Below, one piece after another: positions 1 through 64,000 of a stretch of DNA of 64,000 nucleotides. The position numbers and the translations under genes were made by a program. Source of the DNA: a gamma proteobacterium symbiont of Stewartia floridana (GTDB lineage: Bacteria; Pseudomonadota; Gammaproteobacteria; Chromatiales; Chromatiaceae); assembly GCA_003676145.1 (NCBI GenBank), contig NAUB01000021.1, forward strand, positions 186,001 through 250,000, read 5' to 3'. How positions within the stretch are numbered: position 1 is the stretch's first letter; every line of letters begins with the position of its first letter. Under the pieces are notes generated by a model that was not told the DNA's origin, did no database searches, and was given only the letters and a program-made list of their open reading frames with translations.

Positions 1-409
1 CAGTGGTTGGGGATGGGGTGACCTCTGCATCCCCATTCGGGTTGGTTTCACTGCTTTGAATGATCAGAGTGACTGTCGCTGGTGCAGAGTCTGCCGCACC
101 GTCAAAGGCGGTATAGGTAAACTGGTCCTCGGCTGTATCGCTTCCATCGTGCTGGTAGAGTACCGAGCCATCAGCCTGAAGCGTTACTCTTCCTTTTTCC
201 GCTGAGGAGAGATTGGTAACCTCCAGGGGGTCGCTGTTGGCATCGCTGTCGTTGTCCAATACTTTGATGAGAATGCTATCCCCCTGTGACAGGGTGGCAC
301 GATCATTTTCTGCTTCAGGGGCGGTATTCTCTTCTATACAACCGGTCAACAACAGAGAGAGAAGAAGATACAGGAGATTGTTGGGTGAGATCTTTTTTAA
401 CGCATCCAT
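1..409 (-). CDS. Lipoprotein with Ig/cadherin-like domain (5' part, runs off the left edge)
   Basis: Reading the minus strand from the ATG at 409 gives 136 codons without a stop up to the window edge, so only the N-terminus is seen. It starts with MDALKKISPNN, a hydrophobic stretch and the lipobox LLTGC, so it is a predicted lipoprotein with the acylated cysteine at about residue 24. The following region (APEAENDRATLSQGDSI, VLDNDSDANSDPL, GSVLYQHDG, DQFTYTAFDG) is typical of bacterial Ig-like/cadherin-like (Big_9, VCBS-type) repeats, including the VLDND calcium-type motif. Such proteins are usually long, secreted or surface-anchored adhesins or matrix proteins; the role here is inferred. Family assignment is good, exact function unknown. 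Confidence 0.8.
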   Translation of the reverse strand, partial: MDALKKISPNNLLYLLLSLLLTGCIEENTAPEAENDRATLSQGDSILIKVLDNDSDANSDPLEVTNLSSAEKGRVTLQADGSVLYQHDGSDTAEDQFTYTAFDGAADSAPATVTLIIQSSETNPNGDAEVTPSPTT

Positions 410-882
410 ATTGCTGTGCTGGTCCCTAATGTCATGATGACAGATGGAGGATGATTATGAGATTGCAAAGAAGGGTAGGTAGTTCTTCCCCGCAATACTG
501 TGGTTTGTATCAAAAAACATGATCAAGAAGTTCACAGGAACAGGGTCTTACAACAAAAATTCGAGCAGATGACAGATTTAGAATCTGATCGAACTAGAGC
601 AATCTTATAGAACAAGGAAATAAATGCCTACTAGGGATACTATATATATGCAAGCTGCGTGGAGTTGTTGCTCGAAGGCCATGCCTTTCGGGAATTTGAC
701 CAATACAAGGGCCAATCTGGGTTTGTGCTGGACGATCCTATCCAGGTCTTCGCAGCGCTGATAGCGACCACTCAATTGGTTTGTCAGAGGCGCTTTGCGA
801 TTTGCTCAATGAGTATCAGGAGATGAGGACGTTTATCGATCGGGGTAGCTATTGCTGACGATTGGAAAAGTCAGGGGGATAG
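410..882. other. Intergenic region between lipoprotein and tRNA-Asp
   Basis: Apart from the possible relic at 662-856 I see no convincing gene. The lipoprotein promoter should lie in the part next to 410, but I find no clear sigma70 boxes. Confidence 0.4.
662..856 (+). pseudogene. Possible frameshifted gene relic
   Basis: One forward frame from 662 reads like protein (ELLLEGHAFREF..., FVLDDPIQVFAALIATTQ) and the sense then appears to continue in the next frame near 778 as GLSEALCDLLNEYQEM and RTFIDRGSYC up to a stop at 856. No start codon with a ribosome-binding site precedes it. I do not recognise the family. It may be the 3' end of a decayed gene with a frameshift, or chance. Confidence is low. 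Confidence 0.25.
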
Positions 883-959
883 TGGCGGAGCGGACGGGAC
901 TCGAACCCGCGACCCCCGGCGTGACAGGCCGGTATTCTAACCAACTGAACTACCGCTCC
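883..959 (-). tRNA. tRNA-Asp (anticodon GTC)
   Basis: The reverse complement begins GGAGCGGTAGTTCAG and ends GTCCGCTCCGCCA, giving a full 77-nt cloverleaf: acceptor GGAGCGG pairs with CCGCTCC, the anticodon loop is CTGTCAC with anticodon GTC, the T arm contains GGTTCGAGTCC, and the CCA end is encoded. It is nearly identical to the known gammaproteobacterial tRNA-Asp. A promoter lies just upstream (977-1004). Confidence 0.97.
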
Positions 960-976
960 GAAGACAAGAGCGCGAT

Positions 977-1004
977 AGTGTAAGGGAAAAATCTCCCAGG
1001 TCAA
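977..1004 (-). promoter_or_regulatory. sigma70 promoter of tRNA-Asp
   Basis: On the minus strand TTGACC (999-1004) and TACACT (977-982) are separated by 16 bp, with a GC-rich discriminator (ATCGCGC) after the -10 box. The tRNA 5' end is 17 bp downstream of the -10 box. GC-rich discriminators are typical of stable-RNA promoters under stringent control; that control is inferred. Confidence 0.75.
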
Positions 1005-1484
1005 CCAAAAATTAAGAAAAAATGTCAGTTCGGGTTTAAAACCATTAGCAAGGGTCTGTTAAGAGGATTCCAGACAATCTGGTTGTGTCTGCTCTGCAGC
1101 CAACCATACCGCGTGAAAGTGGCTCCTCTCTTGTAACCAGGGGCTGATCATGTGTGGAGTGAAATGGTTGCTGTGGTGCTTTGTCCAAGCTAACAGGGAC
1201 GGCAGGAATAGGAGCGATTGAGCCAAATTGCCTGCATCAAAAGATTGTTTTCAGCAAATAACCTGATATGCCTAAACTGAAACAGATCGAATGGCTTTCT
1301 CTCCGTTGCGTAATATCAAGGATGGAGAGGTGGCATCTGTGTCATATTTAATAGGTATCCTGGCGTGGTGATTAGGTACTTTACCTGAGCCAAATAAATC
1401 AGGATTAGTATATAATTCAAATGGTTGTAGGTGATATCGGTCCGTTCGGCATTGGCTTTTGTCGGGCCCGCAGAGATTAAGATT
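1005..1484. other. Intergenic region, no supported gene
   Basis: Only short open frames with no ribosome-binding site or protein-like character are present on either strand. Nothing I can support. Confidence 0.5.
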
Positions 1485-2018
1485 ATGCAATTTGATGTAG
1501 ATGAAGCAATTCGCAAACGTGCCAAAACCCCACATGAGCTGTCGATGCTGAATTTAGTGGGATGTCATCTGATTGCCGCACCGGCCTCAATCGTACTCGA
1601 TGTGGGATTGATGGGGTTTCTGATACCCCTGGCACTCTCACTTCTGGTAATCAGCTTCATCTGGTTCAAAGCTGGGCAGACCCGACAGCAAGGTCCCTGG
1701 TTTGTGGCCGCACACTGGCGATTGTCGGCCAACCGCACCCGGATACTGATGGTTGGCTACACGATCAGTGCCGTGATTCTCGGTATGGCCATGATGGCCA
1801 CATCCGGCAGTTCCAAAGGGGAGATCATGATGGTGGCGATCTCGCGGGTTGCGGTAGTACCGACTCTGCTGACGGTCATGATCTGCTTCGTGCTTGAGTC
1901 AGGATCCATATATCAGGCAGGTCGAGGTGAGGTACCTGATGGAATTGTGAAACGTATGCCGCCTCCCGATGACCTGCCGGTTCTGCAGGATGCGAAACCT
2001 TCGGTTGCTGAGAGTTAA
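1485..2018 (+). CDS. Small multi-pass membrane protein of unknown function
   Basis: A 177-residue frame from the ATG at 1485 (MQFDVDEAIRKRAKTP). An upstream start at 1431 would add 18 residues of unlikely sequence, so I prefer 1485. About four hydrophobic segments are visible: a pair in residues 24-62, one around 85-105, and one around 115-140, followed by a polar tail with MPPPDDLP. I do not recognise the family. It stands alone, converging with the GGDEF/EAL gene at 2105-4357. Membrane location is well supported; function is unknown. Confidence 0.7.
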   Translation: MQFDVDEAIRKRAKTPHELSMLNLVGCHLIAAPASIVLDVGLMGFLIPLALSLLVISFIWFKAGQTRQQGPWFVAAHWRLSANRTRILMVGYTISAVILGMAMMATSGSSKGEIMMVAISRVAVVPTLLTVMICFVLESGSIYQAGRGEVPDGIVKRMPPPDDLPVLQDAKPSVAES

Positions 2019-2104
2019 GTTCCAGGTTGGTCTCTCCCTGTGTGACTGAATGGGCGTCACACAACAACTTATCTGACCTCTCCATCATCTGCTCTGAAAG
2101 CGGA

Positions 2105-4357
2105 TTATGAGTCCAACAGCCTATCGCGGAAATGCTCGGCGGCTATGGGTTTGCCGTAGCGGTAACCCTGGGCAATTCGGTAGTCAGACAGGATTAATAG
2201 GGTCTCTTGCTCTGCTGTTTCCACTCCTTCTGCAAGCACTTCGATACCCAACCGCTGCCCCATATCAACAACTGTCTGAACGATAGCCAGATTGCCACTA
2301 TCCTTATTGAGATTCTCCAAAAACACTTTATCGAGCTTGAGTAGATCGATCGGTAGCTTTTTCAATCGCGCCAATGAGGAGTAACCAATTCCAAAATCGT
2401 CGATAACGATTGAAATCCCCATCTCTTTCAATCGCTGTAGACGCTTTGCTGCTTCATCCAACCGCTGTATAAAAAGATTTTCAGTCACCTCCATGGCCAG
2501 CCACTCACCGGCACAACCGGTTGTGTGCAGGATATTCTCCACATTGGTTAGAAAATCATCATGCAGGAGTTCGCTCGCAGAGATGTTGACGGAGACTCTT
2601 GGTGGAGCCAGGTTGTCACTGTGCCACTGTGCTGTCTGGAGGCAGACATTGTACAAGACCCATTGACCGATCAGCTGAGTAAGCCCCATCTCTTCAGCAA
2701 GTTCAAGAAACTCGTAGGGTGATACCAGATCATCGTCCGTTCTTTTCCAGCGTAGCAGGGCCTCGACGCCGATCAACTTTTTTGAATAGAGGTCAATTTG
2801 TGGTTGATACAACATGACAAAGTTATTCTCTTCGGTAGCGGTTTCAAGTTCTGTGATGACATTGATACGCTCCTGTATCGATTCGGTCATGCGCGTATTG
2901 TACAGTCTGAAAGTATTTCTACCTTGACGTTTCGCTCGATACATTGCGGTGTCAGCATTCTGCAGTAATCGCTCACCGTCTTTGCCGTCATTTGGGTATA
3001 TACTGATGCCGATACTGACGGCCGGTTGTATTCGTTTGCCTTGCAGGGTGACCGGTTGGCGGATGGTTTTTATGATATGTCGGGCGACAGACGAGGCATC
3101 CTCGGTGCGCTTGGTGTTTTCCAACAGAATGACAAACTCATCGCCACTCAGACGGGCTACCACATCACCGGAACGTATGGCATGCAGCAATCGATTGGCG
3201 GTAGTGATCAGCAGTTCATCCCCCGCATCGTGTCCAAGACTGTCGTTCACCTCTTTGAATCGATCAAGGTCGAGAAACAGGATGGCGAGTAAACTGTTGG
3301 TACGGTCTGCTCGAGAGATTGCCTGATTGAGCAATTTAGTAAACAGAAAACGATTGGGTAGTTGCGTCAGCGAATCCTTCTCGGCTAACTGCTGAAGCTG
3401 CTGTTTCTTGATCTGTAGTTCATCAACGATTTCGAGATGCTCTGTAATATCCCGGTAAGTGATGACAACAGCCATAGTATCATCGATCGAGAGTGGGCTG
3501 GCTTGCAGTTCCATGCGTTGTGGTTTTCCGTGGGATCGTTTTACAGTGTGAATGTACTTGATCGACCGACCTTTGCGAATCACACTGGATATCATCTCCC
3601 GCGGCGGTAAGTAGTCTGGGTTTCCAATGTTTCCATTAATCATCAGTTCTGACGAAGCCAATGATTCTGCTGCTTTATTCTTCAAAAGTAGATCACTTTC
3701 TGTGCTGTAGACAAAAAGTGGATCAGCAACAGAATCTATGATCAGCTGTAAATTGGACTGACTTTGACGTAACTTCGATAACAGCCACTCAGCGGTTGCC
3801 CATGCAAGAATAAGTAACAACATCAGAATGATGCTGGATATCAAGAGTTTTTGCTGGACGTTATTGATTAAATTATCGATAAAATCTCGACCGGTATATA
3901 TACGTGCTATACCGATCAGCGAACGGGTATACTCATGGAATAGGGTTACTTCTGAAACAAAGCAGTCCACACACTCAGCTTTTCCTCTGCTTAGGGGGAA
4001 ACTCTCGGGTGCAACATTGACCATTGTGGAGTCTACTTCAATTTCAATTCTTTGAATCAACGGTGATTCGATTGATGAATCCCGAATCAATAAGATGCTA
4101 TCCATAGCCCGCGTCAACTTTAACTCAAGCAGAGCTTGATTCGTTATGCTCAGTGGTTTGCTCAGAATCGTTGCCTGAGCTTGCGCTAGAGTATTTGCTT
4201 GGGATTGTGCGTGAGCGACTAATCTGGGCTCAAGTGTCAAATACCAATAAGTTCCGATTAAAATTCCGAGGGTAATACCCAGAGCTGTAAAAACCAGTAT
4301 CAGGCTATGACTCTTAGCCAGTATCGAGGGTCCATTTTGTCGCCTGTTCCTATCCAT
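2105..4357 (-). CDS. Membrane sensor with PAS, GGDEF and EAL domains
   Basis: A 750-residue c-di-GMP turnover protein. A transmembrane segment near residues 16-38, a periplasmic loop to about 170 and a second segment near 171-193 form the sensor. A PAS domain follows (about 200-320), then GGDEF (about 325-490) and EAL (500-750). The GGDEF signature is SGDEF (about residue 402) with the RxxD inhibitory site (RSGD) just before it. The EAL domain looks intact: EALLRW (about 531), VSVNIS, MEVTEN, DDFGIGYSSL (about 652), LAEGVE and QGYRYG, so phosphodiesterase activity is likely. Its start overlaps by 8 bp a remnant of a TonB-receptor plug (4350-4757), suggesting that both were once part of a receptor-linked signalling unit. 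Confidence 0.93.
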   Translation of the reverse strand: MDRNRRQNGPSILAKSHSLILVFTALGITLGILIGTYWYLTLEPRLVAHAQSQANTLAQAQATILSKPLSITNQALLELKLTRAMDSILLIRDSSIESPLIQRIEIEVDSTMVNVAPESFPLSRGKAECVDCFVSEVTLFHEYTRSLIGIARIYTGRDFIDNLINNVQQKLLISSIILMLLLILAWATAEWLLSKLRQSQSNLQLIIDSVADPLFVYSTESDLLLKNKAAESLASSELMINGNIGNPDYLPPREMISSVIRKGRSIKYIHTVKRSHGKPQRMELQASPLSIDDTMAVVITYRDITEHLEIVDELQIKKQQLQQLAEKDSLTQLPNRFLFTKLLNQAISRADRTNSLLAILFLDLDRFKEVNDSLGHDAGDELLITTANRLLHAIRSGDVVARLSGDEFVILLENTKRTEDASSVARHIIKTIRQPVTLQGKRIQPAVSIGISIYPNDGKDGERLLQNADTAMYRAKRQGRNTFRLYNTRMTESIQERINVITELETATEENNFVMLYQPQIDLYSKKLIGVEALLRWKRTDDDLVSPYEFLELAEEMGLTQLIGQWVLYNVCLQTAQWHSDNLAPPRVSVNISASELLHDDFLTNVENILHTTGCAGEWLAMEVTENLFIQRLDEAAKRLQRLKEMGISIVIDDFGIGYSSLARLKKLPIDLLKLDKVFLENLNKDSGNLAIVQTVVDMGQRLGIEVLAEGVETAEQETLLILSDYRIAQGYRYGKPIAAEHFRDRLLDS

Positions 4358-4757
4358 AATACTGCTTTGCAGATTGTAAAAAAATGGCTTGTAAACTTAT
4401 GTCGGGTACAAGTCCCTGGGCTTCCCAAACGGTTCTGGTACCTCGAGCCAAAAGTTCGTCTGCATAGAGAATGGTAGCCAAACCGGGAATATAGTCTGTG
4501 TTCATTCCGCTTTTGGTTGCCAGTTCCGTCTGGCTCTCCAGCGAGGAGAGCAGATCATGCAACTCCTGGTCCTGACTGGAATCAGAGCTGGTAGCCTGAC
4601 TGCTATAGACAATTAGCAGCGTGCAAAATAAGTGTGGTGGAAACAGACGGGTATGGATGGATTTGGTTCGAGCAGATGCTGACTGAAACTGTGTCTTATT
4701 GCTTGTGCAGGAAATAGTCATTAAGCAGGTCAGTTCCTTTAGAGACCAACTAACCAC
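4350..4757 (-). pseudogene. Truncated TonB-dependent receptor plug remnant
   Basis: A frame of at most 135 residues. After a signal-peptide-like stretch (TRLFPPHLFCTLLIVYSSQA) comes LHDLLSSLESQTELATKSGM, NTDYIPGLATILYADEL, LARGTRTVWEAQGLVPDI. This matches the beginning of TonB-dependent receptors, where the plug opens with a phrase like ExATKxxxNxDYxPGxxTVLxxDELxxRGxRTVWEALxLVPG. It then stops after about 15 unrelated residues, with no plug body and no barrel. The true start is uncertain; internal methionine 13 is also possible. The overlap with the downstream GGDEF/EAL gene suggests a deletion that fused the 5' end of a receptor gene to that gene. The product probably has no transport role. 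Confidence 0.6.
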
Positions 4758-5003
4758 GTCCTGCTGACAGTCACGGTGTAGGTATAAACGCAGTTTATAA
4801 ATTGGTGTGCTGTAAATTCCACTCTTCCAAGCTGATTATGACATGAAAGGAAGGATATTGAAATCTGCCCCAATCAAGGTTTCTTCTCTTACTACAGTAA
4901 ATTGGTAGGAAAAGAGTTGTTAGTCAAAAGGATGATTCTCCGCAAACTTTATGACTGTCTGATTGGTTCTCAATTGTGTATGAAAATACTTGGTTATAAA
5001 TGA

Positions 5004-5030
5004 TCAACCAACAGCTATCAGGTTGGTTGA
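5004..5030 (-). terminator. Hairpin at the 3' end of the phosphate transporter gene
   Basis: A perfect 9-bp inverted repeat (TCAACCAAC at 5004-5012 with GTTGGTTGA at 5022-5030) spans the last codons and the stop codon. No U-tract follows on the minus strand, so it may be a weak or Rho-assisted end, or chance. Confidence 0.3.
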
Positions 5031-6572
5031 GTCCAGCAGTGTATAAATTAGTGAAGCAAGCAGGCCGGCAACTGGAAGCGTGATTACCCATGCAACGAGG
5101 ATGCGTATGAATGTGGATCGCTTAACCAACTCCTTACGGTAGAGTTTGTTGAGTGACTTTCTATCCTTTTCTGTTATCTTCGAGGTGATGTCGCGGTCAT
5201 TGAGACTTTTTAGGAGCTTGCCCTTTTCATAAAATGATGAGTCATCAAATTGTTGGATGAATTTGTCAATATCCTGCTGATTTTTTTTGCTTGCTTGGCG
5301 CTTCAGGATTTCCATCGAGACAGCGTATCTTTTTTTCAGGTTCTCCCGCAGAAAACCAATACCGAAAATAGCGCCAACAGTGGTATGGGTGCTGCTCACT
5401 GGGATGCCCAGAAGGCTGGCAAGCAAGACCGTGATGGTGACTGAGGTGACAACACAGAATGCCCTGATTTGATCAAATTCAGTAATTTCATTACCAATGG
5501 TTTTGATCATGCGTTTTCCGTATAACACGATTCCCAGTGGAATTCCGATGGCTCCAACCAATAGTACCCAGGTGGGCAGCGCTGTAAGACTGATGCTCTG
5601 GTCCGATACCAATGCTTCTTTTATGGCAATAACAGGACCTATTGCATTAGCAACATCATTGGATCCATGGGCGAAGCTCAACAACGCTGCGGCAATGAGA
5701 AGTGGAATATTGAAATGACGGTTAACAGCGGATTTTGTATTCGGCAAGATCGCTACATGTTGCTTGATGATTGGTTTGATAATTAAAAAAATACCGATGC
5801 CAACACTCAAACCACAAAACAGTGCGGTGGTTAGATCTGTTCGCCAACTGCTTTTCAATCCCTTGGTTAGCAGATAGGTGGTGAAGGTGAACGCCATTAA
5901 GCCTACAAACACCGGAACCAGTCGTTCTGTAGCACGAGACATCTCTACCTGGTAAGTGATATTGCGCTTGATCAGATAGAGGAGCAGTGCAGCGATCGCG
6001 CTACCCAACAAGGGAGATAGGAACCAGCTGATGGTGATCGTTCCCAATGCTTGCCAATTAACAACCGCAACACCACCAATTGTAATACCGGCACCGAGCA
6101 CTCCGCCAACGATGGTGTGGGTTGTCGATACCGGAGTGCCTGTGGCGGTGGCTATATTCAACCAGAGGCCACTGGCAAGCAGAGCACTGATCATCACCAG
6201 TACAATCTCTCTGGAACCGCCGAGTTGCTGTTGTTCTACAATGCCGTGCTTTATCGTACTGATAACTTCACTGCCAGCAAGGAAAGCTCCGAAAAACTCG
6301 AAAATGGCGGCTAATACCACCGCACCGGAGAGAGTGATTACTGCAGAGCCAACCAAGGGGCCGATGTTGTTGCCGGCATCATTCGCCCCGATATTGAGTG
6401 CCATATAGCCACAAATTACGGCAGTCAAGAGAATCAGGTCATGTCCACCCAAACCGTTGAAAAACAGGTGGGAAGAGAAGGCTATGGAAATTAAGAATAC
6501 AACCGCGATCAGATGATGCAGATGATAAAGTGGATGGTAGGATGAGAGAGAACTGCCACGAAAATAGTGCAT
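5004..6572 (-). CDS. PiT-family inorganic phosphate transporter
   Basis: A 522-residue inner-membrane permease of the PHO-4/PiT family, which carries metal-phosphate with H+ or Na+. The two inverted half-repeats carry the family signatures: GANDAGNNIGP (about residues 62-72) and HGSNDVANAIGP (about 302-313), plus the paired TxxGxPVSTTHTxVG (TGTPVSTTHTIVGG and GIPVSSTHTTVGA). About ten to twelve membrane segments are visible. A charged cytoplasmic region (about 430-490) precedes the final transmembrane segment. It lies downstream of the DUF2959 lipoprotein gene on the same strand, 161 bp apart. No DUF47/PhoU-like partner is next to it. Confidence 0.93.
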   Translation of the reverse strand: MHYFRGSSLSSYHPLYHLHHLIAVVFLISIAFSSHLFFNGLGGHDLILLTAVICGYMALNIGANDAGNNIGPLVGSAVITLSGAVVLAAIFEFFGAFLAGSEVISTIKHGIVEQQQLGGSREIVLVMISALLASGLWLNIATATGTPVSTTHTIVGGVLGAGITIGGVAVVNWQALGTITISWFLSPLLGSAIAALLLYLIKRNITYQVEMSRATERLVPVFVGLMAFTFTTYLLTKGLKSSWRTDLTTALFCGLSVGIGIFLIIKPIIKQHVAILPNTKSAVNRHFNIPLLIAAALLSFAHGSNDVANAIGPVIAIKEALVSDQSISLTALPTWVLLVGAIGIPLGIVLYGKRMIKTIGNEITEFDQIRAFCVVTSVTITVLLASLLGIPVSSTHTTVGAIFGIGFLRENLKKRYAVSMEILKRQASKKNQQDIDKFIQQFDDSSFYEKGKLLKSLNDRDITSKITEKDRKSLNKLYRKELVKRSTFIRILVAWVITLPVAGLLASLIYTLLDSTNLIAVG

Positions 6573-6733
6573 CTTCTTAATCGGTATTGACTGTGTCTGT
6601 TATCATCACGATATATCGATATCCTGAATCACTCTGCAAGCGTATGTCTTGGCGGTCACAGTTTCTGCATATTGGCTGATGGAAAAGGGGTAAGACCATA
6701 CGCCTGGGCCGCTTCGATTCGTGTTAACAGGCT

Positions 6734-7387
6734 CTAGTTTGCACTCTGCATATCACGGATGAATTCGTCTGAACGTTTTATCGATTGGTTCATGCGATTG
6801 ATCAAATTGGTAATATCCGCTTTCAGATTACCGAACTCTCCTCTTAACGAACCGATGGCCTGTGCATTCAGGTTATGTTTCAGATAGAGAACGTTGTCAC
6901 GGAAGTTATTGAGCACGGGCTGCATGGTCCGCTCAGCCTGACGCATCGATTTGATCATTCCCTGGTAGCGACTCTTGGTTTTGCTCAATTGCTGTTTACT
7001 GGCGGCTTTCAGTTTTTGATTTTCGTAAAGTGCCAACTCTTCCTGCCACTCTTCAAACAGATCCTCCGCAACAGATTCGACCTTGTCGATCCGGTCCGTG
7101 ACCTCTTGGGCCGCACTCTCACTCGATTCAAATTCGTGGTTTAGATCGTCATAGGCACGCTTAAGATCGCTCTCTTCCAGGCGGATAACCGACGCAAACT
7201 GGTCAAGTGCCGACTTGAATTGCTCCTGGGCATCACTTTGGGCATCCTTAGCGGCTTCGACCCGATCCACCAGAATATCCCGTTTGTGATAGCCGACGCT
7301 CTCCATCGTATCGTAATAGACGCTGGAACAGCCGCTGAGCAGAATCAGTAGCAGGGCGATAAACGGGCTACGAGTTTGGTCAAACAT
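6734..7387 (-). CDS. DUF2959 family lipoprotein
   Basis: A 217-residue predicted lipoprotein: short positive N-terminus, hydrophobic stretch and lipobox LLSGC (Cys at about residue 20). After that comes YYDTMESVGYHKRDILVDRV, the hallmark of DUF2959 proteins, and a largely helical, coiled-coil-prone body rich in Glu and Gln. The family has no well-defined function; it is periplasmic and found in many gammaproteobacteria. The gene ends 161 bp before the phosphate transporter on the same strand, so co-transcription is possible but not shown. Confidence 0.85.
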   Translation of the reverse strand: MFDQTRSPFIALLLILLSGCSSVYYDTMESVGYHKRDILVDRVEAAKDAQSDAQEQFKSALDQFASVIRLEESDLKRAYDDLNHEFESSESAAQEVTDRIDKVESVAEDLFEEWQEELALYENQKLKAASKQQLSKTKSRYQGMIKSMRQAERTMQPVLNNFRDNVLYLKHNLNAQAIGSLRGEFGNLKADITNLINRMNQSIKRSDEFIRDMQSAN

Positions 7388-7540
7388 TTGAACTTATCCT
7401 CTCGGAATCTGTTAGATTGGCAATTCTGCCACACACTATACGATTGAAGCGATGCCACTTGTACTCATTTACAGGAATTTAAACAAATTTAATATTCTCC
7501 GTCAGGTCAGCCTCAAATAGATTGAATCTGAATTAAGTTT

Positions 7541-8428
7541 ATGTTTTATAAGCAAAATGTATTATTGGGAGCGCTCTTTATCCTGCTCTCTGAATTTATG
7601 TTTGCCTCTATGGGCGCTGTGGTAAAGCAACTGACTCAGAGCCTGCCAAGCGAAATGGCTGTGTTCATGCGAAATCTCTTTGGAGTTGCTCTGCTACTGC
7701 CTCTGGTCTGGGGGGGTGGCTTTGTTCGCCTGAAAACTCAGGTGTTTCACCTGCATCTGCTGCGCTCTGTCGCCGGCGTTTCCGCCATGTACTGCTTTTT
7801 TTATGCGCTGGCCAATCTGCCTCTGGCCGATGGCATGCTGCTGAAGATGACGTCCCCACTGTTCATGCCCTTGATTGCCTGGTATTGGCTGAGTGAACCG
7901 ATGTATCGCACAGTCCTGCTGGCGATTGGAATCGGCTTTGTCGGTGTCATTCTGGTATTGAATCCAGGTGGAGAGTTCAATCAAATCGCCCTGATCGGCC
8001 TTTTGGGGGGTCTCTTTGCCTCATTGGCTAAAGTCAGCCTGCGTCGATTAGGCAAAACCGAGCCTTCGGTCAGAGTGGTCTTCTACTTCGCACTCTTGAG
8101 TACAATGATCTCCGCAATCCCCATGGGCTGGAGTTGGCAACAACCCACTTTCACTGAGTGGTGGTTATTTGCACTGCTGGGAGTATTCGGCACATTGGGT
8201 CAACTGCTGTTGACGCGTGGATATGCCATAGCGACCGCAGCCAGAGTAAGCCCATTTACCTATACATCCGTCCTGTTTGGAGCCGCCTATGGCTATCTGT
8301 TCTGGGGAGAGACCTTGAGTCTGCAGTTTATCTTTGGTGCGTTCCTGATCGGACTGGCCGGAATAATTGCACTCAAAGGTGGCAGGGAAACCGATGAAAG
8401 ATTGGCTAGCGATGCTGTAAGAAACTGA
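7541..8428 (+). CDS. DMT-superfamily transporter (EamA)
   Basis: A 295-residue inner-membrane protein with about ten hydrophobic segments arranged as two EamA repeats (about residues 9-140 and 152-285). Typical DMT phrases are present: MFASMGAVVKQL, RNLFGV, HLLRSVAGVSAMYCFFYALA, PLADGMLLKMTSPLF, and in the second half GTLGQLLLTRGYAIA with PFTYTSVLFGAAYGYLFWGE. Members export small metabolites or amino acids; the substrate cannot be told from sequence. It is divergent from the DUF2959 gene and stands alone. Confidence 0.9.
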   Translation: MFYKQNVLLGALFILLSEFMFASMGAVVKQLTQSLPSEMAVFMRNLFGVALLLPLVWGGGFVRLKTQVFHLHLLRSVAGVSAMYCFFYALANLPLADGMLLKMTSPLFMPLIAWYWLSEPMYRTVLLAIGIGFVGVILVLNPGGEFNQIALIGLLGGLFASLAKVSLRRLGKTEPSVRVVFYFALLSTMISAIPMGWSWQQPTFTEWWLFALLGVFGTLGQLLLTRGYAIATAARVSPFTYTSVLFGAAYGYLFWGETLSLQFIFGAFLIGLAGIIALKGGRETDERLASDAVRN

Positions 8429-8661
8429 ATATTAACAAAAAAATATCTTATATTCGGGTTTTGGATAGGCGTGTCCGGTGTCGATCTCTGAGTTTCGGCT
8501 GAGCCCTTGAGGGTAGCTTACGCTTTGCTCAGCTTGTTTGCAGAAACAGGTTATTTCAGTGGAAATCCCATATACTGGGGTGATTCTGTGGCAAGCTGTC
8601 GCTATCATTCACAGCCAATCAACAATCACATTAGCATTATATTTAAGGATTGAATCGACCC

Positions 8662-10023
8662 ATGTCGATGAAATGGTCACAACTCTTATCCCGCCAACGT
8701 CTTGGATCGAAAGATCAACCGACCAGTACAACTTCCCGCACGGATTTTCAAAGGGATTTTGATCGTATTGTCTTCTCGTCCGCCTTCAGGCGTATGCAGG
8801 ACAAGACCCAGATCTTCCCCCTCTCCAAAATCGATTATGTCCGTACCCGCCTAACCCATAGTCTGGAGTCATCAAGCGTTGGACGTTCCCTGGGTACCCT
8901 GGTTGGTGAACAGATCATCGCCCGGCACAAGCTGAAAGGATACGAAGCATCCGATTTTGGTGATATCTGTGCCGCCGCCTGCCTGGCGCATGACATCGGG
9001 AATCCGCCGTTCGGCCATTCAGGTGAAGATGCAATTCGCCATTGGGCGGAAACCGCTGACTATGGCAGGCAGCGCGTTGCAGTGCTCAATGGCAGTCAGC
9101 GGGAGGATTTCCTGAATTTTGAAGGTAACGCCCAGGGATTTCGGGTGATTACCAGATTGCAGAATCGCGATAATCCGGGAGGCCTGCAACTGACCTGCGC
9201 CACTCTGGCGGCATTCACCAAATACCCGAGAGAGTCCTGCATCGGCAAAGGGCGTTTCGATGGAGTCAGTGCAAAGAAACCAGGCTTCACAGCGCAGGAT
9301 CAGGAGAACTTCGAAACCGTAGCCAAGGCGGTTGGTTTGATCAGAAGGGATCCCGTGTTATCTATCTGGCATCGTCACCCGCTCTCCTATTTAGTGGAAG
9401 CTGCGGATGACATCTGTTACCGGGTCATCGATATCGAGGATGGATTCCGTCTCGGGCATCTCAGTTATCAGCAGGCGCTTGATCTCTACAGTGATATTTT
9501 AGGCGACTCCTCGATTCAGACATCCCGACTGAAGCGCATTGGAGGCGACAAGGAAAAAGTTGAGTTTTTACGCGCGAAGGTGATCAGTAAAGCGATCAGT
9601 GAGATTCTAAGCTGTTTTCTGGATCATGAGCCGGCGATTCTCAAAGGTGAATTCGACGAACCTTTGATGAGCTCTATTCCCCATCGCCGGGAGATGGATC
9701 GTCTGATCCAGGTGGCTGGGGAGAAGATCTATATTGCACCGGAAGTTATCGAGATAGAGACGGCCGGTTTTCAAGTCATCAGTGAACTGCTTGAACGGTT
9801 TATACCAATTATCGATGATGTTGCTGAGCACGCTACCAGCGCCACCCCCAGAAGTCAGATGATGATTCGCTTGATACCTGAACAGTTTATTGGAGAGGAT
9901 GCGATACCTGTACAGGATGACTATACCCGGTTGTTACGTTTGACTGATTTTGTCTCAGGGATGACCGATTCTTATGCTGTGTCACTGTACAAAAAAGTGA
10001 CCGGAATTTCTTTGCCCGGTTAA
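8662..10023 (+). CDS. dgt: Deoxyguanosinetriphosphate triphosphohydrolase-like protein (dGTPase)
   Basis: An HD-domain phosphohydrolase of about 453 residues that converts dNTPs, classically dGTP, to nucleoside and triphosphate. I start it at the ATG at 8662 (MSMKWSQLL), preceded by AAGGA at 8645-8649; a TTG at 8650 abuts that site and is less likely. Early motifs are FSSAFRRMQDKTQIFPL and VRTRLTHSLE (metal-binding His), then AHDIGNPPFGHSGEDAI with the HD pair, and SYLVEAADDICYRVIDIED with a further metal-ligand Asp region. Length and motif order fit the Dgt type. It converges on the histidine kinase gene across a palindrome. Confidence 0.93.
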   Translation: MSMKWSQLLSRQRLGSKDQPTSTTSRTDFQRDFDRIVFSSAFRRMQDKTQIFPLSKIDYVRTRLTHSLESSSVGRSLGTLVGEQIIARHKLKGYEASDFGDICAAACLAHDIGNPPFGHSGEDAIRHWAETADYGRQRVAVLNGSQREDFLNFEGNAQGFRVITRLQNRDNPGGLQLTCATLAAFTKYPRESCIGKGRFDGVSAKKPGFTAQDQENFETVAKAVGLIRRDPVLSIWHRHPLSYLVEAADDICYRVIDIEDGFRLGHLSYQQALDLYSDILGDSSIQTSRLKRIGGDKEKVEFLRAKVISKAISEILSCFLDHEPAILKGEFDEPLMSSIPHRREMDRLIQVAGEKIYIAPEVIEIETAGFQVISELLERFIPIIDDVAEHATSATPRSQMMIRLIPEQFIGEDAIPVQDDYTRLLRLTDFVSGMTDSYAVSLYKKVTGISLPG

Positions 10024-10049
10024 GCGTATTGGATTCGTGTCAACTGGCC

Positions 10050-10073
10050 TTAGGGCCTGTTAACAGGCCCTAA
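10050..10073. terminator. 24-bp perfect palindrome between convergent genes
   Basis: The perfect palindrome (12-bp arms TTAGGGCCTGTT and AACAGGCCCTAA) lies 26 bp after the dgt stop and covers the stop codon of the convergent kinase gene. It could act as a two-way transcript end, although neither side has a long T-run. A related sequence occurs near 6724. Confidence 0.45.
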
Positions 10074-11364
10074 TATGGGGTATGGTTACCGAGACTTGTG
10101 TACCTTTGCCCAATTGACTCGCAATCGTCAGTTGTCCACCATGGGCTTCTGCGATGACCCGGCATAAATAGAGTCCCAGCCCATATCCTCCGGTGGATCT
10201 CTGGCGGGCTTTGTCAACTCGATAGAATGGCTCAGTCAAGTGTGATAGATGCTCTTCAGAAATACCGGCTCCATGATCTTTGACTTGAAAATGCCAGCCT
10301 TCCTTGCTTAGATGGCTATGGATTTCCACCGCGCCATGTTGCAGATTTGTGTGACGCTTGGCATTGTCCAGCAGGTTTTTGATCAACAGCTTGATTCGTG
10401 CAATATCCAAATGGATTGATCCGATATTCTCATCAAAGTGACATTGCCACTGGCTATCTGCAAAATGCTCCTTGGTAACCGAATCTATCAATTGCAGTGG
10501 ATCCGCCAGTTGCAGATCGAGTTTGGTATGATTGGACTCCAGTCGCTCGGTTTCCAACAGTTCGTTTAACTGCTGCTCAAGTAGTTTCAGATCCTGGATG
10601 ATACGTTCCCTTGGCTCACCATGTTCAACAAGTTCTGCATTGAGTCTCACTCGGGTTAGAGGGGATCTCAACTCATGGCTGATTGCGAGTAATAGCTGGC
10701 GTTTTGCTTCCAGCATTCCCTGTATCTCATCCGCCATGGTGTTGACGCTATGGGCCAGTTCACCCAACTCATCCTTTCGTTGAAGTTTGATACGGTATTT
10801 CAGGTCTCCCGAACCGAAGTTGGCCACACCTTGACGAATGGTCTCGATTGGCAGAAAAAGACGTCGAACAAAGTGATAGGTCAGTGCGATCAAAAGCAAT
10901 ACAACAGCGATGGTGATAGAAGCAATCAAAGGTAATTGAGAGCTATTGAACTTCTGTTTGGTGACATACAAGGCAGTGATATTGCCTTCTTGTAGTCGCA
11001 TTATGAAGCGGCTGGCTTGATGACTGACCTCAACAATACGCCCGCTTGAAAGTTGATGTTGATGAAAATCCAGGCTCTCTTCATCGAGAAAATCGCCACT
11101 GCTGGACCAGCGTTCACCAGGTGAGCTGATCTGAATATCGATGCTAAGTCTTTCGGCCAATGCCGAAGCTGCGAGTATATCCGGCGGTGTACCAATCTGT
11201 TGTTGCAGGTGATCGACATATTCGACCAGATGAGGCTCCGCCAGACGTTTGAACTCATCACGTATACCATAGCGGAAGCCAGTATTGAGTACGAATATAA
11301 TCAGGATGCTGATAATGATAAACAGCACAATCAAGCGAATACTCAGTCTATGCCGAAGTTTCAT
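10060..11364 (-). CDS. Sensor histidine kinase (envelope-stress type)
   Basis: A 434-residue kinase. I start it at the ATG at 11364, which overlaps the stop of the regulator gene as ATGA; the longer frame to 11400 lies inside that gene. Domains in order: a transmembrane segment (MKLRHRLSIRLIVLFIIISILIIF, first half), a periplasmic loop of about 130 residues, a second transmembrane segment, HAMP, HisKA with ISHELRSPLTRVRLN (phospho-acceptor His), and HATPase_c with NLLDNAKRH (N box), DHGAGI (G1) and GGYGLGLYLCRVIAEAHGG (G2). With the Spy/CpxP-like gene upstream, the set resembles CpxA/RstB-type envelope sensors. The signal is unknown. Confidence 0.92.
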   Translation of the reverse strand: MKLRHRLSIRLIVLFIIISILIIFVLNTGFRYGIRDEFKRLAEPHLVEYVDHLQQQIGTPPDILAASALAERLSIDIQISSPGERWSSSGDFLDEESLDFHQHQLSSGRIVEVSHQASRFIMRLQEGNITALYVTKQKFNSSQLPLIASITIAVVLLLIALTYHFVRRLFLPIETIRQGVANFGSGDLKYRIKLQRKDELGELAHSVNTMADEIQGMLEAKRQLLLAISHELRSPLTRVRLNAELVEHGEPRERIIQDLKLLEQQLNELLETERLESNHTKLDLQLADPLQLIDSVTKEHFADSQWQCHFDENIGSIHLDIARIKLLIKNLLDNAKRHTNLQHGAVEIHSHLSKEGWHFQVKDHGAGISEEHLSHLTEPFYRVDKARQRSTGGYGLGLYLCRVIAEAHGGQLTIASQLGKGTQVSVTIPHIRAC

Positions 11365-12038
11365 TGGGTAGGTCCCACCATACGGTAACCGGAACCCCAT
11401 ACCGTCTTGATATAGTCCAGTGGTTGGATTTTTTGACGTAGACGACTGACCAGTATGTCAACTGACCTGGTGTAGAGATCAGCTTCCACACCCTTAATCG
11501 CAGTTAGGATCTCATCCCGACTGAAGACTTGACCTGGATGCAAGACAAAAAGCTCAAGCAGTAGATATTCCAGATGAGTCAGATTTAAGGTACGTTCGTC
11601 AATCGAGGCACATTGCTGTACCTGGTTCAGCTGAATATCGCCGAGCTCATGAGTCTCTGAAGGAGCGGGGTGAGACTGAGTGCGTTTGAGAATGTTCTGA
11701 ATTCTGGCAACCAGTTCCCTTGGCTCAAAGGGTTTAGCCAGATAATCATCTGCACCGATCTCCAGGCCAATAACACGATCCATCACCTCTCCTCTGGCGG
11801 TAAGCATAAGGATCGGAATATCACTGCTTTTTCTGATCTGGCGACAGACCTCAAATCCATCCATTTCAGGGAGCATGATGTCTAGTACGATCAAGTCAGG
11901 TTTGGAAGCTCGAAGGGATTCAAAACCTTGGGATGGGGTGATAGCGGAGGTCAGGCTCAGCCCATATCGGGAGAAATACTCGCTGAGAGGTGCTGCCAGC
12001 TCCCGGTCATCATCAATAAGCAGTATCTGAGGCATCAA
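11361..12038 (-). CDS. OmpR-family response regulator
   Basis: A 225-residue regulator with a receiver domain (acidic pocket IDDD at about 8-11, phospho-acceptor Asp53 in LIVLDIMLPEMDG, conserved Lys in YLAKPF) and a C-terminal winged-helix DNA-binding domain (LTHLEYLLLELFVLHPGQVFSRDEI ... SVDILVSRLRQKI ... VWGSGYRMV). It is followed with an ATGA overlap by its kinase and preceded by a Spy/CpxP-like gene, an arrangement like cpxRA/cpxP or rstAB. Three TGTAAC repeats upstream of the Spy-like gene (12782-12807) are the natural candidate for its binding site. Confidence 0.93.
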   Translation of the reverse strand: MMPQILLIDDDRELAAPLSEYFSRYGLSLTSAITPSQGFESLRASKPDLIVLDIMLPEMDGFEVCRQIRKSSDIPILMLTARGEVMDRVIGLEIGADDYLAKPFEPRELVARIQNILKRTQSHPAPSETHELGDIQLNQVQQCASIDERTLNLTHLEYLLLELFVLHPGQVFSRDEILTAIKGVEADLYTRSVDILVSRLRQKIQPLDYIKTVWGSGYRMVGPTQ

Positions 12039-12164
12039 ACGATCCGCATATTAGTCAAAGATTTCTGTTTACAGGCCAAAGCATATCTTAATCGGTAGAG
12101 ACCACCCAAACACCCACTGTTAAACCCAGTCCCGCTTTCTGATCCGACAATCAGTTGTGTAGAT

Positions 12165-12207
12165 GACCCAATCGCCCTATCAAGGCTTGGAGTAGGGCGA
12201 TTGGGTC
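12165..12207 (-). terminator. 15-bp perfect hairpin between Spy-like gene and regulator
   Basis: GACCCAATCGCCCTA (12165-12179) pairs perfectly with the repeat at 12193-12207 across a 13-nt loop. It follows the stop of the Spy-like gene by 21 bp. No U-tract follows on the minus strand, so it may reduce read-through into the regulator gene, or protect the 3' end of an abundant Spy-like mRNA. Confidence 0.5.
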
Positions 12208-12227
12208 TATGAAACGATCACCACGCA

Positions 12228-12707
12228 CTATTCCTGATCTGGCTTTGCAGAGGTATTACAATCCGCTGCGCAATGCCGGTGAGCTTTGTGGTGCAGAATC
12301 ATGGTCTGCAATTTGTCCCGTTGATGCTGGTCAAGGTTGTCGCTAAAGTCAGCGAATGCATCGATGAAATCACTGCTGATGCTCGCCAGCTGAGCCTGTT
12401 TTTGCATCAGAAGGGTATGAGCACGTTCCCGGTCGAGGCTTGACTGATTGAGCAGGTCAGCAGCCTCACTGGCATACATCTCGCGATCGCTGCGCAGAGT
12501 CTCAGCCATGGAGATGATTTCGCTGCGAAACTTGTCCAGGTGAACCCTCTGATTATCGGTAAGATCCAAGTGCTTATCCAATCTCTCTGCCATCCAGCCG
12601 ATTCTTGCCTCTGAGTTGCCACAAAAACCCTTGTAACGTGCAATGGCGACTCCACTGATCAGCAAAAGTACCAGCAGGCTGACGATGATAATGACTGTTT
12701 TACTCAT
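12228..12707 (-). CDS. Spy/CpxP-like periplasmic stress protein
   Basis: About 159 residues from the ATG at 12707, which has GGAGA 5 nt upstream; the frame extends further, but the extra residues do not look like protein and would run through the TGTAAC operator. The N-terminus MSKTVIIIVSLLVLLLISGV is a signal peptide or anchor. The rest is helical, with LDLTDNQRVHLDKF and a second LDQHQRDKLQTM, the paired LTxxQ-type motifs of Spy/CpxP/heavy-metal-sensor proteins. These act as periplasmic chaperones or inhibitors of a kinase. The C-terminus has a His/Cys group (HHKAHRHCAADC) that could bind metal. It is probably the first gene of an operon with the regulator and kinase. Confidence 0.85.
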   Translation of the reverse strand: MSKTVIIIVSLLVLLLISGVAIARYKGFCGNSEARIGWMAERLDKHLDLTDNQRVHLDKFRSEIISMAETLRSDREMYASEAADLLNQSSLDRERAHTLLMQKQAQLASISSDFIDAFADFSDNLDQHQRDKLQTMILHHKAHRHCAADCNTSAKPDQE

Positions 12708-13266
12708 GATAGTCTCCAGATAGGTGTTATGAGCCACAGTCAATATTCTGGAATAAGGCATGTTAAAGATCCTATCTGAGATGTAACCCGATGTAACAAG
12801 TTGTAACGGATAACATTGTCTGGAATAGGAAAAGTATTCCTGATTCACAGGGAATTAAAATCTAGAATCATAAAATAAATTTATTGGGCAGGATTTGCTA
12901 TATCAGGGGAAATATACTCAATAAATGAAAAATTAGGGTTTAAATGCCTATATATACAGCATTTACGGAGCCTCCCGGGTGAAAAGTCGCTGTGGTAGGG
13001 TATAATTCAGTTCATGAGTAGGCCTAACACAAGTTTTCGCCGCTCATTTTTTGTGTGGCAATCCATTGGATCGGGAACGCCGTTGTATCTAGATTTTGCT
13101 GGTTGAGCCAGCTTGCTGATATTAAAGGAGTAATTTTTGAAATTCCTTATCAGCGAAAGGTTGTGATTGGTAGAGATACCTGGAGCAGATAGAGATGATC
13201 CATTATGAGATTGCCAGGTTCAGCCGGCACCTCCACAGCGCTGACTTCTACCTTGGCAGACGGTAG
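12708..13266. other. Intergenic region between Spy-like gene and binding protein
   Basis: It holds the TGTAAC operator, a small inverted repeat (TAAATGC 12941-12947 with GCATTTA 12959-12965), and AT-rich sequence. A short frame ends in a TAG at 13264-13266, just before the next start. No gene supported. Confidence 0.4.
12782..12807. promoter_or_regulatory. Three TGTAAC direct repeats at 10-bp spacing (candidate OmpR-type operator)
   Basis: TGTAAC occurs exactly at 12782-12787, 12792-12797 and 12802-12807, one DNA turn apart, 75-100 bp upstream of the Spy-like start codon. Tandem half-sites on one face of the helix are the typical target of OmpR/PhoB-family dimers, and GTTACA on the other strand is the core recalled for RstA-type boxes. 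The regulator at 11361-12038 is the obvious candidate; binding is inferred. Confidence 0.65.
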
Positions 13267-14304
13267 ATGAGTACACTACAAGCCACACTTGGCGTCTTGA
13301 TGGCAATTCTAGGCTGTCTTAGCCCCGTTACCGCTCTTTCCTCACCTGAGATAGATAAAGTTTATCGCCTGCTGATTCTGGATTCTCAAGCTGGAAGCCC
13401 CTATGAGGATGTTCGCAATTCGCTCATTGAGACACTGACACTGAGAGGCTATCGGCAAGGAGAAAACCTGGAAATCACTCATCATTATATTGATAACAGT
13501 GTCTCTTTGGGTGTTGAAATTCTACAGCGTGAAATAACGAATAATTATGATGTGGTATATGTCGGGGGCACAGTCGCCACAATATCCGCCAAAAACGCCC
13601 TCTACGAAAGTGATGTGCCCGTTGTATTTGGCGCCCCTACAGACCCTATCGGTATTGGTGTTATTGACAGCTTTGATCAACCACCAAAGGTCAATTTCAC
13701 CGGTGTCAGTTATCCTGTTCCAGTCAAGTCAAGGTTCTTGTTTCTCCGTCAATTAATGCCTGAATTACGGAGAGTTGGATTGATCTATGCCAATATGCCT
13801 CAATCTCATAGCTACAATAAGTGGATAAAAGCGCTTCTGAAAAATGATCCTGCCTTCAGCGATATTGAAGTGATATTTCATCCCTTGCCATTGATAACGG
13901 GTGAGGACGGAGATGAATTGATGGCAAAGATGGCAATTCCCGTTATCAAGCAGATGAATGATCGGGTAGATGCCTTTTTAAAACCCAATGACCAGTTAGG
14001 GGCGAGACAGCATTTTGCAGAGGTAGTAGAGGCTCACGGCGAGAAACCATTGATTGGCTTGGTCAAAAAAGATGTCGTTGCTGACTGGGGTGCTACAGCT
14101 GTGGTGTTTCCCTGTCTGGAGAGTATGGGACGTCAGCTGGGTGATATGGTTTATAAGCTGTTCGATGGTATGCCAATTGAATTTATCGAGCCTAGATGGC
14201 CTGCACGTTTTGGTTACGCTGTTGATTTAAATAAAACCCAAAAGTTTGGAATAAATGTGCCAGTAGGTATTTTGCAACTTGCTGGTGAAAACATCATTCG
14301 ATGA
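13267..14304 (+). CDS. ABC-type substrate-binding protein (ABC_sub_bind family), orphan
   Basis: A 345-residue periplasmic protein with a signal peptide (MSTLQATLGVLMAILGCLSPVTALS). The body fits the PF04392 family: YRLLILDSQAGSPYEDV, YDVVYVGGTVATISAKNAL, PVVFGAPTDPIGIGVI, NFTGVSYPVPVKSRF, RRVGLIYANMPQSHSY, and AVVFPCLESMGRQLGDMVYKLFDG. An in-frame TAG directly precedes the ATG and fixes the start. No permease or ATPase gene is nearby; the next gene, 138 bp on, encodes a membrane GGDEF/EAL protein. That suggests the binding protein delivers a ligand to the sensor and not to a transporter, which is inference. Confidence 0.87.
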   Translation: MSTLQATLGVLMAILGCLSPVTALSSPEIDKVYRLLILDSQAGSPYEDVRNSLIETLTLRGYRQGENLEITHHYIDNSVSLGVEILQREITNNYDVVYVGGTVATISAKNALYESDVPVVFGAPTDPIGIGVIDSFDQPPKVNFTGVSYPVPVKSRFLFLRQLMPELRRVGLIYANMPQSHSYNKWIKALLKNDPAFSDIEVIFHPLPLITGEDGDELMAKMAIPVIKQMNDRVDAFLKPNDQLGARQHFAEVVEAHGEKPLIGLVKKDVVADWGATAVVFPCLESMGRQLGDMVYKLFDGMPIEFIEPRWPARFGYAVDLNKTQKFGINVPVGILQLAGENIIR

Positions 14305-14442
14305 GAATCTACGAGGATAGCATCATAAAACATGAGAATGTTGATCTTTTCAAACTATGGATTGCCAAAAGTAGCTGCTTTGATCTCTGAGCTGAGTTTC
14401 TCTTTGATACATGTTAATTAAGGTATAGCCAAGTCACTCGTT

Positions 14443-17376
14443 ATGGGGCTTAGTAGAAAAATTCTTTTAATTACAATCGGCATCCTGGCTATTTCGCTTT
14501 TAGTCAGTTCCATGCTGAATGTAATCAGTTTTCGTAGTAAATACACAGATGCGTTGCTAACAGGCAGTTTCGGCATCGGATATAGCATTGAAAGTCTATT
14601 AACTGAATTGCTTGCTTTAGGACTGCCGCTTGATTCACTTTCAGGTATGGATAATAAACTGGTGGAAGTGGTCGAGAAAAACAGTCACATCGCCTATGCC
14701 GGTGTTACAGATGAGCTTGGAGTTGTCCTGTTCCACAGTGACGAGAGTTTGATCGGCTATCACTTTACGGATCCAGTAGCGCAAAAAATTCTCAAAGAAA
14801 AATCACCAATCTGGCAGATTTATGATCGATTCGATGGTGAAAGATACTATGATGTATCAATACCGTTATTCGATCATGATGAAGACTATGTTGGTGTTGT
14901 CAGACTCGGCTTTCTATCCTCAATCGTTGACCAGAAGGTGGAAGAGGCAATTGCACAAATAATAATCAATGTGCTGGTTACATTCGTCGTAATTGCCTTA
15001 TTACTAAATCTCTTCTTACGGCGATCTGTCATTGATCCCGTTAAGCAACTATCTGGTTATGCTGAATCGATTGCGAAAGGCAAATTTGATTCGAAAACAG
15101 CCATTCGCAGTAAAGATGAGATTGGGCGACTATCGTATTCCTTGCATGAGATGGGGGGAATTCTGCAAAAACAGATAGTAGAGCTGAAACAATCTGGACG
15201 CGAATTGGAACAACGAATTGAGATGCGTACTCAAGAGTTGGCAGACATCAATCAGGACCTGAAGAAGAGCAACGCAGGTCTCAGTGAAGCACTGGAGAGA
15301 GAGAAAGAGCTATCCGATGCGCTAAGAAACAGTGAAGAGCGCTTCAGAATGTTGTTCGAAAAAAGTAAAGCGACCATGTTGACGATTGATCCGGGTAGTG
15401 GGGGAATTCTCGCAGCAAATCATGCTGCAGAAATCTACTATGGCTACTCTGTTGATCAGTTGTTGAGTATGAATATAGGCGATATCAATGTTTTGACTGA
15501 TGCTGAAATTTCCCGCGAGATGGATCTGGCAAAACGGGAAGAACGAAATCATTTCTACTTTCAGCACGCATTGGCAAGTGGAGAGATTAGAGACGTTGAG
15601 GTGCACTCAGGGCCGATTGATTGGGGAGGGAAACAAGTGCTCTACTCAATCATCCATGATATTACCGATAGAAAGAAAGCTGAAGCTGAATTAGACAGAA
15701 TCGCCCATTATGACTCCTTGACCGGACTACCAAACCGTCTCTTGAAGTCGGATCGCTTGAATCAGGCCATAGTAAGAGCAAAAAGGCGGGGGCACCTGGT
15801 GGCGGTTTGCTACCTGGACCTGGATGGCTTTAAACCAATAAATGACAAATATGGTCATGACACGGGTGATTTGGTACTTGTTGAAATTGCCAAACGACTG
15901 GAACATACCGTCAGAGGTGGTGATACCGTCTCAAGAATAGGTGGTGATGAATTTGTAATTATACTGACGGAACTTGAAAGTCAGGAAGGTTGTGAATTTA
16001 TTCTGCAACGTGTCATGCAGGTGATAGAAGAGCCTATCATTCTTCAGGATATTGAGTTAATCGTGTCTGCCAGTATTGGCTTTACACTCTATCCATCAGA
16101 TGATTCTGACGCGGATTTACTGCTGCGACATGCGGATCAAGCAATGTATGTAGCAAAGGATCGAGGTAAGAGCTGTATCCATCTGTTCGATCCTGAACAG
16201 GATAGGCAGGTTAAAGCCTTTCGGGAAAACTATGATCGTCTCAGCAAAGCAATTACAGATAACGAATTTGTCCTCTATTATCAGCCAAAAGTTAATATGT
16301 ACACTGGTCAGATAATCGGTATGGAAGCGTTATTGAGATGGTTCCATCCAGAGCAGGGTATGCTGGCACCAGGCTCTTTCCTGCATATAATGACCGATAC
16401 GGACCTAGAGATCGAGTTGGGCAAATGGGTAATAGACAGAGCATTGCAGCAACAGCAACTCTGGCAATCTCAAGGAATGGACTTAACGGTTAGTGTAAAT
16501 ATCGGTCCGCATCATCTTCAACATTCGGATTTTGTTCATCATGTGAAGGAAGCGCTGGGAAAATATGACACTGTTCCAGCTAATAAACTGGAGCTTGAGA
16601 TCTTGGAGACAACTTCCATTGAGGACTTGAGCCGGATAATCCAACCCTTGTTGCGATGCCAGGAAATGGGTGTACAGATAACACTGGATGATTTTGGTAC
16701 TGGTTATTCATCGCTAACCTATTTTCATCGATTGCCTGTTAACACATTAAAAATAGATCAAAGCTTTGTGTGTGATATGTTGGAGGATCCTCAAGACCTG
16801 GCAATTGTCGAGAGTGTCGTTAGACTGGCCCTCGCATTTCATCATCCGGTAATCGCTGAAGGGGTTGAGAGCTTAGAGCATGGTGCGGCCTTATTACGGC
16901 TTGGATGCCAGTTGGGTCAGGGCTACGGAATCGCCAGACCAATGCCAGCAGGAGATGTTACTCGCTGGAGAGAAGAGTGGCGCAACAACACAGCGTGGCA
17001 AACTTTGAATAAGAGACTGGAGATAGACAGTAGTAGAGATGTGGAGTCAGCAATTGTTGGTCATCAACAGTGGCTGACTCAATCAATAGAAGCCATAACC
17101 AATGCTGATACTCAATCCACTCGAAGTTTGTTGGACAGTAACAGCTGTCCCTTCGGCCGCTGGTTTCATGGTGCTGGCTATTTCAAATATGGTCATTTAG
17201 AGCAGTATGGTAAACTCAGGGAAAACCATGAGCATATACACCTTTTGGCCGAGGAGCTACGAAATTTATCAGCGAGTGGTAATCAGAAACATGCGCAGCA
17301 AAGATTGGAGGAGCTGATTTCAATGCATGATCAATTCATCGAAGAGTTACAGAGTTTAGTAACGAGAATCAATTAA
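14443..17376 (+). CDS. Membrane HAMP-PAS-GGDEF-EAL protein with C-terminal CZB zinc-binding domain
   Basis: A 977-residue c-di-GMP protein. Two transmembrane segments (about 5-27 and 170-190) flank a periplasmic sensor (ITYAGV-like, dCache/sCache type). Then come HAMP (about 190-245), a coiled coil, PAS (about 295-415), GGDEF (intact GGDEF at about 500 with RGGD I-site) and EAL (EALLRW about 627, DDFGTGYSSL about 748, IAEGVE, QGYGIARP), so both activities look possible. The last 100 residues form a CZB domain: VGHQQWL, CPFGRWFHG and ENHEHIH give the three-His one-Cys zinc site. CZB domains sense zinc or hypochlorous acid. The upstream binding-protein gene is a likely partner. Confidence 0.93.
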   Translation: MGLSRKILLITIGILAISLLVSSMLNVISFRSKYTDALLTGSFGIGYSIESLLTELLALGLPLDSLSGMDNKLVEVVEKNSHIAYAGVTDELGVVLFHSDESLIGYHFTDPVAQKILKEKSPIWQIYDRFDGERYYDVSIPLFDHDEDYVGVVRLGFLSSIVDQKVEEAIAQIIINVLVTFVVIALLLNLFLRRSVIDPVKQLSGYAESIAKGKFDSKTAIRSKDEIGRLSYSLHEMGGILQKQIVELKQSGRELEQRIEMRTQELADINQDLKKSNAGLSEALEREKELSDALRNSEERFRMLFEKSKATMLTIDPGSGGILAANHAAEIYYGYSVDQLLSMNIGDINVLTDAEISREMDLAKREERNHFYFQHALASGEIRDVEVHSGPIDWGGKQVLYSIIHDITDRKKAEAELDRIAHYDSLTGLPNRLLKSDRLNQAIVRAKRRGHLVAVCYLDLDGFKPINDKYGHDTGDLVLVEIAKRLEHTVRGGDTVSRIGGDEFVIILTELESQEGCEFILQRVMQVIEEPIILQDIELIVSASIGFTLYPSDDSDADLLLRHADQAMYVAKDRGKSCIHLFDPEQDRQVKAFRENYDRLSKAITDNEFVLYYQPKVNMYTGQIIGMEALLRWFHPEQGMLAPGSFLHIMTDTDLEIELGKWVIDRALQQQQLWQSQGMDLTVSVNIGPHHLQHSDFVHHVKEALGKYDTVPANKLELEILETTSIEDLSRIIQPLLRCQEMGVQITLDDFGTGYSSLTYFHRLPVNTLKIDQSFVCDMLEDPQDLAIVESVVRLALAFHHPVIAEGVESLEHGAALLRLGCQLGQGYGIARPMPAGDVTRWREEWRNNTAWQTLNKRLEIDSSRDVESAIVGHQQWLTQSIEAITNADTQSTRSLLDSNSCPFGRWFHGAGYFKYGHLEQYGKLRENHEHIHLLAEELRNLSASGNQKHAQQRLEELISMHDQFIEELQSLVTRIN

Positions 17377-17469
17377 ACAAACTGCGATTATTTGATGTAT
17401 ATCTGCATACCATATCTTACTTCGGTCCATTTATCAGTTCAGTTTCTACCTGACATCAGGTGATAGTGA

Positions 17470-18237
17470 ATGGATTACGCTAGGCGATTTTCAGGTATTT
17501 CACGCTTATATGGCCAACAGGGAGTCAGTTGCATACGGAGTTCAAATATAGCGGTCATTGGAGTAGGCGGAGTTGGATCCTGGGTAGTGGAAGCACTCGC
17601 ACGAAGTGGAATTGGAAACATAAGTCTATTTGATCTGGATCATGTGGCAGAATCAAATATCAACCGACAACTTCAAGCGCTTGAGAGTGAGTTCGGAAAA
17701 GCGAAAGTGAGAGTTCTTGCTGAAAGGGTAGGGCAGATCAATTCAGAATGTAGAGTCGATTGCATTGAAGAGTTTGTTGAGGAAAAAAACCTGCAGCAGT
17801 TACTTTGTAAAGATTACAACTATGTAATTGATTGCATTGACAACTTCCGTACAAAGGCGGCCTTGATTGCCTACTGTAAAAGAGAAAAACTTCCAATAAT
17901 TACTGTTGGCGGTGCCGGTGGACAACTTGATCCCACAAAAATTCGCAAAATAGATCTGAGTCGCAGTGAACAGGATCCGTTACTATCAAAAACCAGAAAA
18001 CTACTCAGGCAAAAGTATAATTTTCCGGTTAATTTGAAGCGGCGTTTTGGTGTGCCATGCGTATATTCGACGGAACAACAGAGCGCACCTGTTGATGTGA
18101 CCTGCTTGGAATCAGGCAGTGGGTTTCAGAGTGATCTGAATTGTGCGGGGTATGGTTCTGTAATGACGGTAACAGCAACTTTTGGAATGGTTGCCGTGGC
18201 GCATGTGCTGAGCCACTTATCTGGAAAACCAGCTTAG
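17470..18237 (+). CDS. tcdA: tRNA threonylcarbamoyladenosine dehydratase TcdA/CsdL
   Basis: A 255-residue ThiF/E1-like enzyme that uses ATP to cyclise t6A37 of tRNA to ct6A. Motifs: IGVGGVGSWVVEALARSGIG (nucleotide-binding loop, about residues 31-50), the acidic patch LFDLDHVAESNINRQ with the E1-type Arg, DCIDNFRTKAALIAYC, and VGGAGGQLDPTKI. Length fits the E. coli enzyme. It starts with MDYARRFSGISRLYG, typical of TcdA. The gene converges on the methyltransferase gene, with the stop codons 5 bp apart. Confidence 0.93.
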   Translation: MDYARRFSGISRLYGQQGVSCIRSSNIAVIGVGGVGSWVVEALARSGIGNISLFDLDHVAESNINRQLQALESEFGKAKVRVLAERVGQINSECRVDCIEEFVEEKNLQQLLCKDYNYVIDCIDNFRTKAALIAYCKREKLPIITVGGAGGQLDPTKIRKIDLSRSEQDPLLSKTRKLLRQKYNFPVNLKRRFGVPCVYSTEQQSAPVDVTCLESGSGFQSDLNCAGYGSVMTVTATFGMVAVAHVLSHLSGKPA

Positions 18238-18243
18238 ATCAGT

Positions 18244-18840
18244 TTAGTCTGTCAGCTTGCGAGCAAGTGCGACAGTATAGGTTTTTCCCTGCTTCAGCTT
18301 TTTGTAGTCACCAAAAACATCAGTTAGGTTGCGTTTCATATACTGACGTAAACCGTTTATGGTGACTACATAGAGCTTACCTCCAGGCTTAAGTCTCGAG
18401 TAAGCATCATTGAGTATAAGAGATAGCATCTCTTTGCCTACTTTAGCAGGAATATTTGAGGCGATAACATCAAATTCGATTTGTGAATCTATATGGTCAA
18501 AAGCATTGCTCAAAATTGCTTTTGCATTCGTTAGATTGTTGCGTTTGGCGTTGGCATTAGCATAATCTACCGCCATAAAGTCTTTATCAACTAGTAGGGT
18601 TTCGCCTTGATAGGCGCGTCGTGCCATATACAGCCCAATGGGGCCATATCCACAACCCAGATCAAGACAACTATCTCCAGGTTCTATCTCGAGAAGATTA
18701 ACCAGGAGTTGTGTGCCAACATCAATTTCCTTAGGGGAAAATATGCCCCACGTAGAGTGGAAGATAAGTTTCTCACCCGCTAAATCGGCAGAAAATACGA
18801 TATCCTTTCTAAGTTTATCCAGTTTAGTGGTATCTTGCAT
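18244..18840 (-). CDS. Class I SAM-dependent methyltransferase (MTS/RsmC-like)
   Basis: A 198-residue protein with the small-methyltransferase (MTS) fold: LIFHSTWGIFSPKEIDVGTQLL at the start, SAM-binding motif I DLGCGYGPIGLYMA (about 58-71), the motif II acid in LLVDKDFMAVDYA, and NIPAK in place of the catalytic NPP(Y/F) motif. RsmC/RlmG-type enzymes methylate rRNA guanine through NPPF; the change to NIPA makes the target uncertain. Length matches the C-terminal half of RsmC alone. Substrate unknown. Confidence 0.85.
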   Translation of the reverse strand: MQDTTKLDKLRKDIVFSADLAGEKLIFHSTWGIFSPKEIDVGTQLLVNLLEIEPGDSCLDLGCGYGPIGLYMARRAYQGETLLVDKDFMAVDYANANAKRNNLTNAKAILSNAFDHIDSQIEFDVIASNIPAKVGKEMLSLILNDAYSRLKPGGKLYVVTINGLRQYMKRNLTDVFGDYKKLKQGKTYTVALARKLTD

Positions 18841-18918
18841 ATGCTGCGAAATATAAGTTGATATTCTAAATACTTAAGTTTATAACAGAGAAGTATTGGA
18901 TGCCATGTAAAATTGACT

Positions 18919-19536
18919 TCAGTTACTGATCTGAAAGATCGCTTCTAAAATGGTATTTTCATCTTGGTAATCAATTGGGATTGGCCAGTAACCATTGTCT
19001 GTTTTGAGTACCAGTGAGGGAAAACTGTGAACGCCCATAGATCTGCATTGTTTGATTTCTTCAAGAAGTTGAATGGCCGTGGCATCACTGTAAAAAGTTT
19101 TTGAAAAAATAGCGCCCCTGATTCCGAGACTACCAGCCAGTTTTTCTAGAATATTTGAATCGGAAGGGTTCATCGCTTTCAGATAGTAGGCCTGTTGAAT
19201 GGCGTAAATCATCTCTTTTTCTTTAGTAGGCTCTATCTCTCTTACTGCGATGATAGACCTGCATGCCGGATATGTTGAACGACGTGGTGTGTTATTAATC
19301 CAGAAATCGTAGTTAAATTCAGTAGCAGGAAGTCTGGTTTGAATTATTTTCCAAGTCTCCTCTATTTTTCTGCGCAAGTCAGCATCCATTGGCTGCTCAG
19401 AATCTGGTGCCAGACCACCTAAAAGAAAACTTACCGATATATCGGAAGGCAACTTCTCTAACAGGCGGTTAAGGGTGGGACGAAACGCCCAACACCAACT
19501 GCACATGGGATCATGTATGTAATATAAATGTTGCAT
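18919..19536 (-). CDS. DsbA/FrnE-family thioredoxin-fold oxidoreductase
   Basis: A 205-residue protein with thioredoxin-fold start MQHLYYIHDPMCSWCWAF, where CSWC (Cys12, Cys15) is the redox pair. The helical insert and the segment MGVHSFPSLVLKTDNGYWPI with the cis-Pro loop (SFPS) fit the DsbA-like FrnE/2-hydroxychromene isomerase group. There is no signal peptide, so it is probably cytoplasmic. It lies 79 bp upstream of the methyltransferase on the same strand; co-transcription is possible. Substrate unknown. Confidence 0.87.
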   Translation of the reverse strand: MQHLYYIHDPMCSWCWAFRPTLNRLLEKLPSDISVSFLLGGLAPDSEQPMDADLRRKIEETWKIIQTRLPATEFNYDFWINNTPRRSTYPACRSIIAVREIEPTKEKEMIYAIQQAYYLKAMNPSDSNILEKLAGSLGIRGAIFSKTFYSDATAIQLLEEIKQCRSMGVHSFPSLVLKTDNGYWPIPIDYQDENTILEAIFQISN

Positions 19537-19783
19537 TCAACTCATTCGGCTATGGATTTCAAATAAAAAATTTCACTTAACCAATAATGACTGAGATTAT
19601 TATATATGGATATAGAGTTGAATAACATTACACTACACCAGTTATCAATGTATTATTGAGGCTAAGAAATTTATTCTATTAAACAGAGTGTTAAGTGTAG
19701 ATAGGGATAGACTGTCAAAAATTAAGCAGTAAGTGTAATAGCATAATCGAGTATTAACTCTAATCAAGAGTAGTTAGATCGGA

Positions 19784-20278
19784 ATGATGAAATCAAGGAT
19801 GAAACTTATAGTAAGTATAGTGATATCATTATCATTCATGCCTGTTGTGGCGGAGGATAACAAGTGGCTCTCTCTGGAAAGTGAGGGAATGTATATTCTT
19901 AAATTATATGGTTTGTCGCGAGGAGACTATATTACCGTAAACATCTTTTCATCAGTCGTTAACGATGAGGAGAGGGCAATAAAGGCGTTTTACAGGTTTA
20001 CGGACAAAGACAAGCAAAGACTTATCAGAATAGATGATCAATACCATGTGCAATTGACAACGATACCAGGCTTATCGGTAATAACAACAATGAGGCGAAC
20101 CTCTGATCAATCCGGAAAGCAGATGCTTGTCCATTATCAGGCTTTTTATATAGAGAATAGACAAAAGCTCTGGTATGTGAGAACTGAGCTGAACAATCGC
20201 TTGGATCTGCTGATTGAGAACTATAGTCAGGTTTTGGATCATACGTTCACGATGATGAATTTAGAAAAGCCGCGATGA
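19784..20278 (+). CDS. Secreted protein of unknown function
   Basis: A 164-residue protein with a signal peptide (MMKSRMKLIVSIVISLSFMPVVAEDN, cleavage likely after VVA). The mature part is mixed alpha/beta, with YILKLYGLSRGDYITVNIF and YQAFYIENRQKLWYVRTELNNRLDLL. It has no cysteines and no motif that I recognise. It lies in AT-rich DNA, 101 bp upstream of a tiny membrane-protein gene. Probably real because of the signal peptide and a uniform coding character. Confidence 0.7.
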   Translation: MMKSRMKLIVSIVISLSFMPVVAEDNKWLSLESEGMYILKLYGLSRGDYITVNIFSSVVNDEERAIKAFYRFTDKDKQRLIRIDDQYHVQLTTIPGLSVITTMRRTSDQSGKQMLVHYQAFYIENRQKLWYVRTELNNRLDLLIENYSQVLDHTFTMMNLEKPR

Positions 20279-20378
20279 AACTATTGGGTCGTCGGATTAA
20301 TAAGCAGAGAAAATACTTCAATTGAAGTATCATTGAATCAACCGACAATAAAATTGAACTTTAGCTCACGGAGCAGAT

Positions 20379-20552
20379 GTGTTAAAAGCAGCCCTATTGA
20401 CTAAAATTGCATTTTGGATGACTGTGCTTGGTATTTTTGCATTAATTACTCCGAACCCGGCTTGGCCGGAGTGGTTGGCAAGAATGGTGCTTTCAACGGG
20501 TATAGCGTTAGGATTGGTGACAGTGGGGTTGTCACTTTGGAAAAAAAGATAG
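20379..20552 (+). CDS. 57-residue membrane protein
   Basis: A GTG at 20379 with GGAG at 20370-20373 opens a frame of 57 codons ending in TAG at 20552. The product has two hydrophobic stretches (AFWMTVLGIFALIT and MVLSTGIALGLVTVGLSL) around PNPAWPEW and ends in WKKR, a topology typical of a small two-pass inner-membrane protein. No family recognised. It follows the secreted-protein gene and converges with the ANTAR gene. Confidence 0.55.
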   Translation: MLKAALLTKIAFWMTVLGIFALITPNPAWPEWLARMVLSTGIALGLVTVGLSLWKKR

Positions 20553-20574
20553 TTTGACTAGAAAACATGATGGA

Positions 20575-21138
20575 CTATTTTGGCCTGATTGCATTGATTT
20601 TCTCTTCTGCATCCAGTATTTCCTGTGCAAGAATACGCAATTGAACTCTTTCGGATCTGGCTCTTTGGCGCAATAACTCAAACGCAGATTCCCGTTGTAG
20701 ATTGTGTCGTTCCATTAGAATACCAATTACGACATCCACAACCCTACCTGTTTGAATAGCTTTGCTGTATCTCTGTTCCGTCTCCTTCAAGCGTCTTATA
20801 TCGGTTGCCCATTTTAAAGTGATATTTATATCAGGTAGAAGATCGAGTAGCTTGTCAGGATTGTTAGAAGTTAATGATATCTTTTCAATTTCATGCTGAC
20901 AGATAAACAAAAATAGTGTGCCTGATTCGAATAGCCCCTGAGTTAAATCTGATCCGTCATCATTGTAATAAGTGTTGTCCAGCAAAACCAGATCCGGTGT
21001 AAACTGATCAGATATCAGTAGGGCTTGTTCCTTGGATTTTGCTGTCTGTACATCACAATTAGCTTTGATCAGGATTTTGCTAAGTCGGTCCAGGTTTTTT
21101 TCATTACTTGATACTAACAGGAGTTTTTTCTGGGTCAT
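20575..21138 (-). CDS. ANTAR-domain response regulator (NasT/AmiR type)
   Basis: A 187-residue protein with a receiver-like domain (LLLVSSNEKNLDRL; Asp in DLVLLDNT at about 54) and a C-terminal ANTAR RNA-binding domain: AIQTGRVVDVVIGILMERHN, then ESAFELLRQRARSERVQLR and LAQEIL. ANTAR proteins bind paired hexaloop hairpins in leader RNAs and prevent termination. The N-terminal acidic pair is replaced by serines (SSN), so it may not be phosphorylated like a normal receiver. No sensor or nas/ami gene is adjacent; the RNA target is unknown. Confidence 0.87.
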   Translation of the reverse strand: MTQKKLLLVSSNEKNLDRLSKILIKANCDVQTAKSKEQALLISDQFTPDLVLLDNTYYNDDGSDLTQGLFESGTLFLFICQHEIEKISLTSNNPDKLLDLLPDINITLKWATDIRRLKETEQRYSKAIQTGRVVDVVIGILMERHNLQRESAFELLRQRARSERVQLRILAQEILDAEEKINAIRPK

Positions 21139-21419
21139 GTTAGATGCTCTAGAACTGAATCAAACAAACATCTATTGCGATGTTTCTATTGTTTGTCTTG
21201 GATCTGATTGGGATTTTCTCAGTCATCAAAATATACTTTAGGAGAAAATGATCAGTCGACTGCATGGATGCAGAGGTGAATAGATTGGTTTCAATAGGAT
21301 TCACTTTACGATAATCTTGTTTTTTCAATCATAATCCGTAACGCAGCCTTAGTGTGATCATGAAATATTAGGTATCAAATTCACTGTATAGTCACCATTC
21401 TCATAAAAATATTAAACTA

Positions 21420-23141
21420 TTATTCATGTTGACTGTTTCCATAACGATCTAAATTTTTCATGCTGAAATTGATGTTCTCAGGAAATATGGAGATCAAATT
21501 ATCTAGCTTGCCAGGAGGTCCGGTCAGGTAGCCTTGCACGTAATCACAATTTAGGCTCGATAAATATTTTCGTTGAGACTCGCTTTCAACGCCTTCAGCG
21601 GTTATCGACATGGTTAAATTATGAGCCATATTGATTATGGTTTCGATCATCTGGTTGCTGCCGCAATCTTTTTTGATTTTTTCTGTAAAAGAGCTGTCAA
21701 TCTTCAGTTTACTGACGCCAATTCGTTTGATGTTATTAAGTGATGAATAACCGATTCCAAAATTGTCGATTACAATATTTACACCTATTCTATTCAGGTC
21801 ATCAAAAACAGCAAACTCATCAGAAGTCATTTCCATGATTGCCTCTTCAGTAACTTCAAGTTCTATTGAGTTGGCAGGCAAATCGGTTTCTGTCAGCACC
21901 TCTTCGATGGTTTTAATCAACATGCCGGACTCGATCTGTACGCTGAATATGTTAATGGCAATATTTACATTGAGTGCATACTTTTTTCGCCAACTATCAA
22001 TCTCTCGACAAGCTGTTTTAAAGGTCCAGTAACTGAGTTGCAGCAATAGTCCAGTATCATCCGCAATCGGTAAGAACAGCGATGGGGAAATATCGCCATA
22101 TTTTGCATGTTTCCAGTGTAATTTTACTTCCAAGGTGGCAACTTTACCGGTGCTCAAGCAGATCTGGGGTTGATACATCAATTCCAAGTCGCCGCTTGAA
22201 ATGCCCTGTCTCAGATCCTTTTCGATAGTCAGTCTTTGTTGGTGTTGATTGGCGATCTCTTGTGAATAGAACGAATAGCAATTTCTTCCAATCTCCTTGG
22301 CACGGTACATGGCGCAGTCTGCTAGCCTTAGCATGGTTTCACTATCCCGCGCATGTTCTGGAAAAAGGCTAATACCGATACTTACAGAGACTTGTAGCTC
22401 TCTGTGGTCAATAGTGTAGGGAGATTTAAAACACTGCTGTATTTTTTGAGCAACGGTTTCTGCGTGATTGATACTGGTTATACATGAGACGATGACAGCA
22501 AATTCATCACCGCTCAATCTTGCTACCGTATCTGACTCTCTCAGACTATTGCGTAACCTGTTTCCAATGGCACTTAAAAGTTGGTCCCCGGTGAAGTGGC
22601 CCAATGCATCATTAATCTGTTTAAAACGATCCAGATCGAGATAGAAAAGCGCCACGTTTCCTTTGTCTCTGGTGGCCTGTGTCAAGGATAGATTAAGTCG
22701 ATCTGTAAAGAGTGCTCTGTTTGGTAGGCCGGTTAAGTTATCGTAGTAGGCAAGGAGATGAATTTGATTCTCAATCGAGTCCCGATGGCTGATATCGGAA
22801 AAAACAGAAATATAGTGAGTTGCCTTACCGTCAGGGTCATTAAGCGTCGTTATATATTGCCACTGAGGATATACTTCACCATTTTTTCTGCGATTCCATA
22901 ACGTACCTTGCCACTTGCCAGTCGTCTCCAAGGTTTTCCACATGCACTGGTAAAACTCGTCACTGTGGCGACCGGATGAAAACAACTTTGGTTTTTTTCC
23001 GATCACTTGATCCCTGCTGTAACCTGTGACTTCAGTAAAGACAGAATTCACTTCCACAATACGCAGTCTTAAGTCAGTTATAAAAATACCTTCTGTGAGG
23101 GCACCAATGATCTGTTTGGTGGTGAATTCATCCATGGACAA
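21420..23141 (-). CDS. Cytoplasmic PAS-GGDEF-EAL protein with degenerate EAL site
   Basis: A 573-residue protein with no transmembrane segment. PAS (about 10-125) has GYSRDQVIGKKPKLFSSGRH and a PAC part. The GGDEF domain has SGDEF at about 210 and an RESD I-site just before. The EAL domain is eroded: the EAL triplet reads EVK (LEVKLHW, about 337) and the DDFG motif reads DNFG (VIDNFGIGYSS, about 458), although VTEE, AEGVE and QGYLTG remain. Loss of one of the paired aspartates should impair metal binding, so I expect a cyclase or an EAL-type binding or sensory domain rather than a phosphodiesterase. Confidence 0.9.
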   Translation of the reverse strand: MSMDEFTTKQIIGALTEGIFITDLRLRIVEVNSVFTEVTGYSRDQVIGKKPKLFSSGRHSDEFYQCMWKTLETTGKWQGTLWNRRKNGEVYPQWQYITTLNDPDGKATHYISVFSDISHRDSIENQIHLLAYYDNLTGLPNRALFTDRLNLSLTQATRDKGNVALFYLDLDRFKQINDALGHFTGDQLLSAIGNRLRNSLRESDTVARLSGDEFAVIVSCITSINHAETVAQKIQQCFKSPYTIDHRELQVSVSIGISLFPEHARDSETMLRLADCAMYRAKEIGRNCYSFYSQEIANQHQQRLTIEKDLRQGISSGDLELMYQPQICLSTGKVATLEVKLHWKHAKYGDISPSLFLPIADDTGLLLQLSYWTFKTACREIDSWRKKYALNVNIAINIFSVQIESGMLIKTIEEVLTETDLPANSIELEVTEEAIMEMTSDEFAVFDDLNRIGVNIVIDNFGIGYSSLNNIKRIGVSKLKIDSSFTEKIKKDCGSNQMIETIINMAHNLTMSITAEGVESESQRKYLSSLNCDYVQGYLTGPPGKLDNLISIFPENINFSMKNLDRYGNSQHE

Positions 23142-23325
23142 TAAAAAACCTGGTATTCTTAAAGAGTGAACTATCCGTCTGACTGAGCGTAAAAAGTTTC
23201 AGATAAGCATTTAATATTTTAACGCAAGCTTGATACCCTGGAGCAGGGTATAGGTCCTATACATCTGTTTACATACCATCGACTTATCCAATATGACAAA
23301 TTTCACTTTATCTGAGGCGAATTGA

Positions 23326-23436
23326 ATGGCCAAACAAGATAATAATCAGTTGAAGAACTCTAATGTTAGGAGGCGGGGAAAGGGCCATTCCAGTCAGTAT
23401 CGCTGGGACAAGGCGATACGAAAACAGTACATTTGA
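23326..23436 (+). CDS. Possible 36-residue basic protein
   Basis: An ATG at 23326 preceded by GAGG at about 23314-23317 opens a 36-codon frame: MAKQDNNQLKNSN, then RRRGKGHSSQYRWDKAIRK, ending YI. The strong basic charge is like small RNA- or ribosome-associated proteins. No family recognised; it could be chance. Confidence 0.3.
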   Translation: MAKQDNNQLKNSNVRRRGKGHSSQYRWDKAIRKQYI

Positions 23437-23744
23437 AGGGCAACAGTCTAACTCAAGTTCAATTCCGTCACAAATTCTTCAATAATACCAAGCGCTATAG
23501 TCAAGTATGATAAGGATTACCTAATTCAGGTGCATAAACCTGTTGTGATTAAAACGGAAAGTTGAGAGCCGGGAGCTGCAAATCGAGTTTGTTAGCTGGA
23601 AAATGTTAAATACCCAGTGTTTGAGTATGACACTGAGCATCCTGAGTCAGGAGTTTGAATCAGTTTATGGCTTTCAGGCCCTTCCATGGAATTTCATCTG
23701 AGTTCCGGCCAATTCCTTAAAAAAGCTTGAATATCGTAACCGTA

Positions 23745-23796
23745 GGATGCTGCAAACGCTGTCAAGGGTGTCACCCAAGCTCAATTTGCAGCATCC
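23745..23796 (-). terminator. 12-bp inverted repeat after the chemoreceptor gene
   Basis: GGATGCTGCAAA (23745-23756) pairs perfectly with TTTGCAGCATCC (23785-23796). The loop contains another palindrome (GGGTGTCACCC, 23766-23776). It begins 10 bp after the chemoreceptor stop on the minus strand. The T-run is about 20 nt beyond the stem, so it may be a terminator, an mRNA-stabilising hairpin, or a copy of a dispersed repeat. Confidence 0.45.
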
Positions 23797-23806
23797 CACA
23801 GTTCAT

Positions 23807-26203
23807 TCATGCTGCTTTATCACCATGATCAATTGATCGCTCAACCTGTTCCAACAGATTTATGATTGTCGAGGATAGGGGCGCGATCTTAGTATAGAGC
23901 GCTTCTGCCTCATGGATGTGACCACTCTCCTTTTTTTCAATAATCTTCTTGATCAATTCATGCAGTTCATGGTGTGGTTTTTCTATTGAACGCATTTCAG
24001 GAATGTCGCCATACTGGTCCAAACCATCACTGTAGTACCATTTGCCCAACACACAGTCATGATGGGAGACCGCCTCTTCGTGAGAGAGTGATGACATGCC
24101 ATCCAGGAAGGAACGAAGCCTGGCTTTCCAGGCCAGATGGGCCGATTTTGCTGCACTGAAATCAAGCCCACTATCTCCTGAGAACTTAAACTGTTGTATT
24201 ACGCTCTGTAGGGTGGAGGCCAAATTGCCCAGTGAATTGACCGTAGTGGCTGTCGCGTTGGCCTCATCTGCATTCAACTTACTGCTGTCCTTGATGCTAC
24301 AGATGTTTTTGTTTATCTCCTCAGCAACGGTACACTGCTGCTCTGCAGCCGTGGCAATTTGAGTGTTCATCTCACTGATTGTTTCAACGGCTTGATTAAT
24401 CGTACCGAGTGATTTCAGTGCGTCATCGGTCAATTGAACATTTAAATTGACTTTTTCCCGGCCAGCAGACATGACGGATACCGCTTCCTGAGTGCCGTTC
24501 TGAAGCGACTGAATCATATTCTCGATCTCACCCGTTGACTCGTGGGTTCGGGTCGCCAGACTGCGCACTTCATCCGCTACTACGGCAAACCCTCGGCCCT
24601 GCTCGCCAGCGCGGGCAGCTTCGATTGCGGCATTCAACGCTAACAGATTGGTCTGTTCTGCAATGCTCTTGATGACATCGAGAACACCACCGATTCTCAG
24701 ACTCTCCTGTTCAACATTGAGGATAGACTCTTCTGCGAGTTTTACCTCGTCGGCCAGTTCCTTTACTGCAACCGACGTTTGCCGAACGATAGTACATCCA
24801 TTGTGAGCCTCCTTGTTTGCAGTTAAAGCGGAGTGCTCAGCGATCGATGCATTCTTAGCTACATCACTGATACAAGCGGTCATTTGGCTCATTGCTGTTG
24901 CTACTTGTTCAGTTTGTACTTCTTGATTGAGTATGCCTTTGATTATCTGATTGGTATTGTCTGAGGTTTGAGCTACTGATTCTATGACAGATTCAGTAGA
25001 GTGAGCGGTCTTCTTGATCAGGTCACGAATTTTACTCACAAACACATTGAAACAACCAGCCAGTTGGGCTAATTCGTCACGGCCGGACTGATCCAGGGTG
25101 ATCATCAGATTGCCATCTCCATCGGCAATGTTCTGCATGGTGGTCGCAGTTTCCATGATCGGTTTGGATATGGATTTGGCAATAAACCAACTTATTGCAA
25201 TACCTAATGTTAAACCAAGAATAAACAGCGCGATCACCAGTTCAAACACAAACTGGGTACTATCTCTCAATGAGGTGCTGGTTTGGTTGATTGAGGATTG
25301 AAGCTGACTGACAAGGCTGGATAGATTGCCTTGGATCGACTGAAGGTTTACATGGAGGTTGTTACGTACCAGCGCCGCATCGCTACGCCACTCGTCTCCA
25401 CCATGGATCTCACGCAGTTTGGCATAGTGGCCTTTAAAAGCCGTTACGCTTTCTGCAATTCCAGTGATTGAGTCGTATTGATCCAGTGTCAAAAGGTCAT
25501 CCATCTCGAGCAGATTTTGCAGCAGGGATTCGGCCTGTGTCATATAAAGGCCGATATTGTTGATGTTATTGCTGCTTCTAAAAGCGAGATATCCTCTAAC
25601 CCCATTAATGACCTGACTCCAGCTATAGCGTAATTCGCTCAGATCAACGAGCACCTGTTTTCGCTCTTCAGATGCTTCTTCATCCATTTCAGCCAGAATC
25701 ATTTGAGATGCCAGTTGCATGACCGTGCGGTTGATCGGGTTTATATGTTGATTCGCATAATCGATTCCAGGAAAATTCTTTTCGAAGGATGAGGTCTTTT
25801 GTTGTAACACATTGGCGGTTGCTTCAAATGCGCCAATATCCTCTCTAAGGGAGTTCAAAGCGTGACTGAAGTCAATCTCAGGGTTGCGTGCAGTTGCCTG
25901 TCTCAGTTCCTGTAAAATATCTTTATATTTTTTTACGGCTTTCGTGTAGTTCTGCAGATGGTACTCTTCTTTGGTTACCATAAAGAAACCAAGTGACGCC
26001 GTGGCCTGTTCTATATGGAAGGTGAGATCTTTCGCCAATAAAAGCGTGGGTTGGCTGTCTGTGACAACCTTTTCAACATCACTGTTAACCCCGTTAAGGC
26101 TGATAAGCGTTACTGCTGTGCTGATTGAAAAGAGTGAAAGAACCAGCGCAAAACCAAGCCATAGTTTGGTTTTAATCGATGAAAATATAGAGACAACTTG
26201 CAT
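23807..26203 (-). CDS. Methyl-accepting chemotaxis protein with C-terminal CZB domain
   Basis: A 798-residue chemoreceptor. A transmembrane segment (about 10-32), a long helical periplasmic region of about 280 residues (HBM-like, with no PAS character), a second segment (about 318-340) and HAMP lead into the signalling domain. The hairpin tip reads [34 protein letters not shown] at about residue 528, the universal MCP core. The last 100 residues are a CZB domain: [17 protein letters not shown] and [11 protein letters not shown] give the zinc-binding His/Cys set. The start has GGAG upstream. CZB receptors respond to zinc or hypochlorous acid; a second CZB protein is encoded at 14443-17376. No che genes are in the window. 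Confidence 0.93.
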
Positions 26204-26666
26204 GTCGTTCTCCTGGAATTGCCCTAAAAAACAATTTCTTACCTGTTATATTTATTTTTCAGTCAGGTAATATTGTTGAGTCCCTACAAGCCGCCTGTAG
26301 GCATTATTAATTTGCTACAACTTGTCTGGAATCCAGAAGATTTCCTTGAAGAACCGCTGATATGTTCATCAACAGAGGTGTTTCACGAGAACTGCTTTTG
26401 GTCGCACCGGTTTGAAATTATCAGAGACTCCCTATTTCTATATTTGATTCCATTTTCATAGTCAATAATCGACGTTGACTGAAAAAACTTTAAGAATTAT
26501 ATGACTGACAATTAGTAGTAAGGTGTTTCAAACGATTCACTGAGGGTGCTGGAGCAAACTAAAAACCTGCTACTGTTAAAGACTAACTCATGGGGAAATG
26601 CCGAGCTGGCATAAAATGAACGGTGTAATATAAGCGCCCTAGTATCATGAATTAAATGAGTAAGAG
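26204..26666. other. Divergent intergenic region
   Basis: It separates the chemoreceptor and thioredoxin-like genes. I find no sigma28-type flagellar promoter and no gene I can support. Confidence 0.4.
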
Positions 26667-27221
26667 ATGGCCGGAACTCGATATTTTGCCAATCGAACAA
26701 TCACCAGTCAGGGTTATGCGCTGATGTTTGGGGTTTTGTTGTTTCTGTTCTGTCAGTTGGGATACGCAGGATGGCTGGAAGAGGTTAAGCCGCCAACATT
26801 GCCGGCAAAAATTGAATTGAGTGACCTTGATCAGGTGTCGTACAACCTTTCTGAAGCGAAAGGAAAGGTAGTGCTGATTAATTTCTGGGCGAGCTGGTGT
26901 CCACCCTGTATCGAGGAGATGCCTTCATTAATCAGGCTTGCTGAACTAATGAAAATGGATGATCTTCAGGTGCTTGCTGTGAATGTCAATGAGAACAGAA
27001 ATCGGGTTGCGCGTATTGCCAGTAAGTTGGGATTCAACTTTCCCGTGCTGCTCGATGTGGATAGATCAGTGACTAAGGATTGGCGTATCAAGGTTTATCC
27101 CAGCAGCTTTCTGATCGACAAACAAGGCGTCTTGAGATTTAAGGCGATCGGCCCTGTGGAGTGGGATAGCGAAGAGTCAATCAGCCAGGTTAATCGATTG
27201 TTGTCAGAATCCTACCCATAG
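26667..27221 (+). CDS. TlpA/ResA-like periplasmic thioredoxin
   Basis: A 184-residue protein with an N-terminal signal/anchor (MFGVLLFLFCQLGYAGW, about 20-36) and a TlpA/ResA-type thioredoxin domain: LPAKIELSDLDQ, GKVVLINFWASWCPPCIEEMP with the CPPC redox motif at about 78-81, a YPSSFLID cis-Pro loop, and GVLRFKAIGPVEW. Such proteins reduce disulfides in the periplasm, often for cytochrome c maturation. No ccm genes are nearby; the nine-haem cytochrome at 33 kb is a possible indirect client. Confidence 0.9.
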   Translation: MAGTRYFANRTITSQGYALMFGVLLFLFCQLGYAGWLEEVKPPTLPAKIELSDLDQVSYNLSEAKGKVVLINFWASWCPPCIEEMPSLIRLAELMKMDDLQVLAVNVNENRNRVARIASKLGFNFPVLLDVDRSVTKDWRIKVYPSSFLIDKQGVLRFKAIGPVEWDSEESISQVNRLLSESYP

Positions 27222-27267
27222 AATCAAGCGATCGATCCAACCGAGCAGTTCCCGGATTGGCACTGGA

Positions 27268-27720
27268 TTATTGATCAAAATGGTTTGTGATCAACGACTT
27301 TGAGCGGCTGCCGGCACTGAGTATTCTGGGCCAGCGCTGATACTCTGAGTCTTCCAGTTCCGGCGTTATGGTGACGACATAGACGCGCCGTTCATGCTGC
27401 CAATGAGCGATTAACCCCTGAATCCACTTACCGGAGGTGACATCGAACCAGCGTCGCGCCCCTTCAAAATCGATCTCCATGAACTGACGGATCTCGAGTT
27501 TCACAGGGAGTGGACGCCAGCGGTCCCAATGTCCACCATAGATGGCATCAAGTCTGGCCCATCCGCCCAACGGCAGCTTGCCGGCTTGTTGTTTTCTTCT
27601 GCCCCAGGGCAGGAGTGCGATATCACCCTGTTTTTTTCGCACCGGCAGGCAGGCGCGGGAATCGGCAAACGCCGTACGAAACTCTTGATTGTTAAAAGTG
27701 TAGTAGACAGCGGTACACAT
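27268..27720 (-). CDS. Short divergent SRAP-like (YedK/HMCES-type) protein
   Basis: A 150-residue protein whose second residue is cysteine (MCTAVYY). SRAP proteins use Cys2, exposed after Met removal, to bond to abasic sites in single-stranded DNA. Other similarities are IALLPWGRR...GGWARLDAI, which resembles the SRAP phrase (LRWGLIPxWA...NARxE), and VYVVTITPE followed by RWPRIL. It is shorter than usual SRAP proteins (about 220 residues) and the Asn/Glu/His catalytic set is not obvious, so the assignment is tentative. Placement 22 bp after the polymerase gene, in an operon started by a LexA-like repressor, fits an SOS function. Confidence 0.6.
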   Translation of the reverse strand: MCTAVYYTFNNQEFRTAFADSRACLPVRKKQGDIALLPWGRRKQQAGKLPLGGWARLDAIYGGHWDRWRPLPVKLEIRQFMEIDFEGARRWFDVTSGKWIQGLIAHWQHERRVYVVTITPELEDSEYQRWPRILSAGSRSKSLITNHFDQ

Positions 27721-27742
27721 CTTGTCAGATCAGGATTAGGGT

Positions 27743-29011
27743 TCAGGATTCAGAGTGATTCATCAGAATCGTCTCTCTGTGGCCAAAGGGCTTCCAGGCA
27801 GGCGCGATCACATTAGGCATTTTGGAGCGGCCGAGCAGACGGGTGGGGGCGAGGGTAAACTCTCCATAGCGCTGGTTGACCTCATCCATCGCCTGGTCGA
27901 GACGCTCCCGCTGCTGTTGTGCAGGTTTCAGGAGATCTCTCTGGTAACCGGTCGGTTTGGGGTCCAGGGCGGTGACCTGCACCTGAAAACAGCCTTCACC
28001 TGCCCAATGGTTGTTCAGCAGGTCCTCACACATGGCGAGAATATCCGGGCCGTGGTCGGTGGGTGGGTCACAATGGTACTTGCGGCTCAGGAAACCGCCC
28101 TCAAGCCGCAGGCCGATATAGAAGTGGCTGGCGCGAAACTGATGCAGTCGCAGCCGTGCCGCCACCTTTTCCGTCATGTGTAACAGAAAGGTGTCGATAA
28201 TCTCCCGGTCTCTGGTATTGGGGGGCATCACTTTGCCGTGGCCAATGGATTTGGGCGCATCCACATCGGTTTGCACCGGTTCGGGGTCGAGCCCCTGGGC
28301 CATCAGCCAGATGCGTCGCCCCGGGTTGCCGAAGCGGCGTCCGATTTCGCCGATCGGCAGGCGCTGCATGTCACCGCAGGTGTAGACACCCCGTTCAGCC
28401 AGATAGCGACCGATTCCCCGGGCGATACCGCACAGTTCGGTGACCGGTATCTCAGCCAGTGTGGTGCGGGCCTGGCTGGGTGGGATCAGGGTCAGCCCGT
28501 TGGGCTTCTGCCGCTTTGCAGCGTATTTGGCAGTGGTTTTATCGCCACTCACGCCGACTGAACAGACCATGCCCCCGGATGCTTCGGATACGGCCCGTTT
28601 GACCTGGTGAGCGATTTGCTGGGGGGTGCCGAGCAGGCGTTGGCAGTGGGTGACGTCGAGAAAAGCCTCATCCACCGAAAAGATCTCCAGGTCGGGGGTG
28701 ATCTCGGCCAGTGCTTTCATGATGCGTGATGAGATCTCTGCATAGCGTTGCGGATTGGCGGGAACCTGCCTGAATCCGGGGCAGAGGCGTTGCGCCTCTT
28801 TCAAGCGCATACCAGTACGTACTCCAAAGGTTCTGGCCTCATAGGAGCTGGTGATAATGCAGGTTCCTTGAGCACCATTGGTGATGCCGATCGGAACCCC
28901 CTGCAACTCGGGATGGTCGATCTGTTCCACGCTGCAGAAGAAGGCGTTCATGTCCACCAGAAGAATCGCGCGGGACCAGCAGGTGTCTGGGCGTGTGTCG
29001 TCAAGTTGCAT
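27743..29011 (-). CDS. Y-family translesion DNA polymerase (DinB/UmuC-like)
   Basis: A 422-residue Y-family polymerase for synthesis past damaged DNA. Palm motifs are present: LLVDMNAFFCSVEQ with Asp20, YEARTFGVRTGM, and the catalytic IFSVDEAFLDVT (Asp114, Glu115). CSVGVSGDKTTAKYAAKRQKPNG is the thumb-proximal Y-family signature, followed by helix-hairpin-helix ELCGIARGIGRYLAERGV and a little-finger domain. There is no obvious beta-clamp motif at the C-terminus. It follows the LexA-like gene by 37 bp and precedes the SRAP-like gene by 22 bp, forming an SOS-type operon. Whether it is a DinB or UmuC orthologue cannot be decided by eye. Confidence 0.9.
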   Translation of the reverse strand: MQLDDTRPDTCWSRAILLVDMNAFFCSVEQIDHPELQGVPIGITNGAQGTCIITSSYEARTFGVRTGMRLKEAQRLCPGFRQVPANPQRYAEISSRIMKALAEITPDLEIFSVDEAFLDVTHCQRLLGTPQQIAHQVKRAVSEASGGMVCSVGVSGDKTTAKYAAKRQKPNGLTLIPPSQARTTLAEIPVTELCGIARGIGRYLAERGVYTCGDMQRLPIGEIGRRFGNPGRRIWLMAQGLDPEPVQTDVDAPKSIGHGKVMPPNTRDREIIDTFLLHMTEKVAARLRLHQFRASHFYIGLRLEGGFLSRKYHCDPPTDHGPDILAMCEDLLNNHWAGEGCFQVQVTALDPKPTGYQRDLLKPAQQQRERLDQAMDEVNQRYGEFTLAPTRLLGRSKMPNVIAPAWKPFGHRETILMNHSES

Positions 29012-29048
29012 GGGATTCGTGTTAACGGGTGCTGGTCCGAAGGGCGGG

Positions 29049-29648
29049 TTAGTGGTACTGGCGGAGTTGGCAGACCAGTACCCCTTGAATCCTTACCCGC
29101 TCTGCGGCGTAGATCATGGGGTCAATCTCAGAATTCTCGGCAATCAGCTTGATACGACCGCTTTTGAGTCGTTTGAGTCGCTTCAACGTGGCCTCCTGGT
29201 CATCGATCAATGCGACGACAATGGCATTGTCGGGGGCGGTGTCACAGCGTTCGATAATCACCAGGTCGCCATCCAGGATGCCGATATCGATCATCGAGTC
29301 GCCTTTGACCTGGAGGGCGTAGCGGTTGGCGCCGGCCAGGTATTCGGCCAGATCGAGACGCTCCTGCCCGACGATGGCTTCGATCGGTTGACCGGCGGCA
29401 ATGCTGCCCAGCAGGGGCAGGCTGTATTTGGACTGTTCCTCGTCGTCCACCAGTTCGATACCCCGCTTGCGACCTGGAATCAGGCGGATGCACCCAGCTT
29501 CGGCCAGCGCCTGTACATGGCGGTGAGCGGTGCCTTTGGAAGTAATGCCGATGCCCTCGGCGATTTCAATCAGTGATGGGGCATATCCGCGCCGTTTCAG
29601 GTAGCGGCGGATGAAAGCCAGAGTTTTATGTTGTGTGGCTGTGAGCAT
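29049..29648 (-). CDS. lexA: LexA-type SOS repressor
   Basis: A 199-residue repressor with an N-terminal winged helix (MLTATQHKTLAFIRRYLKRR, YAPSLIEIAEGIGITSKGTAHRH) and a C-terminal S24 autoprotease: cleavage site Ala85-Gly86 (SIAAGQPIE), catalytic Ser118 in KGDSMID and Lys156 in ATLKRL. The recognition helix (SKGTAHRHVQAL) differs from the E. coli LexA one, so a different operator is expected. Two GTTC-N7-GTTC type sites lie just upstream (29654-29706). It heads the operon with the polymerase and SRAP-like genes. It may be the cell's only LexA or a second, dedicated copy. Confidence 0.92.
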   Translation of the reverse strand: MLTATQHKTLAFIRRYLKRRGYAPSLIEIAEGIGITSKGTAHRHVQALAEAGCIRLIPGRKRGIELVDDEEQSKYSLPLLGSIAAGQPIEAIVGQERLDLAEYLAGANRYALQVKGDSMIDIGILDGDLVIIERCDTAPDNAIVVALIDDQEATLKRLKRLKSGRIKLIAENSEIDPMIYAAERVRIQGVLVCQLRQYH

Positions 29649-29653
29649 ATGCT

Positions 29654-29706
29654 GTTCTCTAAAAGTTCCAATCTGCTGTGTTCGAAGTATAGAACATTAT
29701 GAGAAC
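29654..29706. promoter_or_regulatory. Two GTTC-N7-GTTC boxes in opposite orientation (candidate LexA operators)
   Basis: GTTC at 29654-29657 and 29665-29668 are spaced by 7 nt. GAAC at 29692-29695 and 29703-29706, also with 7 nt between, is the same box on the other strand. A further GTTC at 29680 forms GTTC-N8-GAAC with the GAAC at 29692. The region lies 6-58 bp upstream of the LexA-like start and includes a TATACT -10-like sequence. GTTC-N7-GTTC is the LexA box known from alphaproteobacteria. Confidence 0.65.
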
Positions 29707-29956
29707 AAAAGGTATCTCCAGATGTTGCTCTGTTGTTGTCCGATTGATGACGGAATCAGTGTGGCGCCAGGCCATGGGTGGGCAGGTGTGTCTGCAGACC
29801 GGCAAGCGGGATCAGAGTCTGGAATTGGCCTGCTTTGCAAGCCTCTGATATCGCCTGTTAATGTCGGGAGGGAGAGCAAGCATGAACTATCCCTGTTATT
29901 CGGTCGAGAAATTTTCTATAATTCCATGATAATTAAAAGATAATTAGGGAGGGACT
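29707..29956. other. Divergent intergenic region
   Basis: It lies between the LexA-like gene and the membrane-protein gene at 29957. I see nothing beyond the LexA-type boxes at its left edge and the ribosome-binding site at its right. Confidence 0.4.
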
Positions 29957-30310
29957 ATGCCTAACCGAGTTTTGCAGCGTCTGTCTTTGGTGCTCGCGAT
30001 CGTAATGTTGACACTGTGGGGAGTGATTCTGATTGTGGATCCCTATCTGATTGTCGGCTTTTTCAGCAACGAGCCGGTGAATCAGGCGTTTGCAGGGATG
30101 ATGGGGGCCGCCTTGTTGGGGTTGGCATTTATCTCCCTGGCCGGGGTGACCCAGTGGATGCAGACGCCGAGGGCCTTAGGTATCGCAATGGGGATTCTGG
30201 TGGTGGAGACGGCCTATTTGATGCTGGGCAGTGGCGTTATGCTGGTGACCCTGCCCACAACGATCAGCCTGGTTACCGCAGCGGCGATCGCCTTCTTTTT
30301 GCTGGTTTGA
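29957..30310 (+). CDS. Four-segment membrane protein of unknown function
   Basis: A 117-residue protein with a strong ribosome-binding site (AGGGAGGG just before the ATG). Four hydrophobic segments are visible: LSLVLAIVMLTLWGVILIV, AGMMGAALLGLAFISLAGV, ALGIAMGILVVETAYLML and LVTAAAIAFFLLV. The layout resembles small DUF4345/DoxX-like inner-membrane proteins, but I do not recognise a specific family. It is divergent from the SOS cassette and stands alone. Confidence 0.75.
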   Translation: MPNRVLQRLSLVLAIVMLTLWGVILIVDPYLIVGFFSNEPVNQAFAGMMGAALLGLAFISLAGVTQWMQTPRALGIAMGILVVETAYLMLGSGVMLVTLPTTISLVTAAAIAFFLLV

Positions 30311-30662
30311 TTGGTTCTGCTAATCTTCAAATTGTTTGATATAGTTGACTCCTATTGATGACCGGGGCCTGATTATGGTGCCGATTTGTAGGAATGGGCT
30401 TCGTACTGTGGCCTGTTTCACGTTTCTAATATTATAAATTTACATATTTTTGGTATATAATTCCCAATATTAACCCTGCTGTCCAGCTGGCTTGCTATGC
30501 TACTACGTGGTATTTCACATTAGGTATGCCATAGATTTGTCGTGTAATCGGAGGGACGGCACAAATTCAATACCGGGTGTAGGGCACTCAAGTCTTGTTT
30601 GGGTTGAGTCCAGGAAGGAGCCTCTCTGCTCGGTCAGTGACATATTGTTGCGCGGGGGACGT
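30311..30662. other. Leader region of the second two-component system
   Basis: AT-rich; it contains TATATAAT near 30455, which could be a -10 box, but has no clear -35. The longer frame of the regulator extends into it from 30492 but does not look coding. Confidence 0.4.
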
Positions 30663-31352
30663 ATGTCAGTCGATATGAACCTGTTATTGGTAGAAGACGA
30701 TGAGATGCTTGGGGATGGCATCAAAACGGTGATGGAGCGCCGTGGTATGAGCATCGATTGGGTTCGCGATGGGTTGTCTGCGATGAAATCGGTTAAAAGT
30801 GTTCATTATGATGTTCTGCTACTCGATCTGAACATTCCCTGGCTATCTGGACTGGAAGTGCTGGCCAGACTGCGATCTGAAGGTAATCAGATTCCGGTGC
30901 TTGTATTGACCGCTCGTTCTGAGGTGGTCGATCGGGTAAAGGCTCTGGATGGTGGGGCTGACGATTATGTAGTCAAGCCTTTCGATATCGATGAACTATG
31001 CGCCCGGATTCGTGCACTTCATCGACGTCATAGTGGCCAGGAACCGGAAATGCTTCGGCATGGTGATCTGGTATTGGATCCTTCTGCGCATACTGTCACC
31101 ATTCAAAACAGCGCAATATCACTTTCCGCAAAAGAGTTCGATATCCTGCATAGCTTGATGGAGAACATGGGCAGAGTCATGTCACGCCGCAAGCTGAGTG
31201 AAAAGGTCTACTGCCTGGAAGATGATGTGGAGAGCAATGCCATCGAGGTGCATATCCATCATCTGCGGAAAAAACTCGGCGATCATCCGATTCGGACTGT
31301 GAGAGGCGTCGGCTATGTGATTGAGAAACCTGGTCTGCTCGCGAAGCGATAA
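30663..31352 (+). CDS. OmpR/PhoB-family response regulator
   Basis: A 229-residue regulator from the ATG at 30663, which has GGGGGA 4 nt upstream; an in-frame start at 30492 adds 57 non-homologous residues and is rejected. Receiver domain: LLLVEDDEM, phospho-acceptor Asp55 in VLLLDLNIPWLSG, VLTARSEV and VVKPFDIDEL. The winged helix has LSAKEFDILHSLMENMGRVMSRRKLSEKVY and EVHIHHLRKKLGDHPIRTVRGVGYVI. QseB/PmrA-like spacing. Its kinase lies 387 bp downstream, and the multihaem cytochrome follows; that it controls the cytochrome is a guess. Confidence 0.92.
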   Translation: MSVDMNLLLVEDDEMLGDGIKTVMERRGMSIDWVRDGLSAMKSVKSVHYDVLLLDLNIPWLSGLEVLARLRSEGNQIPVLVLTARSEVVDRVKALDGGADDYVVKPFDIDELCARIRALHRRHSGQEPEMLRHGDLVLDPSAHTVTIQNSAISLSAKEFDILHSLMENMGRVMSRRKLSEKVYCLEDDVESNAIEVHIHHLRKKLGDHPIRTVRGVGYVIEKPGLLAKR

Positions 31353-31739
31353 ATAACAAACAATAGCAACAATACTACGTAAGAATAATTCGCAAGCGAA
31401 TTGAACTCATTACTGATAACAAAAACCCCAAATAGGATTGTTTTATCGATGGAGTGGTTTGAGCAGACCACTATGCTATCGATTGATGTTGTCCCTCACA
31501 CCTGAATCTGAGGCGACGTTGGCTGATTATCTTGCAGATTACAATAAAGAAACGGGATACAGCATCGGTGTTCCACCAGCGAATAACAGGGATGCGAGTT
31601 AGAGTTTCTAATTCGATGTTCAATTCGCCAAAGGACCTATTGTGGATCAACCATGCCTGAATCAAGGTACTCTCAGCATCTTATGGATGACTGATCGAGG
31701 TATCGGGATAAAAACTGTTGAACCGGGGGAGATGACATA
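31353..31739. other. Unusually long gap between regulator and kinase genes
   Basis: 387 bp with no convincing gene. It includes the palindrome ATTCGCAAGCGAAT at about 31408. Regulator-kinase pairs normally abut, so the gap may hold a decayed gene or a regulatory RNA. Confidence 0.4.
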
Positions 31740-33089
31740 ATGATCCGCTCAATTCGCTTGCGATTGTTGGTGATGATTTCCCTCTCCATTTTGCTGTTAT
31801 GGGGTGCTACCTTTGGCTTCACCTGGTGGCGAACCAGCCGAGATATCAATCTGGTCTATGATGCGGAACTGAAGTTGGTGGCAGAGCTGTTGGCTGTTGC
31901 TACGGAGCATGAGCTGGAAGAGCTCGATCTTGAGGATTATCAGATCAATTTGAGTGAGTCGGGATACGACTTTCCCTTGTTGCTTCAGGTATGGTCCGAC
32001 GACAATAAACTGGTAATTCAAGGGCCTGGGACACCAGATAATGTGCTTACTTCATCTGTTCTAGATGGCTATTCAGATAGTGAATTCGATGGTGAGGGTT
32101 GGCGGGTCTACACCCTTAATATTCCAGAATACAACTATCGGATTCATGTTGCCCGAGGTCATGCTGTCAGTGAAGCACTGGTCAGTTCATTCGTTCAGGA
32201 TGTGGTGAAACCGCTGCTGATCGTACTCCCTCTTTCAGGCATGCTCTGGTTCATCATTCAGCAGGGATTCAGACCGTTACGCTCGGTATCGAGATTGATT
32301 GGTGAACGGGATTATGACTATCTTCATCCGGTAACGGCGGAGCATATTCCGGAAGAGGTGGCAGATCTTGTCGATGAGCTGAATGCACTGTTGACAAGGC
32401 TTAAGGTTTCGATTGAGCGGAATAATCGTTTTACCGCTGATGTAGCACATGAACTGCGTACCCCGATTGCCGGTATGCTGGTACAGATGCAATCGAGTGT
32501 TACCGGGCGCACTGATGAAGAGCGAGAAAAGGGATTGGCTCAAATAAACAAAGGATTGAATCATCTTAATCATGTCGTCAATCAACTATTGATACTCGCA
32601 TCGATAGAACCGGAAAAAATAAGAATGCAGTTTGAAGTATTCGATCTGGTCTCTGTAGCAGAAGAGGTGATGTCCGATATCTCACCAATGGCACTCACCA
32701 AACAGGTAGAAATGGAGCTGATTGCCGATGATCGGATAGAGTTGAATGGCAACCGGGAAATGCTCGCTATTATGCTGAGTAACCTGGTGACCAATGCGAT
32801 GAAATTTACACCCGGTGGAAACAAGATTTCCGTTTTCATAAAGAATCACTATAAGGGTGTTGAACTTGCTGTAGAGGACTCTGGTCCGGGCATTCCGGAT
32901 GATAAGAAAAAATGGGTATTTGAACGCTTGAACCGACTCCCTGGAGAGACAGAATCAGGGAGTGGTTTGGGCTTATCGATTGTTAAGGAAATTTGCGAAT
33001 TGCATCAGGGAATTATCACCTTGCAGGACCGTAAAGATGAACACGGATTAATTGTGAACCTGTTCCTTCCCCACTTAAGACAATCTTAA
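31740..33089 (+). CDS. Sensor histidine kinase
   Basis: A 449-residue kinase starting at ATG 31740 behind GGGGGAGATGACATA. A transmembrane segment (about 8-28), a periplasmic domain of about 120 residues and a second segment (about 157-175) are followed by a HAMP-like linker, HisKA with FTADVAHELRTPIAG (His237), and HATPase_c with NLVTNAMKFTPGG, VEDSGPGIPD and GSGLGLSIVKEI. The HRPL/R-D-Y-DYLHPV region after TM2 is typical of QseC/PmrB-type kinases. Partner of the regulator at 30663. Confidence 0.92.
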   Translation: MIRSIRLRLLVMISLSILLLWGATFGFTWWRTSRDINLVYDAELKLVAELLAVATEHELEELDLEDYQINLSESGYDFPLLLQVWSDDNKLVIQGPGTPDNVLTSSVLDGYSDSEFDGEGWRVYTLNIPEYNYRIHVARGHAVSEALVSSFVQDVVKPLLIVLPLSGMLWFIIQQGFRPLRSVSRLIGERDYDYLHPVTAEHIPEEVADLVDELNALLTRLKVSIERNNRFTADVAHELRTPIAGMLVQMQSSVTGRTDEEREKGLAQINKGLNHLNHVVNQLLILASIEPEKIRMQFEVFDLVSVAEEVMSDISPMALTKQVEMELIADDRIELNGNREMLAIMLSNLVTNAMKFTPGGNKISVFIKNHYKGVELAVEDSGPGIPDDKKKWVFERLNRLPGETESGSGLGLSIVKEICELHQGIITLQDRKDEHGLIVNLFLPHLRQS

Positions 33090-33223
33090 GTATAGACTGC
33101 TAATTTTTGCTTTAGTTGTTTCACCACGCACGTCGTGCATGGAGCCTACATCTGGCTTTTCAGATGTATTGCATATAGGCGTAAAACCTGTGTAAACAAA
33201 CGACTACAAAGGTTATCAAGTCT

Positions 33224-36109
33224 ATGAACAGAGCAAAGAAATGGATGAGGGCGATCTTCTATACCTTCTTGCCTGTAGGGTTTCTGGCGCTGACTTCCAA
33301 TACGCTCATTGCAAGCGAAAGCAAAAGTAAAAGTGAAAGTGAGGATGAATATTTCACCATAAAGAAAGCGATTTGGAAGTATGAAGAGAACCGGCTGATT
33401 GTAAAAGGCAAAGGTGGAGAAGATCTCGAAGTTGTTCTGATGAATTCAGCAACCGAGGATGTTATAGAGAGTGTTGTTTCCAAGGATGATGACTGGCGTT
33501 TCAAGATAAAGATAAAAGATGACGCAGAAGTCCCTTGTAAAGTCAGTGCAAAACGCAGTGCTGACGGAGCCATGGATGAGATGCGAGTCAAGGATGCACC
33601 GGACAATTGTAAAGGTGATATGGGAGGTGGCGATGGCAACATGCCACCGATAGCGAATGCCAATGGGCCCTATTCAGGTAGCCCGGATGAGGCGGTTGAC
33701 TTTTCCAGTGAAGGTTCCAGTGATCCGGAAATGGGTGAGCTGGTTTATGTGTGGGATTTTGGTGACGGTAACACCAGTAATGAAGCCAACCCATCCCATG
33801 TTTACAGTGAAACCGGTATCTATCAGGTGATGCTTACCGTGAAGGATAGCGAGGGTGCCGCGACCGAAGTAATCACCGTTGCATCGATTCAGGAAGGTGG
33901 TCAGCCAACGGCCGTATCGATCAATTCAACCAGCCAGAACGGTATACCGGGTGAGCCGGTTCCAGAGCAGCCGCTAATCAATACCAGCGATTATCGTGTT
34001 TTTGCAGTCAATGACCTGGGCATGCATTGCGGTGATTTCGATACCCGTATTTCAAGCATCCTGCCACCGTTCAATGTGCTCCACGCGACAGTGATCAGGC
34101 GCGGTCTCGAACCGGAGATCCTGGGGCCGAATGATGTGGAAGTCTACTATTCTGCGGCTTCAAATCCACAGGACCCGATCATTACGACTGGCCTGAATTC
34201 AGCCCAATCCGGCCCAGTCTATTCGAGCAGGAATGCAACCACCGGTGAGGTCTTCAAGACCAACTTCTGGGATGTGGCCCGGGATGCCTATGATCCTTTC
34301 TATCCACCCGGTATTCTTCCAGCTTTCTATCCAGCCGGACCGGTGGAGGGCATTCTCGACCTGGGTCTGCCCATGCCAAATGTAGAGCAACTCTATCTGG
34401 GGGATTTTGCTCTCTCTGCTGAGCAGCAGGCAATGCCAGGCCGTCATGGGCCTTATGTGGAAAATGCGCTTGAGAAGTTCGAGGCATTTGTCACGGATCA
34501 GCCCTTCTTCATCGATATGTTTCCTGCCCTGGGACTGAATAGGAACTTCCAGTTCGGTTATGTTGTAGAGGACGTGAATTGGTTTGAAGCACCAGGTATT
34601 CCCATCAGTGCATTTGATGATTTCGGCCTGGAAAATCCATGGCCGCTCTATCGCGTCCAGGCCAAGCAGGGTGAGACTGTTCTGGCCTCAGTGGATACCG
34701 TGGTGCCAATCTCCGGCGAAGCCAATTGTGGCGCCTGTCACGGGGCGGATGTGGATGGTGGTAACGGTCTTGCAACGGCCGCTTTAACCGAGGTTGCCTC
34801 ATCACTGGATGATCCAATGTATGAGATGGTGCCGGATGAAGTCAGTAAGGAGTATGCGACAGATCTGAATCTGGTCCGTCTGCATGATCAGAAGCACGGC
34901 ACCGATCTGGAAAATCAGACGCCAGTGGTCTGTCAGCAGTGTCACTACACACCGGCACTCGATCTGGCGCAACTGGGTCCATTGGGACCGGAGTTCGATC
35001 CCTATGGTGGATTTGCGAATGGTCGCAATCAGATCTCAGTGAAGAGTATGTCGAATGTGATGCACAGTCACCACGGCAGTCTCACTGATGAGAGTGGTGC
35101 GTTGATCTTTCCTGACATGCCGGATGCGATCAAGGATGAGTTTGGTGTTGTCGCCAATCATCAGGAGCGTCGAGAGGTACTGCAGGAGACCTGTTACCAG
35201 TGTCATCCCGGAAGACGTACCGATTGTCTACGCGGCGCCATGTCGAATGGCGGTATGCTCTGTCAGGACTGTCATGGCGATATGATGCAGGTGGGTAGGG
35301 ACTTTACCGATAAGGTGACTCCGGATAATCCAGGAGACTTCGTTCTTGGCGGTAACTTCTATGATACGACTGCCGATCCGCAACAACCCCGGGTGCCCTG
35401 GGCCAATGAGCCAGGTTGTGGTTCCTGCCATACCGGTGATGCGATGGATAATATGGCGGGTGTGCCTGGTACGGTGGTGAATCCTGCCGATACTGACAGC
35501 AATCCGGACAACATCAGGCTATTCAAAGCCTATCTCTCGGATGACAGTAAGGCCACTCCGATCGTACCGAGCAATAAGCGTTTTGCTGAAAATACCATCG
35601 AAGCGGATAACCCGGCGGTGACCGGACCCGATGATCCACGCATCGGCAATCCCATGCTCTATCGTGTCAGCGTGGGGCATGAAGGAGTCTTCTGTGAAGC
35701 CTGTCATGGCGCAACACACGGTATCTGGCCAAACAAACATGATGATGCCAACGACAACGTGGCGGCCAATCAACTGCAGGGCCATAAAGGCACCATCATT
35801 GAGTGCGGTACCTGTCACGAAGGTGATTTAGGAAATACCCTTGGCGGTCCCCACGGTATGCATCCTGTCGGCAATACCCGGTTCGCCGATGGTGGTCACG
35901 GTGATATGGCAGAGCGTAACCCGGATGAGTGTAAAGCATGCCATGGACCAGATGGATTGGGTACGGTGCTCTCACGCATGGCAGTAACCCGGGATCTTGA
36001 ATGCGATTCCAGCACGGCATTCTGTCCGGATGGAAACAGTGCCACCTTTGAAAAAGGTTATATGGTTGGCTGCGTGGAGTGCCACGAGAACGAAATAAAC
36101 CACGATTGA
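33224..36109 (+). CDS. Nine-haem c-type cytochrome with PKD domain
   Basis: A 961-residue exported protein with a signal peptide (residues 1-30). A Ser/Lys/Glu-rich beta region follows, then a PKD domain (about 145-225: ANANGPYSGSPDEAVDFSSE, YVWDFGDGNTS, HVYSETGIYQVMLTV), and a conserved block with FAVNDLGMHCGDFDTR (about 262). The second half has nine CxxCH haem sites: CGACH, CQQCH, CYQCH, CQDCH, CGSCH, CEACH, CGTCH, CKACH and CVECH between about residues 502 and 955. No transmembrane segment, so it is periplasmic or surface-exposed. PKD suggests docking to protein or polysaccharide. Electron partner unknown; a strong terminator follows. Confidence 0.92.
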   Translation: MNRAKKWMRAIFYTFLPVGFLALTSNTLIASESKSKSESEDEYFTIKKAIWKYEENRLIVKGKGGEDLEVVLMNSATEDVIESVVSKDDDWRFKIKIKDDAEVPCKVSAKRSADGAMDEMRVKDAPDNCKGDMGGGDGNMPPIANANGPYSGSPDEAVDFSSEGSSDPEMGELVYVWDFGDGNTSNEANPSHVYSETGIYQVMLTVKDSEGAATEVITVASIQEGGQPTAVSINSTSQNGIPGEPVPEQPLINTSDYRVFAVNDLGMHCGDFDTRISSILPPFNVLHATVIRRGLEPEILGPNDVEVYYSAASNPQDPIITTGLNSAQSGPVYSSRNATTGEVFKTNFWDVARDAYDPFYPPGILPAFYPAGPVEGILDLGLPMPNVEQLYLGDFALSAEQQAMPGRHGPYVENALEKFEAFVTDQPFFIDMFPALGLNRNFQFGYVVEDVNWFEAPGIPISAFDDFGLENPWPLYRVQAKQGETVLASVDTVVPISGEANCGACHGADVDGGNGLATAALTEVASSLDDPMYEMVPDEVSKEYATDLNLVRLHDQKHGTDLENQTPVVCQQCHYTPALDLAQLGPLGPEFDPYGGFANGRNQISVKSMSNVMHSHHGSLTDESGALIFPDMPDAIKDEFGVVANHQERREVLQETCYQCHPGRRTDCLRGAMSNGGMLCQDCHGDMMQVGRDFTDKVTPDNPGDFVLGGNFYDTTADPQQPRVPWANEPGCGSCHTGDAMDNMAGVPGTVVNPADTDSNPDNIRLFKAYLSDDSKATPIVPSNKRFAENTIEADNPAVTGPDDPRIGNPMLYRVSVGHEGVFCEACHGATHGIWPNKHDDANDNVAANQLQGHKGTIIECGTCHEGDLGNTLGGPHGMHPVGNTRFADGGHGDMAERNPDECKACHGPDGLGTVLSRMAVTRDLECDSSTAFCPDGNSATFEKGYMVGCVECHENEINHD

Positions 36110-36130
36110 GTATCAGGTAGTTTTACCCTT

Positions 36131-36163
36131 ACCCGCGTGTTTCCCCTCACGCGGGTTTTTTTT
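36131..36163 (+). terminator. Rho-independent terminator of the multihaem cytochrome gene
   Basis: A perfect 9-bp stem (ACCCGCGTG 36131-36139, CACGCGGGT 36148-36156) with an 8-nt loop and eight T, 22 bp after the cytochrome stop. The best terminator in the window. Confidence 0.93.
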
Positions 36164-36217
36164 GTCTGGCGAATCTTCAACAATCGAGCGCATCAGCCAG
36201 TTCAATGGTCCGATGGA

Positions 36218-36898
36218 CTACTGGTTCAGAGAATAGGCCATAGCGTATGTTATGGGCAGGGGACACTGCAGTGCTTGCGGGATCTTTGGAAAAGGCTGAG
36301 CGGCCTTGATGGCTTTATTGGCCGCTTTGCGTAACAAACCGTGTGCACCTTGAATCTCCAAGTCAGTGATATCTCCACCACATGAGAGTTTGAAGCTGAC
36401 ACGCACATTTCCCTCAATATTTTTACGACGCGCCAGGGTCGGATAGCGTTTTTTTTGCTCTATGCTGGATAGAATCTCTGCAAGAAACACCTCCAACAGT
36501 TGTGCTTTGGGTTGGACCTTCGGTGGAGCCGGTTGTGCAATGTTCACCGGTTCAATTGGTGGTGTCGGTGCTGCTTCAACAATTGGCGGGGGCTCTATTT
36601 TCGGTGGTGGTTTCTTGGCCTTTACAACCTTCTTAACCGGTCGCTTCTTGGGTTTCGGTTTTTTGGGGGGAGGCGGCTTGGGCGTCTGCTTCACCTTTTT
36701 TATCTCAACCGGCTTCTGTTGAACGGGTTCAGGTGCGGGTTGAGTAAAACTTAACTGTACCAGTAGGGGATCGGTCAGGTTTTTTTTGAGTTTTGCATGT
36801 TCAACCCTGATGTCGGACCAGCTGGTCATAAAGATCATATGCAGACCCAAGGAAAGAGCGATGGCAGCAGTGTATCTGAAAAGCTTGCCCTCGATCAT
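36218..36898 (-). CDS. tonB: TonB energy transducer
   Basis: A 226-residue TonB: an N-terminal membrane anchor (YTAAIALSLGLHMIFMTSW), a Pro/Lys-rich spacer that crosses the periplasm (about 65-125, with PKPPPPKKPKPKKRPVKK), and a C-terminal domain that engages outer-membrane receptors (RRKNIEGNVRVSFKLSCGGDI ... AANKAIKAAQPFP). Its start overlaps the ExbD stop as ATGA. It is the last gene of the seven-gene operon that begins with the receptor at 40511-42676, so it is probably a dedicated TonB. Confidence 0.92.
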   Translation of the reverse strand: MIEGKLFRYTAAIALSLGLHMIFMTSWSDIRVEHAKLKKNLTDPLLVQLSFTQPAPEPVQQKPVEIKKVKQTPKPPPPKKPKPKKRPVKKVVKAKKPPPKIEPPPIVEAAPTPPIEPVNIAQPAPPKVQPKAQLLEVFLAEILSSIEQKKRYPTLARRKNIEGNVRVSFKLSCGGDITDLEIQGAHGLLRKAANKAIKAAQPFPKIPQALQCPLPITYAMAYSLNQ

Positions 36899-37296
36899 GG
36901 TTTGTCGGTCAGGATATCCAGGGATTCCGCACCGGCACGCCGGGCTGCATCGATGATCTTGATGGCCTGGCCAAACTGGGCGGCCTGATCACCTTTGAGT
37001 TGCACCATACGTTTGCTGTTCGCATGAAGCATCGCACTGAGCGTCTCATCGAGCTGCTCCAGCGGTGTCGGCTCACCATCAAGCACAATTTCTCCTGATG
37101 GGAGCAGAGTGATCACCAAGGGTTCATTGTCCTGGCTCGGCTGACTACTGAGTGCCTCCGGTAGTTGTATGTCAATGGCCTCATCCTCGATGAAATGGGC
37201 CGTCAGCATAAAAAAGACCAGCAGTAGAAAGACGATGTCGATCAGCGGGGTCAGATTGAGCACATGAGTGGAGTGTCTGCGGTACTCATACCCCAT
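36895..37296 (-). CDS. exbD: ExbD biopolymer transport protein
   Basis: A 133-residue single-pass protein: YRRHSTHVLNLTPLIDIVFLLLVFFMLTAHF carries the transmembrane segment with the Asp (LID) essential for proton use. The periplasmic part has IDIQLPEA and the VQLKGDQAAQFGQAIKIIDAARRAG region. It overlaps ExbB by 11 bp and TonB by 4 bp. Confidence 0.93.
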   Translation of the reverse strand: MGYEYRRHSTHVLNLTPLIDIVFLLLVFFMLTAHFIEDEAIDIQLPEALSSQPSQDNEPLVITLLPSGEIVLDGEPTPLEQLDETLSAMLHANSKRMVQLKGDQAAQFGQAIKIIDAARRAGAESLDILTDKP

Positions 37297-37945
37297 CGGT
37301 GATACTCTCCCAATGTGTTGTCTGGGGCTCCTCCGGATGGCTGATGCTTGATGAGCGACGTTCCAGCAGCAGTGCGATACAGCGAGTCATCGATAGCGCC
37401 CGTCGTTCCACGCTGCCTTCCAGAAAGTGGAGCAACAACAGCAGTGGGATTGCCACGGCAAGACCGACACCTGTGGTGATCATGGCCTCCCAGATGCCTC
37501 CGGCCAGCGCCTGGGCATCCACCTTGCCACCGGCCTGTTCAATCACCATAAAGGCTTTTATCATGCCGGTGATCGTCCCCAGCAGACCGAGCAGAGGTGC
37601 GGTGTTGCCAAGGATCGATAGGGTACGCAGACCGAATGTCATTCGCTGCACCTCTTCATCGCGCACCCGGTTGCCAACCCCTTGCAGGTCTTTCACGCCT
37701 TCGCTATCGGCCTGTACCATGGCTTGAATGATCCGGGCTTCAGGTCCCTTCAACCCAACGATCTGTTGTTGGCGGTCTTTAAGTTCAAGCAGCTTACCGA
37801 GGTTTGACAGCCAGGCTTTGGGTATCCGGCTCAGGCGGACAAACAGCAGGTATCGTTCAAGTACGATGGCCAGACCGATCGACGAGTAGGCGAGGAGTAT
37901 CCATATGACAGGGCCTCCTTTTGCAATCAGTTCTTCAATGTTCAT
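37286..37945 (-). CDS. exbB: ExbB/TolQ proton channel component
   Basis: About 219 residues from the ATG at 37945, which overlaps the stop of the upstream gene as ATGA; the longer frame to 37975 is less likely. Features: MNIEELIAKGGPVIWILLAYSSIGLAIVLER (TM1), a cytoplasmic loop, and LLGLLGTITGMIKAFMVIEQAGG with ALAGGIWEAMITTGVGLAVAIPLLLLLHFLEG (TM2 and TM3), the MotA/TolQ/ExbB signature. It energises TonB with ExbD. Confidence 0.93.
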   Translation of the reverse strand: MNIEELIAKGGPVIWILLAYSSIGLAIVLERYLLFVRLSRIPKAWLSNLGKLLELKDRQQQIVGLKGPEARIIQAMVQADSEGVKDLQGVGNRVRDEEVQRMTFGLRTLSILGNTAPLLGLLGTITGMIKAFMVIEQAGGKVDAQALAGGIWEAMITTGVGLAVAIPLLLLLHFLEGSVERRALSMTRCIALLLERRSSSISHPEEPQTTHWESITDGV

Positions 37946-38655
37946 GGTGTAATCCATCCTAAGGCTGTGGCACATCCGATCAGGATGAGTAGTCCGATGC
38001 TGGTGTTTTCGAGGGCCAGTCGGTGGCGATTCAAATGGAGCCTGATCTGTCGGCCGAAATGGGCAAGCCCTGTTGCAAATACCAGGGTTGGCAGGAACAC
38101 GGCACCCATCGCAAATCCCGCGCCCAAGACCGCTCCATTGAGTAGACTGGCGCTGGTAGCGGCTGCGAGTATCAGGGTCGTCAGGGGTGCGCAGGGGTTG
38201 AGAGCCATGCCAAAGCCCATCAGATAGAGACTGCCTGGCAGACTCTTGTTCGCCAACGGTGTGCTCTTCAGGCTTGAGGTCAAAGCATCAGGTGTCATCA
38301 ACTGGGCGTTTTGGCACGATGATTTGCAGGCTTTGGGCTGGCGACGAAAAATGATCGAAAGTGCGACCAATATTGTGGCGCCACCGAGAAACCAGCGTAC
38401 CCAGGGTTCCGCTACCAGATCTTCCACCCAAAGCCCAGCCCATCCAGCGGCGGCTGCCAGCAAGGTGTATCCGGAAATACGCCCGAGTGAGAACGGCAAC
38501 AGGGTTCGCCATGCGCCCCAGTCGCGCTGATCACTACCGGTAAATACCGGTCCCAGATAGGGGAGGCAGGCAATGGTGCAGGGACCCGATCCGAAACTGA
38601 GGCCGAGCAACAGAGCAGAGCCAAAGCTCAGACTGACGGGTTCGATCGGGATCAT
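37942..38655 (-). CDS. SafE/CcdA-like membrane protein
   Basis: A 237-residue protein with about six transmembrane segments. It has GLSFGSGPCTIACLPYLGPVF near the start and GFGMALNPCAPLTTLILAAATS in the second half, the twin Cys-Pro repeat of the DsbD/CcdA/SafE group. These proteins pass reducing power across the inner membrane or carry metals and small sulfur compounds. Between the segments is a Cys-rich stretch (ACKSSCQNA). The start overlaps the stop of the polyferredoxin gene as ATGA. In this operon it may work with the polyferredoxin in reducing a metal complex, which is inference. Confidence 0.85.
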   Translation of the reverse strand: MIPIEPVSLSFGSALLLGLSFGSGPCTIACLPYLGPVFTGSDQRDWGAWRTLLPFSLGRISGYTLLAAAAGWAGLWVEDLVAEPWVRWFLGGATILVALSIIFRRQPKACKSSCQNAQLMTPDALTSSLKSTPLANKSLPGSLYLMGFGMALNPCAPLTTLILAAATSASLLNGAVLGAGFAMGAVFLPTLVFATGLAHFGRQIRLHLNRHRLALENTSIGLLILIGCATALGWITP

Positions 38656-39704
38656 GAGGGTTCAGCCCTGCTGTTGCTTCCCTTATTGCCAAACCAGTTG
38701 AGCAGACTCTGTTTTTCCCAATTGGTCTGCGCCTTCTTTCGCTTCTTGAAATAGTTTGGATCGGCCCGAAAGACGGGTATGAATGCGTACTTCAATTGCA
38801 GAACATCCTTATCAGGACAGAACTCAACACAACGTCCGCAGAGTGTGCAGTCTTCAAAGGTAACATTCCGACTGGTCATGTCAGTATGGATTTCATGAAT
38901 ATCCATAGGACAGGCCTTGGCACAAAGTCCGCAGCGATCACATCGTGGGGATGCATTTTTGATCAAGCGTAACAATCCCATTTTGCGAAACACCGCATGC
39001 AGCGCCAGCATCGGACAGATTCGGCAGAAGGGTTGGCGCAGGGTCAATCCCAATGCAAGCATGAGTCCGAACAGAAAGTCAGCGAATAGCGTCAGGGTGA
39101 TGGTGGTGGCATTTGCCGTATCCACATGAAGCTGTTCGGTACTGCCGGTCGCCAGTGTGGTCAGGATTCGACTGGGGCATATCTTGCAGAAGGGGTCTCC
39201 CAGGTCATGGTTCAACATCCCCATACCCGTCAGCAAGGGGAAGCCGAAGACCAGCAACACCAGAATAAACCATTTTACCGGGCGAACTTTGGCAACCTGG
39301 GATTTGGAGAGCGATTCCTGGCGCTGTAAGCCGATCTTTTGACCGATCATCTGCAGAAGCTCCTGGAAGGTGCCCAGGGGGCAGAGCCAACCGCAGAAAG
39401 CCTTGTTGAGTATCACAAACAATACCAAAAAGGTGCCCAGCGTAATCAATGTGGGCATCACACCCATCAACAGATTACCCCCTTTGGCGATGGTCTCACC
39501 CAGCCGGTGATCCATCTGGTGCTGGATGGGAATCAGGGTACACAGATCCGAGCCCTGGAAATCGTAAGCGCAGCTCAGGGCGGGCAGGGCGCCACTGAGT
39601 TTCTCTTCCAGGTAGTAACCGGTAATCAGACCCCCATAAACGAAAAAGACAAAGGCACTGATCTGCACCAGTTTGCGTATCACGGAAAGATTCAAGGTGC
39701 TCAT
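38652..39704 (-). CDS. NapH/NosR/CcoG-like polyferredoxin membrane protein
   Basis: A 350-residue inner-membrane iron-sulfur protein. Five or so transmembrane segments are interleaved with CGWLCPLGTFQEL, FCKICPSR and FCRICPMLALHAVF, the typical NapH/NosR CxxxCP motifs. The C-terminal soluble part has two 4Fe-4S clusters: CDRCGLCAKACPMDI and CTLCGRCVEFCPDKD. It passes electrons from the cytoplasm or quinone to periplasmic targets. The start overlaps the stop of the DUF4198-like gene as ATGA. In this TonB operon a role in metal reduction, like FtrD, is likely but inferred. Confidence 0.9.
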   Translation of the reverse strand: MSTLNLSVIRKLVQISAFVFFVYGGLITGYYLEEKLSGALPALSCAYDFQGSDLCTLIPIQHQMDHRLGETIAKGGNLLMGVMPTLITLGTFLVLFVILNKAFCGWLCPLGTFQELLQMIGQKIGLQRQESLSKSQVAKVRPVKWFILVLLVFGFPLLTGMGMLNHDLGDPFCKICPSRILTTLATGSTEQLHVDTANATTITLTLFADFLFGLMLALGLTLRQPFCRICPMLALHAVFRKMGLLRLIKNASPRCDRCGLCAKACPMDIHEIHTDMTSRNVTFEDCTLCGRCVEFCPDKDVLQLKYAFIPVFRADPNYFKKRKKAQTNWEKQSLLNWFGNKGSNSRAEPS

Positions 39705-40498
39705 GCTTTTTTATCCCGTTTCTTCAGGTTTTGTCCCAGATAGCCACCGGCGAGAAAGCCTATGCCCAACACCAACAGCCCCAGCTCTGTGGATTGCCAG
39801 TGGCTGGGATTGACCCGGTAGTCGGCAACCAGTTGAGTGGAGTAGTTGGTATCGTTTTGTTGGTACTCACCGCTGATGGTGAGTTGTGCTGTCTGCTTAC
39901 TTCTTTCACCCTCTGTCAGGCCAGGAAAATCATCCGGGATTTCAAAGCTGACCCGGCCATGTTCATCGGTATGGAGCGTCTGCTGACTGCCATTTGAGGT
40001 GGTCAGTGTCAAAGGGTGATTGCTTAAAAGCTCTCCCTGGTATCGCGCCAGGAATCCCCAAGTCTGTTGACTGTGGTAGCGGTAGTGCTCTCTAGGCAGT
40101 GGATCCGGAACAATCTCAAACTCACTTTTTTGCGCAGCAGTCAATTTGACCGGGTTCTGTTTACTGGGCCGGCCGAACATATACTGGTAACGAATGATTA
40201 CCTCTTTGTGGTCACCCCAATCCTTCTCCACAACCAGGGCGTGATAGTTGTCCACACCACTTACCGGCATGGTGACTTTGCCCATTACCGGCGTTATGGT
40301 CTGGCTTGAGAGGTCGGGTTTGATATAGGTAATCGTGGCGCCATCCAGATGATCAATATGAAAGGTTTTGGCTCCCCGGTGACCGTGAGAGACCGCAGGC
40401 TTTTTGCTTTTGAGGTTCTGTTCCTCATCCGCTGAGACTACCCCGGTCGGAGGCAGCATCACGGCGGCCACCAGAATTGCCAGTTTAGATGGTTTCAT
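39701..40498 (-). CDS. Periplasmic DUF4198-like protein with C-terminal anchor
   Basis: A 265-residue protein with a signal peptide (MKPSKLAILVAAVMLPPTGVVSA) and a C-terminal transmembrane segment followed by KKRDKKA (positive inside). The body has two beta domains: one resembling DUF4198/NikK-type metal proteins (SQTITPVMGKVTMP, VVEKDWGDHKEVIIRYQYMFG) and one Ig-like (LSNHPLTLTTSNGSQQTLHTDEHGRVSFEIP). The His-rich start (SHGHRGAKTFHIDH) could bind metal. It follows the receptor by 12 bp and overlaps the next gene as ATGA. Metal chaperoning is inferred. Confidence 0.75.
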   Translation of the reverse strand: MKPSKLAILVAAVMLPPTGVVSADEEQNLKSKKPAVSHGHRGAKTFHIDHLDGATITYIKPDLSSQTITPVMGKVTMPVSGVDNYHALVVEKDWGDHKEVIIRYQYMFGRPSKQNPVKLTAAQKSEFEIVPDPLPREHYRYHSQQTWGFLARYQGELLSNHPLTLTTSNGSQQTLHTDEHGRVSFEIPDDFPGLTEGERSKQTAQLTISGEYQQNDTNYSTQLVADYRVNPSHWQSTELGLLVLGIGFLAGGYLGQNLKKRDKKA

Positions 40499-40510
40499 GA
40501 GCGTGCATCC

Positions 40511-42676
40511 TCAGAACAGATAGGTATAAGTGAGCATGGCATTGCGAGGAGCGCCAGCCGAATAGGTTTTATTGCCACTGGTACTTTTCTTCACTTCGGT
40601 GGCATAGCGTTTGTCAAACAGGTTTTCCAGGTTGAGTGAGAGTGTATGGGAGCCTGTCTGATAACTGAGCATCAGATTGGTCAGGAAGTCGTAACCATCG
40701 TATTTTTCACTATTGGCATTATCGACGTAGTAGCTACCCCAGCTGTTGCTGCGGATGACTGCTTTAATGCCGAGGGGATGGTTGTAACCCAGTCCCAGGC
40801 CATACTGCTGACGCGGGATGTAGGGGAGTTGATTACCTGACCGATCGACCGGCGTCTGAGTCCGTCCGGTACGAACCAGCTCATCAAAATCGCTGAAGGT
40901 ATAGTCACTGTAGGCAAAACTGCCTTCCAGCCAGATGTTGTTGCTGAGATCGTAACGGCCACTCAGTTCAAGCCCCTTCTTCAAGGTCTCTCCGGCGTTC
41001 TGAAACTCGGTAGTGAGATCCTCGTTGAGGGTTGAGACGATCTCGTCACTGACGGTGGTGCGATAGAGTGCCAGATCGAATGACCACGCCTGTTCGCGTC
41101 CCTTGAAACCAACTTCCACGTTCTGTGCTGTGGCCGCATCCAGTTTGGGATTGCTCTGGATTTCAGACTCGGATGGGACCTGGCCGGATTGAGCAACGAC
41201 ACCATAGACATTGATGCTCTGGTTCAGGGCATAGGTCAAACCCAGCTTGGGCGAGAAAAGATTGAAGGTTTTATCGGTTTTTGTCTGTTCCGGTGTGTCA
41301 AAGAAGGTGTAAGTTCCACTGCCATAGCTGTATTCACCAAATGCTGTGCTATCGATATCAAAGTTGTTGCGGTCATATCGAAAACCGAATTCAAGGTTTA
41401 CTTTTTCAGTCGGTTGCATGGTCTCCTGAATGTAAAAGCCGTACAGGGTATTGGTGGAGTCCTCTTCTTCAAGCAGCTCACCGGCTCGATCGGAGTTGGT
41501 ATGCAGAATGGTCGCTGGTCCGGTTGGATTCCAGGCCGGTGGCGGGGCTGTCTCAACATCCGCATAGGTGTACTTTTTTGTATCTTCGGTGTTATCCCGG
41601 CGGGCTGTCACACCGGCGACCAGTGTGCTTTCCCCCCAAAGCTGATGTTTCAATGAGATCTCCAGGTCGGTACCGAAAACAGTCGTGCCCGGATTGTCGT
41701 TGATGGCACCGGTTACCGGGTGGTAGTGATCCCACTGATTGGCGTAGACACGTGGCTTCAGGGTGAGATTGTCCATCTCCTGTTCATAACGGGAGTTGAA
41801 AAACCAGATGGTGGAGTAGCGCCCGCTGTGCTGCCAGGGACTGCTGGTGGTATCTTTTTGCTCGCCGCTATCGAGATAACGCTCAAACTCTTCCTCATCC
41901 ATTGAGCTGGGCAGTTGCAGGTCCGCTTCATGGTAGCTCAGCTCCGATTCCAGGGTGCCACCGCTGTCCAGCAGAAAACCGTGTTTCAGTGCCAGCTGTT
42001 TGGACTCAAACTCATTCCAGTCCCGCCAGTCGTTGTCTGTTTTGCGATAGGATGCAGTGATCGATGCGGCGTTACTGTCGTTGATATCACCCGCCAGGCG
42101 GCCATGCAGGTTCTGCTGTCCAAACTCACCGGCTCCCAATTTGACCCGGTTGCTGTCTGTATCGAAAACAGATTTGGATATGATCTGGATGGTACCGCCG
42201 GCAGAGCCGGCACCAAACAGTGAGCCAGGCCCTTTAGTGATCTCAATGCGTTCGATGTCCTGGGTATCGATGAAATCAAAACGGGAGAAGCTGTCGGGGT
42301 CTGTCATCGGAACCCCATCCCGGATGACCATGATCTCCCGCACGCCATAGTTGGCTTTCTGCCCGGCGCCACGAATAATCAGGCGGCTGTCATAGGCTGA
42401 ATTCTTGGAGTTGATCAGAACGCCGGGGCTGCCCTGAATCGCATCCTTGATGTTGAACATCTTTTCACTTTCGATACGCTCCGAGTCGATGACATCGATC
42501 GAGCCGGCAACCTCTTTGGTTTTTCGTTCGATTCTGGAGGCGGTAACACTGATGACATCAAACTCCTCATCTGTAGCACTGTTTTCAGTCTCTTCTGCGA
42601 CGGCGTAAGGTTGGGTGGTTGCGGTGAGGAGGGATAAGAGTGCAAAGTTGATACTGTGTTTAGGTAAAGACTTCAT
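40511..42676 (-). CDS. TonB-dependent outer-membrane receptor
   Basis: About 721 residues from the ATG at 42676 (MKSLPKHSINFALLSLLTATTQPYA, signal peptide); a start at 42760 is not preferred. The TonB box region is EEFDVISVTASR. The plug has SIDVIDSERIES, NIKDAIQGSPGVLI, RLIIRGAG, VIRDGVPMTDPDSFSRFDFI and IERIEITKGPGSLFGAGSAGGTIQI. The barrel ends in NAMLTYTYLF with the terminal Phe. Its operon partners (DUF4198-like, polyferredoxin, SafE-like, ExbBD-TonB) suggest uptake of a metal complex, perhaps copper, nickel or iron. No Fur box is visible upstream. Confidence 0.92.
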   Translation of the reverse strand: MKSLPKHSINFALLSLLTATTQPYAVAEETENSATDEEFDVISVTASRIERKTKEVAGSIDVIDSERIESEKMFNIKDAIQGSPGVLINSKNSAYDSRLIIRGAGQKANYGVREIMVIRDGVPMTDPDSFSRFDFIDTQDIERIEITKGPGSLFGAGSAGGTIQIISKSVFDTDSNRVKLGAGEFGQQNLHGRLAGDINDSNAASITASYRKTDNDWRDWNEFESKQLALKHGFLLDSGGTLESELSYHEADLQLPSSMDEEEFERYLDSGEQKDTTSSPWQHSGRYSTIWFFNSRYEQEMDNLTLKPRVYANQWDHYHPVTGAINDNPGTTVFGTDLEISLKHQLWGESTLVAGVTARRDNTEDTKKYTYADVETAPPPAWNPTGPATILHTNSDRAGELLEEEDSTNTLYGFYIQETMQPTEKVNLEFGFRYDRNNFDIDSTAFGEYSYGSGTYTFFDTPEQTKTDKTFNLFSPKLGLTYALNQSINVYGVVAQSGQVPSESEIQSNPKLDAATAQNVEVGFKGREQAWSFDLALYRTTVSDEIVSTLNEDLTTEFQNAGETLKKGLELSGRYDLSNNIWLEGSFAYSDYTFSDFDELVRTGRTQTPVDRSGNQLPYIPRQQYGLGLGYNHPLGIKAVIRSNSWGSYYVDNANSEKYDGYDFLTNLMLSYQTGSHTLSLNLENLFDKRYATEVKKSTSGNKTYSAGAPRNAMLTYTYLF

Positions 42677-43135
42677 AATTTTAATTCTGCTATACGTGTT
42701 AAAAGGTTGGTAATGATCATCATCCGCACGATCAATCACCTCAATGCTCCAGGTAGTCACAGAATAAAGTTGTAAAGTTATCGAACTTTTATCTCTGTTC
42801 CCGAGTCCGAACCGATATCCGGCTGACTGCTCTCCATGGCGGACTTCCCAGGTAATAGCAATTTCAAGGCCAAGGAATAAGTTATTGAAATATAATAATT
42901 AAATGTTATTCAATTGAGTTCCGATTTAAGTCAAAAGACCTAAAGCGGGTTATATGACCTAATTTTTATGTGGATTATCAGGTCAGTGATTTGCACAACT
43001 GTTTGAAAGATTTTTTAATAGACGAGAAGTGTTGATGAAAAGAGCGGGCACTATAGAGAAGCGTGTCGATGGGGCGGTTGATCTTATCTAAAGGTGAAGT
43101 CGACGCTACTGTTAGCCGAATAGATAAAAACTGTA
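42677..43135. promoter_or_regulatory. Divergent regulatory region upstream of the TonB receptor operon
   Basis: It contains ATTGAA (42884-42889) and TTCAAT (42909-42914) as an inverted pair, two direct copies of GACCTAA (42937-42943, 42956-42962) and an inverted AGGTCA at about 42980. These are candidate operator elements; no Fur, FNR or CRP box fits well. Confidence 0.35.
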
Positions 43136-43384
43136 ATGAGAAAAAAGTACATAGCCTTCAATAGTCGATTGAGCTTTCTGATACTGATAGGTGGTATGGC
43201 CATCATGATTATTGGTGTATCGATTCTGGCCAGCCTATGGCGAGGGGGCGATTTTGCGATTGCACTGTTTCTTGGTTGTATTTATGTGATTATGGTCAAT
43301 CTGATCTTCGCATCCGAAAACAGATTGACGGACAAAGCGGAATTCAATGCCGACAATAACTTGGATGATTCTGATGGCCTCTGA
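43136..43384 (+). CDS. Small two-segment membrane protein of unknown function
   Basis: An 82-residue protein with two clear transmembrane segments (LSFLILIGGMAIMIIGVSILASLW and FAIALFLGCIYVIMVNLIF) and an acidic C-terminal tail (KAEFNADNNLDDSDGL). No family recognised. It is divergent from the TonB receptor operon and converges with the ferritin-like gene. Confidence 0.65.
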   Translation: MRKKYIAFNSRLSFLILIGGMAIMIIGVSILASLWRGGDFAIALFLGCIYVIMVNLIFASENRLTDKAEFNADNNLDDSDGL

Positions 43385-43598
43385 TCGTTACATTATTTAC
43401 CGCGTGGCCCACTAGTGCTCCAGCAAGTTATGCGTCGCTCTATTTGTCTGTATCCATAAGTGATAGATAGTAAGAGCAGCAGATCCTGCAATAAAAGGAC
43501 ATTTGTGGTTGCAAGGCAGATCGACTGAGTAAAAGTGAACGGATCCGCGGCAGGATCAACGAGCCTGACTTAAACCGAATCTGGAATCTTGATTACGA

Positions 43599-44102
43599 TC
43601 AGACCCCACCACTGTGAATGGTTTCGTAATAGACCTTTTCCAGTTGGTTCTTATGTTCCGTCTCTTCATTGGCAAGGAATTGAAACAGCTCCTTGATCGG
43701 ACCATCCCCGGTGCTCTCGGCGAGGGCGTGGTACTGTTCCATGGCTGCATGTTCCCGCCCTAAGGCATATTGCAGTACCGACTGGTCGTCGGGCCTGTCA
43801 CCCAGTTGCGGAAGGTGGATGGCATCGGAGAACTTTTTATCGCTTGCCGGGATCTCCACCAGGGCTTGAACCTGCTGCTCAAGGTCGGGACGGTTCTTCA
43901 GTTCGGTAAACAGATCGAAATGGCGTTGCTCCTCTTCCGCCAACTCCTCTACCAGGTAGCGGATCTGTTTACTGACTTTAGGAATCAGATCCGTGTAGAA
44001 GTCCCGGGCGGTACGTTCGAACTCGATCGCGACTTCCAGAATCTCCGCCAGGCTTTTTTTCGATTTCAATCTGTCGTAACCACTGCTATGACCTTCAGAC
44101 AT
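43599..44102 (-). CDS. Ferritin-like/rubrerythrin-type di-iron protein
   Basis: A 167-residue four-helix protein. Metal ligand motifs in order are EFERTARDFY (about 30), EEEQRHFDLF (about 57), GREHAAMEQY (about 117) and NEETEHKNQL (about 147), the two ExxH-type pairs of ferritin-like di-iron sites. There is no rubredoxin domain. It begins 19 bp after the stop of the FAD/ferredoxin fusion and is probably the last gene of the Mbx/Mbs-like operon, where it could give peroxide protection or iron handling. Confidence 0.88.
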   Translation of the reverse strand: MSEGHSSGYDRLKSKKSLAEILEVAIEFERTARDFYTDLIPKVSKQIRYLVEELAEEEQRHFDLFTELKNRPDLEQQVQALVEIPASDKKFSDAIHLPQLGDRPDDQSVLQYALGREHAAMEQYHALAESTGDGPIKELFQFLANEETEHKNQLEKVYYETIHSGGV

Positions 44103-44121
44103 GGCGATGCCACTCCTGCTG

Positions 44122-45978
44122 TTATTGCTGATTCAACCACGCATCGATGCTGGCAGCCACTCGATGACCATCCGCGATGGCGTGGACCACATCCGGTCCA
44201 TTGACGCAATCACCAGCGGCCCATAGCCAGTCGACTGAGGTTCGACCCTGTGCATCGATACTGAGTCGGCCCCTTTGCCACTCCAGGGCTTCCGTCAGAT
44301 CGTCACCAAGCAGATTGTTATCCGACATCTGACCGATCGCTTCTATGACCATGTCAGCGGCGTGAATCTGCTCATCCTGCTCATCATATTCCGGTGCGAA
44401 GCGACCTTGCTCATCGAAGATGGAACGTACCTTCCAGGTCTTCAGTCCGATCAGTTTGTTGTTTTTGATGATGCAGGCCTGGGGGCCTCTTGCATCATAG
44501 ATCTCGATGCCTTCCTCACGACACTCCTTGATCTCCACCGGGTCAGCCAGAAAGTTGGCCATCTCTTCCAATGCGGTGACGGTCACCTGAACCTGACCAA
44601 ACTGCTGTTGCTGTTGACGGGCGAGGGTTCTGGCAATATCCATCGCCACGTTACCGCCACCAATGACAACGGCTTTCTGTGGAATCTCATACGCTTCATC
44701 ATCGGTGGTTCTGCGCAGAAGATCGATCGCTTTACGCACCTGCTTGTGGTCAGCGCCGGGAACCCGGGTGGAGCGACCAAGATGCAGACCAATGGCCAGA
44801 ACCACCGCATCATAATCCGCTTCCAGCTGCGCCATGGTGATATCCTTACCAACCTGAATACCGGTCTGGATCTTCACCCCCATGGAGGTGATCACATCGA
44901 TGTCCTGGTCGAGCATGTCGTAGGGCAGGCGGTATTCGGGAATGCCATAACGGGGCATGCCACCCGCTTCCTTGCGAGCCTCGAAGACGGTGACCTGGTG
45001 CCCTTTGCGTACCAGGTCATAGGCGGTCGTAAGACCGGCCGGTCCTGCACCGATAATGGCGATCTGCCTGCCGCTCAGATAGTCCGCTTTACCCTCCGCA
45101 GCAATCTGCTTGATCCGTTCATGATCCACCGAATCCATGGCGTAGCGTTTCAGCCAGCGGATCGATACGGGCTCACCCCGTCGACCGATCGAACAGGCAT
45201 CTTCGCAACGGTGGGTGCAGACCCGGCCGCAGACATGGGAGAAGGGGTTGCTCTGATAGATCCAGCGCACCGCTTCCTCCAGGTTGCCCTGCCAGATCGA
45301 GCGGATGTATTCGGGGGCGTCCATATGGGTAGGGCAGGCATCGTGGCACATACCGCACTGTACGCAGCGTGAGGCTTCGATCACCGCCTGCTGATCGGTG
45401 TAGCCGGCAACAATCTCATTGAAGTTATCGATTCGCTCTTCGGTTTCCAGCTCTGCCATCGGTTGTCGGTTCAGATCGAGCAGGTCGGAGTCACTGGTCT
45501 TCTGCCACCCTTCACCGTAGTACTCGCCATGGATACCGGTTTCATCCGGTAGTATGAAATAACTGTCGATCTCCTCCTGGGTACAGGTATGAACATATTC
45601 ACGGGAGAGCGAGATGGCGCTGGTCGGGCAGATGTCGACACACAGGGCGCACCAGCAGCAGCGGCCATAATCGATTGCCGGGCGAAGATTGCGTACTCCG
45701 TTGACCGGATCTTCCGGCAGATGGGGAACCTTGACCATGGTGATGGCAGCGTTGTCACACACTTTCTGGCAGGAGCTGCAACCAATGCACTTTTCATGAT
45801 CATTTAGATGAAAGCCCCGGTAGTTGTCTGCCGCCGGTCGGGGTTCCAGTGGAACCGTGACCGGTTTGCGCATGAAAAACTGCAGTGCCTTGAGCGGGCT
45901 GAGGATGGAGCCGGCCTCCTCATGCTCGATCGTCACGTTCTGTTTGCTCAGTTTGGCATCATCAATCGGTTTGGACAT
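44122..45978 (-). CDS. NuoI/MbhN-type ferredoxin fused to GltD/NfnB-type FAD-NAD(P)H oxidoreductase
   Basis: A 618-residue fusion. Residues 60-120 hold two 4Fe-4S clusters (C64, C67, C70, C74; and C107, C110, C113, C117 in CCWCALCVDICPT), as in NuoI/MbhN. Residues 200-265 are the GltD-type N-terminal iron-sulfur module (C205, C208, C211, C215; C250, C254, C258, C262). Then come the FAD site IAIIGAGPAGLTTAYDL (about 306-322), GGMPRYGIPEYRLP, and the NAD(P)H site VVIGGGNVAMDIA, with a closing WAAGDCVNGPDVVHAIADG. It sits where the ferredoxin subunit N sits in Mbx/Mbs operons, so it most likely links NAD(P)H to the membrane complex. Confidence 0.9.
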   Translation of the reverse strand: MSKPIDDAKLSKQNVTIEHEEAGSILSPLKALQFFMRKPVTVPLEPRPAADNYRGFHLNDHEKCIGCSSCQKVCDNAAITMVKVPHLPEDPVNGVRNLRPAIDYGRCCWCALCVDICPTSAISLSREYVHTCTQEEIDSYFILPDETGIHGEYYGEGWQKTSDSDLLDLNRQPMAELETEERIDNFNEIVAGYTDQQAVIEASRCVQCGMCHDACPTHMDAPEYIRSIWQGNLEEAVRWIYQSNPFSHVCGRVCTHRCEDACSIGRRGEPVSIRWLKRYAMDSVDHERIKQIAAEGKADYLSGRQIAIIGAGPAGLTTAYDLVRKGHQVTVFEARKEAGGMPRYGIPEYRLPYDMLDQDIDVITSMGVKIQTGIQVGKDITMAQLEADYDAVVLAIGLHLGRSTRVPGADHKQVRKAIDLLRRTTDDEAYEIPQKAVVIGGGNVAMDIARTLARQQQQQFGQVQVTVTALEEMANFLADPVEIKECREEGIEIYDARGPQACIIKNNKLIGLKTWKVRSIFDEQGRFAPEYDEQDEQIHAADMVIEAIGQMSDNNLLGDDLTEALEWQRGRLSIDAQGRTSVDWLWAAGDCVNGPDVVHAIADGHRVAASIDAWLNQQ

Positions 45979-45997
45979 CAGCGATTACCCATAGATC

Positions 45998-47140
45998 TCA
46001 ACGGTCAACTTCCGGCGGACAGGCATCCAGGGAGAACATGGTCTGGGCAATGTCCTCGATGCGCGATCCGACCGACATCTTCTCCAGCACCTGTACCGCG
46101 TGCATGGAGGAGGGGCCACGTACATGCACCCGGTAGGGTTTGGGGCCGCCATTGGAGACCACGTAGTAGCAGAGCTCCCCTTTGGAGGATTCAACCCGGG
46201 TGTAGGTCTCGCCGGCAGGGACATTCCAGGCCAGTGGATTGGGGATCGGCGCCCGAATCGGACCATGGATGTCAGGCAGGATCTCCACCACCTGGCGCAG
46301 GATGCGGATACTCTCCATCAACTCTTGGCGGCGCACCAGGGTACGTGCCCAGGCATCACCGCTCTCTTCAACCGGGATATCGAACGCCAGTTGATCGTAG
46401 ACCAGATAGGGGTCATCCCGACGTACATCGAAGGCCAGCCCGGTGGCACGCAGATTGGGGCCGGTGACCCCCCACTCCAGGGCCTGCTCACGGGACATCA
46501 CACCGGTGCCTTTGGCCCGCTTTACGAATACCTGGTTCTTGAAGAAGAGGTTATCGTAGTCAGGCAGGCGTGACTCGATGTAGTCGAGGGTTTCCGTCAG
46601 GCGTTGCAGGAATCCTTCCGGCAGTTCCCGGCGCACACCACCGGGGATGTTGTAGATGCTGTAGACCCGACCACCGGTGAACTCCTCGAACAGATCGAGC
46701 AGCAGATCCCGGTCGGCCACGCCCCAATACATGGTGCTGTACATACCGGTGGTTGCCGCATGACCGCCAAAGGTGAACAGATGGGCCGCGATGCGTGACA
46801 GCTCCAACTGCATTACCCGCAACCACTGAGCCCGTTGCGGGACTTTCAGTCCACACAACTCTTCAACCGCCATCGAGTAGCAGAGCTCCATCGGTGAAGG
46901 GTCAGGTACGCAGATACGAGGCACCAGGGCGATGTTCTGTATCCACAGCCGCTGCTCCATCAGTTTTTCAAAACCCCGGTGCAGATAACCGCCATCCGCC
47001 TTGGCCTCCAGCACGATATCCCCATGCAGCTTTACCTTCAGTGCATAGTTGCCTTCGATACCCGGATGGTTCGGACCGAAATTGAGTTCATACTCATTAC
47101 TCGGCGGCTGGCGCTGGGCTTCGTAATTCTCAGGTCTCAT
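45998..47140 (-). CDS. NuoD/MbhL-like large subunit with atypical active-site cysteines
   Basis: A 380-residue protein of the complex I 49-kDa/group 4 hydrogenase large-subunit family (GPNHPGIEG, GGYLHRGFEKLMEQR, WLRVMQLELSRIAAHL, SNGGPKPYRVHVRGPSSMHAVQVLEKM). Where NiFe hydrogenases have RxCGxC, this one has RICVPDP with Cys77 only. Where they end with DPCxxCxxR it has LDACPPEVDR with Cys374 only, and canonical NuoD lacks both cysteines. It is therefore intermediate, as expected of Mbx/Mbs-type subunits. A 165-bp repeat element separates it from the upstream NuoC-like gene. Confidence 0.9.
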   Translation of the reverse strand: MRPENYEAQRQPPSNEYELNFGPNHPGIEGNYALKVKLHGDIVLEAKADGGYLHRGFEKLMEQRLWIQNIALVPRICVPDPSPMELCYSMAVEELCGLKVPQRAQWLRVMQLELSRIAAHLFTFGGHAATTGMYSTMYWGVADRDLLLDLFEEFTGGRVYSIYNIPGGVRRELPEGFLQRLTETLDYIESRLPDYDNLFFKNQVFVKRAKGTGVMSREQALEWGVTGPNLRATGLAFDVRRDDPYLVYDQLAFDIPVEESGDAWARTLVRRQELMESIRILRQVVEILPDIHGPIRAPIPNPLAWNVPAGETYTRVESSKGELCYYVVSNGGPKPYRVHVRGPSSMHAVQVLEKMSVGSRIEDIAQTMFSLDACPPEVDR

Positions 47141-47167
47141 ATGGTTTCGCTTGTGTTTAAAATTGGG

Positions 47168-47332
47168 GTCCGCAAATGAACGCTAATGAACGCAAATGGA
47201 TTCAGTTGTTTTCTTTTGAGACAAAAGCAAACCTCATCTAACGCAATCAAACAAAATTGATCAAATGGTCGAAACTTTTGGTTTTCTAAATTCATCAATA
47301 ACATTTGCGTTTATTAGCGTTCATTTGCGGAC
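47168..47332. repeat. Inverted-repeat element (31-bp arms) inside the operon
   Basis: Arms 47168-47198 and 47302-47332 are inverted copies matching at 30 of 31 positions, each built of internal repeats of the type CGCAAATGAACG and CGCTAATGAACG. The 103-bp centre is AT-rich and has no gene. It lies between the NuoD-like and NuoC-like genes. Such short palindromic units can fold in RNA and are often dispersed in genomes, like REP or MITE elements. Confidence 0.75.
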
Positions 47333-47342
47333 TATAAACTCT

Positions 47343-47912
47343 TCACTTCTTCTTCTGACTGAAGCGCTGCTCTTCCGGTGGGATGATCACACCACCACCT
47401 TCGGCGACCAGCTCCTGTAACCACTCCGGGTTGTACTCCTGCCAGCTCAGGTGCTCGTTGATATAGGCTTCGCTGTCGAACTCCTTGCGCATCGGTGGCG
47501 GACCGTCCCATTCGGTGAGGATGAACTTCTCCATATTGGGACTGCCTTCGAAGTGGATGCCATACATCTCATGGATATCCCGTTCGAAAAAGGCGGCGGG
47601 CTGATAGAGGTCGTACACCGAGAGATAGACCCCGGGTTCACGGGCAATGCGTATATGGGCCGATACCAGGGAGTGACTCTCATAGGACCAGACGTGATAG
47701 ACCAGTTCAAACTCGTCATCATCGATCCAGTCGACACAGCTGATTGCCGAGAGGTGGATATAGCCGGCGCGTCCCTGCAGCAGTTCCAACAGAGCGGGCA
47801 GGGCATCTGCCGGTACATCGACCCGTACCCGACGACTGCTTTTACGACGAACTTCGATGCCTTCGATCTCTTTCAGGAGATTGTCCAGCCAGTGGGCGAC
47901 TTGCTGACTCAT
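47343..47912 (-). CDS. NuoC/MbhK-like subunit
   Basis: A 189-residue homologue of the 30-kDa subunit of complex I. The family phrase appears as AAFFERDIHEMYGIHFEGSPNMEKFIL (classical ExxDxxGIxFxGHPxLxxILxPEDW). The C-terminus GPPMRKEFDSEAYINEHLSWQEYNPEWL is typical too. It overlaps the stop of the NuoB-like gene by 4 bp (ATGA). It forms the peripheral arm with the NuoB- and NuoD-like subunits. Confidence 0.9.
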   Translation of the reverse strand: MSQQVAHWLDNLLKEIEGIEVRRKSSRRVRVDVPADALPALLELLQGRAGYIHLSAISCVDWIDDDEFELVYHVWSYESHSLVSAHIRIAREPGVYLSVYDLYQPAAFFERDIHEMYGIHFEGSPNMEKFILTEWDGPPPMRKEFDSEAYINEHLSWQEYNPEWLQELVAEGGGVIIPPEEQRFSQKKK

Positions 47913-48622
47913 TCAACCGGCTCCTTGATGTTGTGACCGAGGCGCATCTCAAGGGCCTCCAGAGGTTTCTGATGCTGTTCCAGCAGGCGGGTGTGTTGAC
48001 CCAGGGTGCCTTCACCCATCAGCTCATAGTGTTTCGCTTCGGTGATGATGTCAGTGGGGGTCTGCCAATCCTCGCCGAAGAGTTTCTGTTGATTGCCCAG
48101 GTAGTAGTCATAGTTGCGGTAGTAGTCCTGCCAACTGTCGGCTTCACCGCTGTTGATCCGATCCATCAGTTTCTGCAGACCGCTGATCACCGCCTCGGGT
48201 CTCGGCATACAACCGGCGATATAGAGATCGACGGGCATGTATTCATCGAGTTTTTTCGCGGTTGCATAGCTCTGCCAGTACATGCCGCCATTGACTGTGC
48301 AGGAGCAGATCCCCACCACATATTTCGGTGACCCCATCTGCTCGTAGGTGAGGATCACCCGTTTCAGGGTTTTGATCGAGACATAGCCGGTAATCAACAG
48401 AATGTCCGCCTGTCTGGGGGAGACCATGGGTTGAATGCCAAGCCGTTCCATATCGAAACGGGAGGTCATCGCCGGCGGCAGTTCGATCGCGCCGCAGCCG
48501 GTACAGTAGTGGAGAATGAACAGGGAGCGCGAGCGGCAGAAGCGCACCAAATCATCGAACACCCGGGCCAGGGGGTTACCCTTTTTCTCTTCGACTACCG
48601 GTATCTTTTGTAATCTGCTCAT
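47909..48622 (-). CDS. NuoB/MbhJ-like small subunit with CxxC proximal cluster
   Basis: About 237 residues from ATG 48622 (MSRLQKIPVV); a start at 48628 is equally possible, and the frame further upstream is non-homologous. The 4Fe-4S site has HYCTGCGAIELPP with Cys40 and Cys43, as in hydrogenase small subunits, whereas complex I NuoB has two adjacent cysteines. Other ligands are Cys106 in GICSC and Cys138 in AGCMPRPEAV. DILLITGYVSIKTLKRVI and QMGSPKYVVGI are family features. This supports a hydrogenase/Mbx lineage for the complex. Confidence 0.88.
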   Translation of the reverse strand: MSRLQKIPVVEEKKGNPLARVFDDLVRFCRSRSLFILHYCTGCGAIELPPAMTSRFDMERLGIQPMVSPRQADILLITGYVSIKTLKRVILTYEQMGSPKYVVGICSCTVNGGMYWQSYATAKKLDEYMPVDLYIAGCMPRPEAVISGLQKLMDRINSGEADSWQDYYRNYDYYLGNQQKLFGEDWQTPTDIITEAKHYELMGEGTLGQHTRLLEQHQKPLEALEMRLGHNIKEPVE

Positions 48623-48764
48623 AACCATCACCAAAGTCTTTGGGTTAACTTGCCTGTAGTGTTTCGCTACTGGCTCGTCAGTCCGGCATTGCCGGTATTC
48701 ATTTGCCTTGAGAGTCAATCACTGTTTCACAAGGACTCGCCATACTCTCCCTGCAGGCGTAAAT

Positions 48765-49661
48765 TCACATCACGAAAGCCAAACCGATCAGTCCCAGCAT
48801 CACCGGCCATTTCCACATCAGACGCAACAGATCCTCGGTGCGATAACGGGGAAACAGGTAGGCGATACTCACTGGAATGGCCAGCACCAGAAAACTCTTG
48901 ATCAGAAAATCGAACCAGGTGGTGCCGCCACCGAGGAACAGACTCACATAGAGAACCGAGGTGGTGTAGAGCTGGAAGCACTGCATGACGAAAAGGCCAC
49001 CCAGATACTTACCACTCATCTCAACCATCGGACCGGTGGCAATCTCGGCCGGCGCGATATAGATCTCGAAAGGCTGTTTACCCAGAGAGGCATGCATGGC
49101 AATCAGACCGGCGATGGCCAGCAGTGGCATCTCAACCACGCCCCAGGTTGCGAAACCACCAGCCTGCTGTGTGGCGATGATCTCCACCAGATTGGTGGTG
49201 CCGGCAGCATAGGCGACGCCAAAGATGACGATCACCAAGGGAATGTCATAGGCCAGCATGGCAGTCAGCGCGCGGGCGATGCCGATCGAGCCATTGGGAT
49301 TGGCACACTGACCGACACCCAACGCCAGGCCGAGAGACGGAATCATCATCAGATAGAGCAGGGTGATCAGGCCTCCCTTTTCCGCAATGCCGTTCATACC
49401 CGGTACCGGTAGCAGGGTCTCCGCAGCAATGTAACCGCCCATTGCCATGACGATTCCGATGTCATGAATCAGGCCGTGTGAGACCTGCGTGCGTTTGCCA
49501 TGTAGCTTGATGATGTCGTAGAGCGGTTGAAAGAAAGGTGGTCCGATACGACGCTGAATCCTTGCCGCAATACGCCGCATCATCAGTACCATCATCATGC
49601 CGACGATAAAGGCAATCAGCGGCATCAGGGTCAGCTCTATGAGAAGTTCGATCGGTGCCAT
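48765..49661 (-). CDS. NuoH/MbhM-like membrane subunit
   Basis: A 298-residue protein with about eight transmembrane segments. RIQRRIGPPFFQPLYDIIKLHGKR corresponds to the NuoH RxGPxxVGPxGLLQPxADxxKL motif, and PAEIATGPMVEMSGKYLGG to the conserved acidic E-channel loop near the quinone/substrate site. It joins the peripheral arm to the ion-pump part. The reduced motif is nearer to MbhM/hydrogenase-4 HyfC than to NuoH. The start abuts the stop of the antiporter-like gene (shared base at 49661). Confidence 0.9.
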   Translation of the reverse strand: MAPIELLIELTLMPLIAFIVGMMMVLMMRRIAARIQRRIGPPFFQPLYDIIKLHGKRTQVSHGLIHDIGIVMAMGGYIAAETLLPVPGMNGIAEKGGLITLLYLMMIPSLGLALGVGQCANPNGSIGIARALTAMLAYDIPLVIVIFGVAYAAGTTNLVEIIATQQAGGFATWGVVEMPLLAIAGLIAMHASLGKQPFEIYIAPAEIATGPMVEMSGKYLGGLFVMQCFQLYTTSVLYVSLFLGGGTTWFDFLIKSFLVLAIPVSIAYLFPRYRTEDLLRLMWKWPVMLGLIGLAFVM

Positions 49662-51538
49662 TAGAAAACCACCCAGGCAATTATGAACAGTGCCGTACTT
49701 AACAGATAGAATTCAGAGTTGGCACGGCGGTAGATACCCTGCATGCCAAGGGAGAGAAACTCGACCAGTGAGGTAATGCTGTTTTCCAGCCACTGAAAAC
49801 TGCCGCGATACCAGCCACGGATCAGATGCATCAGGCCGGAGTAGAAGTTATCACTGTACTGGTAGCGCACGTCGGCGGTGAGAAAGTGACCACCGGCATA
49901 GTTGTCGAGCTGATGGACCCTTTTGCTGGGCCCGGCTGAGTAGAAGATCACAGCACCGATACCGAAGCCGGCGAACAGCACGCCGATCACCCAGATCATA
50001 TCGAGGCTGCCACTGGAGGAATCGATACCGCCGAGGGTGATCTCGGGACCAGTGAGACCAATCGTCTGCAGTGCGGCGGTTACCCAGGTGAGCGGGATGC
50101 CGGGCAGCAGTCCGGTGACGAAGATCACGCCAGCCAGAATCAGCATCGGAGTCATCATGCTCCAAGGGGCTTCGCGAATGTGCTCGTGTTCCACTCTCAG
50201 CTGGCCAAGAAACATATTGTGAATCAGCTTATAGACCGACAGGATGGTGCCCAGCGTGCCGATGATGGTGCCGAGGAAAAGCAGTGGCATGCCATCTTCA
50301 AGCAGCGATCGATAGACCAGCCATTTGGAGACGAAACCGTTCATCGGAGGCAGGCCCGCCAGGCCGATGATGCCGGTCAGCAGCACCAGAAAGGAGAGGG
50401 GCATCCGCGCAACCAAACCACCCAGCTTATTCAGATCAGCGGTGCCTGTACGATGCATGACGGCAAACACCGCCATCAACAGCGCCGCCTGACAGGCCGC
50501 ATAGTTGAGCACATGCAGCAGACCACCGGCGGCCCCCAGGGAGTTGGCGGTGACCAGTCCGAGCAACATGTAACCACCCTGACCGATGCCGTGCCAGGCC
50601 AGCAGATAGCGGGCGTCATTCTGTTTCAGGGCGGTATAGGTGGGAAAGATGATGGTAAACACCGCAATCCAGGCCAGCAGGTCCCGGGCATCGATCAGGG
50701 TGAAGGGTATCTTGAGGCTGTCGATGTTGACGATGCCGAACAGTTTCACCAAAACCAGCAGAATGGCAAACAGACCCATACGGGAAGAGATGGCACCCAG
50801 AAAGGCACTGCCGGGTCCCGGGGTTTCCGCATAGGCAGCCGCCTGCCAGAGATGAAAGGGGAGCAATCCCATCTTGATGCCGAAACCGCTGCCGAAGAGT
50901 AAGACCAGCATCCAGAGCTGGCCGGTGCTCATTTTTTCAACCGCGATCAATATGGCTTCATATTGGAGAGAACCGGCCGCTGCATAGACCAGTGCAATGC
51001 CACCGAAGATCGACATCCCGCCGACAACTGCATAGGTGATGTAACGTATGGCCGCCTTGGTGGCAACGCCACCGGCAACCGCCATCAGCAGGAAGCCCGC
51101 CCAACTGACCAGTTCCCAGCCGATGAAGAGGGAGAGCAGATCGCCGCTGGCGAGCAGGATCAACATGGTGAAGACATTCAAAGCCATCGCCAGGTGAAAC
51201 AGCCAGACATTGCCTCCCTGCTGTTTGAATTTTCGCTCCCACTCACCGCATGAGAACCAACTGGTAAGCAGTGCCGCCACCAGGGTGATCAGTGCAAAGA
51301 ACCAGCTCAGGGCATCGAAACGCCAGGAGAGGTCCTGTCCCATCACCGAGAGGCTCACCTCGGAGGCGATGGGATCCCCGCCATAACCCAGCGCGCCCAT
51401 CTTGATCAGGACCAGCAGTTGCCCAGCATAGAGAATGGTGACCATCCAGCCCACCGCCAGACCGCGTCCCAGTATCAGGGCAACCAGCACAGTGGCAGCC
51501 GAAAAGATCAAAAGCTCATCCAATAGGCTGAAAATCAC
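49661..51538 (-). CDS. NuoL/MrpD-like antiporter-type subunit (second copy, H'-like)
   Basis: A 625-residue membrane protein with about 14 transmembrane segments of the proton_antipo_M family. Key residues: the TM5 Glu in FIGWELVSWAGFLL, the TM7 Lys in GFGIKMGLLPFHLWQ, and the discontinuous helices around LKQNDARYLLAWHGIGQGGYMLLG. The C-terminus is extended with extra segments. Together with the MrpD-like gene just upstream it gives two antiporter-like pumps in the complex, as in Mbx/Mbs (H and H'), while MBH has one. The start overlaps the MrpD-like stop by 4 bp. Confidence 0.9.
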   Translation of the reverse strand: MIFSLLDELLIFSAATVLVALILGRGLAVGWMVTILYAGQLLVLIKMGALGYGGDPIASEVSLSVMGQDLSWRFDALSWFFALITLVAALLTSWFSCGEWERKFKQQGGNVWLFHLAMALNVFTMLILLASGDLLSLFIGWELVSWAGFLLMAVAGGVATKAAIRYITYAVVGGMSIFGGIALVYAAAGSLQYEAILIAVEKMSTGQLWMLVLLFGSGFGIKMGLLPFHLWQAAAYAETPGPGSAFLGAISSRMGLFAILLVLVKLFGIVNIDSLKIPFTLIDARDLLAWIAVFTIIFPTYTALKQNDARYLLAWHGIGQGGYMLLGLVTANSLGAAGGLLHVLNYAACQAALLMAVFAVMHRTGTADLNKLGGLVARMPLSFLVLLTGIIGLAGLPPMNGFVSKWLVYRSLLEDGMPLLFLGTIIGTLGTILSVYKLIHNMFLGQLRVEHEHIREAPWSMMTPMLILAGVIFVTGLLPGIPLTWVTAALQTIGLTGPEITLGGIDSSSGSLDMIWVIGVLFAGFGIGAVIFYSAGPSKRVHQLDNYAGGHFLTADVRYQYSDNFYSGLMHLIRGWYRGSFQWLENSITSLVEFLSLGMQGIYRRANSEFYLLSTALFIIAWVVF

Positions 51539-53007
51539 AATTGGCCTCCGGGTGTTACCGGCATCACGGTTTGTATGTAGAGCTCGGCATTCTTTGCCTC
51601 AGTCGCAATCGCTTGCAGTCCATCACCGATGGGAGCGATGAGTACCGTTGCCGCCAGCAGTGTGATGCCGAAGAGTGAAGCCGTAGCCAGGGAGAGGCCG
51701 GGTAGGTGTTGATGCTCAGGCTGTTCGGTGGTGGTCCCGGCTGAACTGTAGAGCTTCGCAACGATGCGGAACAGATAGCTTGTCTCGATAACCGTGGCCA
51801 AGAGAAATACCAGCAGACCAATCAGATAGAGTGGCTCACTCTGAGCAGCCAACTCGGTGATCAGGGTGAATTTTGCCCAGAAGCCGGGCAGCGGGGGAAC
51901 ACCAACCAGGGAGAGGGCGAACAGGGTAAACAGTGCCGCACCCACCGGTGACCTTTTGGCTGCCCCGGTCAACCGTTCGAGTGACCCACCCCAGCCGTCA
52001 GCCAGCATGAAGAGTCCGGTTTTGATCACCAGATGGTGAAGTGACAGGGCCAGCAGGGCCAACAGCCCCCGTTCATCCGGTAAGGAGAGGGCGATAAAGA
52101 CAATGCCCAGCTGACCGATCGAGGAGAAGCCGAGCATACGTCGCATATCCTTGGCGCGCCAGGCTGCAAATTCACCGCTGACGACTCCGAGTATGCCAAG
52201 TATGAGAACGATCTGTACCGCTTCCGGCTGATCAAATATCAGCACCAGCAGTCGCAGAATGATCAGCAGTGCCAGCTTCGACAGCAATCCGGCCAGGAAG
52301 CCCGAGAGCCGGCTGGAGGCAGTGGCGTAGATCTCCGGCACCCAGGCGTTGACCGGAAACAGCTCCGCTTTGACACCGATACCGATAAGGATCAGCAGGT
52401 AGGCGGTCAATCCCAGTCTGTCGTGCAGTAGCTCTGGGGCCAGTTGCGCCAGATGGGCCAGGTTGAGGGTGCCGGTCTGACTGTAGATCATTGCGATACC
52501 GAGCAGGGTCAACACGGAACCGATACCGCTCAATATCAGATAGCGAAAGGTTGCGGCGTAGGCTGCCGAGGTAGTGGAAGCAGCCACCAGCCCGAAGGTG
52601 GCTACAGCGGCCAGTTCGTAAAAGACATACAGATTGAACAGATCGCCGGAGAGCGCCAGTCCGGTCGAGGCGGCGACCAGTAGCAGCATCAGTGCCTGTC
52701 GTCTGGCGGTATCCTGATTCAATGCATAGGGCCAGCAGATCAATCCCAGCAGTTGCACCGCAAAGGCGAACAGCAGGGCAAGAGAGTCCAGGTAGAGATT
52801 GATGCCGTAGGGAGCATCAAATCCGCCAATCACGATCGACAATGGCAGGCTGATGTCGCTAAACCAGAGATTACCCAACAACCAACAGCCATAACCCAGA
52901 ATGATCGGTCCGAGCCATAAGCCGATTGCCTGGGAGAGACGCATCAACACAGGCAGTAAGAAGGCGCCGAGCAGAGGCAGGGCGATGGTCAAAACCAGGT
53001 TGTTCAT
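51535..53007 (-). CDS. MrpD/NuoN-like antiporter subunit
   Basis: A 490-residue membrane protein of the proton_antipo_M family with 13-14 transmembrane segments. Key residues: Glu in LYVFYELAAVATFGL and Lys in GIGVKAELFPVNAWVPEIY, the proton- or Na+-path residues. AWRAKDMRRMLGFSSIGQLGIV is the usual loop. It overlaps the genes on both sides by 4 bp, as in mrp/mnh operons. Confidence 0.9.
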   Translation of the reverse strand: MNNLVLTIALPLLGAFLLPVLMRLSQAIGLWLGPIILGYGCWLLGNLWFSDISLPLSIVIGGFDAPYGINLYLDSLALLFAFAVQLLGLICWPYALNQDTARRQALMLLLVAASTGLALSGDLFNLYVFYELAAVATFGLVAASTTSAAYAATFRYLILSGIGSVLTLLGIAMIYSQTGTLNLAHLAQLAPELLHDRLGLTAYLLILIGIGVKAELFPVNAWVPEIYATASSRLSGFLAGLLSKLALLIILRLLVLIFDQPEAVQIVLILGILGVVSGEFAAWRAKDMRRMLGFSSIGQLGIVFIALSLPDERGLLALLALSLHHLVIKTGLFMLADGWGGSLERLTGAAKRSPVGAALFTLFALSLVGVPPLPGFWAKFTLITELAAQSEPLYLIGLLVFLLATVIETSYLFRIVAKLYSSAGTTTEQPEHQHLPGLSLATASLFGITLLAATVLIAPIGDGLQAIATEAKNAELYIQTVMPVTPGGQL

Positions 53008-53483
53008 GCATCGCCTCCTCGGGATTCAGCGCTATGAGCTGGAAGCGGTGACAGGGGACGCTCACCGAGCGGGGCATCCTGACTGATGTCCCTGCGGATT
53101 CCCGCACTGGCGGCTATTTCAGCATCCATCTTTTCCGCCACATCACGACGCTTCAGGTTGCCGTAACGCTGGCGGATACGAATCAATATGCTGACAGCCA
53201 GTGCCTGGATGCCGACGCCAATCACGATTGCGGTCAGCACCATCGCCTGCGGAACCGGATCGACCATCGCCGGTTGTTCGGCTCGTTGCAACAGGATCGG
53301 CGCCACCGCATCCCAGCGATAGCCGGAGAGTACCAGCATCAGGTTGGCGCCCGCTTCGGCAATCACCAGCGCAAGTACCATTCGGAACAGATGGCTGCTG
53401 AGCACCACACCGGCCAGGCCGATAATCACCAGCCCCAGGGCTGTGGCATAGAGTATCAGTTCAAGTGTCACGCCCGGGATCAT
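53004..53483 (-). CDS. MrpC/NuoK-like subunit
   Basis: A 159-residue protein with three transmembrane segments like NuoK/MnhC: LILYATALGLVIIGLAGVVL, FRMVLALVIAEAGANLMLVLSG (with the conserved Glu) and PVPQAMVLTAIVIGVGIQALAVSILIRI. The C-terminal 45 residues are a polar tail (RYGNLKRRDVAEKMDAEIAA...), longer than usual. Overlaps of 4 bp on both sides. Confidence 0.9.
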   Translation of the reverse strand: MIPGVTLELILYATALGLVIIGLAGVVLSSHLFRMVLALVIAEAGANLMLVLSGYRWDAVAPILLQRAEQPAMVDPVPQAMVLTAIVIGVGIQALAVSILIRIRQRYGNLKRRDVAEKMDAEIAASAGIRRDISQDAPLGERPLSPLPAHSAESRGGDA

Positions 53484-54166
53484 TGTTCAGACTCCGTTTG
53501 TGCCAGATTGGAGAGCAGGCTTGCCAACTCGGCACCGACCTTCAAACCCACTGCGATATAGAGCAGTGGCAGGGTGCCGGCCGATATCAGCGCACCAAGG
53601 GTATCCTGATTGAGCATCGGTTGCAGAAATGCCTGGCCCTCTGCCAGGGCGGCGAGTCCGATGAGAATAAAGCTGGCGCCGGCGAAGGCTTCGATGACAC
53701 TCAGAATGGAGTGGTGCAGGCGCGCGCCGGGTCTGGCCAGCAGAGGCAGGAAAAAGGCTGCCGCAAGAATCACACCGCCCTGAAATCCGCCACCCGGTGT
53801 CAGATGGCCATGAAAAATGATGTAGAAACCGATCGTCAGCAGAAACGGAAAGATCAAGGCGCCGCCGTGAAAGAGTACGAATCCACCTTTGCGCTGTGTG
53901 CCTGTGGTGGTATGCCGACGACCCAGCACCAGTCCGGCGGCCGACGCGGCGGCAAACAGGATGGCAAGCTCCCCGAGCGTATCGATACCCCGGTAGCCCA
54001 GCACCACTGAGGTGACAATGTTGGCAGCGCCGACCTCCTGGGGAGAGGCGGACTGTATCGCTTCGCCGATGCGCATCGGCGGACTGCCGAAATCGATGCC
54101 GCTGGCAATCGCCAGCAGCATGAAACCCAGGCCGCCGGCAAACAACAGGCCGGTGAGATTACGCAT
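53480..54166 (-). CDS. MbhE-MrpB fused subunit
   Basis: A 228-residue membrane protein. Residues 1-85 (TGLLFAGGLGFMLLAIASGI, ANIVTSVVLGYRGIDTLGE, LAILFAAASAAGLVL) match the MbhE/MrpA C-terminal segment, where YRGxDTLGE is a signature. Residues 90-228 (GGALIFPFLLTIGFYIIFHG, HLTPGGGFQGGVILAAAFFL, ... PLLYIAVGLKVGAELASLL) are MrpB. So two proteins that are separate in Mbh are joined. Overlaps MrpC-like by 4 bp. Confidence 0.87.
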   Translation of the reverse strand: MRNLTGLLFAGGLGFMLLAIASGIDFGSPPMRIGEAIQSASPQEVGAANIVTSVVLGYRGIDTLGELAILFAAASAAGLVLGRRHTTTGTQRKGGFVLFHGGALIFPFLLTIGFYIIFHGHLTPGGGFQGGVILAAAFFLPLLARPGARLHHSILSVIEAFAGASFILIGLAALAEGQAFLQPMLNQDTLGALISAGTLPLLYIAVGLKVGAELASLLSNLAQTESEQ

Positions 54167-54470
54167 CGTCTTTCCCCTTGCTTGAAGCGCTCAGCAGATT
54201 ACTATTTTCGCTGCCGCTATCGATCTGCCACAAGCCCAGACGGCGCAATGCCAAAGCCAGGATCAGACTGCTCAGGCCGGCGCCCACGGCCGCTTCGGTC
54301 ATCGCCACGTCCGGTGCCCGCATCAGGGCAAACAGCAGCGCCAAACCGAGTGACACCACGGAGGCGGCCGCGACCGCAGCGAGATGGTTTTTCACCACCA
54401 GTGCCAGCACCGCACTGCTTAACATCATGATTCCCAGAATCAGAGCAATCCAAAGTTCTACTTCACTCAT
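54159..54470 (-). CDS. MbhD-like subunit
   Basis: A 103-residue protein with three transmembrane segments. LVVKNHLAAVAAASVVSLGLALLFALMRAPDVAMTEAAVGAGL is the MbhD domain (the MrpA C-terminal part), including the conserved APDVAxTEAAVGAGL. It overlaps the next gene by 8 bp. It appears here as a separate gene and no MrpA N-terminal part is present in the operon, as in Mbh/Mbx. Confidence 0.88.
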   Translation of the reverse strand: MSEVELWIALILGIMMLSSAVLALVVKNHLAAVAAASVVSLGLALLFALMRAPDVAMTEAAVGAGLSSLILALALRRLGLWQIDSGSENSNLLSASSKGKDDA

Positions 54471-54784
54471 CTGTCAGCCTCTCCAGGTTGGCTTACGCTG
54501 GCTTTGCTCCAGGGTTTTACCCCAGCCTTAAGCAGCGCCCGGGCAATGGTGGAAGAGCCGAGTGGATTGGTAATCAGAATCAACACGCCGATTACCAGCA
54601 ACTTCGACCACCAGGCAGGGTAGAGCAGAGCAATACCGATCAACAGGCAGAGCGAGCCAAGGGTCACCGCCTTGGTGCCTGCCTGGATGCGGTTGTAGAC
54701 ATCGGGCATACGGATCAGTCCAATGGCACCGAACAGGGTGAAGGCGGCACCGACAACAAGAAACAGATCGGCAATCAGTCTCAT
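54467..54784 (-). CDS. mrpG: MrpG-like subunit
   Basis: A 105-residue protein with three transmembrane segments: LFLVVGAAFTLFGAIGLIRMPDVYNRIQAGTKAVTLG carries the MnhG signature (GLIRMPDxYxRxHAxTKAxTLG). The C-terminus has ITNPLGSSTIARALLKAG. It overlaps the MbhD-like gene by 4 bp and abuts MrpF at the shared base 54784. Confidence 0.9.
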   Translation of the reverse strand: MRLIADLFLVVGAAFTLFGAIGLIRMPDVYNRIQAGTKAVTLGSLCLLIGIALLYPAWWSKLLVIGVLILITNPLGSSTIARALLKAGVKPWSKASVSQPGEADR

Positions 54785-55047
54785 CAGCCGTTCCCCTCAA
54801 TCGTTCGGGCGATGGCGACCACACCGACAAACGCCAGGGTGCCGTAGATCAGCGCCACATCCAGATAGAGTGGGCTGCCCAGCAGGGCGGCGAGTATCAC
54901 CAGCCCGGATGTCGTTATCACCGCCAGGGTATCGGCGGCGACCACCCTATCCGGCGCTGTGGGGCCCAGGATCAGGCGCAACAGACTGAGTAGTACCGCA
55001 GCACCCAGCAAGCCCAGTGCGACGATCTCCAATAGGGTTAATGTCAT
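54784..55047 (-). CDS. mrpF: MrpF-like subunit
   Basis: An 87-residue protein with three transmembrane segments. LILGPTAPDRVVAADTLAVI is the MnhF signature (RxxxGPTxxDRVVAxDTL), followed by ALLGSPLYLDVALIYGTLAFVG. Overlaps MrpE by 4 bp. Confidence 0.92.
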   Translation of the reverse strand: MTLTLLEIVALGLLGAAVLLSLLRLILGPTAPDRVVAADTLAVITTSGLVILAALLGSPLYLDVALIYGTLAFVGVVAIARTIEGNG

Positions 55048-55571
55048 AACACGAAGCCTTTCAGGTGTTGTTCAAATTTGCTGGTGATGGCTTTGGTGGT
55101 GGATAACCGATCACTGCCCGGGGGAGCGTCGACCCAATGCACCAGCAGCACCTCATCCTGTACATCGACCGTCAGGGTGCCGGGGGTCAGGGTAATACTG
55201 TTCGCCAGAATCAGACGGCCAAGTGATGATTTGAGTTTGGTCTCCACCTCCACAACGGCCGGTTGCAAAGGCAGTGAAGGACTCAGTACGCGCCGGGCCA
55301 TGTCGAGGTTGGCTTGAACCAGCGCCACGATAAAAGTGCCGAGGTAGCGTAGCAAAGGAAGCAGGGCGCTCGGTGAGATGATCAGCCCGGCGAGGATGCT
55401 GAGGTGAGGCCGGCTTGCCAGGGTGACAATCAGAGCGACCACCACTCCGGCGGCCATCTCCGCTGTGTCCAGATTGCCGACCAACAACATCCAGAGTGTA
55501 AACACAAGCAGGTAGAGAAACAGTCCGTGGACAAAACCGGGTTCAGGTTGTTGTATGGACTTTGTCGTCAT
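55044..55571 (-). CDS. mrpE: MrpE-like subunit, first gene of the Mbx/Mbs-like operon
   Basis: About 175 residues from ATG 55571 (MTTKSIQQPEPG), which has AAAGG 11 nt upstream; a GTG at 55583 overlaps that site and is rejected. Two to three transmembrane segments are followed by LVQANLDMARRVLSPSLPLQPAVVEVETKL and LGRLILANSITLTPGTLTVDVQDEVLLVHWVDA, the MnhE signature. The spacing to the Anbu-locus gene upstream is 110 bp and a palindrome (55599-55614) lies there, so a promoter is likely. Confidence 0.92.
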   Translation of the reverse strand: MTTKSIQQPEPGFVHGLFLYLLVFTLWMLLVGNLDTAEMAAGVVVALIVTLASRPHLSILAGLIISPSALLPLLRYLGTFIVALVQANLDMARRVLSPSLPLQPAVVEVETKLKSSLGRLILANSITLTPGTLTVDVQDEVLLVHWVDAPPGSDRLSTTKAITSKFEQHLKGFVL

Positions 55572-55598
55572 ACTCGGAGTCACCTTTGTTGTGGTTGT

Positions 55599-55614
55599 GC
55601 GTACTATTGTACGC
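55599..55614. promoter_or_regulatory. GCGTAC-N4-GTACGC palindrome upstream of mrpE
   Basis: A 16-bp palindrome with 6-bp arms, 28-43 bp upstream of the mrpE start codon. On the minus strand it includes TACAAT, a possible -10 box, so a bound repressor would block the operon promoter. No good -35 box is visible. Confidence 0.35.
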
Positions 55615-55681
55615 GCTATATCGTTATCAAATCATCTTTATGTTACAGCCCAATGACGCCACCCAATAATCCATTTGTCAA

Positions 55682-56626
55682 TCATGCCGCAGACATCAGT
55701 GCAGGTGGGAAATAGGCTTTTGAAATCGCTTCATGCAGGGTGCCGAAATCGATCTGTAAATCGTCGATAAACTCATGCAGTACGTTGTTATCCATCTTAT
55801 CGGTCAACATCTCTGTCAGGCGGGTATCGATCTTTTTGAGTACTTTTAACGGTGTTCTGTTTTTTGGCAGACGGGAGAGATTGAAACGGATGTTTTCCGT
55901 GCAATAGCTAATTGAACGGGGAAAACCCGGTGTTTTGAATAGAAACTGAAGAACGTCCTTACGATTGATTCTGACCTGCATATGTTGTCGATACATCTGA
56001 TGAGCACTGAGTGACTTCAACATACTCATCCATAAAATGTCTTCGAATGGGGTCAGTTCGGGTGCCTCTTCCGGCAGTGGATTTTCAGACCGCACATCGA
56101 TGATTCGCGTGGTCATGTCGGCACGCTCCAGTTTGCGCCCCAGATTGAGAAAGTTGTAGGCCGTGTCGTGATTCATACTGCCGGCCAGTAGCCCGGTCAT
56201 CAATTGTGAGCCGGCAATGATATGTTCCAGGTAAGTTTGTCGGCCCTGACGGGAAAAGCTGCTCTGTTTACGCTCCAGGGCAGTCTGATAGTAACCGTTG
56301 ATCGACTCCCAGGCTTCCCGCGGTAATATCTCGCGTATGGTGCGGGCGTTCTCACGCAATGCGCAGAGAGTGCTGATGATGGAGCTGGAGTTGGATTCAT
56401 CGCTGATCAGAAAATTCGCTACCCGGCGCTCGGTAAACTCCGGATGACGTGCCAGATAGAACTCGTAGCAACCCAGCAGGTTGATCAGTACATCCCAGCC
56501 TGGGGCAACCTTCGGTGGCAGGTCCAGCATCAGATTGGTATTGACAGTGATCAGACGTGCGGTGTTTTCAGCCCGTTCCTGATAACGTCCTATCCAATAT
56601 ATGGTCTCTGCAACTCGGGATAACAT
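55682..56626 (-). CDS. Alpha-E domain protein (DUF403)
   Basis: A 314-residue, all-helical protein with the family start MLSRVAETIYWIGRYQERAENTARLI and GWDVLINLLGC, SSSIISTLCALRENARTIREILPREAWESINGYY. The end IDDLQIDFGTLHEAISKAYFPPA is also typical. Function is unknown, but the gene constantly co-occurs with the circularly permuted ATP-grasp and transglutaminase genes. Here it is the third gene after both, 34 bp from the ATP-grasp gene. Part of the Anbu locus. Confidence 0.92.
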   Translation of the reverse strand: MLSRVAETIYWIGRYQERAENTARLITVNTNLMLDLPPKVAPGWDVLINLLGCYEFYLARHPEFTERRVANFLISDESNSSSIISTLCALRENARTIREILPREAWESINGYYQTALERKQSSFSRQGRQTYLEHIIAGSQLMTGLLAGSMNHDTAYNFLNLGRKLERADMTTRIIDVRSENPLPEEAPELTPFEDILWMSMLKSLSAHQMYRQHMQVRINRKDVLQFLFKTPGFPRSISYCTENIRFNLSRLPKNRTPLKVLKKIDTRLTEMLTDKMDNNVLHEFIDDLQIDFGTLHEAISKAYFPPALMSAA

Positions 56627-56660
56627 TACTCGCTCCTTAGATGGTTGTTGCTCATCTCAA

Positions 56661-58106
56661 TCAACTGTCAACGATCCAGGTATCCTTACTGCCGCCACCC
56701 TGGGATGAGTTGACCACCAGGGAGCCTTTGCGCAGAGCTACCCGGGTCAATCCTCCGGTGGTCACCTCCATCGACTTGCCACTCAGGATGAATGGCCTCA
56801 GATCCACATGCCTGGGTTCAAGCAGACCATTGCTGATGGTGGGTACGGTTGAGATCGCCAGGGTTGGTTGAGCAATATAGTTACGCGGATTCTTCTTGAT
56901 CAGCTTCTGGAAGGTCTCACGCTCCTGCTTGGTGGAAGCCGGTCCTACCAGCAGACCATAACCTCCCGACTCATTGGCGGGCTTCACCACCAGCTCTTTG
57001 AGATGCTCCAGAACATAATCACAGGATTGTTTGTCCATACAGCGCCAGGTGGGCACATTCGGAACGATGGGCTCCTGGTCCAGATAGTAGCGAATGATAT
57101 CGGGTACATAGGAGTAGACTACTTTGTCATCCGCCACACCGGCACCCGGCGCATTGGCCAGTGCCACATTGCCCGTCTTCCAGGCCCGCATCAATCCGGG
57201 AACACCGAGCATGGAGTCGGCATTGAACGCCTCCGGGTCGAGGAACAGGTCATCGATACGGCGGTAGATCACATCCACCCGGGAGAGCCCCTCGATATTG
57301 CGCATATAGACACAATCATCCTTCTCCACCACCAGGTCGCGACCCTCAACCAATTCACATCCCATCTGTTGCGCCAGATAGGCATGTTCGTAATAGGCCG
57401 AGTTATAGATACCCGGGGTGAGTACTGCAATCTCCGGATGATCTCCGGGGCGTGGTGAAAGGGCTGAGAGGGTATCGAACAGTTCGGAGGGATAGTCATC
57501 GATGGGTAGGGGACTGTAGGTTTCAAACAGTTCCGGAAAGACCCGTTTGGTGACCAGTCGGTTCTCCAACATATACGAGACACCGGAAGGGACTCTCAGG
57601 TTATCCTCGAGTACATACATCTCACCCTTATCGTCACGTACCAGATCACTGCCGCAAATATGCGCCCAGACGCCCAGTGGAGGATTGATGCCGATACACT
57701 GCTCGCGGAAGTTCTCAGAGTTCGCCAGCACTTCTGCCGGAAACACCTTGTCTTTGACGATCTGCTGTTTGTGATAGAGATCATCAATAAACAGATTCAA
57801 TGCCTCGACCCGCTGCTTAAGACCGGATTCGATCCGCTCCCACTCTTTTTTCGGAATCAGGCGGGGTACGATATCGAACGGCCAGACCCGATCGATGGAA
57901 CCCTCCTCTTCGGTATAGACACGGAAGGTGATGCCCATCTGTTTGAGGGCTAACTCTGCGCCGAGTTGGCGGGAGGCCAGCTCTCCCTCATCGAGTTTAC
58001 CCAGGTAGCTGATCAGTTTACGGGCATAGCCTCTGGCATGACCGTTGGGAGTGATCAGTTCATCGAAGAATGGCTGGTTTTCAAAGGACTCCCGATTGAT
58101 GGTCAT
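56661..58106 (-). CDS. Circularly permuted ATP-grasp protein (DUF404/DUF407)
   Basis: A 481-residue protein of the CP_ATPgrasp family. Conserved phrases: YTEEEGSIDRVWPFDIVPRLIPKKEWERIESGLKQRVEALNLFIDDLY at the start, then DLVRDDKGEMYVLEDNLRVPSGVSYMLENR, LTPGIYNSAYYEHAYLAQQMG, YRRIDDLFLDPE, NAPGAGVADDKVVYSYVPDIIRYYL and LVVKPANESGGYGLLVGP. The last carries the ATP-binding residues. It would form an amide-type bond, perhaps making a peptide; its product is unknown. It overlaps the preceding gene as ATGA (58103-58106). Confidence 0.93.
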   Translation of the reverse strand: MTINRESFENQPFFDELITPNGHARGYARKLISYLGKLDEGELASRQLGAELALKQMGITFRVYTEEEGSIDRVWPFDIVPRLIPKKEWERIESGLKQRVEALNLFIDDLYHKQQIVKDKVFPAEVLANSENFREQCIGINPPLGVWAHICGSDLVRDDKGEMYVLEDNLRVPSGVSYMLENRLVTKRVFPELFETYSPLPIDDYPSELFDTLSALSPRPGDHPEIAVLTPGIYNSAYYEHAYLAQQMGCELVEGRDLVVEKDDCVYMRNIEGLSRVDVIYRRIDDLFLDPEAFNADSMLGVPGLMRAWKTGNVALANAPGAGVADDKVVYSYVPDIIRYYLDQEPIVPNVPTWRCMDKQSCDYVLEHLKELVVKPANESGGYGLLVGPASTKQERETFQKLIKKNPRNYIAQPTLAISTVPTISNGLLEPRHVDLRPFILSGKSMEVTTGGLTRVALRKGSLVVNSSQGGGSKDTWIVDS

Positions 58107-61100
58107 CTTGAGCCTCCCGGGTCGGTACGGAGATCCAGGGTATAGGGGAAATCCGCATTGATCCTCTCTTCACTCAGGTTGATGGTACCGCCGGTATGGC
58201 CGTGATCATGGAAACGGGCCAGACGACGGGCTTCCGCCTCATTGGCATTGACTGGAAAGGTTTCATAATGGCGTCCACCTGGATGAGCGACATGATAGGT
58301 ACAGCCACCGAGGGAAGTACGATTCCAGGTATCGACGATATCGAACACCAGGGGCGCATGACTGCCAATGGTGGGGTGCAATCCGGAAGGCGGCTGCCAG
58401 GCTTTGAAGCGAACACCCGCCACATACTCACCATGGGTACCGGTATTGTGCAGTGGCAAGGGTCTGCCATTGCAGGTGACCGCGTGTCGGCCAGGTGTGA
58501 TCCCTTTGATTCTGGTCTGCAGCCGTTCCACCGAGGAGTCTACAAACCGGGCAGTCCCCTGGGCCGTCACCTCTTCGCCCAATACGTTCCAGGGCTCGAT
58601 TGCAAAGCGCAACTCAAGCTCCAGATCATCCACATTGATGGTGCCGTAGCGTGGAAAACGGAACTCCAGAAACGGATCGAACCATGGATTCTCAAACCCA
58701 TACCCAGCCCGGTTGAGATCGTTCACTACATCGGCCAGATCCCGCGCCACGAAGTGGGGCAGCATGAAGCGGTCGTGCAGTTCGGTTCCCCAACTGACCG
58801 GTGCCCGGTCATAGGGGCTATCCCAGAAGCGGGCAATCAGAGCGCGCAACAGCAACATCTGCAGCGCACTCATCTGAGCGTGGGGTGGCATCTCAAAGCC
58901 ACGGAACTCCACCAGGCCAAGGCGGCCACTGGGACTGTCCGGAGAGTAGAGTTTATCGATGCAGAATTCGGAACGGTGAGTATTACCGGTGAGATCCACC
59001 AGCAGATGGCGGAGAATCCTGTCCACCAGCCAGGGCGCCGGGGTCTCTCCAGGGGGCATCTCGCTGAAAGCGATGCCCAGCTCATACAGGGAATCGTCCC
59101 TCGCTTCATCCACCCTGGGGGCCTGGGATGTGGGGCCGATGAAGAGTCCGGAAAAGAGGTAGGAGAGAGCCGGATGGTGTTGCCAATAGGTCAACAGACT
59201 GCGCAACAGATGCGGACGTCGCAGTATCGGGCTGTCGGCGGGGTCGGCAGCGCCGATGGTGACATGATTACCGCCACCGGTACCCGAGTGGCGGCCATCG
59301 AGCATGAACTTCTCCGTGCCCAAGCGGGATTGTCTCGCCTCTTCATAGAGGGTCTGGTTGAGTTGTACCAGATCCCGCCAACTGCTGCTGGGTTGAATAT
59401 TGACCTCGATGACACCCGGATCCGGGGTGATCTGCAGACGTTCTAGTCTGGGATCCTTGGGTGGTTCATAACCCTCCATGATCACGCCGTAGCCGGTCTC
59501 TACCGCGGCGGCCTCGATTGCATTGACCAGATCCAGATAGTGTTCCAGTTCAGTCAACGGGGGGAGAAAGATATGCAGGTGCCCCGACCTGGGTTCCACG
59601 CACAAGGCGGTCCGTATGAGGGCATGGCCGCCGGCTTCGTCATCCTGTTCAAACAGCGAGGGATCATCGGCCGCCATGGGGGCTTCCGGCAGGGGCATGG
59701 TGATACCACTTTGGGTCAGGCGCAGCCGATCTCTGATTTCCGGTTGCAGCTGCCGCTCATCGAAGGGATCCCGGGGATGTATCTGCTGACGATCCTCGGC
59801 CTTCTCCCAGCGTAGAGAGTCCAGGGGGAGTCGATAACCCATCGGCGAGTCACCGGGTATCAGATACATATTGCCACGCCGGAAGTTCCAGGGATTGCTC
59901 ACCCAGCTCTCCTGGCGGTAATCCCAGGCGATTGGCAGGGCGTAACCGATCACCTTCTGTAACCCCTGCTCAAAGACCCGGCGCAAGCGGGCCCGTTCCA
60001 GGGGGTCCTTCAGTTTGCTGTCGAGTGCATCCACATTGGCCGGCAGGGTGCCCTCTTTCCACAGGTAGTAGAGGTTGTCCTCCATGCCGGGTATTACATA
60101 ACGCTCATCCAGCAGATTGAGATGCTTTTGAATATGCCGGATCAACAACTGGGCATGATGAACATTGTATTCACTCGACGAGTCGGGCTGGTCCAGCAGT
60201 TCAGGGTGACGCCAGACCGGTTGTTTGTCTTTGCGCCAGGCGCAGGTCAGTGCCCAGCGGGGCAGGGGCTCACCCGGATACCACTTGCCCTGGCCATAGT
60301 GGAGCACCGCATCGGTGGCAAACGCCTCTTTGAGCCGCTTCAGCAGGACCCCGGCCAGCTCTCGTTTGTGGCGACCCAGGGCTGCGGTGTTCCATTGCGG
60401 GCTGTCCATGTCGTCGATCGAAACGAAAGTTGGTTCACCCCCCATGGTGAGTCTCACGTCACCGTACAGCAATTGCTTGTCCACAAAGTCACCCAGAGTG
60501 AGGATCGCCTGCCATTGAGCGTCGTTGTAGGGTTTGGTGACCCGGGGATCTTCGTGGATCCGCTGGACATTGTTTGCATGGTGAAAAGTGACTTTGCATT
60601 TATCGGTGGCGCCGACGATCGGGGCGGCACTGACTGGATCCGGCGTGCAGGCCAAGGGGATATGTCCCTCACCGGCAAACAGGCCGGAGGTGGGGTCCAG
60701 TCCGATCCAGCCGGCACCGGGTATGTATACCTCGGTCCAGGCGTGCAGGTCGGTGAAATCCGCCTCAGGGCCGGAAGGGCCATCCAGGGATTTCTGATCG
60801 GCCACCAGCTGAACCAGGTAGCCGGAGACAAAGCGGGCCGCCAGCCCCAGGTGTCGTAAAATCTGAACCAGCAGCCAAGCGCTGTCACGGCAGGAGCCCT
60901 TGGCTCTGGTCAGGGTCTGCTCGCAACTCTGAACCCCCGGTTCCATGCGGATGGTATAGTCGATATCCTGCTGCAGACGTTGATTGAGCTCGACCAGGTA
61001 GTGGACGATATGGGGACCTTGATCCGCGTCCTCAGACTCTTTTGATTTGCCGTGGGACTGGTAACCGAAGCCGACCGGATCCGCCTTCAACCGCTTCAGC

Positions 61101-61489
61101 CAGGCCATCAGTTTGGGCCCGCGCTCCTTCAATTCGAAATAGGGAAACAGCTCCTTCTTCAGTTGGGATTCGTACTTGAAGGGGAAGTGTTCGCAGGCCT
61201 CCTCGACAAAAAAATCGAATGGGTTGATGGTCACCATGTCGGCAACCAGATTGACCTCGATGGTCAGATTCTTGGACTTTTCCGGAAACACACATCGGGC
61301 GACATGGTTACCGAACGGATCCTGCTGCCAATTGAGAAATTTCTTTTCCGGTTCAATTTTCAGAGCATAGTGGTGCAACGGGGTGCGGGTATGGGGCGCA
61401 GGACGCAGGCGAATCAGGTGGGGTGCAAGATTAACCGGGCGATCAAAGTGGTATTCGGTACGGTGCTGTATGGCAATTCGAACTGACAT
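58103..61489 (-). CDS. Transglutaminase-like protein with DUF2126
   Basis: An 1128-residue protein. Residues 1-85 are the bacterial transglutaminase N-terminal domain, and 160-275 a transglutaminase-like core with Cys200 (AKGSCRDSAWLLVQILR), His249 (DLHAWTEVYIPG) and Asp265 (GLDPTSGLFAGEG) as the triad. From about 350 to the end is DUF2126 with YGDVRLTMGGEPTFVSIDD, GKWYPGEPLPRWAL, DGRHSGTGGGNHVTIG and FRGFEMPPHAQMSALQ. It is the first gene of the operon with ATP-grasp and alpha-E, divergent from the Anbu gene. Protease or amide-bond chemistry is likely; the target is unknown. Confidence 0.93.
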   Translation of the reverse strand: MSVRIAIQHRTEYHFDRPVNLAPHLIRLRPAPHTRTPLHHYALKIEPEKKFLNWQQDPFGNHVARCVFPEKSKNLTIEVNLVADMVTINPFDFFVEEACEHFPFKYESQLKKELFPYFELKERGPKLMAWLKRLKADPVGFGYQSHGKSKESEDADQGPHIVHYLVELNQRLQQDIDYTIRMEPGVQSCEQTLTRAKGSCRDSAWLLVQILRHLGLAARFVSGYLVQLVADQKSLDGPSGPEADFTDLHAWTEVYIPGAGWIGLDPTSGLFAGEGHIPLACTPDPVSAAPIVGATDKCKVTFHHANNVQRIHEDPRVTKPYNDAQWQAILTLGDFVDKQLLYGDVRLTMGGEPTFVSIDDMDSPQWNTAALGRHKRELAGVLLKRLKEAFATDAVLHYGQGKWYPGEPLPRWALTCAWRKDKQPVWRHPELLDQPDSSSEYNVHHAQLLIRHIQKHLNLLDERYVIPGMEDNLYYLWKEGTLPANVDALDSKLKDPLERARLRRVFEQGLQKVIGYALPIAWDYRQESWVSNPWNFRRGNMYLIPGDSPMGYRLPLDSLRWEKAEDRQQIHPRDPFDERQLQPEIRDRLRLTQSGITMPLPEAPMAADDPSLFEQDDEAGGHALIRTALCVEPRSGHLHIFLPPLTELEHYLDLVNAIEAAAVETGYGVIMEGYEPPKDPRLERLQITPDPGVIEVNIQPSSSWRDLVQLNQTLYEEARQSRLGTEKFMLDGRHSGTGGGNHVTIGAADPADSPILRRPHLLRSLLTYWQHHPALSYLFSGLFIGPTSQAPRVDEARDDSLYELGIAFSEMPPGETPAPWLVDRILRHLLVDLTGNTHRSEFCIDKLYSPDSPSGRLGLVEFRGFEMPPHAQMSALQMLLLRALIARFWDSPYDRAPVSWGTELHDRFMLPHFVARDLADVVNDLNRAGYGFENPWFDPFLEFRFPRYGTINVDDLELELRFAIEPWNVLGEEVTAQGTARFVDSSVERLQTRIKGITPGRHAVTCNGRPLPLHNTGTHGEYVAGVRFKAWQPPSGLHPTIGSHAPLVFDIVDTWNRTSLGGCTYHVAHPGGRHYETFPVNANEAEARRLARFHDHGHTGGTINLSEERINADFPYTLDLRTDPGGSR

Positions 61490-61683
61490 GGTGCGCTGGA
61501 TGCTCCAGATTGGTGCTCTCGGGTGGTATTGATAGCCGTTTCAATACTTAAACAGGGTATAGAGCAGTTTTTGTGCCAGCCGGGTGAAAATTTAATTGTG
61601 ATTGAAGCCGGTAAAACGGTATCCAGGGATTTCATATTTGTATTAAGATGCCGGGGTACTCTCACAAACAGAAAGGTCGGTTT

Positions 61684-62484
61684 ATGACTTATTGTCTCGG
61701 TATCTGTGTCAACGACGGCATGTTGTTCGCCTCTGATTCCCGTACCAATGCCGGTGTGGACTACGTGACATCCTATTCCAAGATGCATGTCTTCAATCCG
61801 GCACCGGATCGTCTGTTTGTGATTCTCTCCGCGGGTAATCTGGCCACCACCCAGGAGATCATCAACATCATTCAGCGGGATATCGACTACCCGAGTGGAG
61901 TCGACAGTCTGCTCTCTGCCAGGTATCTGTTCGAGGCGGCGGATTATGTGGGGAGGGTGAGTCAACAGGTGCAGCAACAGCACAACAGTGCGTTACAGCA
62001 AGCGGGTGTCAGTGGTGAGGTCTCGCTGATCATTGGTGGACAGATCCAGGGACAACCTCACGGTCTGATGTTGATCTATCCCCAGGGGAATCATATTGAG
62101 GCCTCAAAAAGCACCCCGTACCTGCAGATCGGGGAGACCAAATATGGCAAGCCGGTACTCGACCGGGTGCTCAGCCACGATCTGCCTTTGAACGATTGCG
62201 CCCGCCTGGCGCTGGTCTCCCTCAGTTCCACCACCATGTCCAATATTACCGTGGGGCCTCCCTATGAACTGTCGCTCTATCGGGCCGATGATTTTCAACT
62301 GGCCAGCCGCTGTAAATTTGAGGAGCAGGGAGATTATCTGATGGAGCTGCAGCAAGCCTGGACCAATGGTTTGATCCAGTCGTTCAGCAATCTGCCGAGA
62401 TTTGAATGGGAGAGCACGGAGTACCAGACAGCGCTGGAACTCAATCAGAATGAAAGCTCCGCTACCATCGAGAATATCGACTGA
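61684..62484 (+). CDS. Anbu proteasome-like peptidase
   Basis: A 266-residue Ntn-hydrolase of the proteasome beta-like Anbu group. The start at 61684 gives MTYCLGICVNDGMLFASDSRTNAG, and after Met removal Thr becomes the N-terminal nucleophile; a start at 61648 would hide it, which decides the start. Asp17 (SDSR) and Lys32/33 in YSKMHVF are the expected catalytic partners. Later come FVILSAGNLATTQEI and LIIGGQIQGQPHGLMLIYPQGNHI. Anbu typically occurs with the three genes transcribed divergently here. Substrates are unknown. Confidence 0.93.
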   Translation: MTYCLGICVNDGMLFASDSRTNAGVDYVTSYSKMHVFNPAPDRLFVILSAGNLATTQEIINIIQRDIDYPSGVDSLLSARYLFEAADYVGRVSQQVQQQHNSALQQAGVSGEVSLIIGGQIQGQPHGLMLIYPQGNHIEASKSTPYLQIGETKYGKPVLDRVLSHDLPLNDCARLALVSLSSTTMSNITVGPPYELSLYRADDFQLASRCKFEEQGDYLMELQQAWTNGLIQSFSNLPRFEWESTEYQTALELNQNESSATIENID

Positions 62485-62558
62485 GGGTTGTCTCTGGGTG
62501 GCGGGAGTCTGTCCAGCTACCTCGCCATGGTATTGAATCTAGACCTGAGTGATTCCCA

Positions 62559-62807
62559 CTAACTGGCTTGCCGGATCTTGAGTTCAGGGGTGAGCCTGAG
62601 TATTCCATCCTCACCAAGCACACCAATTGACCTTTCCTGGCTGTTCTTGAGTACCGTAAGTGCGTGGCCGAAGCCCGGTCTTCGGATGCAGACCAGTTTC
62701 CAGCCAAATTTTTTCAGGATCGACATTCCCTCGACTTGCTTCTCGTTGATATACATCTCAGGCGAAGTAGGGACTGGTCCCATTCCTACCCGTTTATCTG
62801 ATGACAT
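62559..62807 (-). CDS. Small conserved protein of unknown function
   Basis: About 82 residues from the ATG at 62807, with GGGG 9 nt upstream; a longer frame to 62840 begins inside the ribosome-binding region. The sequence SPEMYINEKQVEGMSILKKFGWKLVCIRRPGFG and IGVLGEDGILRLTPELKIRQ is compact and soluble, with one Cys and no signal peptide. I recall similar short proteins in other gammaproteobacteria but no named family. It converges with the Anbu gene. Confidence 0.7.
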   Translation of the reverse strand: MSSDKRVGMGPVPTSPEMYINEKQVEGMSILKKFGWKLVCIRRPGFGHALTVLKNSQERSIGVLGEDGILRLTPELKIRQAS

Positions 62808-63199
62808 AACATCATTCCCCTGGAATTTATTATTACTCAATCAGTTACTTCGTTTATTGGTCGTTGCTGTGCAGGCCGAAGTATCCTGATGTTCCCTATT
62901 TAAAAATCATAGCGCAATTAAACTGCACGCGCGTTCAATTAGATACAAATAATTAGTTAATCAATAGGCTCAAGTCAATATTTTTTTAGATGTTAACAAT
63001 CTCTAATACTGGGAGAGGCTCAAATCAAGAACTAATTGATGGAGATTTAAAAAATACTTATGGATGCCTGGGGTGCCTATCAGGTTTGAGCGGTTGTTTG
63101 CAGGTTAAAATGCCCAAGGCATTAAATTCCCATGGAGTCTGTGCCTGTTTTAGCTGTTACCCGAAATCGGATAGTAAGAGCATCCGAACATTGTGAAAT
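62808..63199. other. Intergenic region, no supported gene
   Basis: AT-rich upstream of the small protein gene. A 68-codon frame at 62990-63196 on the plus strand lacks a ribosome-binding site and has an odd Cys/Gly-rich sequence, so I do not annotate it. Confidence 0.4.
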
Positions 63200-64000
63200 T
63201 CAAATGCTGGTTAAAAAATTATCGATCTCAACCCAGAATTTCGGATGGCCATAGAGATCATTGTGTCGACCGTTTTCCAACACAACCAGATTGCCTCTGA
63301 TCCTGGCCAATCGTTGCGCCTGATCCAGCGGTATGATCCGGTCGTCCGCACCATGCAGGATCAGCACAGGCTGTTCGACGGAGTTCATATAGGTAGCGGA
63401 ATCCATAGGAAATTTGAGCAACAGTTCAGCCGGTAGCAGGGGCAAGTGGTAATCAGCCAAATCAGTCAAGCTGTAAAAGGGAGCATAAAGAATCATGCCA
63501 CGCAGTTCGGATATTGATGCCAGGTGGATGGCAACACCCGTACCGATCGATCGCCCATAGAGTATGATTTCAGAGCTATCCCAACCGGAATTTTTAAGAT
63601 GATTCAGGAACAGTGCGGCGTCGGCAAACAGATTCTCTTCACTTAAACTGCCGCTGCTTTTGCCATAGCTGCGGTAGTCCATTGCCAGGAAACTGTAGTT
63701 TCGATCGACAAAGGGTTCGGCTGCGTATTGCATGGAGAGCATGTTCTCCGCATTGCCGTGAAAATGGAGAATCACTCCTTTGGGTTTTTCGGCCTTGAAG
63801 AGTACCCCGTGAAGTCTGGCGCCATCCGGGGTATCAATATAGAGTTCCTGGTGATCAATGGTGAAATTAAATACCGTGCCGGTATCGATCCGGGTTGCGG
63901 GAAAAATGATGTTGACCTGATTGAGGTAGTAGTAGAGGCAGAGAAAGGTATAGCCTGTGCAGCCGAGTATAATGGCGAAAATCAGATTTTTTTTGATTTC
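63200..64000 (-). CDS. Membrane-anchored alpha/beta hydrolase (runs off the right edge)
   Basis: The frame is open from 63200 to the window end, so the N-terminus is missing. The visible part starts with a transmembrane segment (NLIFAIILGCTGYTFLCLYYYL) and then VNIIFPATRIDTG. The hydrolase core has HFHGNAENM (oxyanion His-Gly), DYRSYGKSSGSLSE, the nucleophile elbow GRSIGTG, LHGADDRIIPLDQA (Asp) and NGRHNDLYGHP (catalytic His). This resembles the ABHD13/BEM46-like serine hydrolases facing the periplasm or membrane. Substrate unknown. Confidence 0.9.
   Translation of the reverse strand, partial: EIKKNLIFAIILGCTGYTFLCLYYYLNQVNIIFPATRIDTGTVFNFTIDHQELYIDTPDGARLHGVLFKAEKPKGVILHFHGNAENMLSMQYAAEPFVDRNYSFLAMDYRSYGKSSGSLSEENLFADAALFLNHLKNSGWDSSEIILYGRSIGTGVAIHLASISELRGMILYAPFYSLTDLADYHLPLLPAELLLKFPMDSATYMNSVEQPVLILHGADDRIIPLDQAQRLARIRGNLVVLENGRHNDLYGHPKFWVEIDNFLTSI

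Follow-up and report, generated by a model that had tools for sequence, protein, structure and literature searches.

What does a sulfur-oxidising symbiont of lucinid clams, Candidatus Thiodiazotropha, do with a 13-gene membrane complex related to complex I when it also has a complex I of its own? The window analysed here, a single stretch of 64,000 nucleotides, had been given a preliminary description with thirteen minus-strand genes and a ferritin-like gene at 43599-55583, and all 13 ORFs and the ferritin-like ORF were found there (Table 1). In a profile search they matched the expected families far above the cut-off: MNHE, MrpF, MrpG, MbhD, MnhB, Oxidored_q2, two Proton_antipo_M, NADHdh, Oxidored_q6, Complex1_30kDa, Complex1_49kDa, Fer4_7+Fer4_20+Pyr_redox_2 and Rubrerythrin, with a weak match to MbhE. 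The genes had been said to overlap mostly by 4 bp, which is too strong: the ORF coordinates give exactly 4 bp at 6 of the 13 junctions, 1 bp at two, 8 bp at one, and four gaps of about 19, 19, 46 and 202 bp. The archaeal MBX/MBS gene order with its doubled antiporter subunit was recognised correctly, as the order A B C D E G H H' M J K L N is that of a Thermococcus locus (L112) analysed with the same queries. Likewise, no NuoA, NuoJ, NuoE, NuoF, NuoG or separate canonical NuoI lies within this region, as described, and a separate canonical nuo operon is present on another contig of the host (PF00346, 391 bits, G000:C5), so the operon is not the only nuo operon of the genome. The complex is conserved in 21 of 22 congeneric genomes, and many other families have it too, which excludes chance.

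Table 1. Features of the operon and its surroundings, with positions in the window.
Feature	Position	Strand	Evidence
MbsA/MrpE-like subunit	55044..55583	-	PF01899 124.6 bits; opens the operon in every complete locus
MbsB/MrpF-like subunit	54784..55047	-	PF04066 62.6 bits; Asp33 and Asp39 in 52/52
MbsC/MrpG-like subunit	54467..54784	-	PF03334 86.1 bits; Pro74 in 53/53
MbsD (MbhD) subunit	54159..54470	-	PF13244 69 bits
MbsE-like subunit (MbhE and MrpB domains)	53480..54166	-	PF04039 75.4 bits; PF20501 22.3 bits, weak
MbsG/MrpC-like subunit	53004..53483	-	PF00420 69.3 bits
MbsH/MrpD-like antiporter subunit, first pump	51535..53007	-	6u8y_H 213.5 bits vs MrpD 146
MbsH' second antiporter-like subunit	49661..51538	-	6u8y_X 167.7 bits vs MbhH 122.8
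MbsM/NuoH-like membrane anchor	48765..49661	-	6u8y_M 182.7 bits vs next 69.7
MbsJ/NuoB-like subunit, proximal, proposed catalytic [4Fe-4S] cluster	47909..48718	-	6u8y_J 232 bits vs NdhK 126
MbsK/NuoC-like subunit	47343..47912	-	PF00329 91.5 bits
MITE-like inverted-repeat element between K and L	47168..47332		31-nt arms, 97% complementary
MbsL/NuoD-like catalytic-chamber subunit	45998..47140	-	6u8y_L 397 bits vs Thermus Nqo4 269
MbsN/NuoI-like 2x[4Fe-4S] ferredoxin domain fused to NfnL/GltD-type FAD/[4Fe-4S] NAD(P)H oxidoreductase	44122..45978	-	
Rubrerythrin/ferritin-like protein, conserved companion	43599..44102	-	PF02915 50.6 bits

The solved structure that best matches every subunit searched (L, J, H, H', M and the ferredoxin half) is the MBS of Pyrococcus furiosus, and the residues of the catalytic core were compared with it. 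The J subunit, whose true start may lie at about 48622-48628, aligns with MbsJ without gaps and retains the ligands C28, C93 and C123 of the three-cysteine proximal cluster with its shortened motif; it has a CTGC motif as in MbsJ C25/C28, and the host NuoB reads LACC. In MBS, sulfur is reduced at this three-cysteine cluster, which loses iron when oxidised and is restored by ferrous iron, and C25, C85 and C385 are dispensable (PMC7684303). The equivalent of C25 is absent in 12 homologues, and the motifs RICVPDP and SLDACPPEVDR of the window L subunit match MbsL C85 and C385.

The positions equivalent to the quinone-site residues H38 and Y87 of Nqo4 are E and V in the L subunit. The Tyr is missing in all MBX-type relatives and the His in nearly all, counts to be read with the fact that the loci were themselves found partly by the L-subunit motif. 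Two of the four NiFe cysteines are missing as well, one being kept in each pair, unlike in the Thermococcus hydrogenases of the same residue table, and a group 4 [NiFe] hydrogenase (Mbh, Hyf) is thereby ruled out. The check by trees that had been suggested agrees with this assignment: the 82 MBX/MBS rows of the L tree form one clade (UFBoot/SH-aLRT 100/99) apart from canonical NuoD, the host's own NuoD falls in the other clade with canonical complex I, and the J subunit is likewise outside canonical NuoB. Within the MBX/MBS clade, the window L belongs to a Pseudomonadota clade (100/100) whose sister is Spirochaetota. These residues and trees, together with the lack of the NuoEFG NADH module, rule out canonical complex I.

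Pump residues were found in both antiporter-like subunits, as expected of an MBX/MBS complex. The H subunit retains the equivalents of E138, K250 and K393, with H330 replaced by Leu; H' retains E128, K217, H336 and K399, with K248 replaced by Arg. By sequence position, the Na+ module residues, namely the MbsC proline (Pro74, taken as the counterpart of P83) and the MrpF aspartates, are present in all sequences compared (Table 1).

In the fusion protein, the ferredoxin domain occupies about residues 23-158 and the NfnL/GltD-type module about 165-618; 6u8y_N covers 23-158 and NfnL (5jca_L) covers 170-617. The whole protein scores 815 bits against NF010590/PRK13984, below the model cut-off of 946, and a fused NfnL module occurs in 40 of the 47 complete loci. 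The cofactor-specificity rule based on the NADP motif YRR has been tested biochemically in DsrL (PMC7596348). In the window flavoprotein the motif table gives TALE in place of YRR, so the pyridine nucleotide is probably NADH, not NADPH. The usual reading there is ALE, and the locus of Parasulfuritortus cantonensis (L041) has ALQ instead. The Glu ligand of the Nfn proximal cluster is changed to Lys in 65 of 65 fused relatives and a new Cys appears in 66 of 66; one cluster ligand is predicted to have been swapped, Glu to Cys, in all 66. These two changes make electron bifurcation in the flavin module unlikely, and the operon contains no NfnS gene.

The ferritin-like gene could have been an unrelated neighbour, which its linkage rules out: it comes next in 24 of the 24 Pseudomonadota loci with room for it and in 0 of 24 other loci, and in Spirochaetes, the sister clade, a domain homologous to it is fused to the flavoprotein. 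The ferritin-like protein belongs to the system as a conserved part. Its probable role is to bind the NfnL module and to shield the exposed cluster, which is prone to oxidation, or to restore its metal. The 202-bp gap between K and L could likewise have hidden a gene or a conserved regulator, which is ruled out by its content: the inverted-repeat element found there has about 100 matches in the genome and is not in the K-L gap of the sister species loci (L031, L035, L036). It is probably a passenger.

Among gammaproteobacterial genomes, the complex was found in 17 of 369. All 17 carry dsrA, compared with 117 of the 369 overall (hypergeometric p = 1.4e-9, over 15 families, phylogeny ignored); this association says of the bearers only that they are sulfur bacteria. 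Groups in which the complex is present include symbionts of lucinids and tubeworms, Thiomargarita, Chromatiaceae, Sedimenticola and Parasulfuritortus. In the L tree, Spirochaetes, Thermotogae and Bacteroidales make up the sister clade and most of the other bearers, and since these are generally regarded as fermenters or anaerobes, the ancestral role is suggested to have been reductive.

Given the family, gene order, residues, fusion, ferritin linkage and dsr link read from the sequence, we consider it somewhat better than an even chance that the product of the operon is an NADH:sulfane-sulfur oxidoreductase of the MBX/MBS type that sits in the membrane, translocates ions and would reduce stored sulfur under low oxygen. 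The preliminary description had proposed electron exchange between NAD(P)H and sulfane sulfur, ferredoxin or quinone; this is supported and narrowed, as quinone is unlikely with E and V at its site and NADPH improbable without YRR. In the scheme we infer, which extends to substrate, NADH preference, ion, direction and ferritin role, NADH would reduce the FAD of the NfnL-like half, and electrons would pass through the two [4Fe-4S] clusters of this half and the two clusters of the MbsN-like domain to the three-cysteine proximal cluster of J. There, S-S bonds of polysulfide or persulfide, admitted to a chamber formed by L, J and M, would be reductively cleaved, and the redox energy would be passed to the two antiporter-like pumps (H and H') and the Mrp-type Na+/H+ module to build an ion gradient. 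The most likely mode in a sulfur-storing host would be one in which stored sulfur serves as the electron sink when oxygen is short and sulfide is released, with aerobic respiration left to canonical complex I. The calculated span from NADH to S0 is about 60-230 mV depending on sulfide, or roughly 1-3 ions. At millimolar sulfide little driving force is left, and the reaction might run backwards.

Machines of the complex I type can be reversed, and it is possible, if rather unlikely, that the complex works in the opposite direction, with an ion gradient driving electrons from sulfide or persulfide to NAD+. CO2 fixation would then be supplied by reverse electron transport at low cost, with chemosynthetic symbionts making NADH without the detour via ubiquinol and complex I. 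The bearers are dsr-positive sulfur bacteria, and at 1-20 mM sulfide the electrons need lifting by only about 60-140 mV to reach NADH (1-2 ions per pair); however, the fermenters and anaerobes of the sister clade and most other bearers suggest a reductive origin. The expression data from the Riftia symbiont also argue against this direction, since the genes co-expressed with its putative Mrp-Mbx include those for rTCA, sulfur-globule protein and hydrogenase, a set of rTCA and anaerobic functions, while those for the CBB cycle, rDsr, Sox and cbb3 oxidase are not among them (PMC11636981). The same rTCA co-expression would fit a complex in which N exchanges electrons also or mainly with ferredoxin and ions are pumped by a ferredoxin:NAD+ or ferredoxin:sulfur oxidoreductase reaction, for instance to serve rTCA or nitrogen fixation. 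MBS is fed by ferredoxin via MbsN (PMC7684303), and nifH is present in the host. We nevertheless regard this as improbable, as the NfnL module is fused in most complete loci, its Glu-to-Lys change and new Cys depart from bifurcating NfnL, and nifH occurs in only 5 of the 17 MBX-positive genomes (p = 0.056 vs other dsr-positive genomes). This last count rules out a dedicated electron supply to nitrogenase.

The strict co-occurrence with dsr, and the ability of the MBS mechanism to cleave organic as well as inorganic polysulfides in a dimethyltrisulfide assay (PMC7684303), would also suit an acceptor from the cytoplasmic sulfur relay, in the form of a disulfide, trisulfide or persulfide of a protein or small molecule, such as DsrC trisulfide or glutathione persulfide; outside Pseudomonadota many bearers are not known to oxidise sulfur by Dsr, and we give this acceptor little credence. 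An alternative NADH:quinone oxidoreductase, in effect a second complex I, would share the fold and chamber with complex I, but it is the reading we find hardest to credit given the lost quinone-site residues, the position of L and J outside canonical NuoD and NuoB, a CxxC instead of CC in J, and the complex I that the host already has.

Purple sulfur bacteria turn stored sulfur into sulfide when oxygen or light is missing, and in a 2001 study, cited in PMC12380324, thiotrophic symbionts reportedly reduced stored sulfur to sulfide when oxygen was missing. Beggiatoaceae also reduce stored sulfur to sulfide under such conditions (PMC4959497). In the literature examined, no enzyme is named for this reduction, save the polysulfide/thiosulfate reductase proposed for the nematode symbiont Ca. 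Thiosymbion. The operon, found in those groups, is a concrete and energy-conserving candidate for it. Parasulfuritortus cantonensis is a named strain that might be cultured, making the question directly testable, and the specific predictions on structure are the NADH-for-NADPH motif switch, the universal swap of a cluster ligand and the ferritin partner.

Complexes of this type are already known; the variant with NADH and ferritin, and where it occurs, seem not to have been described. Our literature searches found no mention of MBX in Thiodiazotropha. A 2024 Riftia study named a 'putative Mrp-Mbx complex' in Candidatus Endoriftia and placed it in a co-expression network with its direction unknown (PMC11636981); in the text searched of that study, we found no mention of an NADH module, a ferritin partner or the distribution of the complex. 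It is almost certainly the same complex, since the Escarpia and Lamellibrachia symbionts carry it with 82-83% identity in L. Canonical complex I (Nuo) has in common with the operon the core subunits B, C, D and H and the antiporter-like subunits, whereas here NuoEFG, NuoA, NuoJ and the quinone residues are missing, the clade is separate, and the host has its own Nuo. NfnL/NfnB, an electron-bifurcating NADH-dependent ferredoxin:NADP oxidoreductase, and DsrL have a module with FAD and two clusters to which residues 165-618 of the fusion are homologous; in the fusion, by contrast, the proximal-cluster ligand Glu117 is lost, a new Cys lies nearby, and the NfnS partner and YRR are absent. The MBX of Thermotoga maritima is a 13-subunit, S0-induced putative sulfur oxidoreductase (PMC9431562) and a bacterial homologue of MBS, and Thermotogae loci (L082, L091, L108) have the same MbsN-NfnL fusion; unlike the host, Thermotogae are fermentative anaerobes and no sulfur oxidisers, their loci have no adjoining ferritin-like gene, and some carry YRR (NADPH-type) and others LE. 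With the MBS of P. furiosus (PDB 6u8y; PMC7684303), which is the top match of each subunit searched, the operon shares gene order, two antiporter-like subunits with a Na+/H+ module, the three-cysteine proximal cluster, the loss of quinone and NiFe residues, and the C85/C385 equivalents. MBS, however, receives its electrons from ferredoxin via a separate MbsN and lacks a flavin, whereas here a ferritin-like gene follows and MbsN is fused to an NfnL-type flavoprotein with a predicted preference for NADH; because of this fusion, we assign the complex to bacterial MBX rather than to MBS in the strict sense.

The ORFs that the preliminary description had listed for the operon are real and lie where it placed them, and each could be assigned to a family using Pfam and NCBIfam profiles. 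Its statement that neighboring genes mostly overlap by 4 bp was too general: such overlaps occur at 6 of the 13 junctions, and the rest are overlaps of 1 or 8 bp or short gaps, the longest being 202 bp. The likeness to the archaeal MBS/MBX gene order that it pointed out holds, because the same queries recovered an identical order in a Thermococcus contig (L112). The gap between the K and L genes contains a MITE-like element with 31-nt inverted arms at a spacing of 103 nt; the arms have ~100 genomic matches, often paired, and the element is missing from the K-L gap of sister species (L031, L035, and L036). The gene set directly upstream is apparently unrelated to the complex.

Coordinates of the operon, its surroundings, and the host dsrA genes
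Feature	Position	Strand	Content or context
MBX operon	window 43599-55583	minus	MrpE, MrpF, MrpG, MbhD, MbhE/MrpB, MrpC, two MrpD/NuoN-like antiporter subunits, NuoH, NuoB, NuoC, NuoD, ferredoxin-NfnL/GltD fusion, rubrerythrin-like ferritin
Ferritin-like gene	window 43599-44102	minus	next after the N fusion
MITE-like element	window 47168-47332		K-L gap
Upstream gene set	window 55685-61489	minus	alpha-E, circularly permuted ATP-grasp, transglutaminase/DUF2126 amidoligase
TonB-dependent receptor gene	window 40511-42760	minus	downstream of the ferritin-like gene
Small ORF	window 43136-43384	plus	between the ferritin-like and receptor genes
dsrA, divergent copy	G000:C13:79574-80776		host genome
dsrA, divergent copy	G000:C36:103210-104412		host genome

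Among homologous solved chains, the best match of L (NuoD-like), J (NuoB-like), H and H' (antiporter-like), M (NuoH-like), and the ferredoxin half of N was the corresponding chain of the P. furiosus MBS structure (6u8y). L scored 397 bits against MBS versus 269 against Thermus Nqo4; compared with the next homologous chain, the scores were 232 versus 126 for J, 213 versus 146 for H, 168 versus 123 for H', and 183 versus 70 for M. Residues 23–158 of N scored 82 versus 51 bits, and the other half of N was matched by NfnL-type chains. A phylogeny of 93 L-type sequences was built with IQ-TREE using PMSF, along with a quick version. The 82 MBX/MBS sequences, including window L, formed one clade (100/99), and five canonical NuoD proteins fell outside it, among them those of the host, an Escarpia symbiont, and Parasulfuritortus. 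Window L fell inside a Pseudomonadota clade of 36 rows (100/100), which together with Spirochaetota made a clade of 41 rows (100/99). All MBX J subunits likewise split off from NuoB/NdhK, although branches close to the root were less well supported, and a separate canonical nuo operon is present on host contig C5. The affiliation suggested in the preliminary description was thus borne out: judged by its sequence, the complex is a bacterial MBX, an MBS-type ion-pumping oxidoreductase.

The site of polysulfide reduction in MBS is a proximal [4Fe-4S] cluster held by just three Cys ligands (MbsJ C28, C93, and C123); its unique iron is stripped on oxidation, which abolishes activity, and the activity returns with ferrous iron (PMC7684303). 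MBS lacks the quinone-site residues Nqo4 H38 and Y87, and its C25, C85, and C385 are dispensable (PMC7684303). Window J aligns with MbsJ without gaps, keeps all three ligands, and reads CTGC, whereas the host's own NuoB reads LACC; the GTGC of 12 J homologs reflects loss of the dispensable Cys. Window L has E at H38 and V at Y87 and keeps one Cys from each former NiFe pair. Counts of the L motifs are biased, as these motifs were among the criteria for gathering the loci; the bias bears less on the counts for J, N, and ferritin. Most of the proposed pumping charges in H and H' are kept in the window proteins, as are the proline and aspartates of the Na+ module.

The last subunit, N, joins an MbsN-like two-cluster ferredoxin domain to an NfnL/GltD-type FAD module, a fusion found in 40 of the 47 complete operons; the archaeal members of the 47 have MbsN alone. 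Alignment with NfnL indicates that window N keeps all seven NfnL cysteines of the region. In NfnB, the fourth ligand of the proximal cluster is a glutamate (E117), and a YRR motif, linked to NADPH use in DsrL, holds the NADP phosphate (PMC7596348). The E117 position is Lys in 65/65 N fusions and 66/66 have a new Cys at residue 250, which suggests a cluster ligated by cysteines alone and plain electron transfer instead of bifurcation. The YRR position reads x-L/M-E in nearly all Pseudomonadota and in Spirochaetes, and YRR is present in Bacteroidales, Mesoaciditoga, and others, so cofactor use appears split within the family; with TALE at this position, window N is predicted to use NADH. In a subclade from WOR-3, Bipolaricaulota, Sumerlaeota, and a Thermoplasmata archaeon (L097, L102, L103, L105, L107, and L109), the two L cysteines are gone (RxNVxEP, LYVxAPEIDR) as in complex I, yet the quinone residues are also absent; several fusions of this subclade lack YRR.

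The ferritin-like gene adjoins the N fusion in 24/24 Pseudomonadota loci that extend far enough to hold it and in 0/24 other loci. In the Spirochaete sister group, the N fusion protein carries ~150 additional C-terminal residues. One such extension matched a ferritin profile at 40 bits, with a profile-profile probability of 90%, and its predicted structure (pLDDT 79) had the ferritin-like diiron protein 1vjx as best Foldseek match (TM 0.76, E 0.0016). Because a ferritin-like domain is fused to N there, the companion belongs physically to the system in the Spirochaete lineage and probably in both lineages. By alignment reading alone, the Spirochaete domains seem to lack some diiron ligands, and docking or structure may therefore be their role as well as chemistry on iron or peroxide.

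The host genome (4.55 Mb, 97% complete) carries nifH and two divergent dsrA genes. Window L shares 100% identity with the L subunit of a Candidatus Thiodiazotropha MAG and 99% with that of Ca. T. taylori, and the L gene occurs in 21 of 22 genomes of Thiodiazotropha, sulfur-oxidizing symbionts of lucinid clams. The complex was found in 17 of 369 gammaproteobacterial genomes, spanning 15 families; dsrA is present in 17/17 of these versus 117/369 overall (p = 1.4e-9, a statistic that ignores phylogeny) and nifH in 5/17. Named bearers, largely sulfur-storing bacteria, include Thiodiazotropha, Sedimenticola, Lamellibrachia and Escarpia symbionts, Chromatiaceae, Thiomargarita, and Parasulfuritortus. 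Other genera of the host's family carry a second, only distantly related MBX subtype (L028 in genome G030, L029 in G029) with 48–49% identity in L, no C-terminal L Cys, and the same fusion, followed by the ferritin-like gene; it groups with Fermentibacteria in the tree and was therefore probably acquired independently. In Thiomargarita and Thiotrichaceae contigs (L060-L063, L065, and L066), MBX genes appear scattered, as J-K-L without N or as a lone L with 8–10 kb of other DNA upstream.

We prefer a reductive role, in which NADH would feed the ion-pumping complex via the fused NfnL-like module, accompanied by the ferritin-like protein, and stored sulfur would be the electron sink at low oxygen. 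With an E0' of -270 mV for S0/HS-, the calculated span from NADH to S0 is ~60–230 mV from 20 mM to 1 uM sulfide, which suffices for ~1–3 ions per electron pair. At its lower limit this driving force is small, so reversal is possible, and the main rival is reverse electron transport from sulfide to NAD+ by the same complex. It is established that Beggiatoaceae respire the sulfur they store (PMC4959497). For Riftia symbionts, a putative Mrp-Mbx complex, its direction given as unknown, has been placed in a co-expression network together with genes for rTCA, sulfur-globule protein, and hydrogenase; the genes for CBB, rDsr, Sox, and cbb3 oxidase are not co-expressed with it (PMC11636981). The searchable open-licence literature yielded no account of the NADH-type variant, the ligand swap, the ferritin partner, or the dsr-linked distribution; the MBX kind itself is already known, and a 2024 publication mentions it for a tubeworm symbiont.
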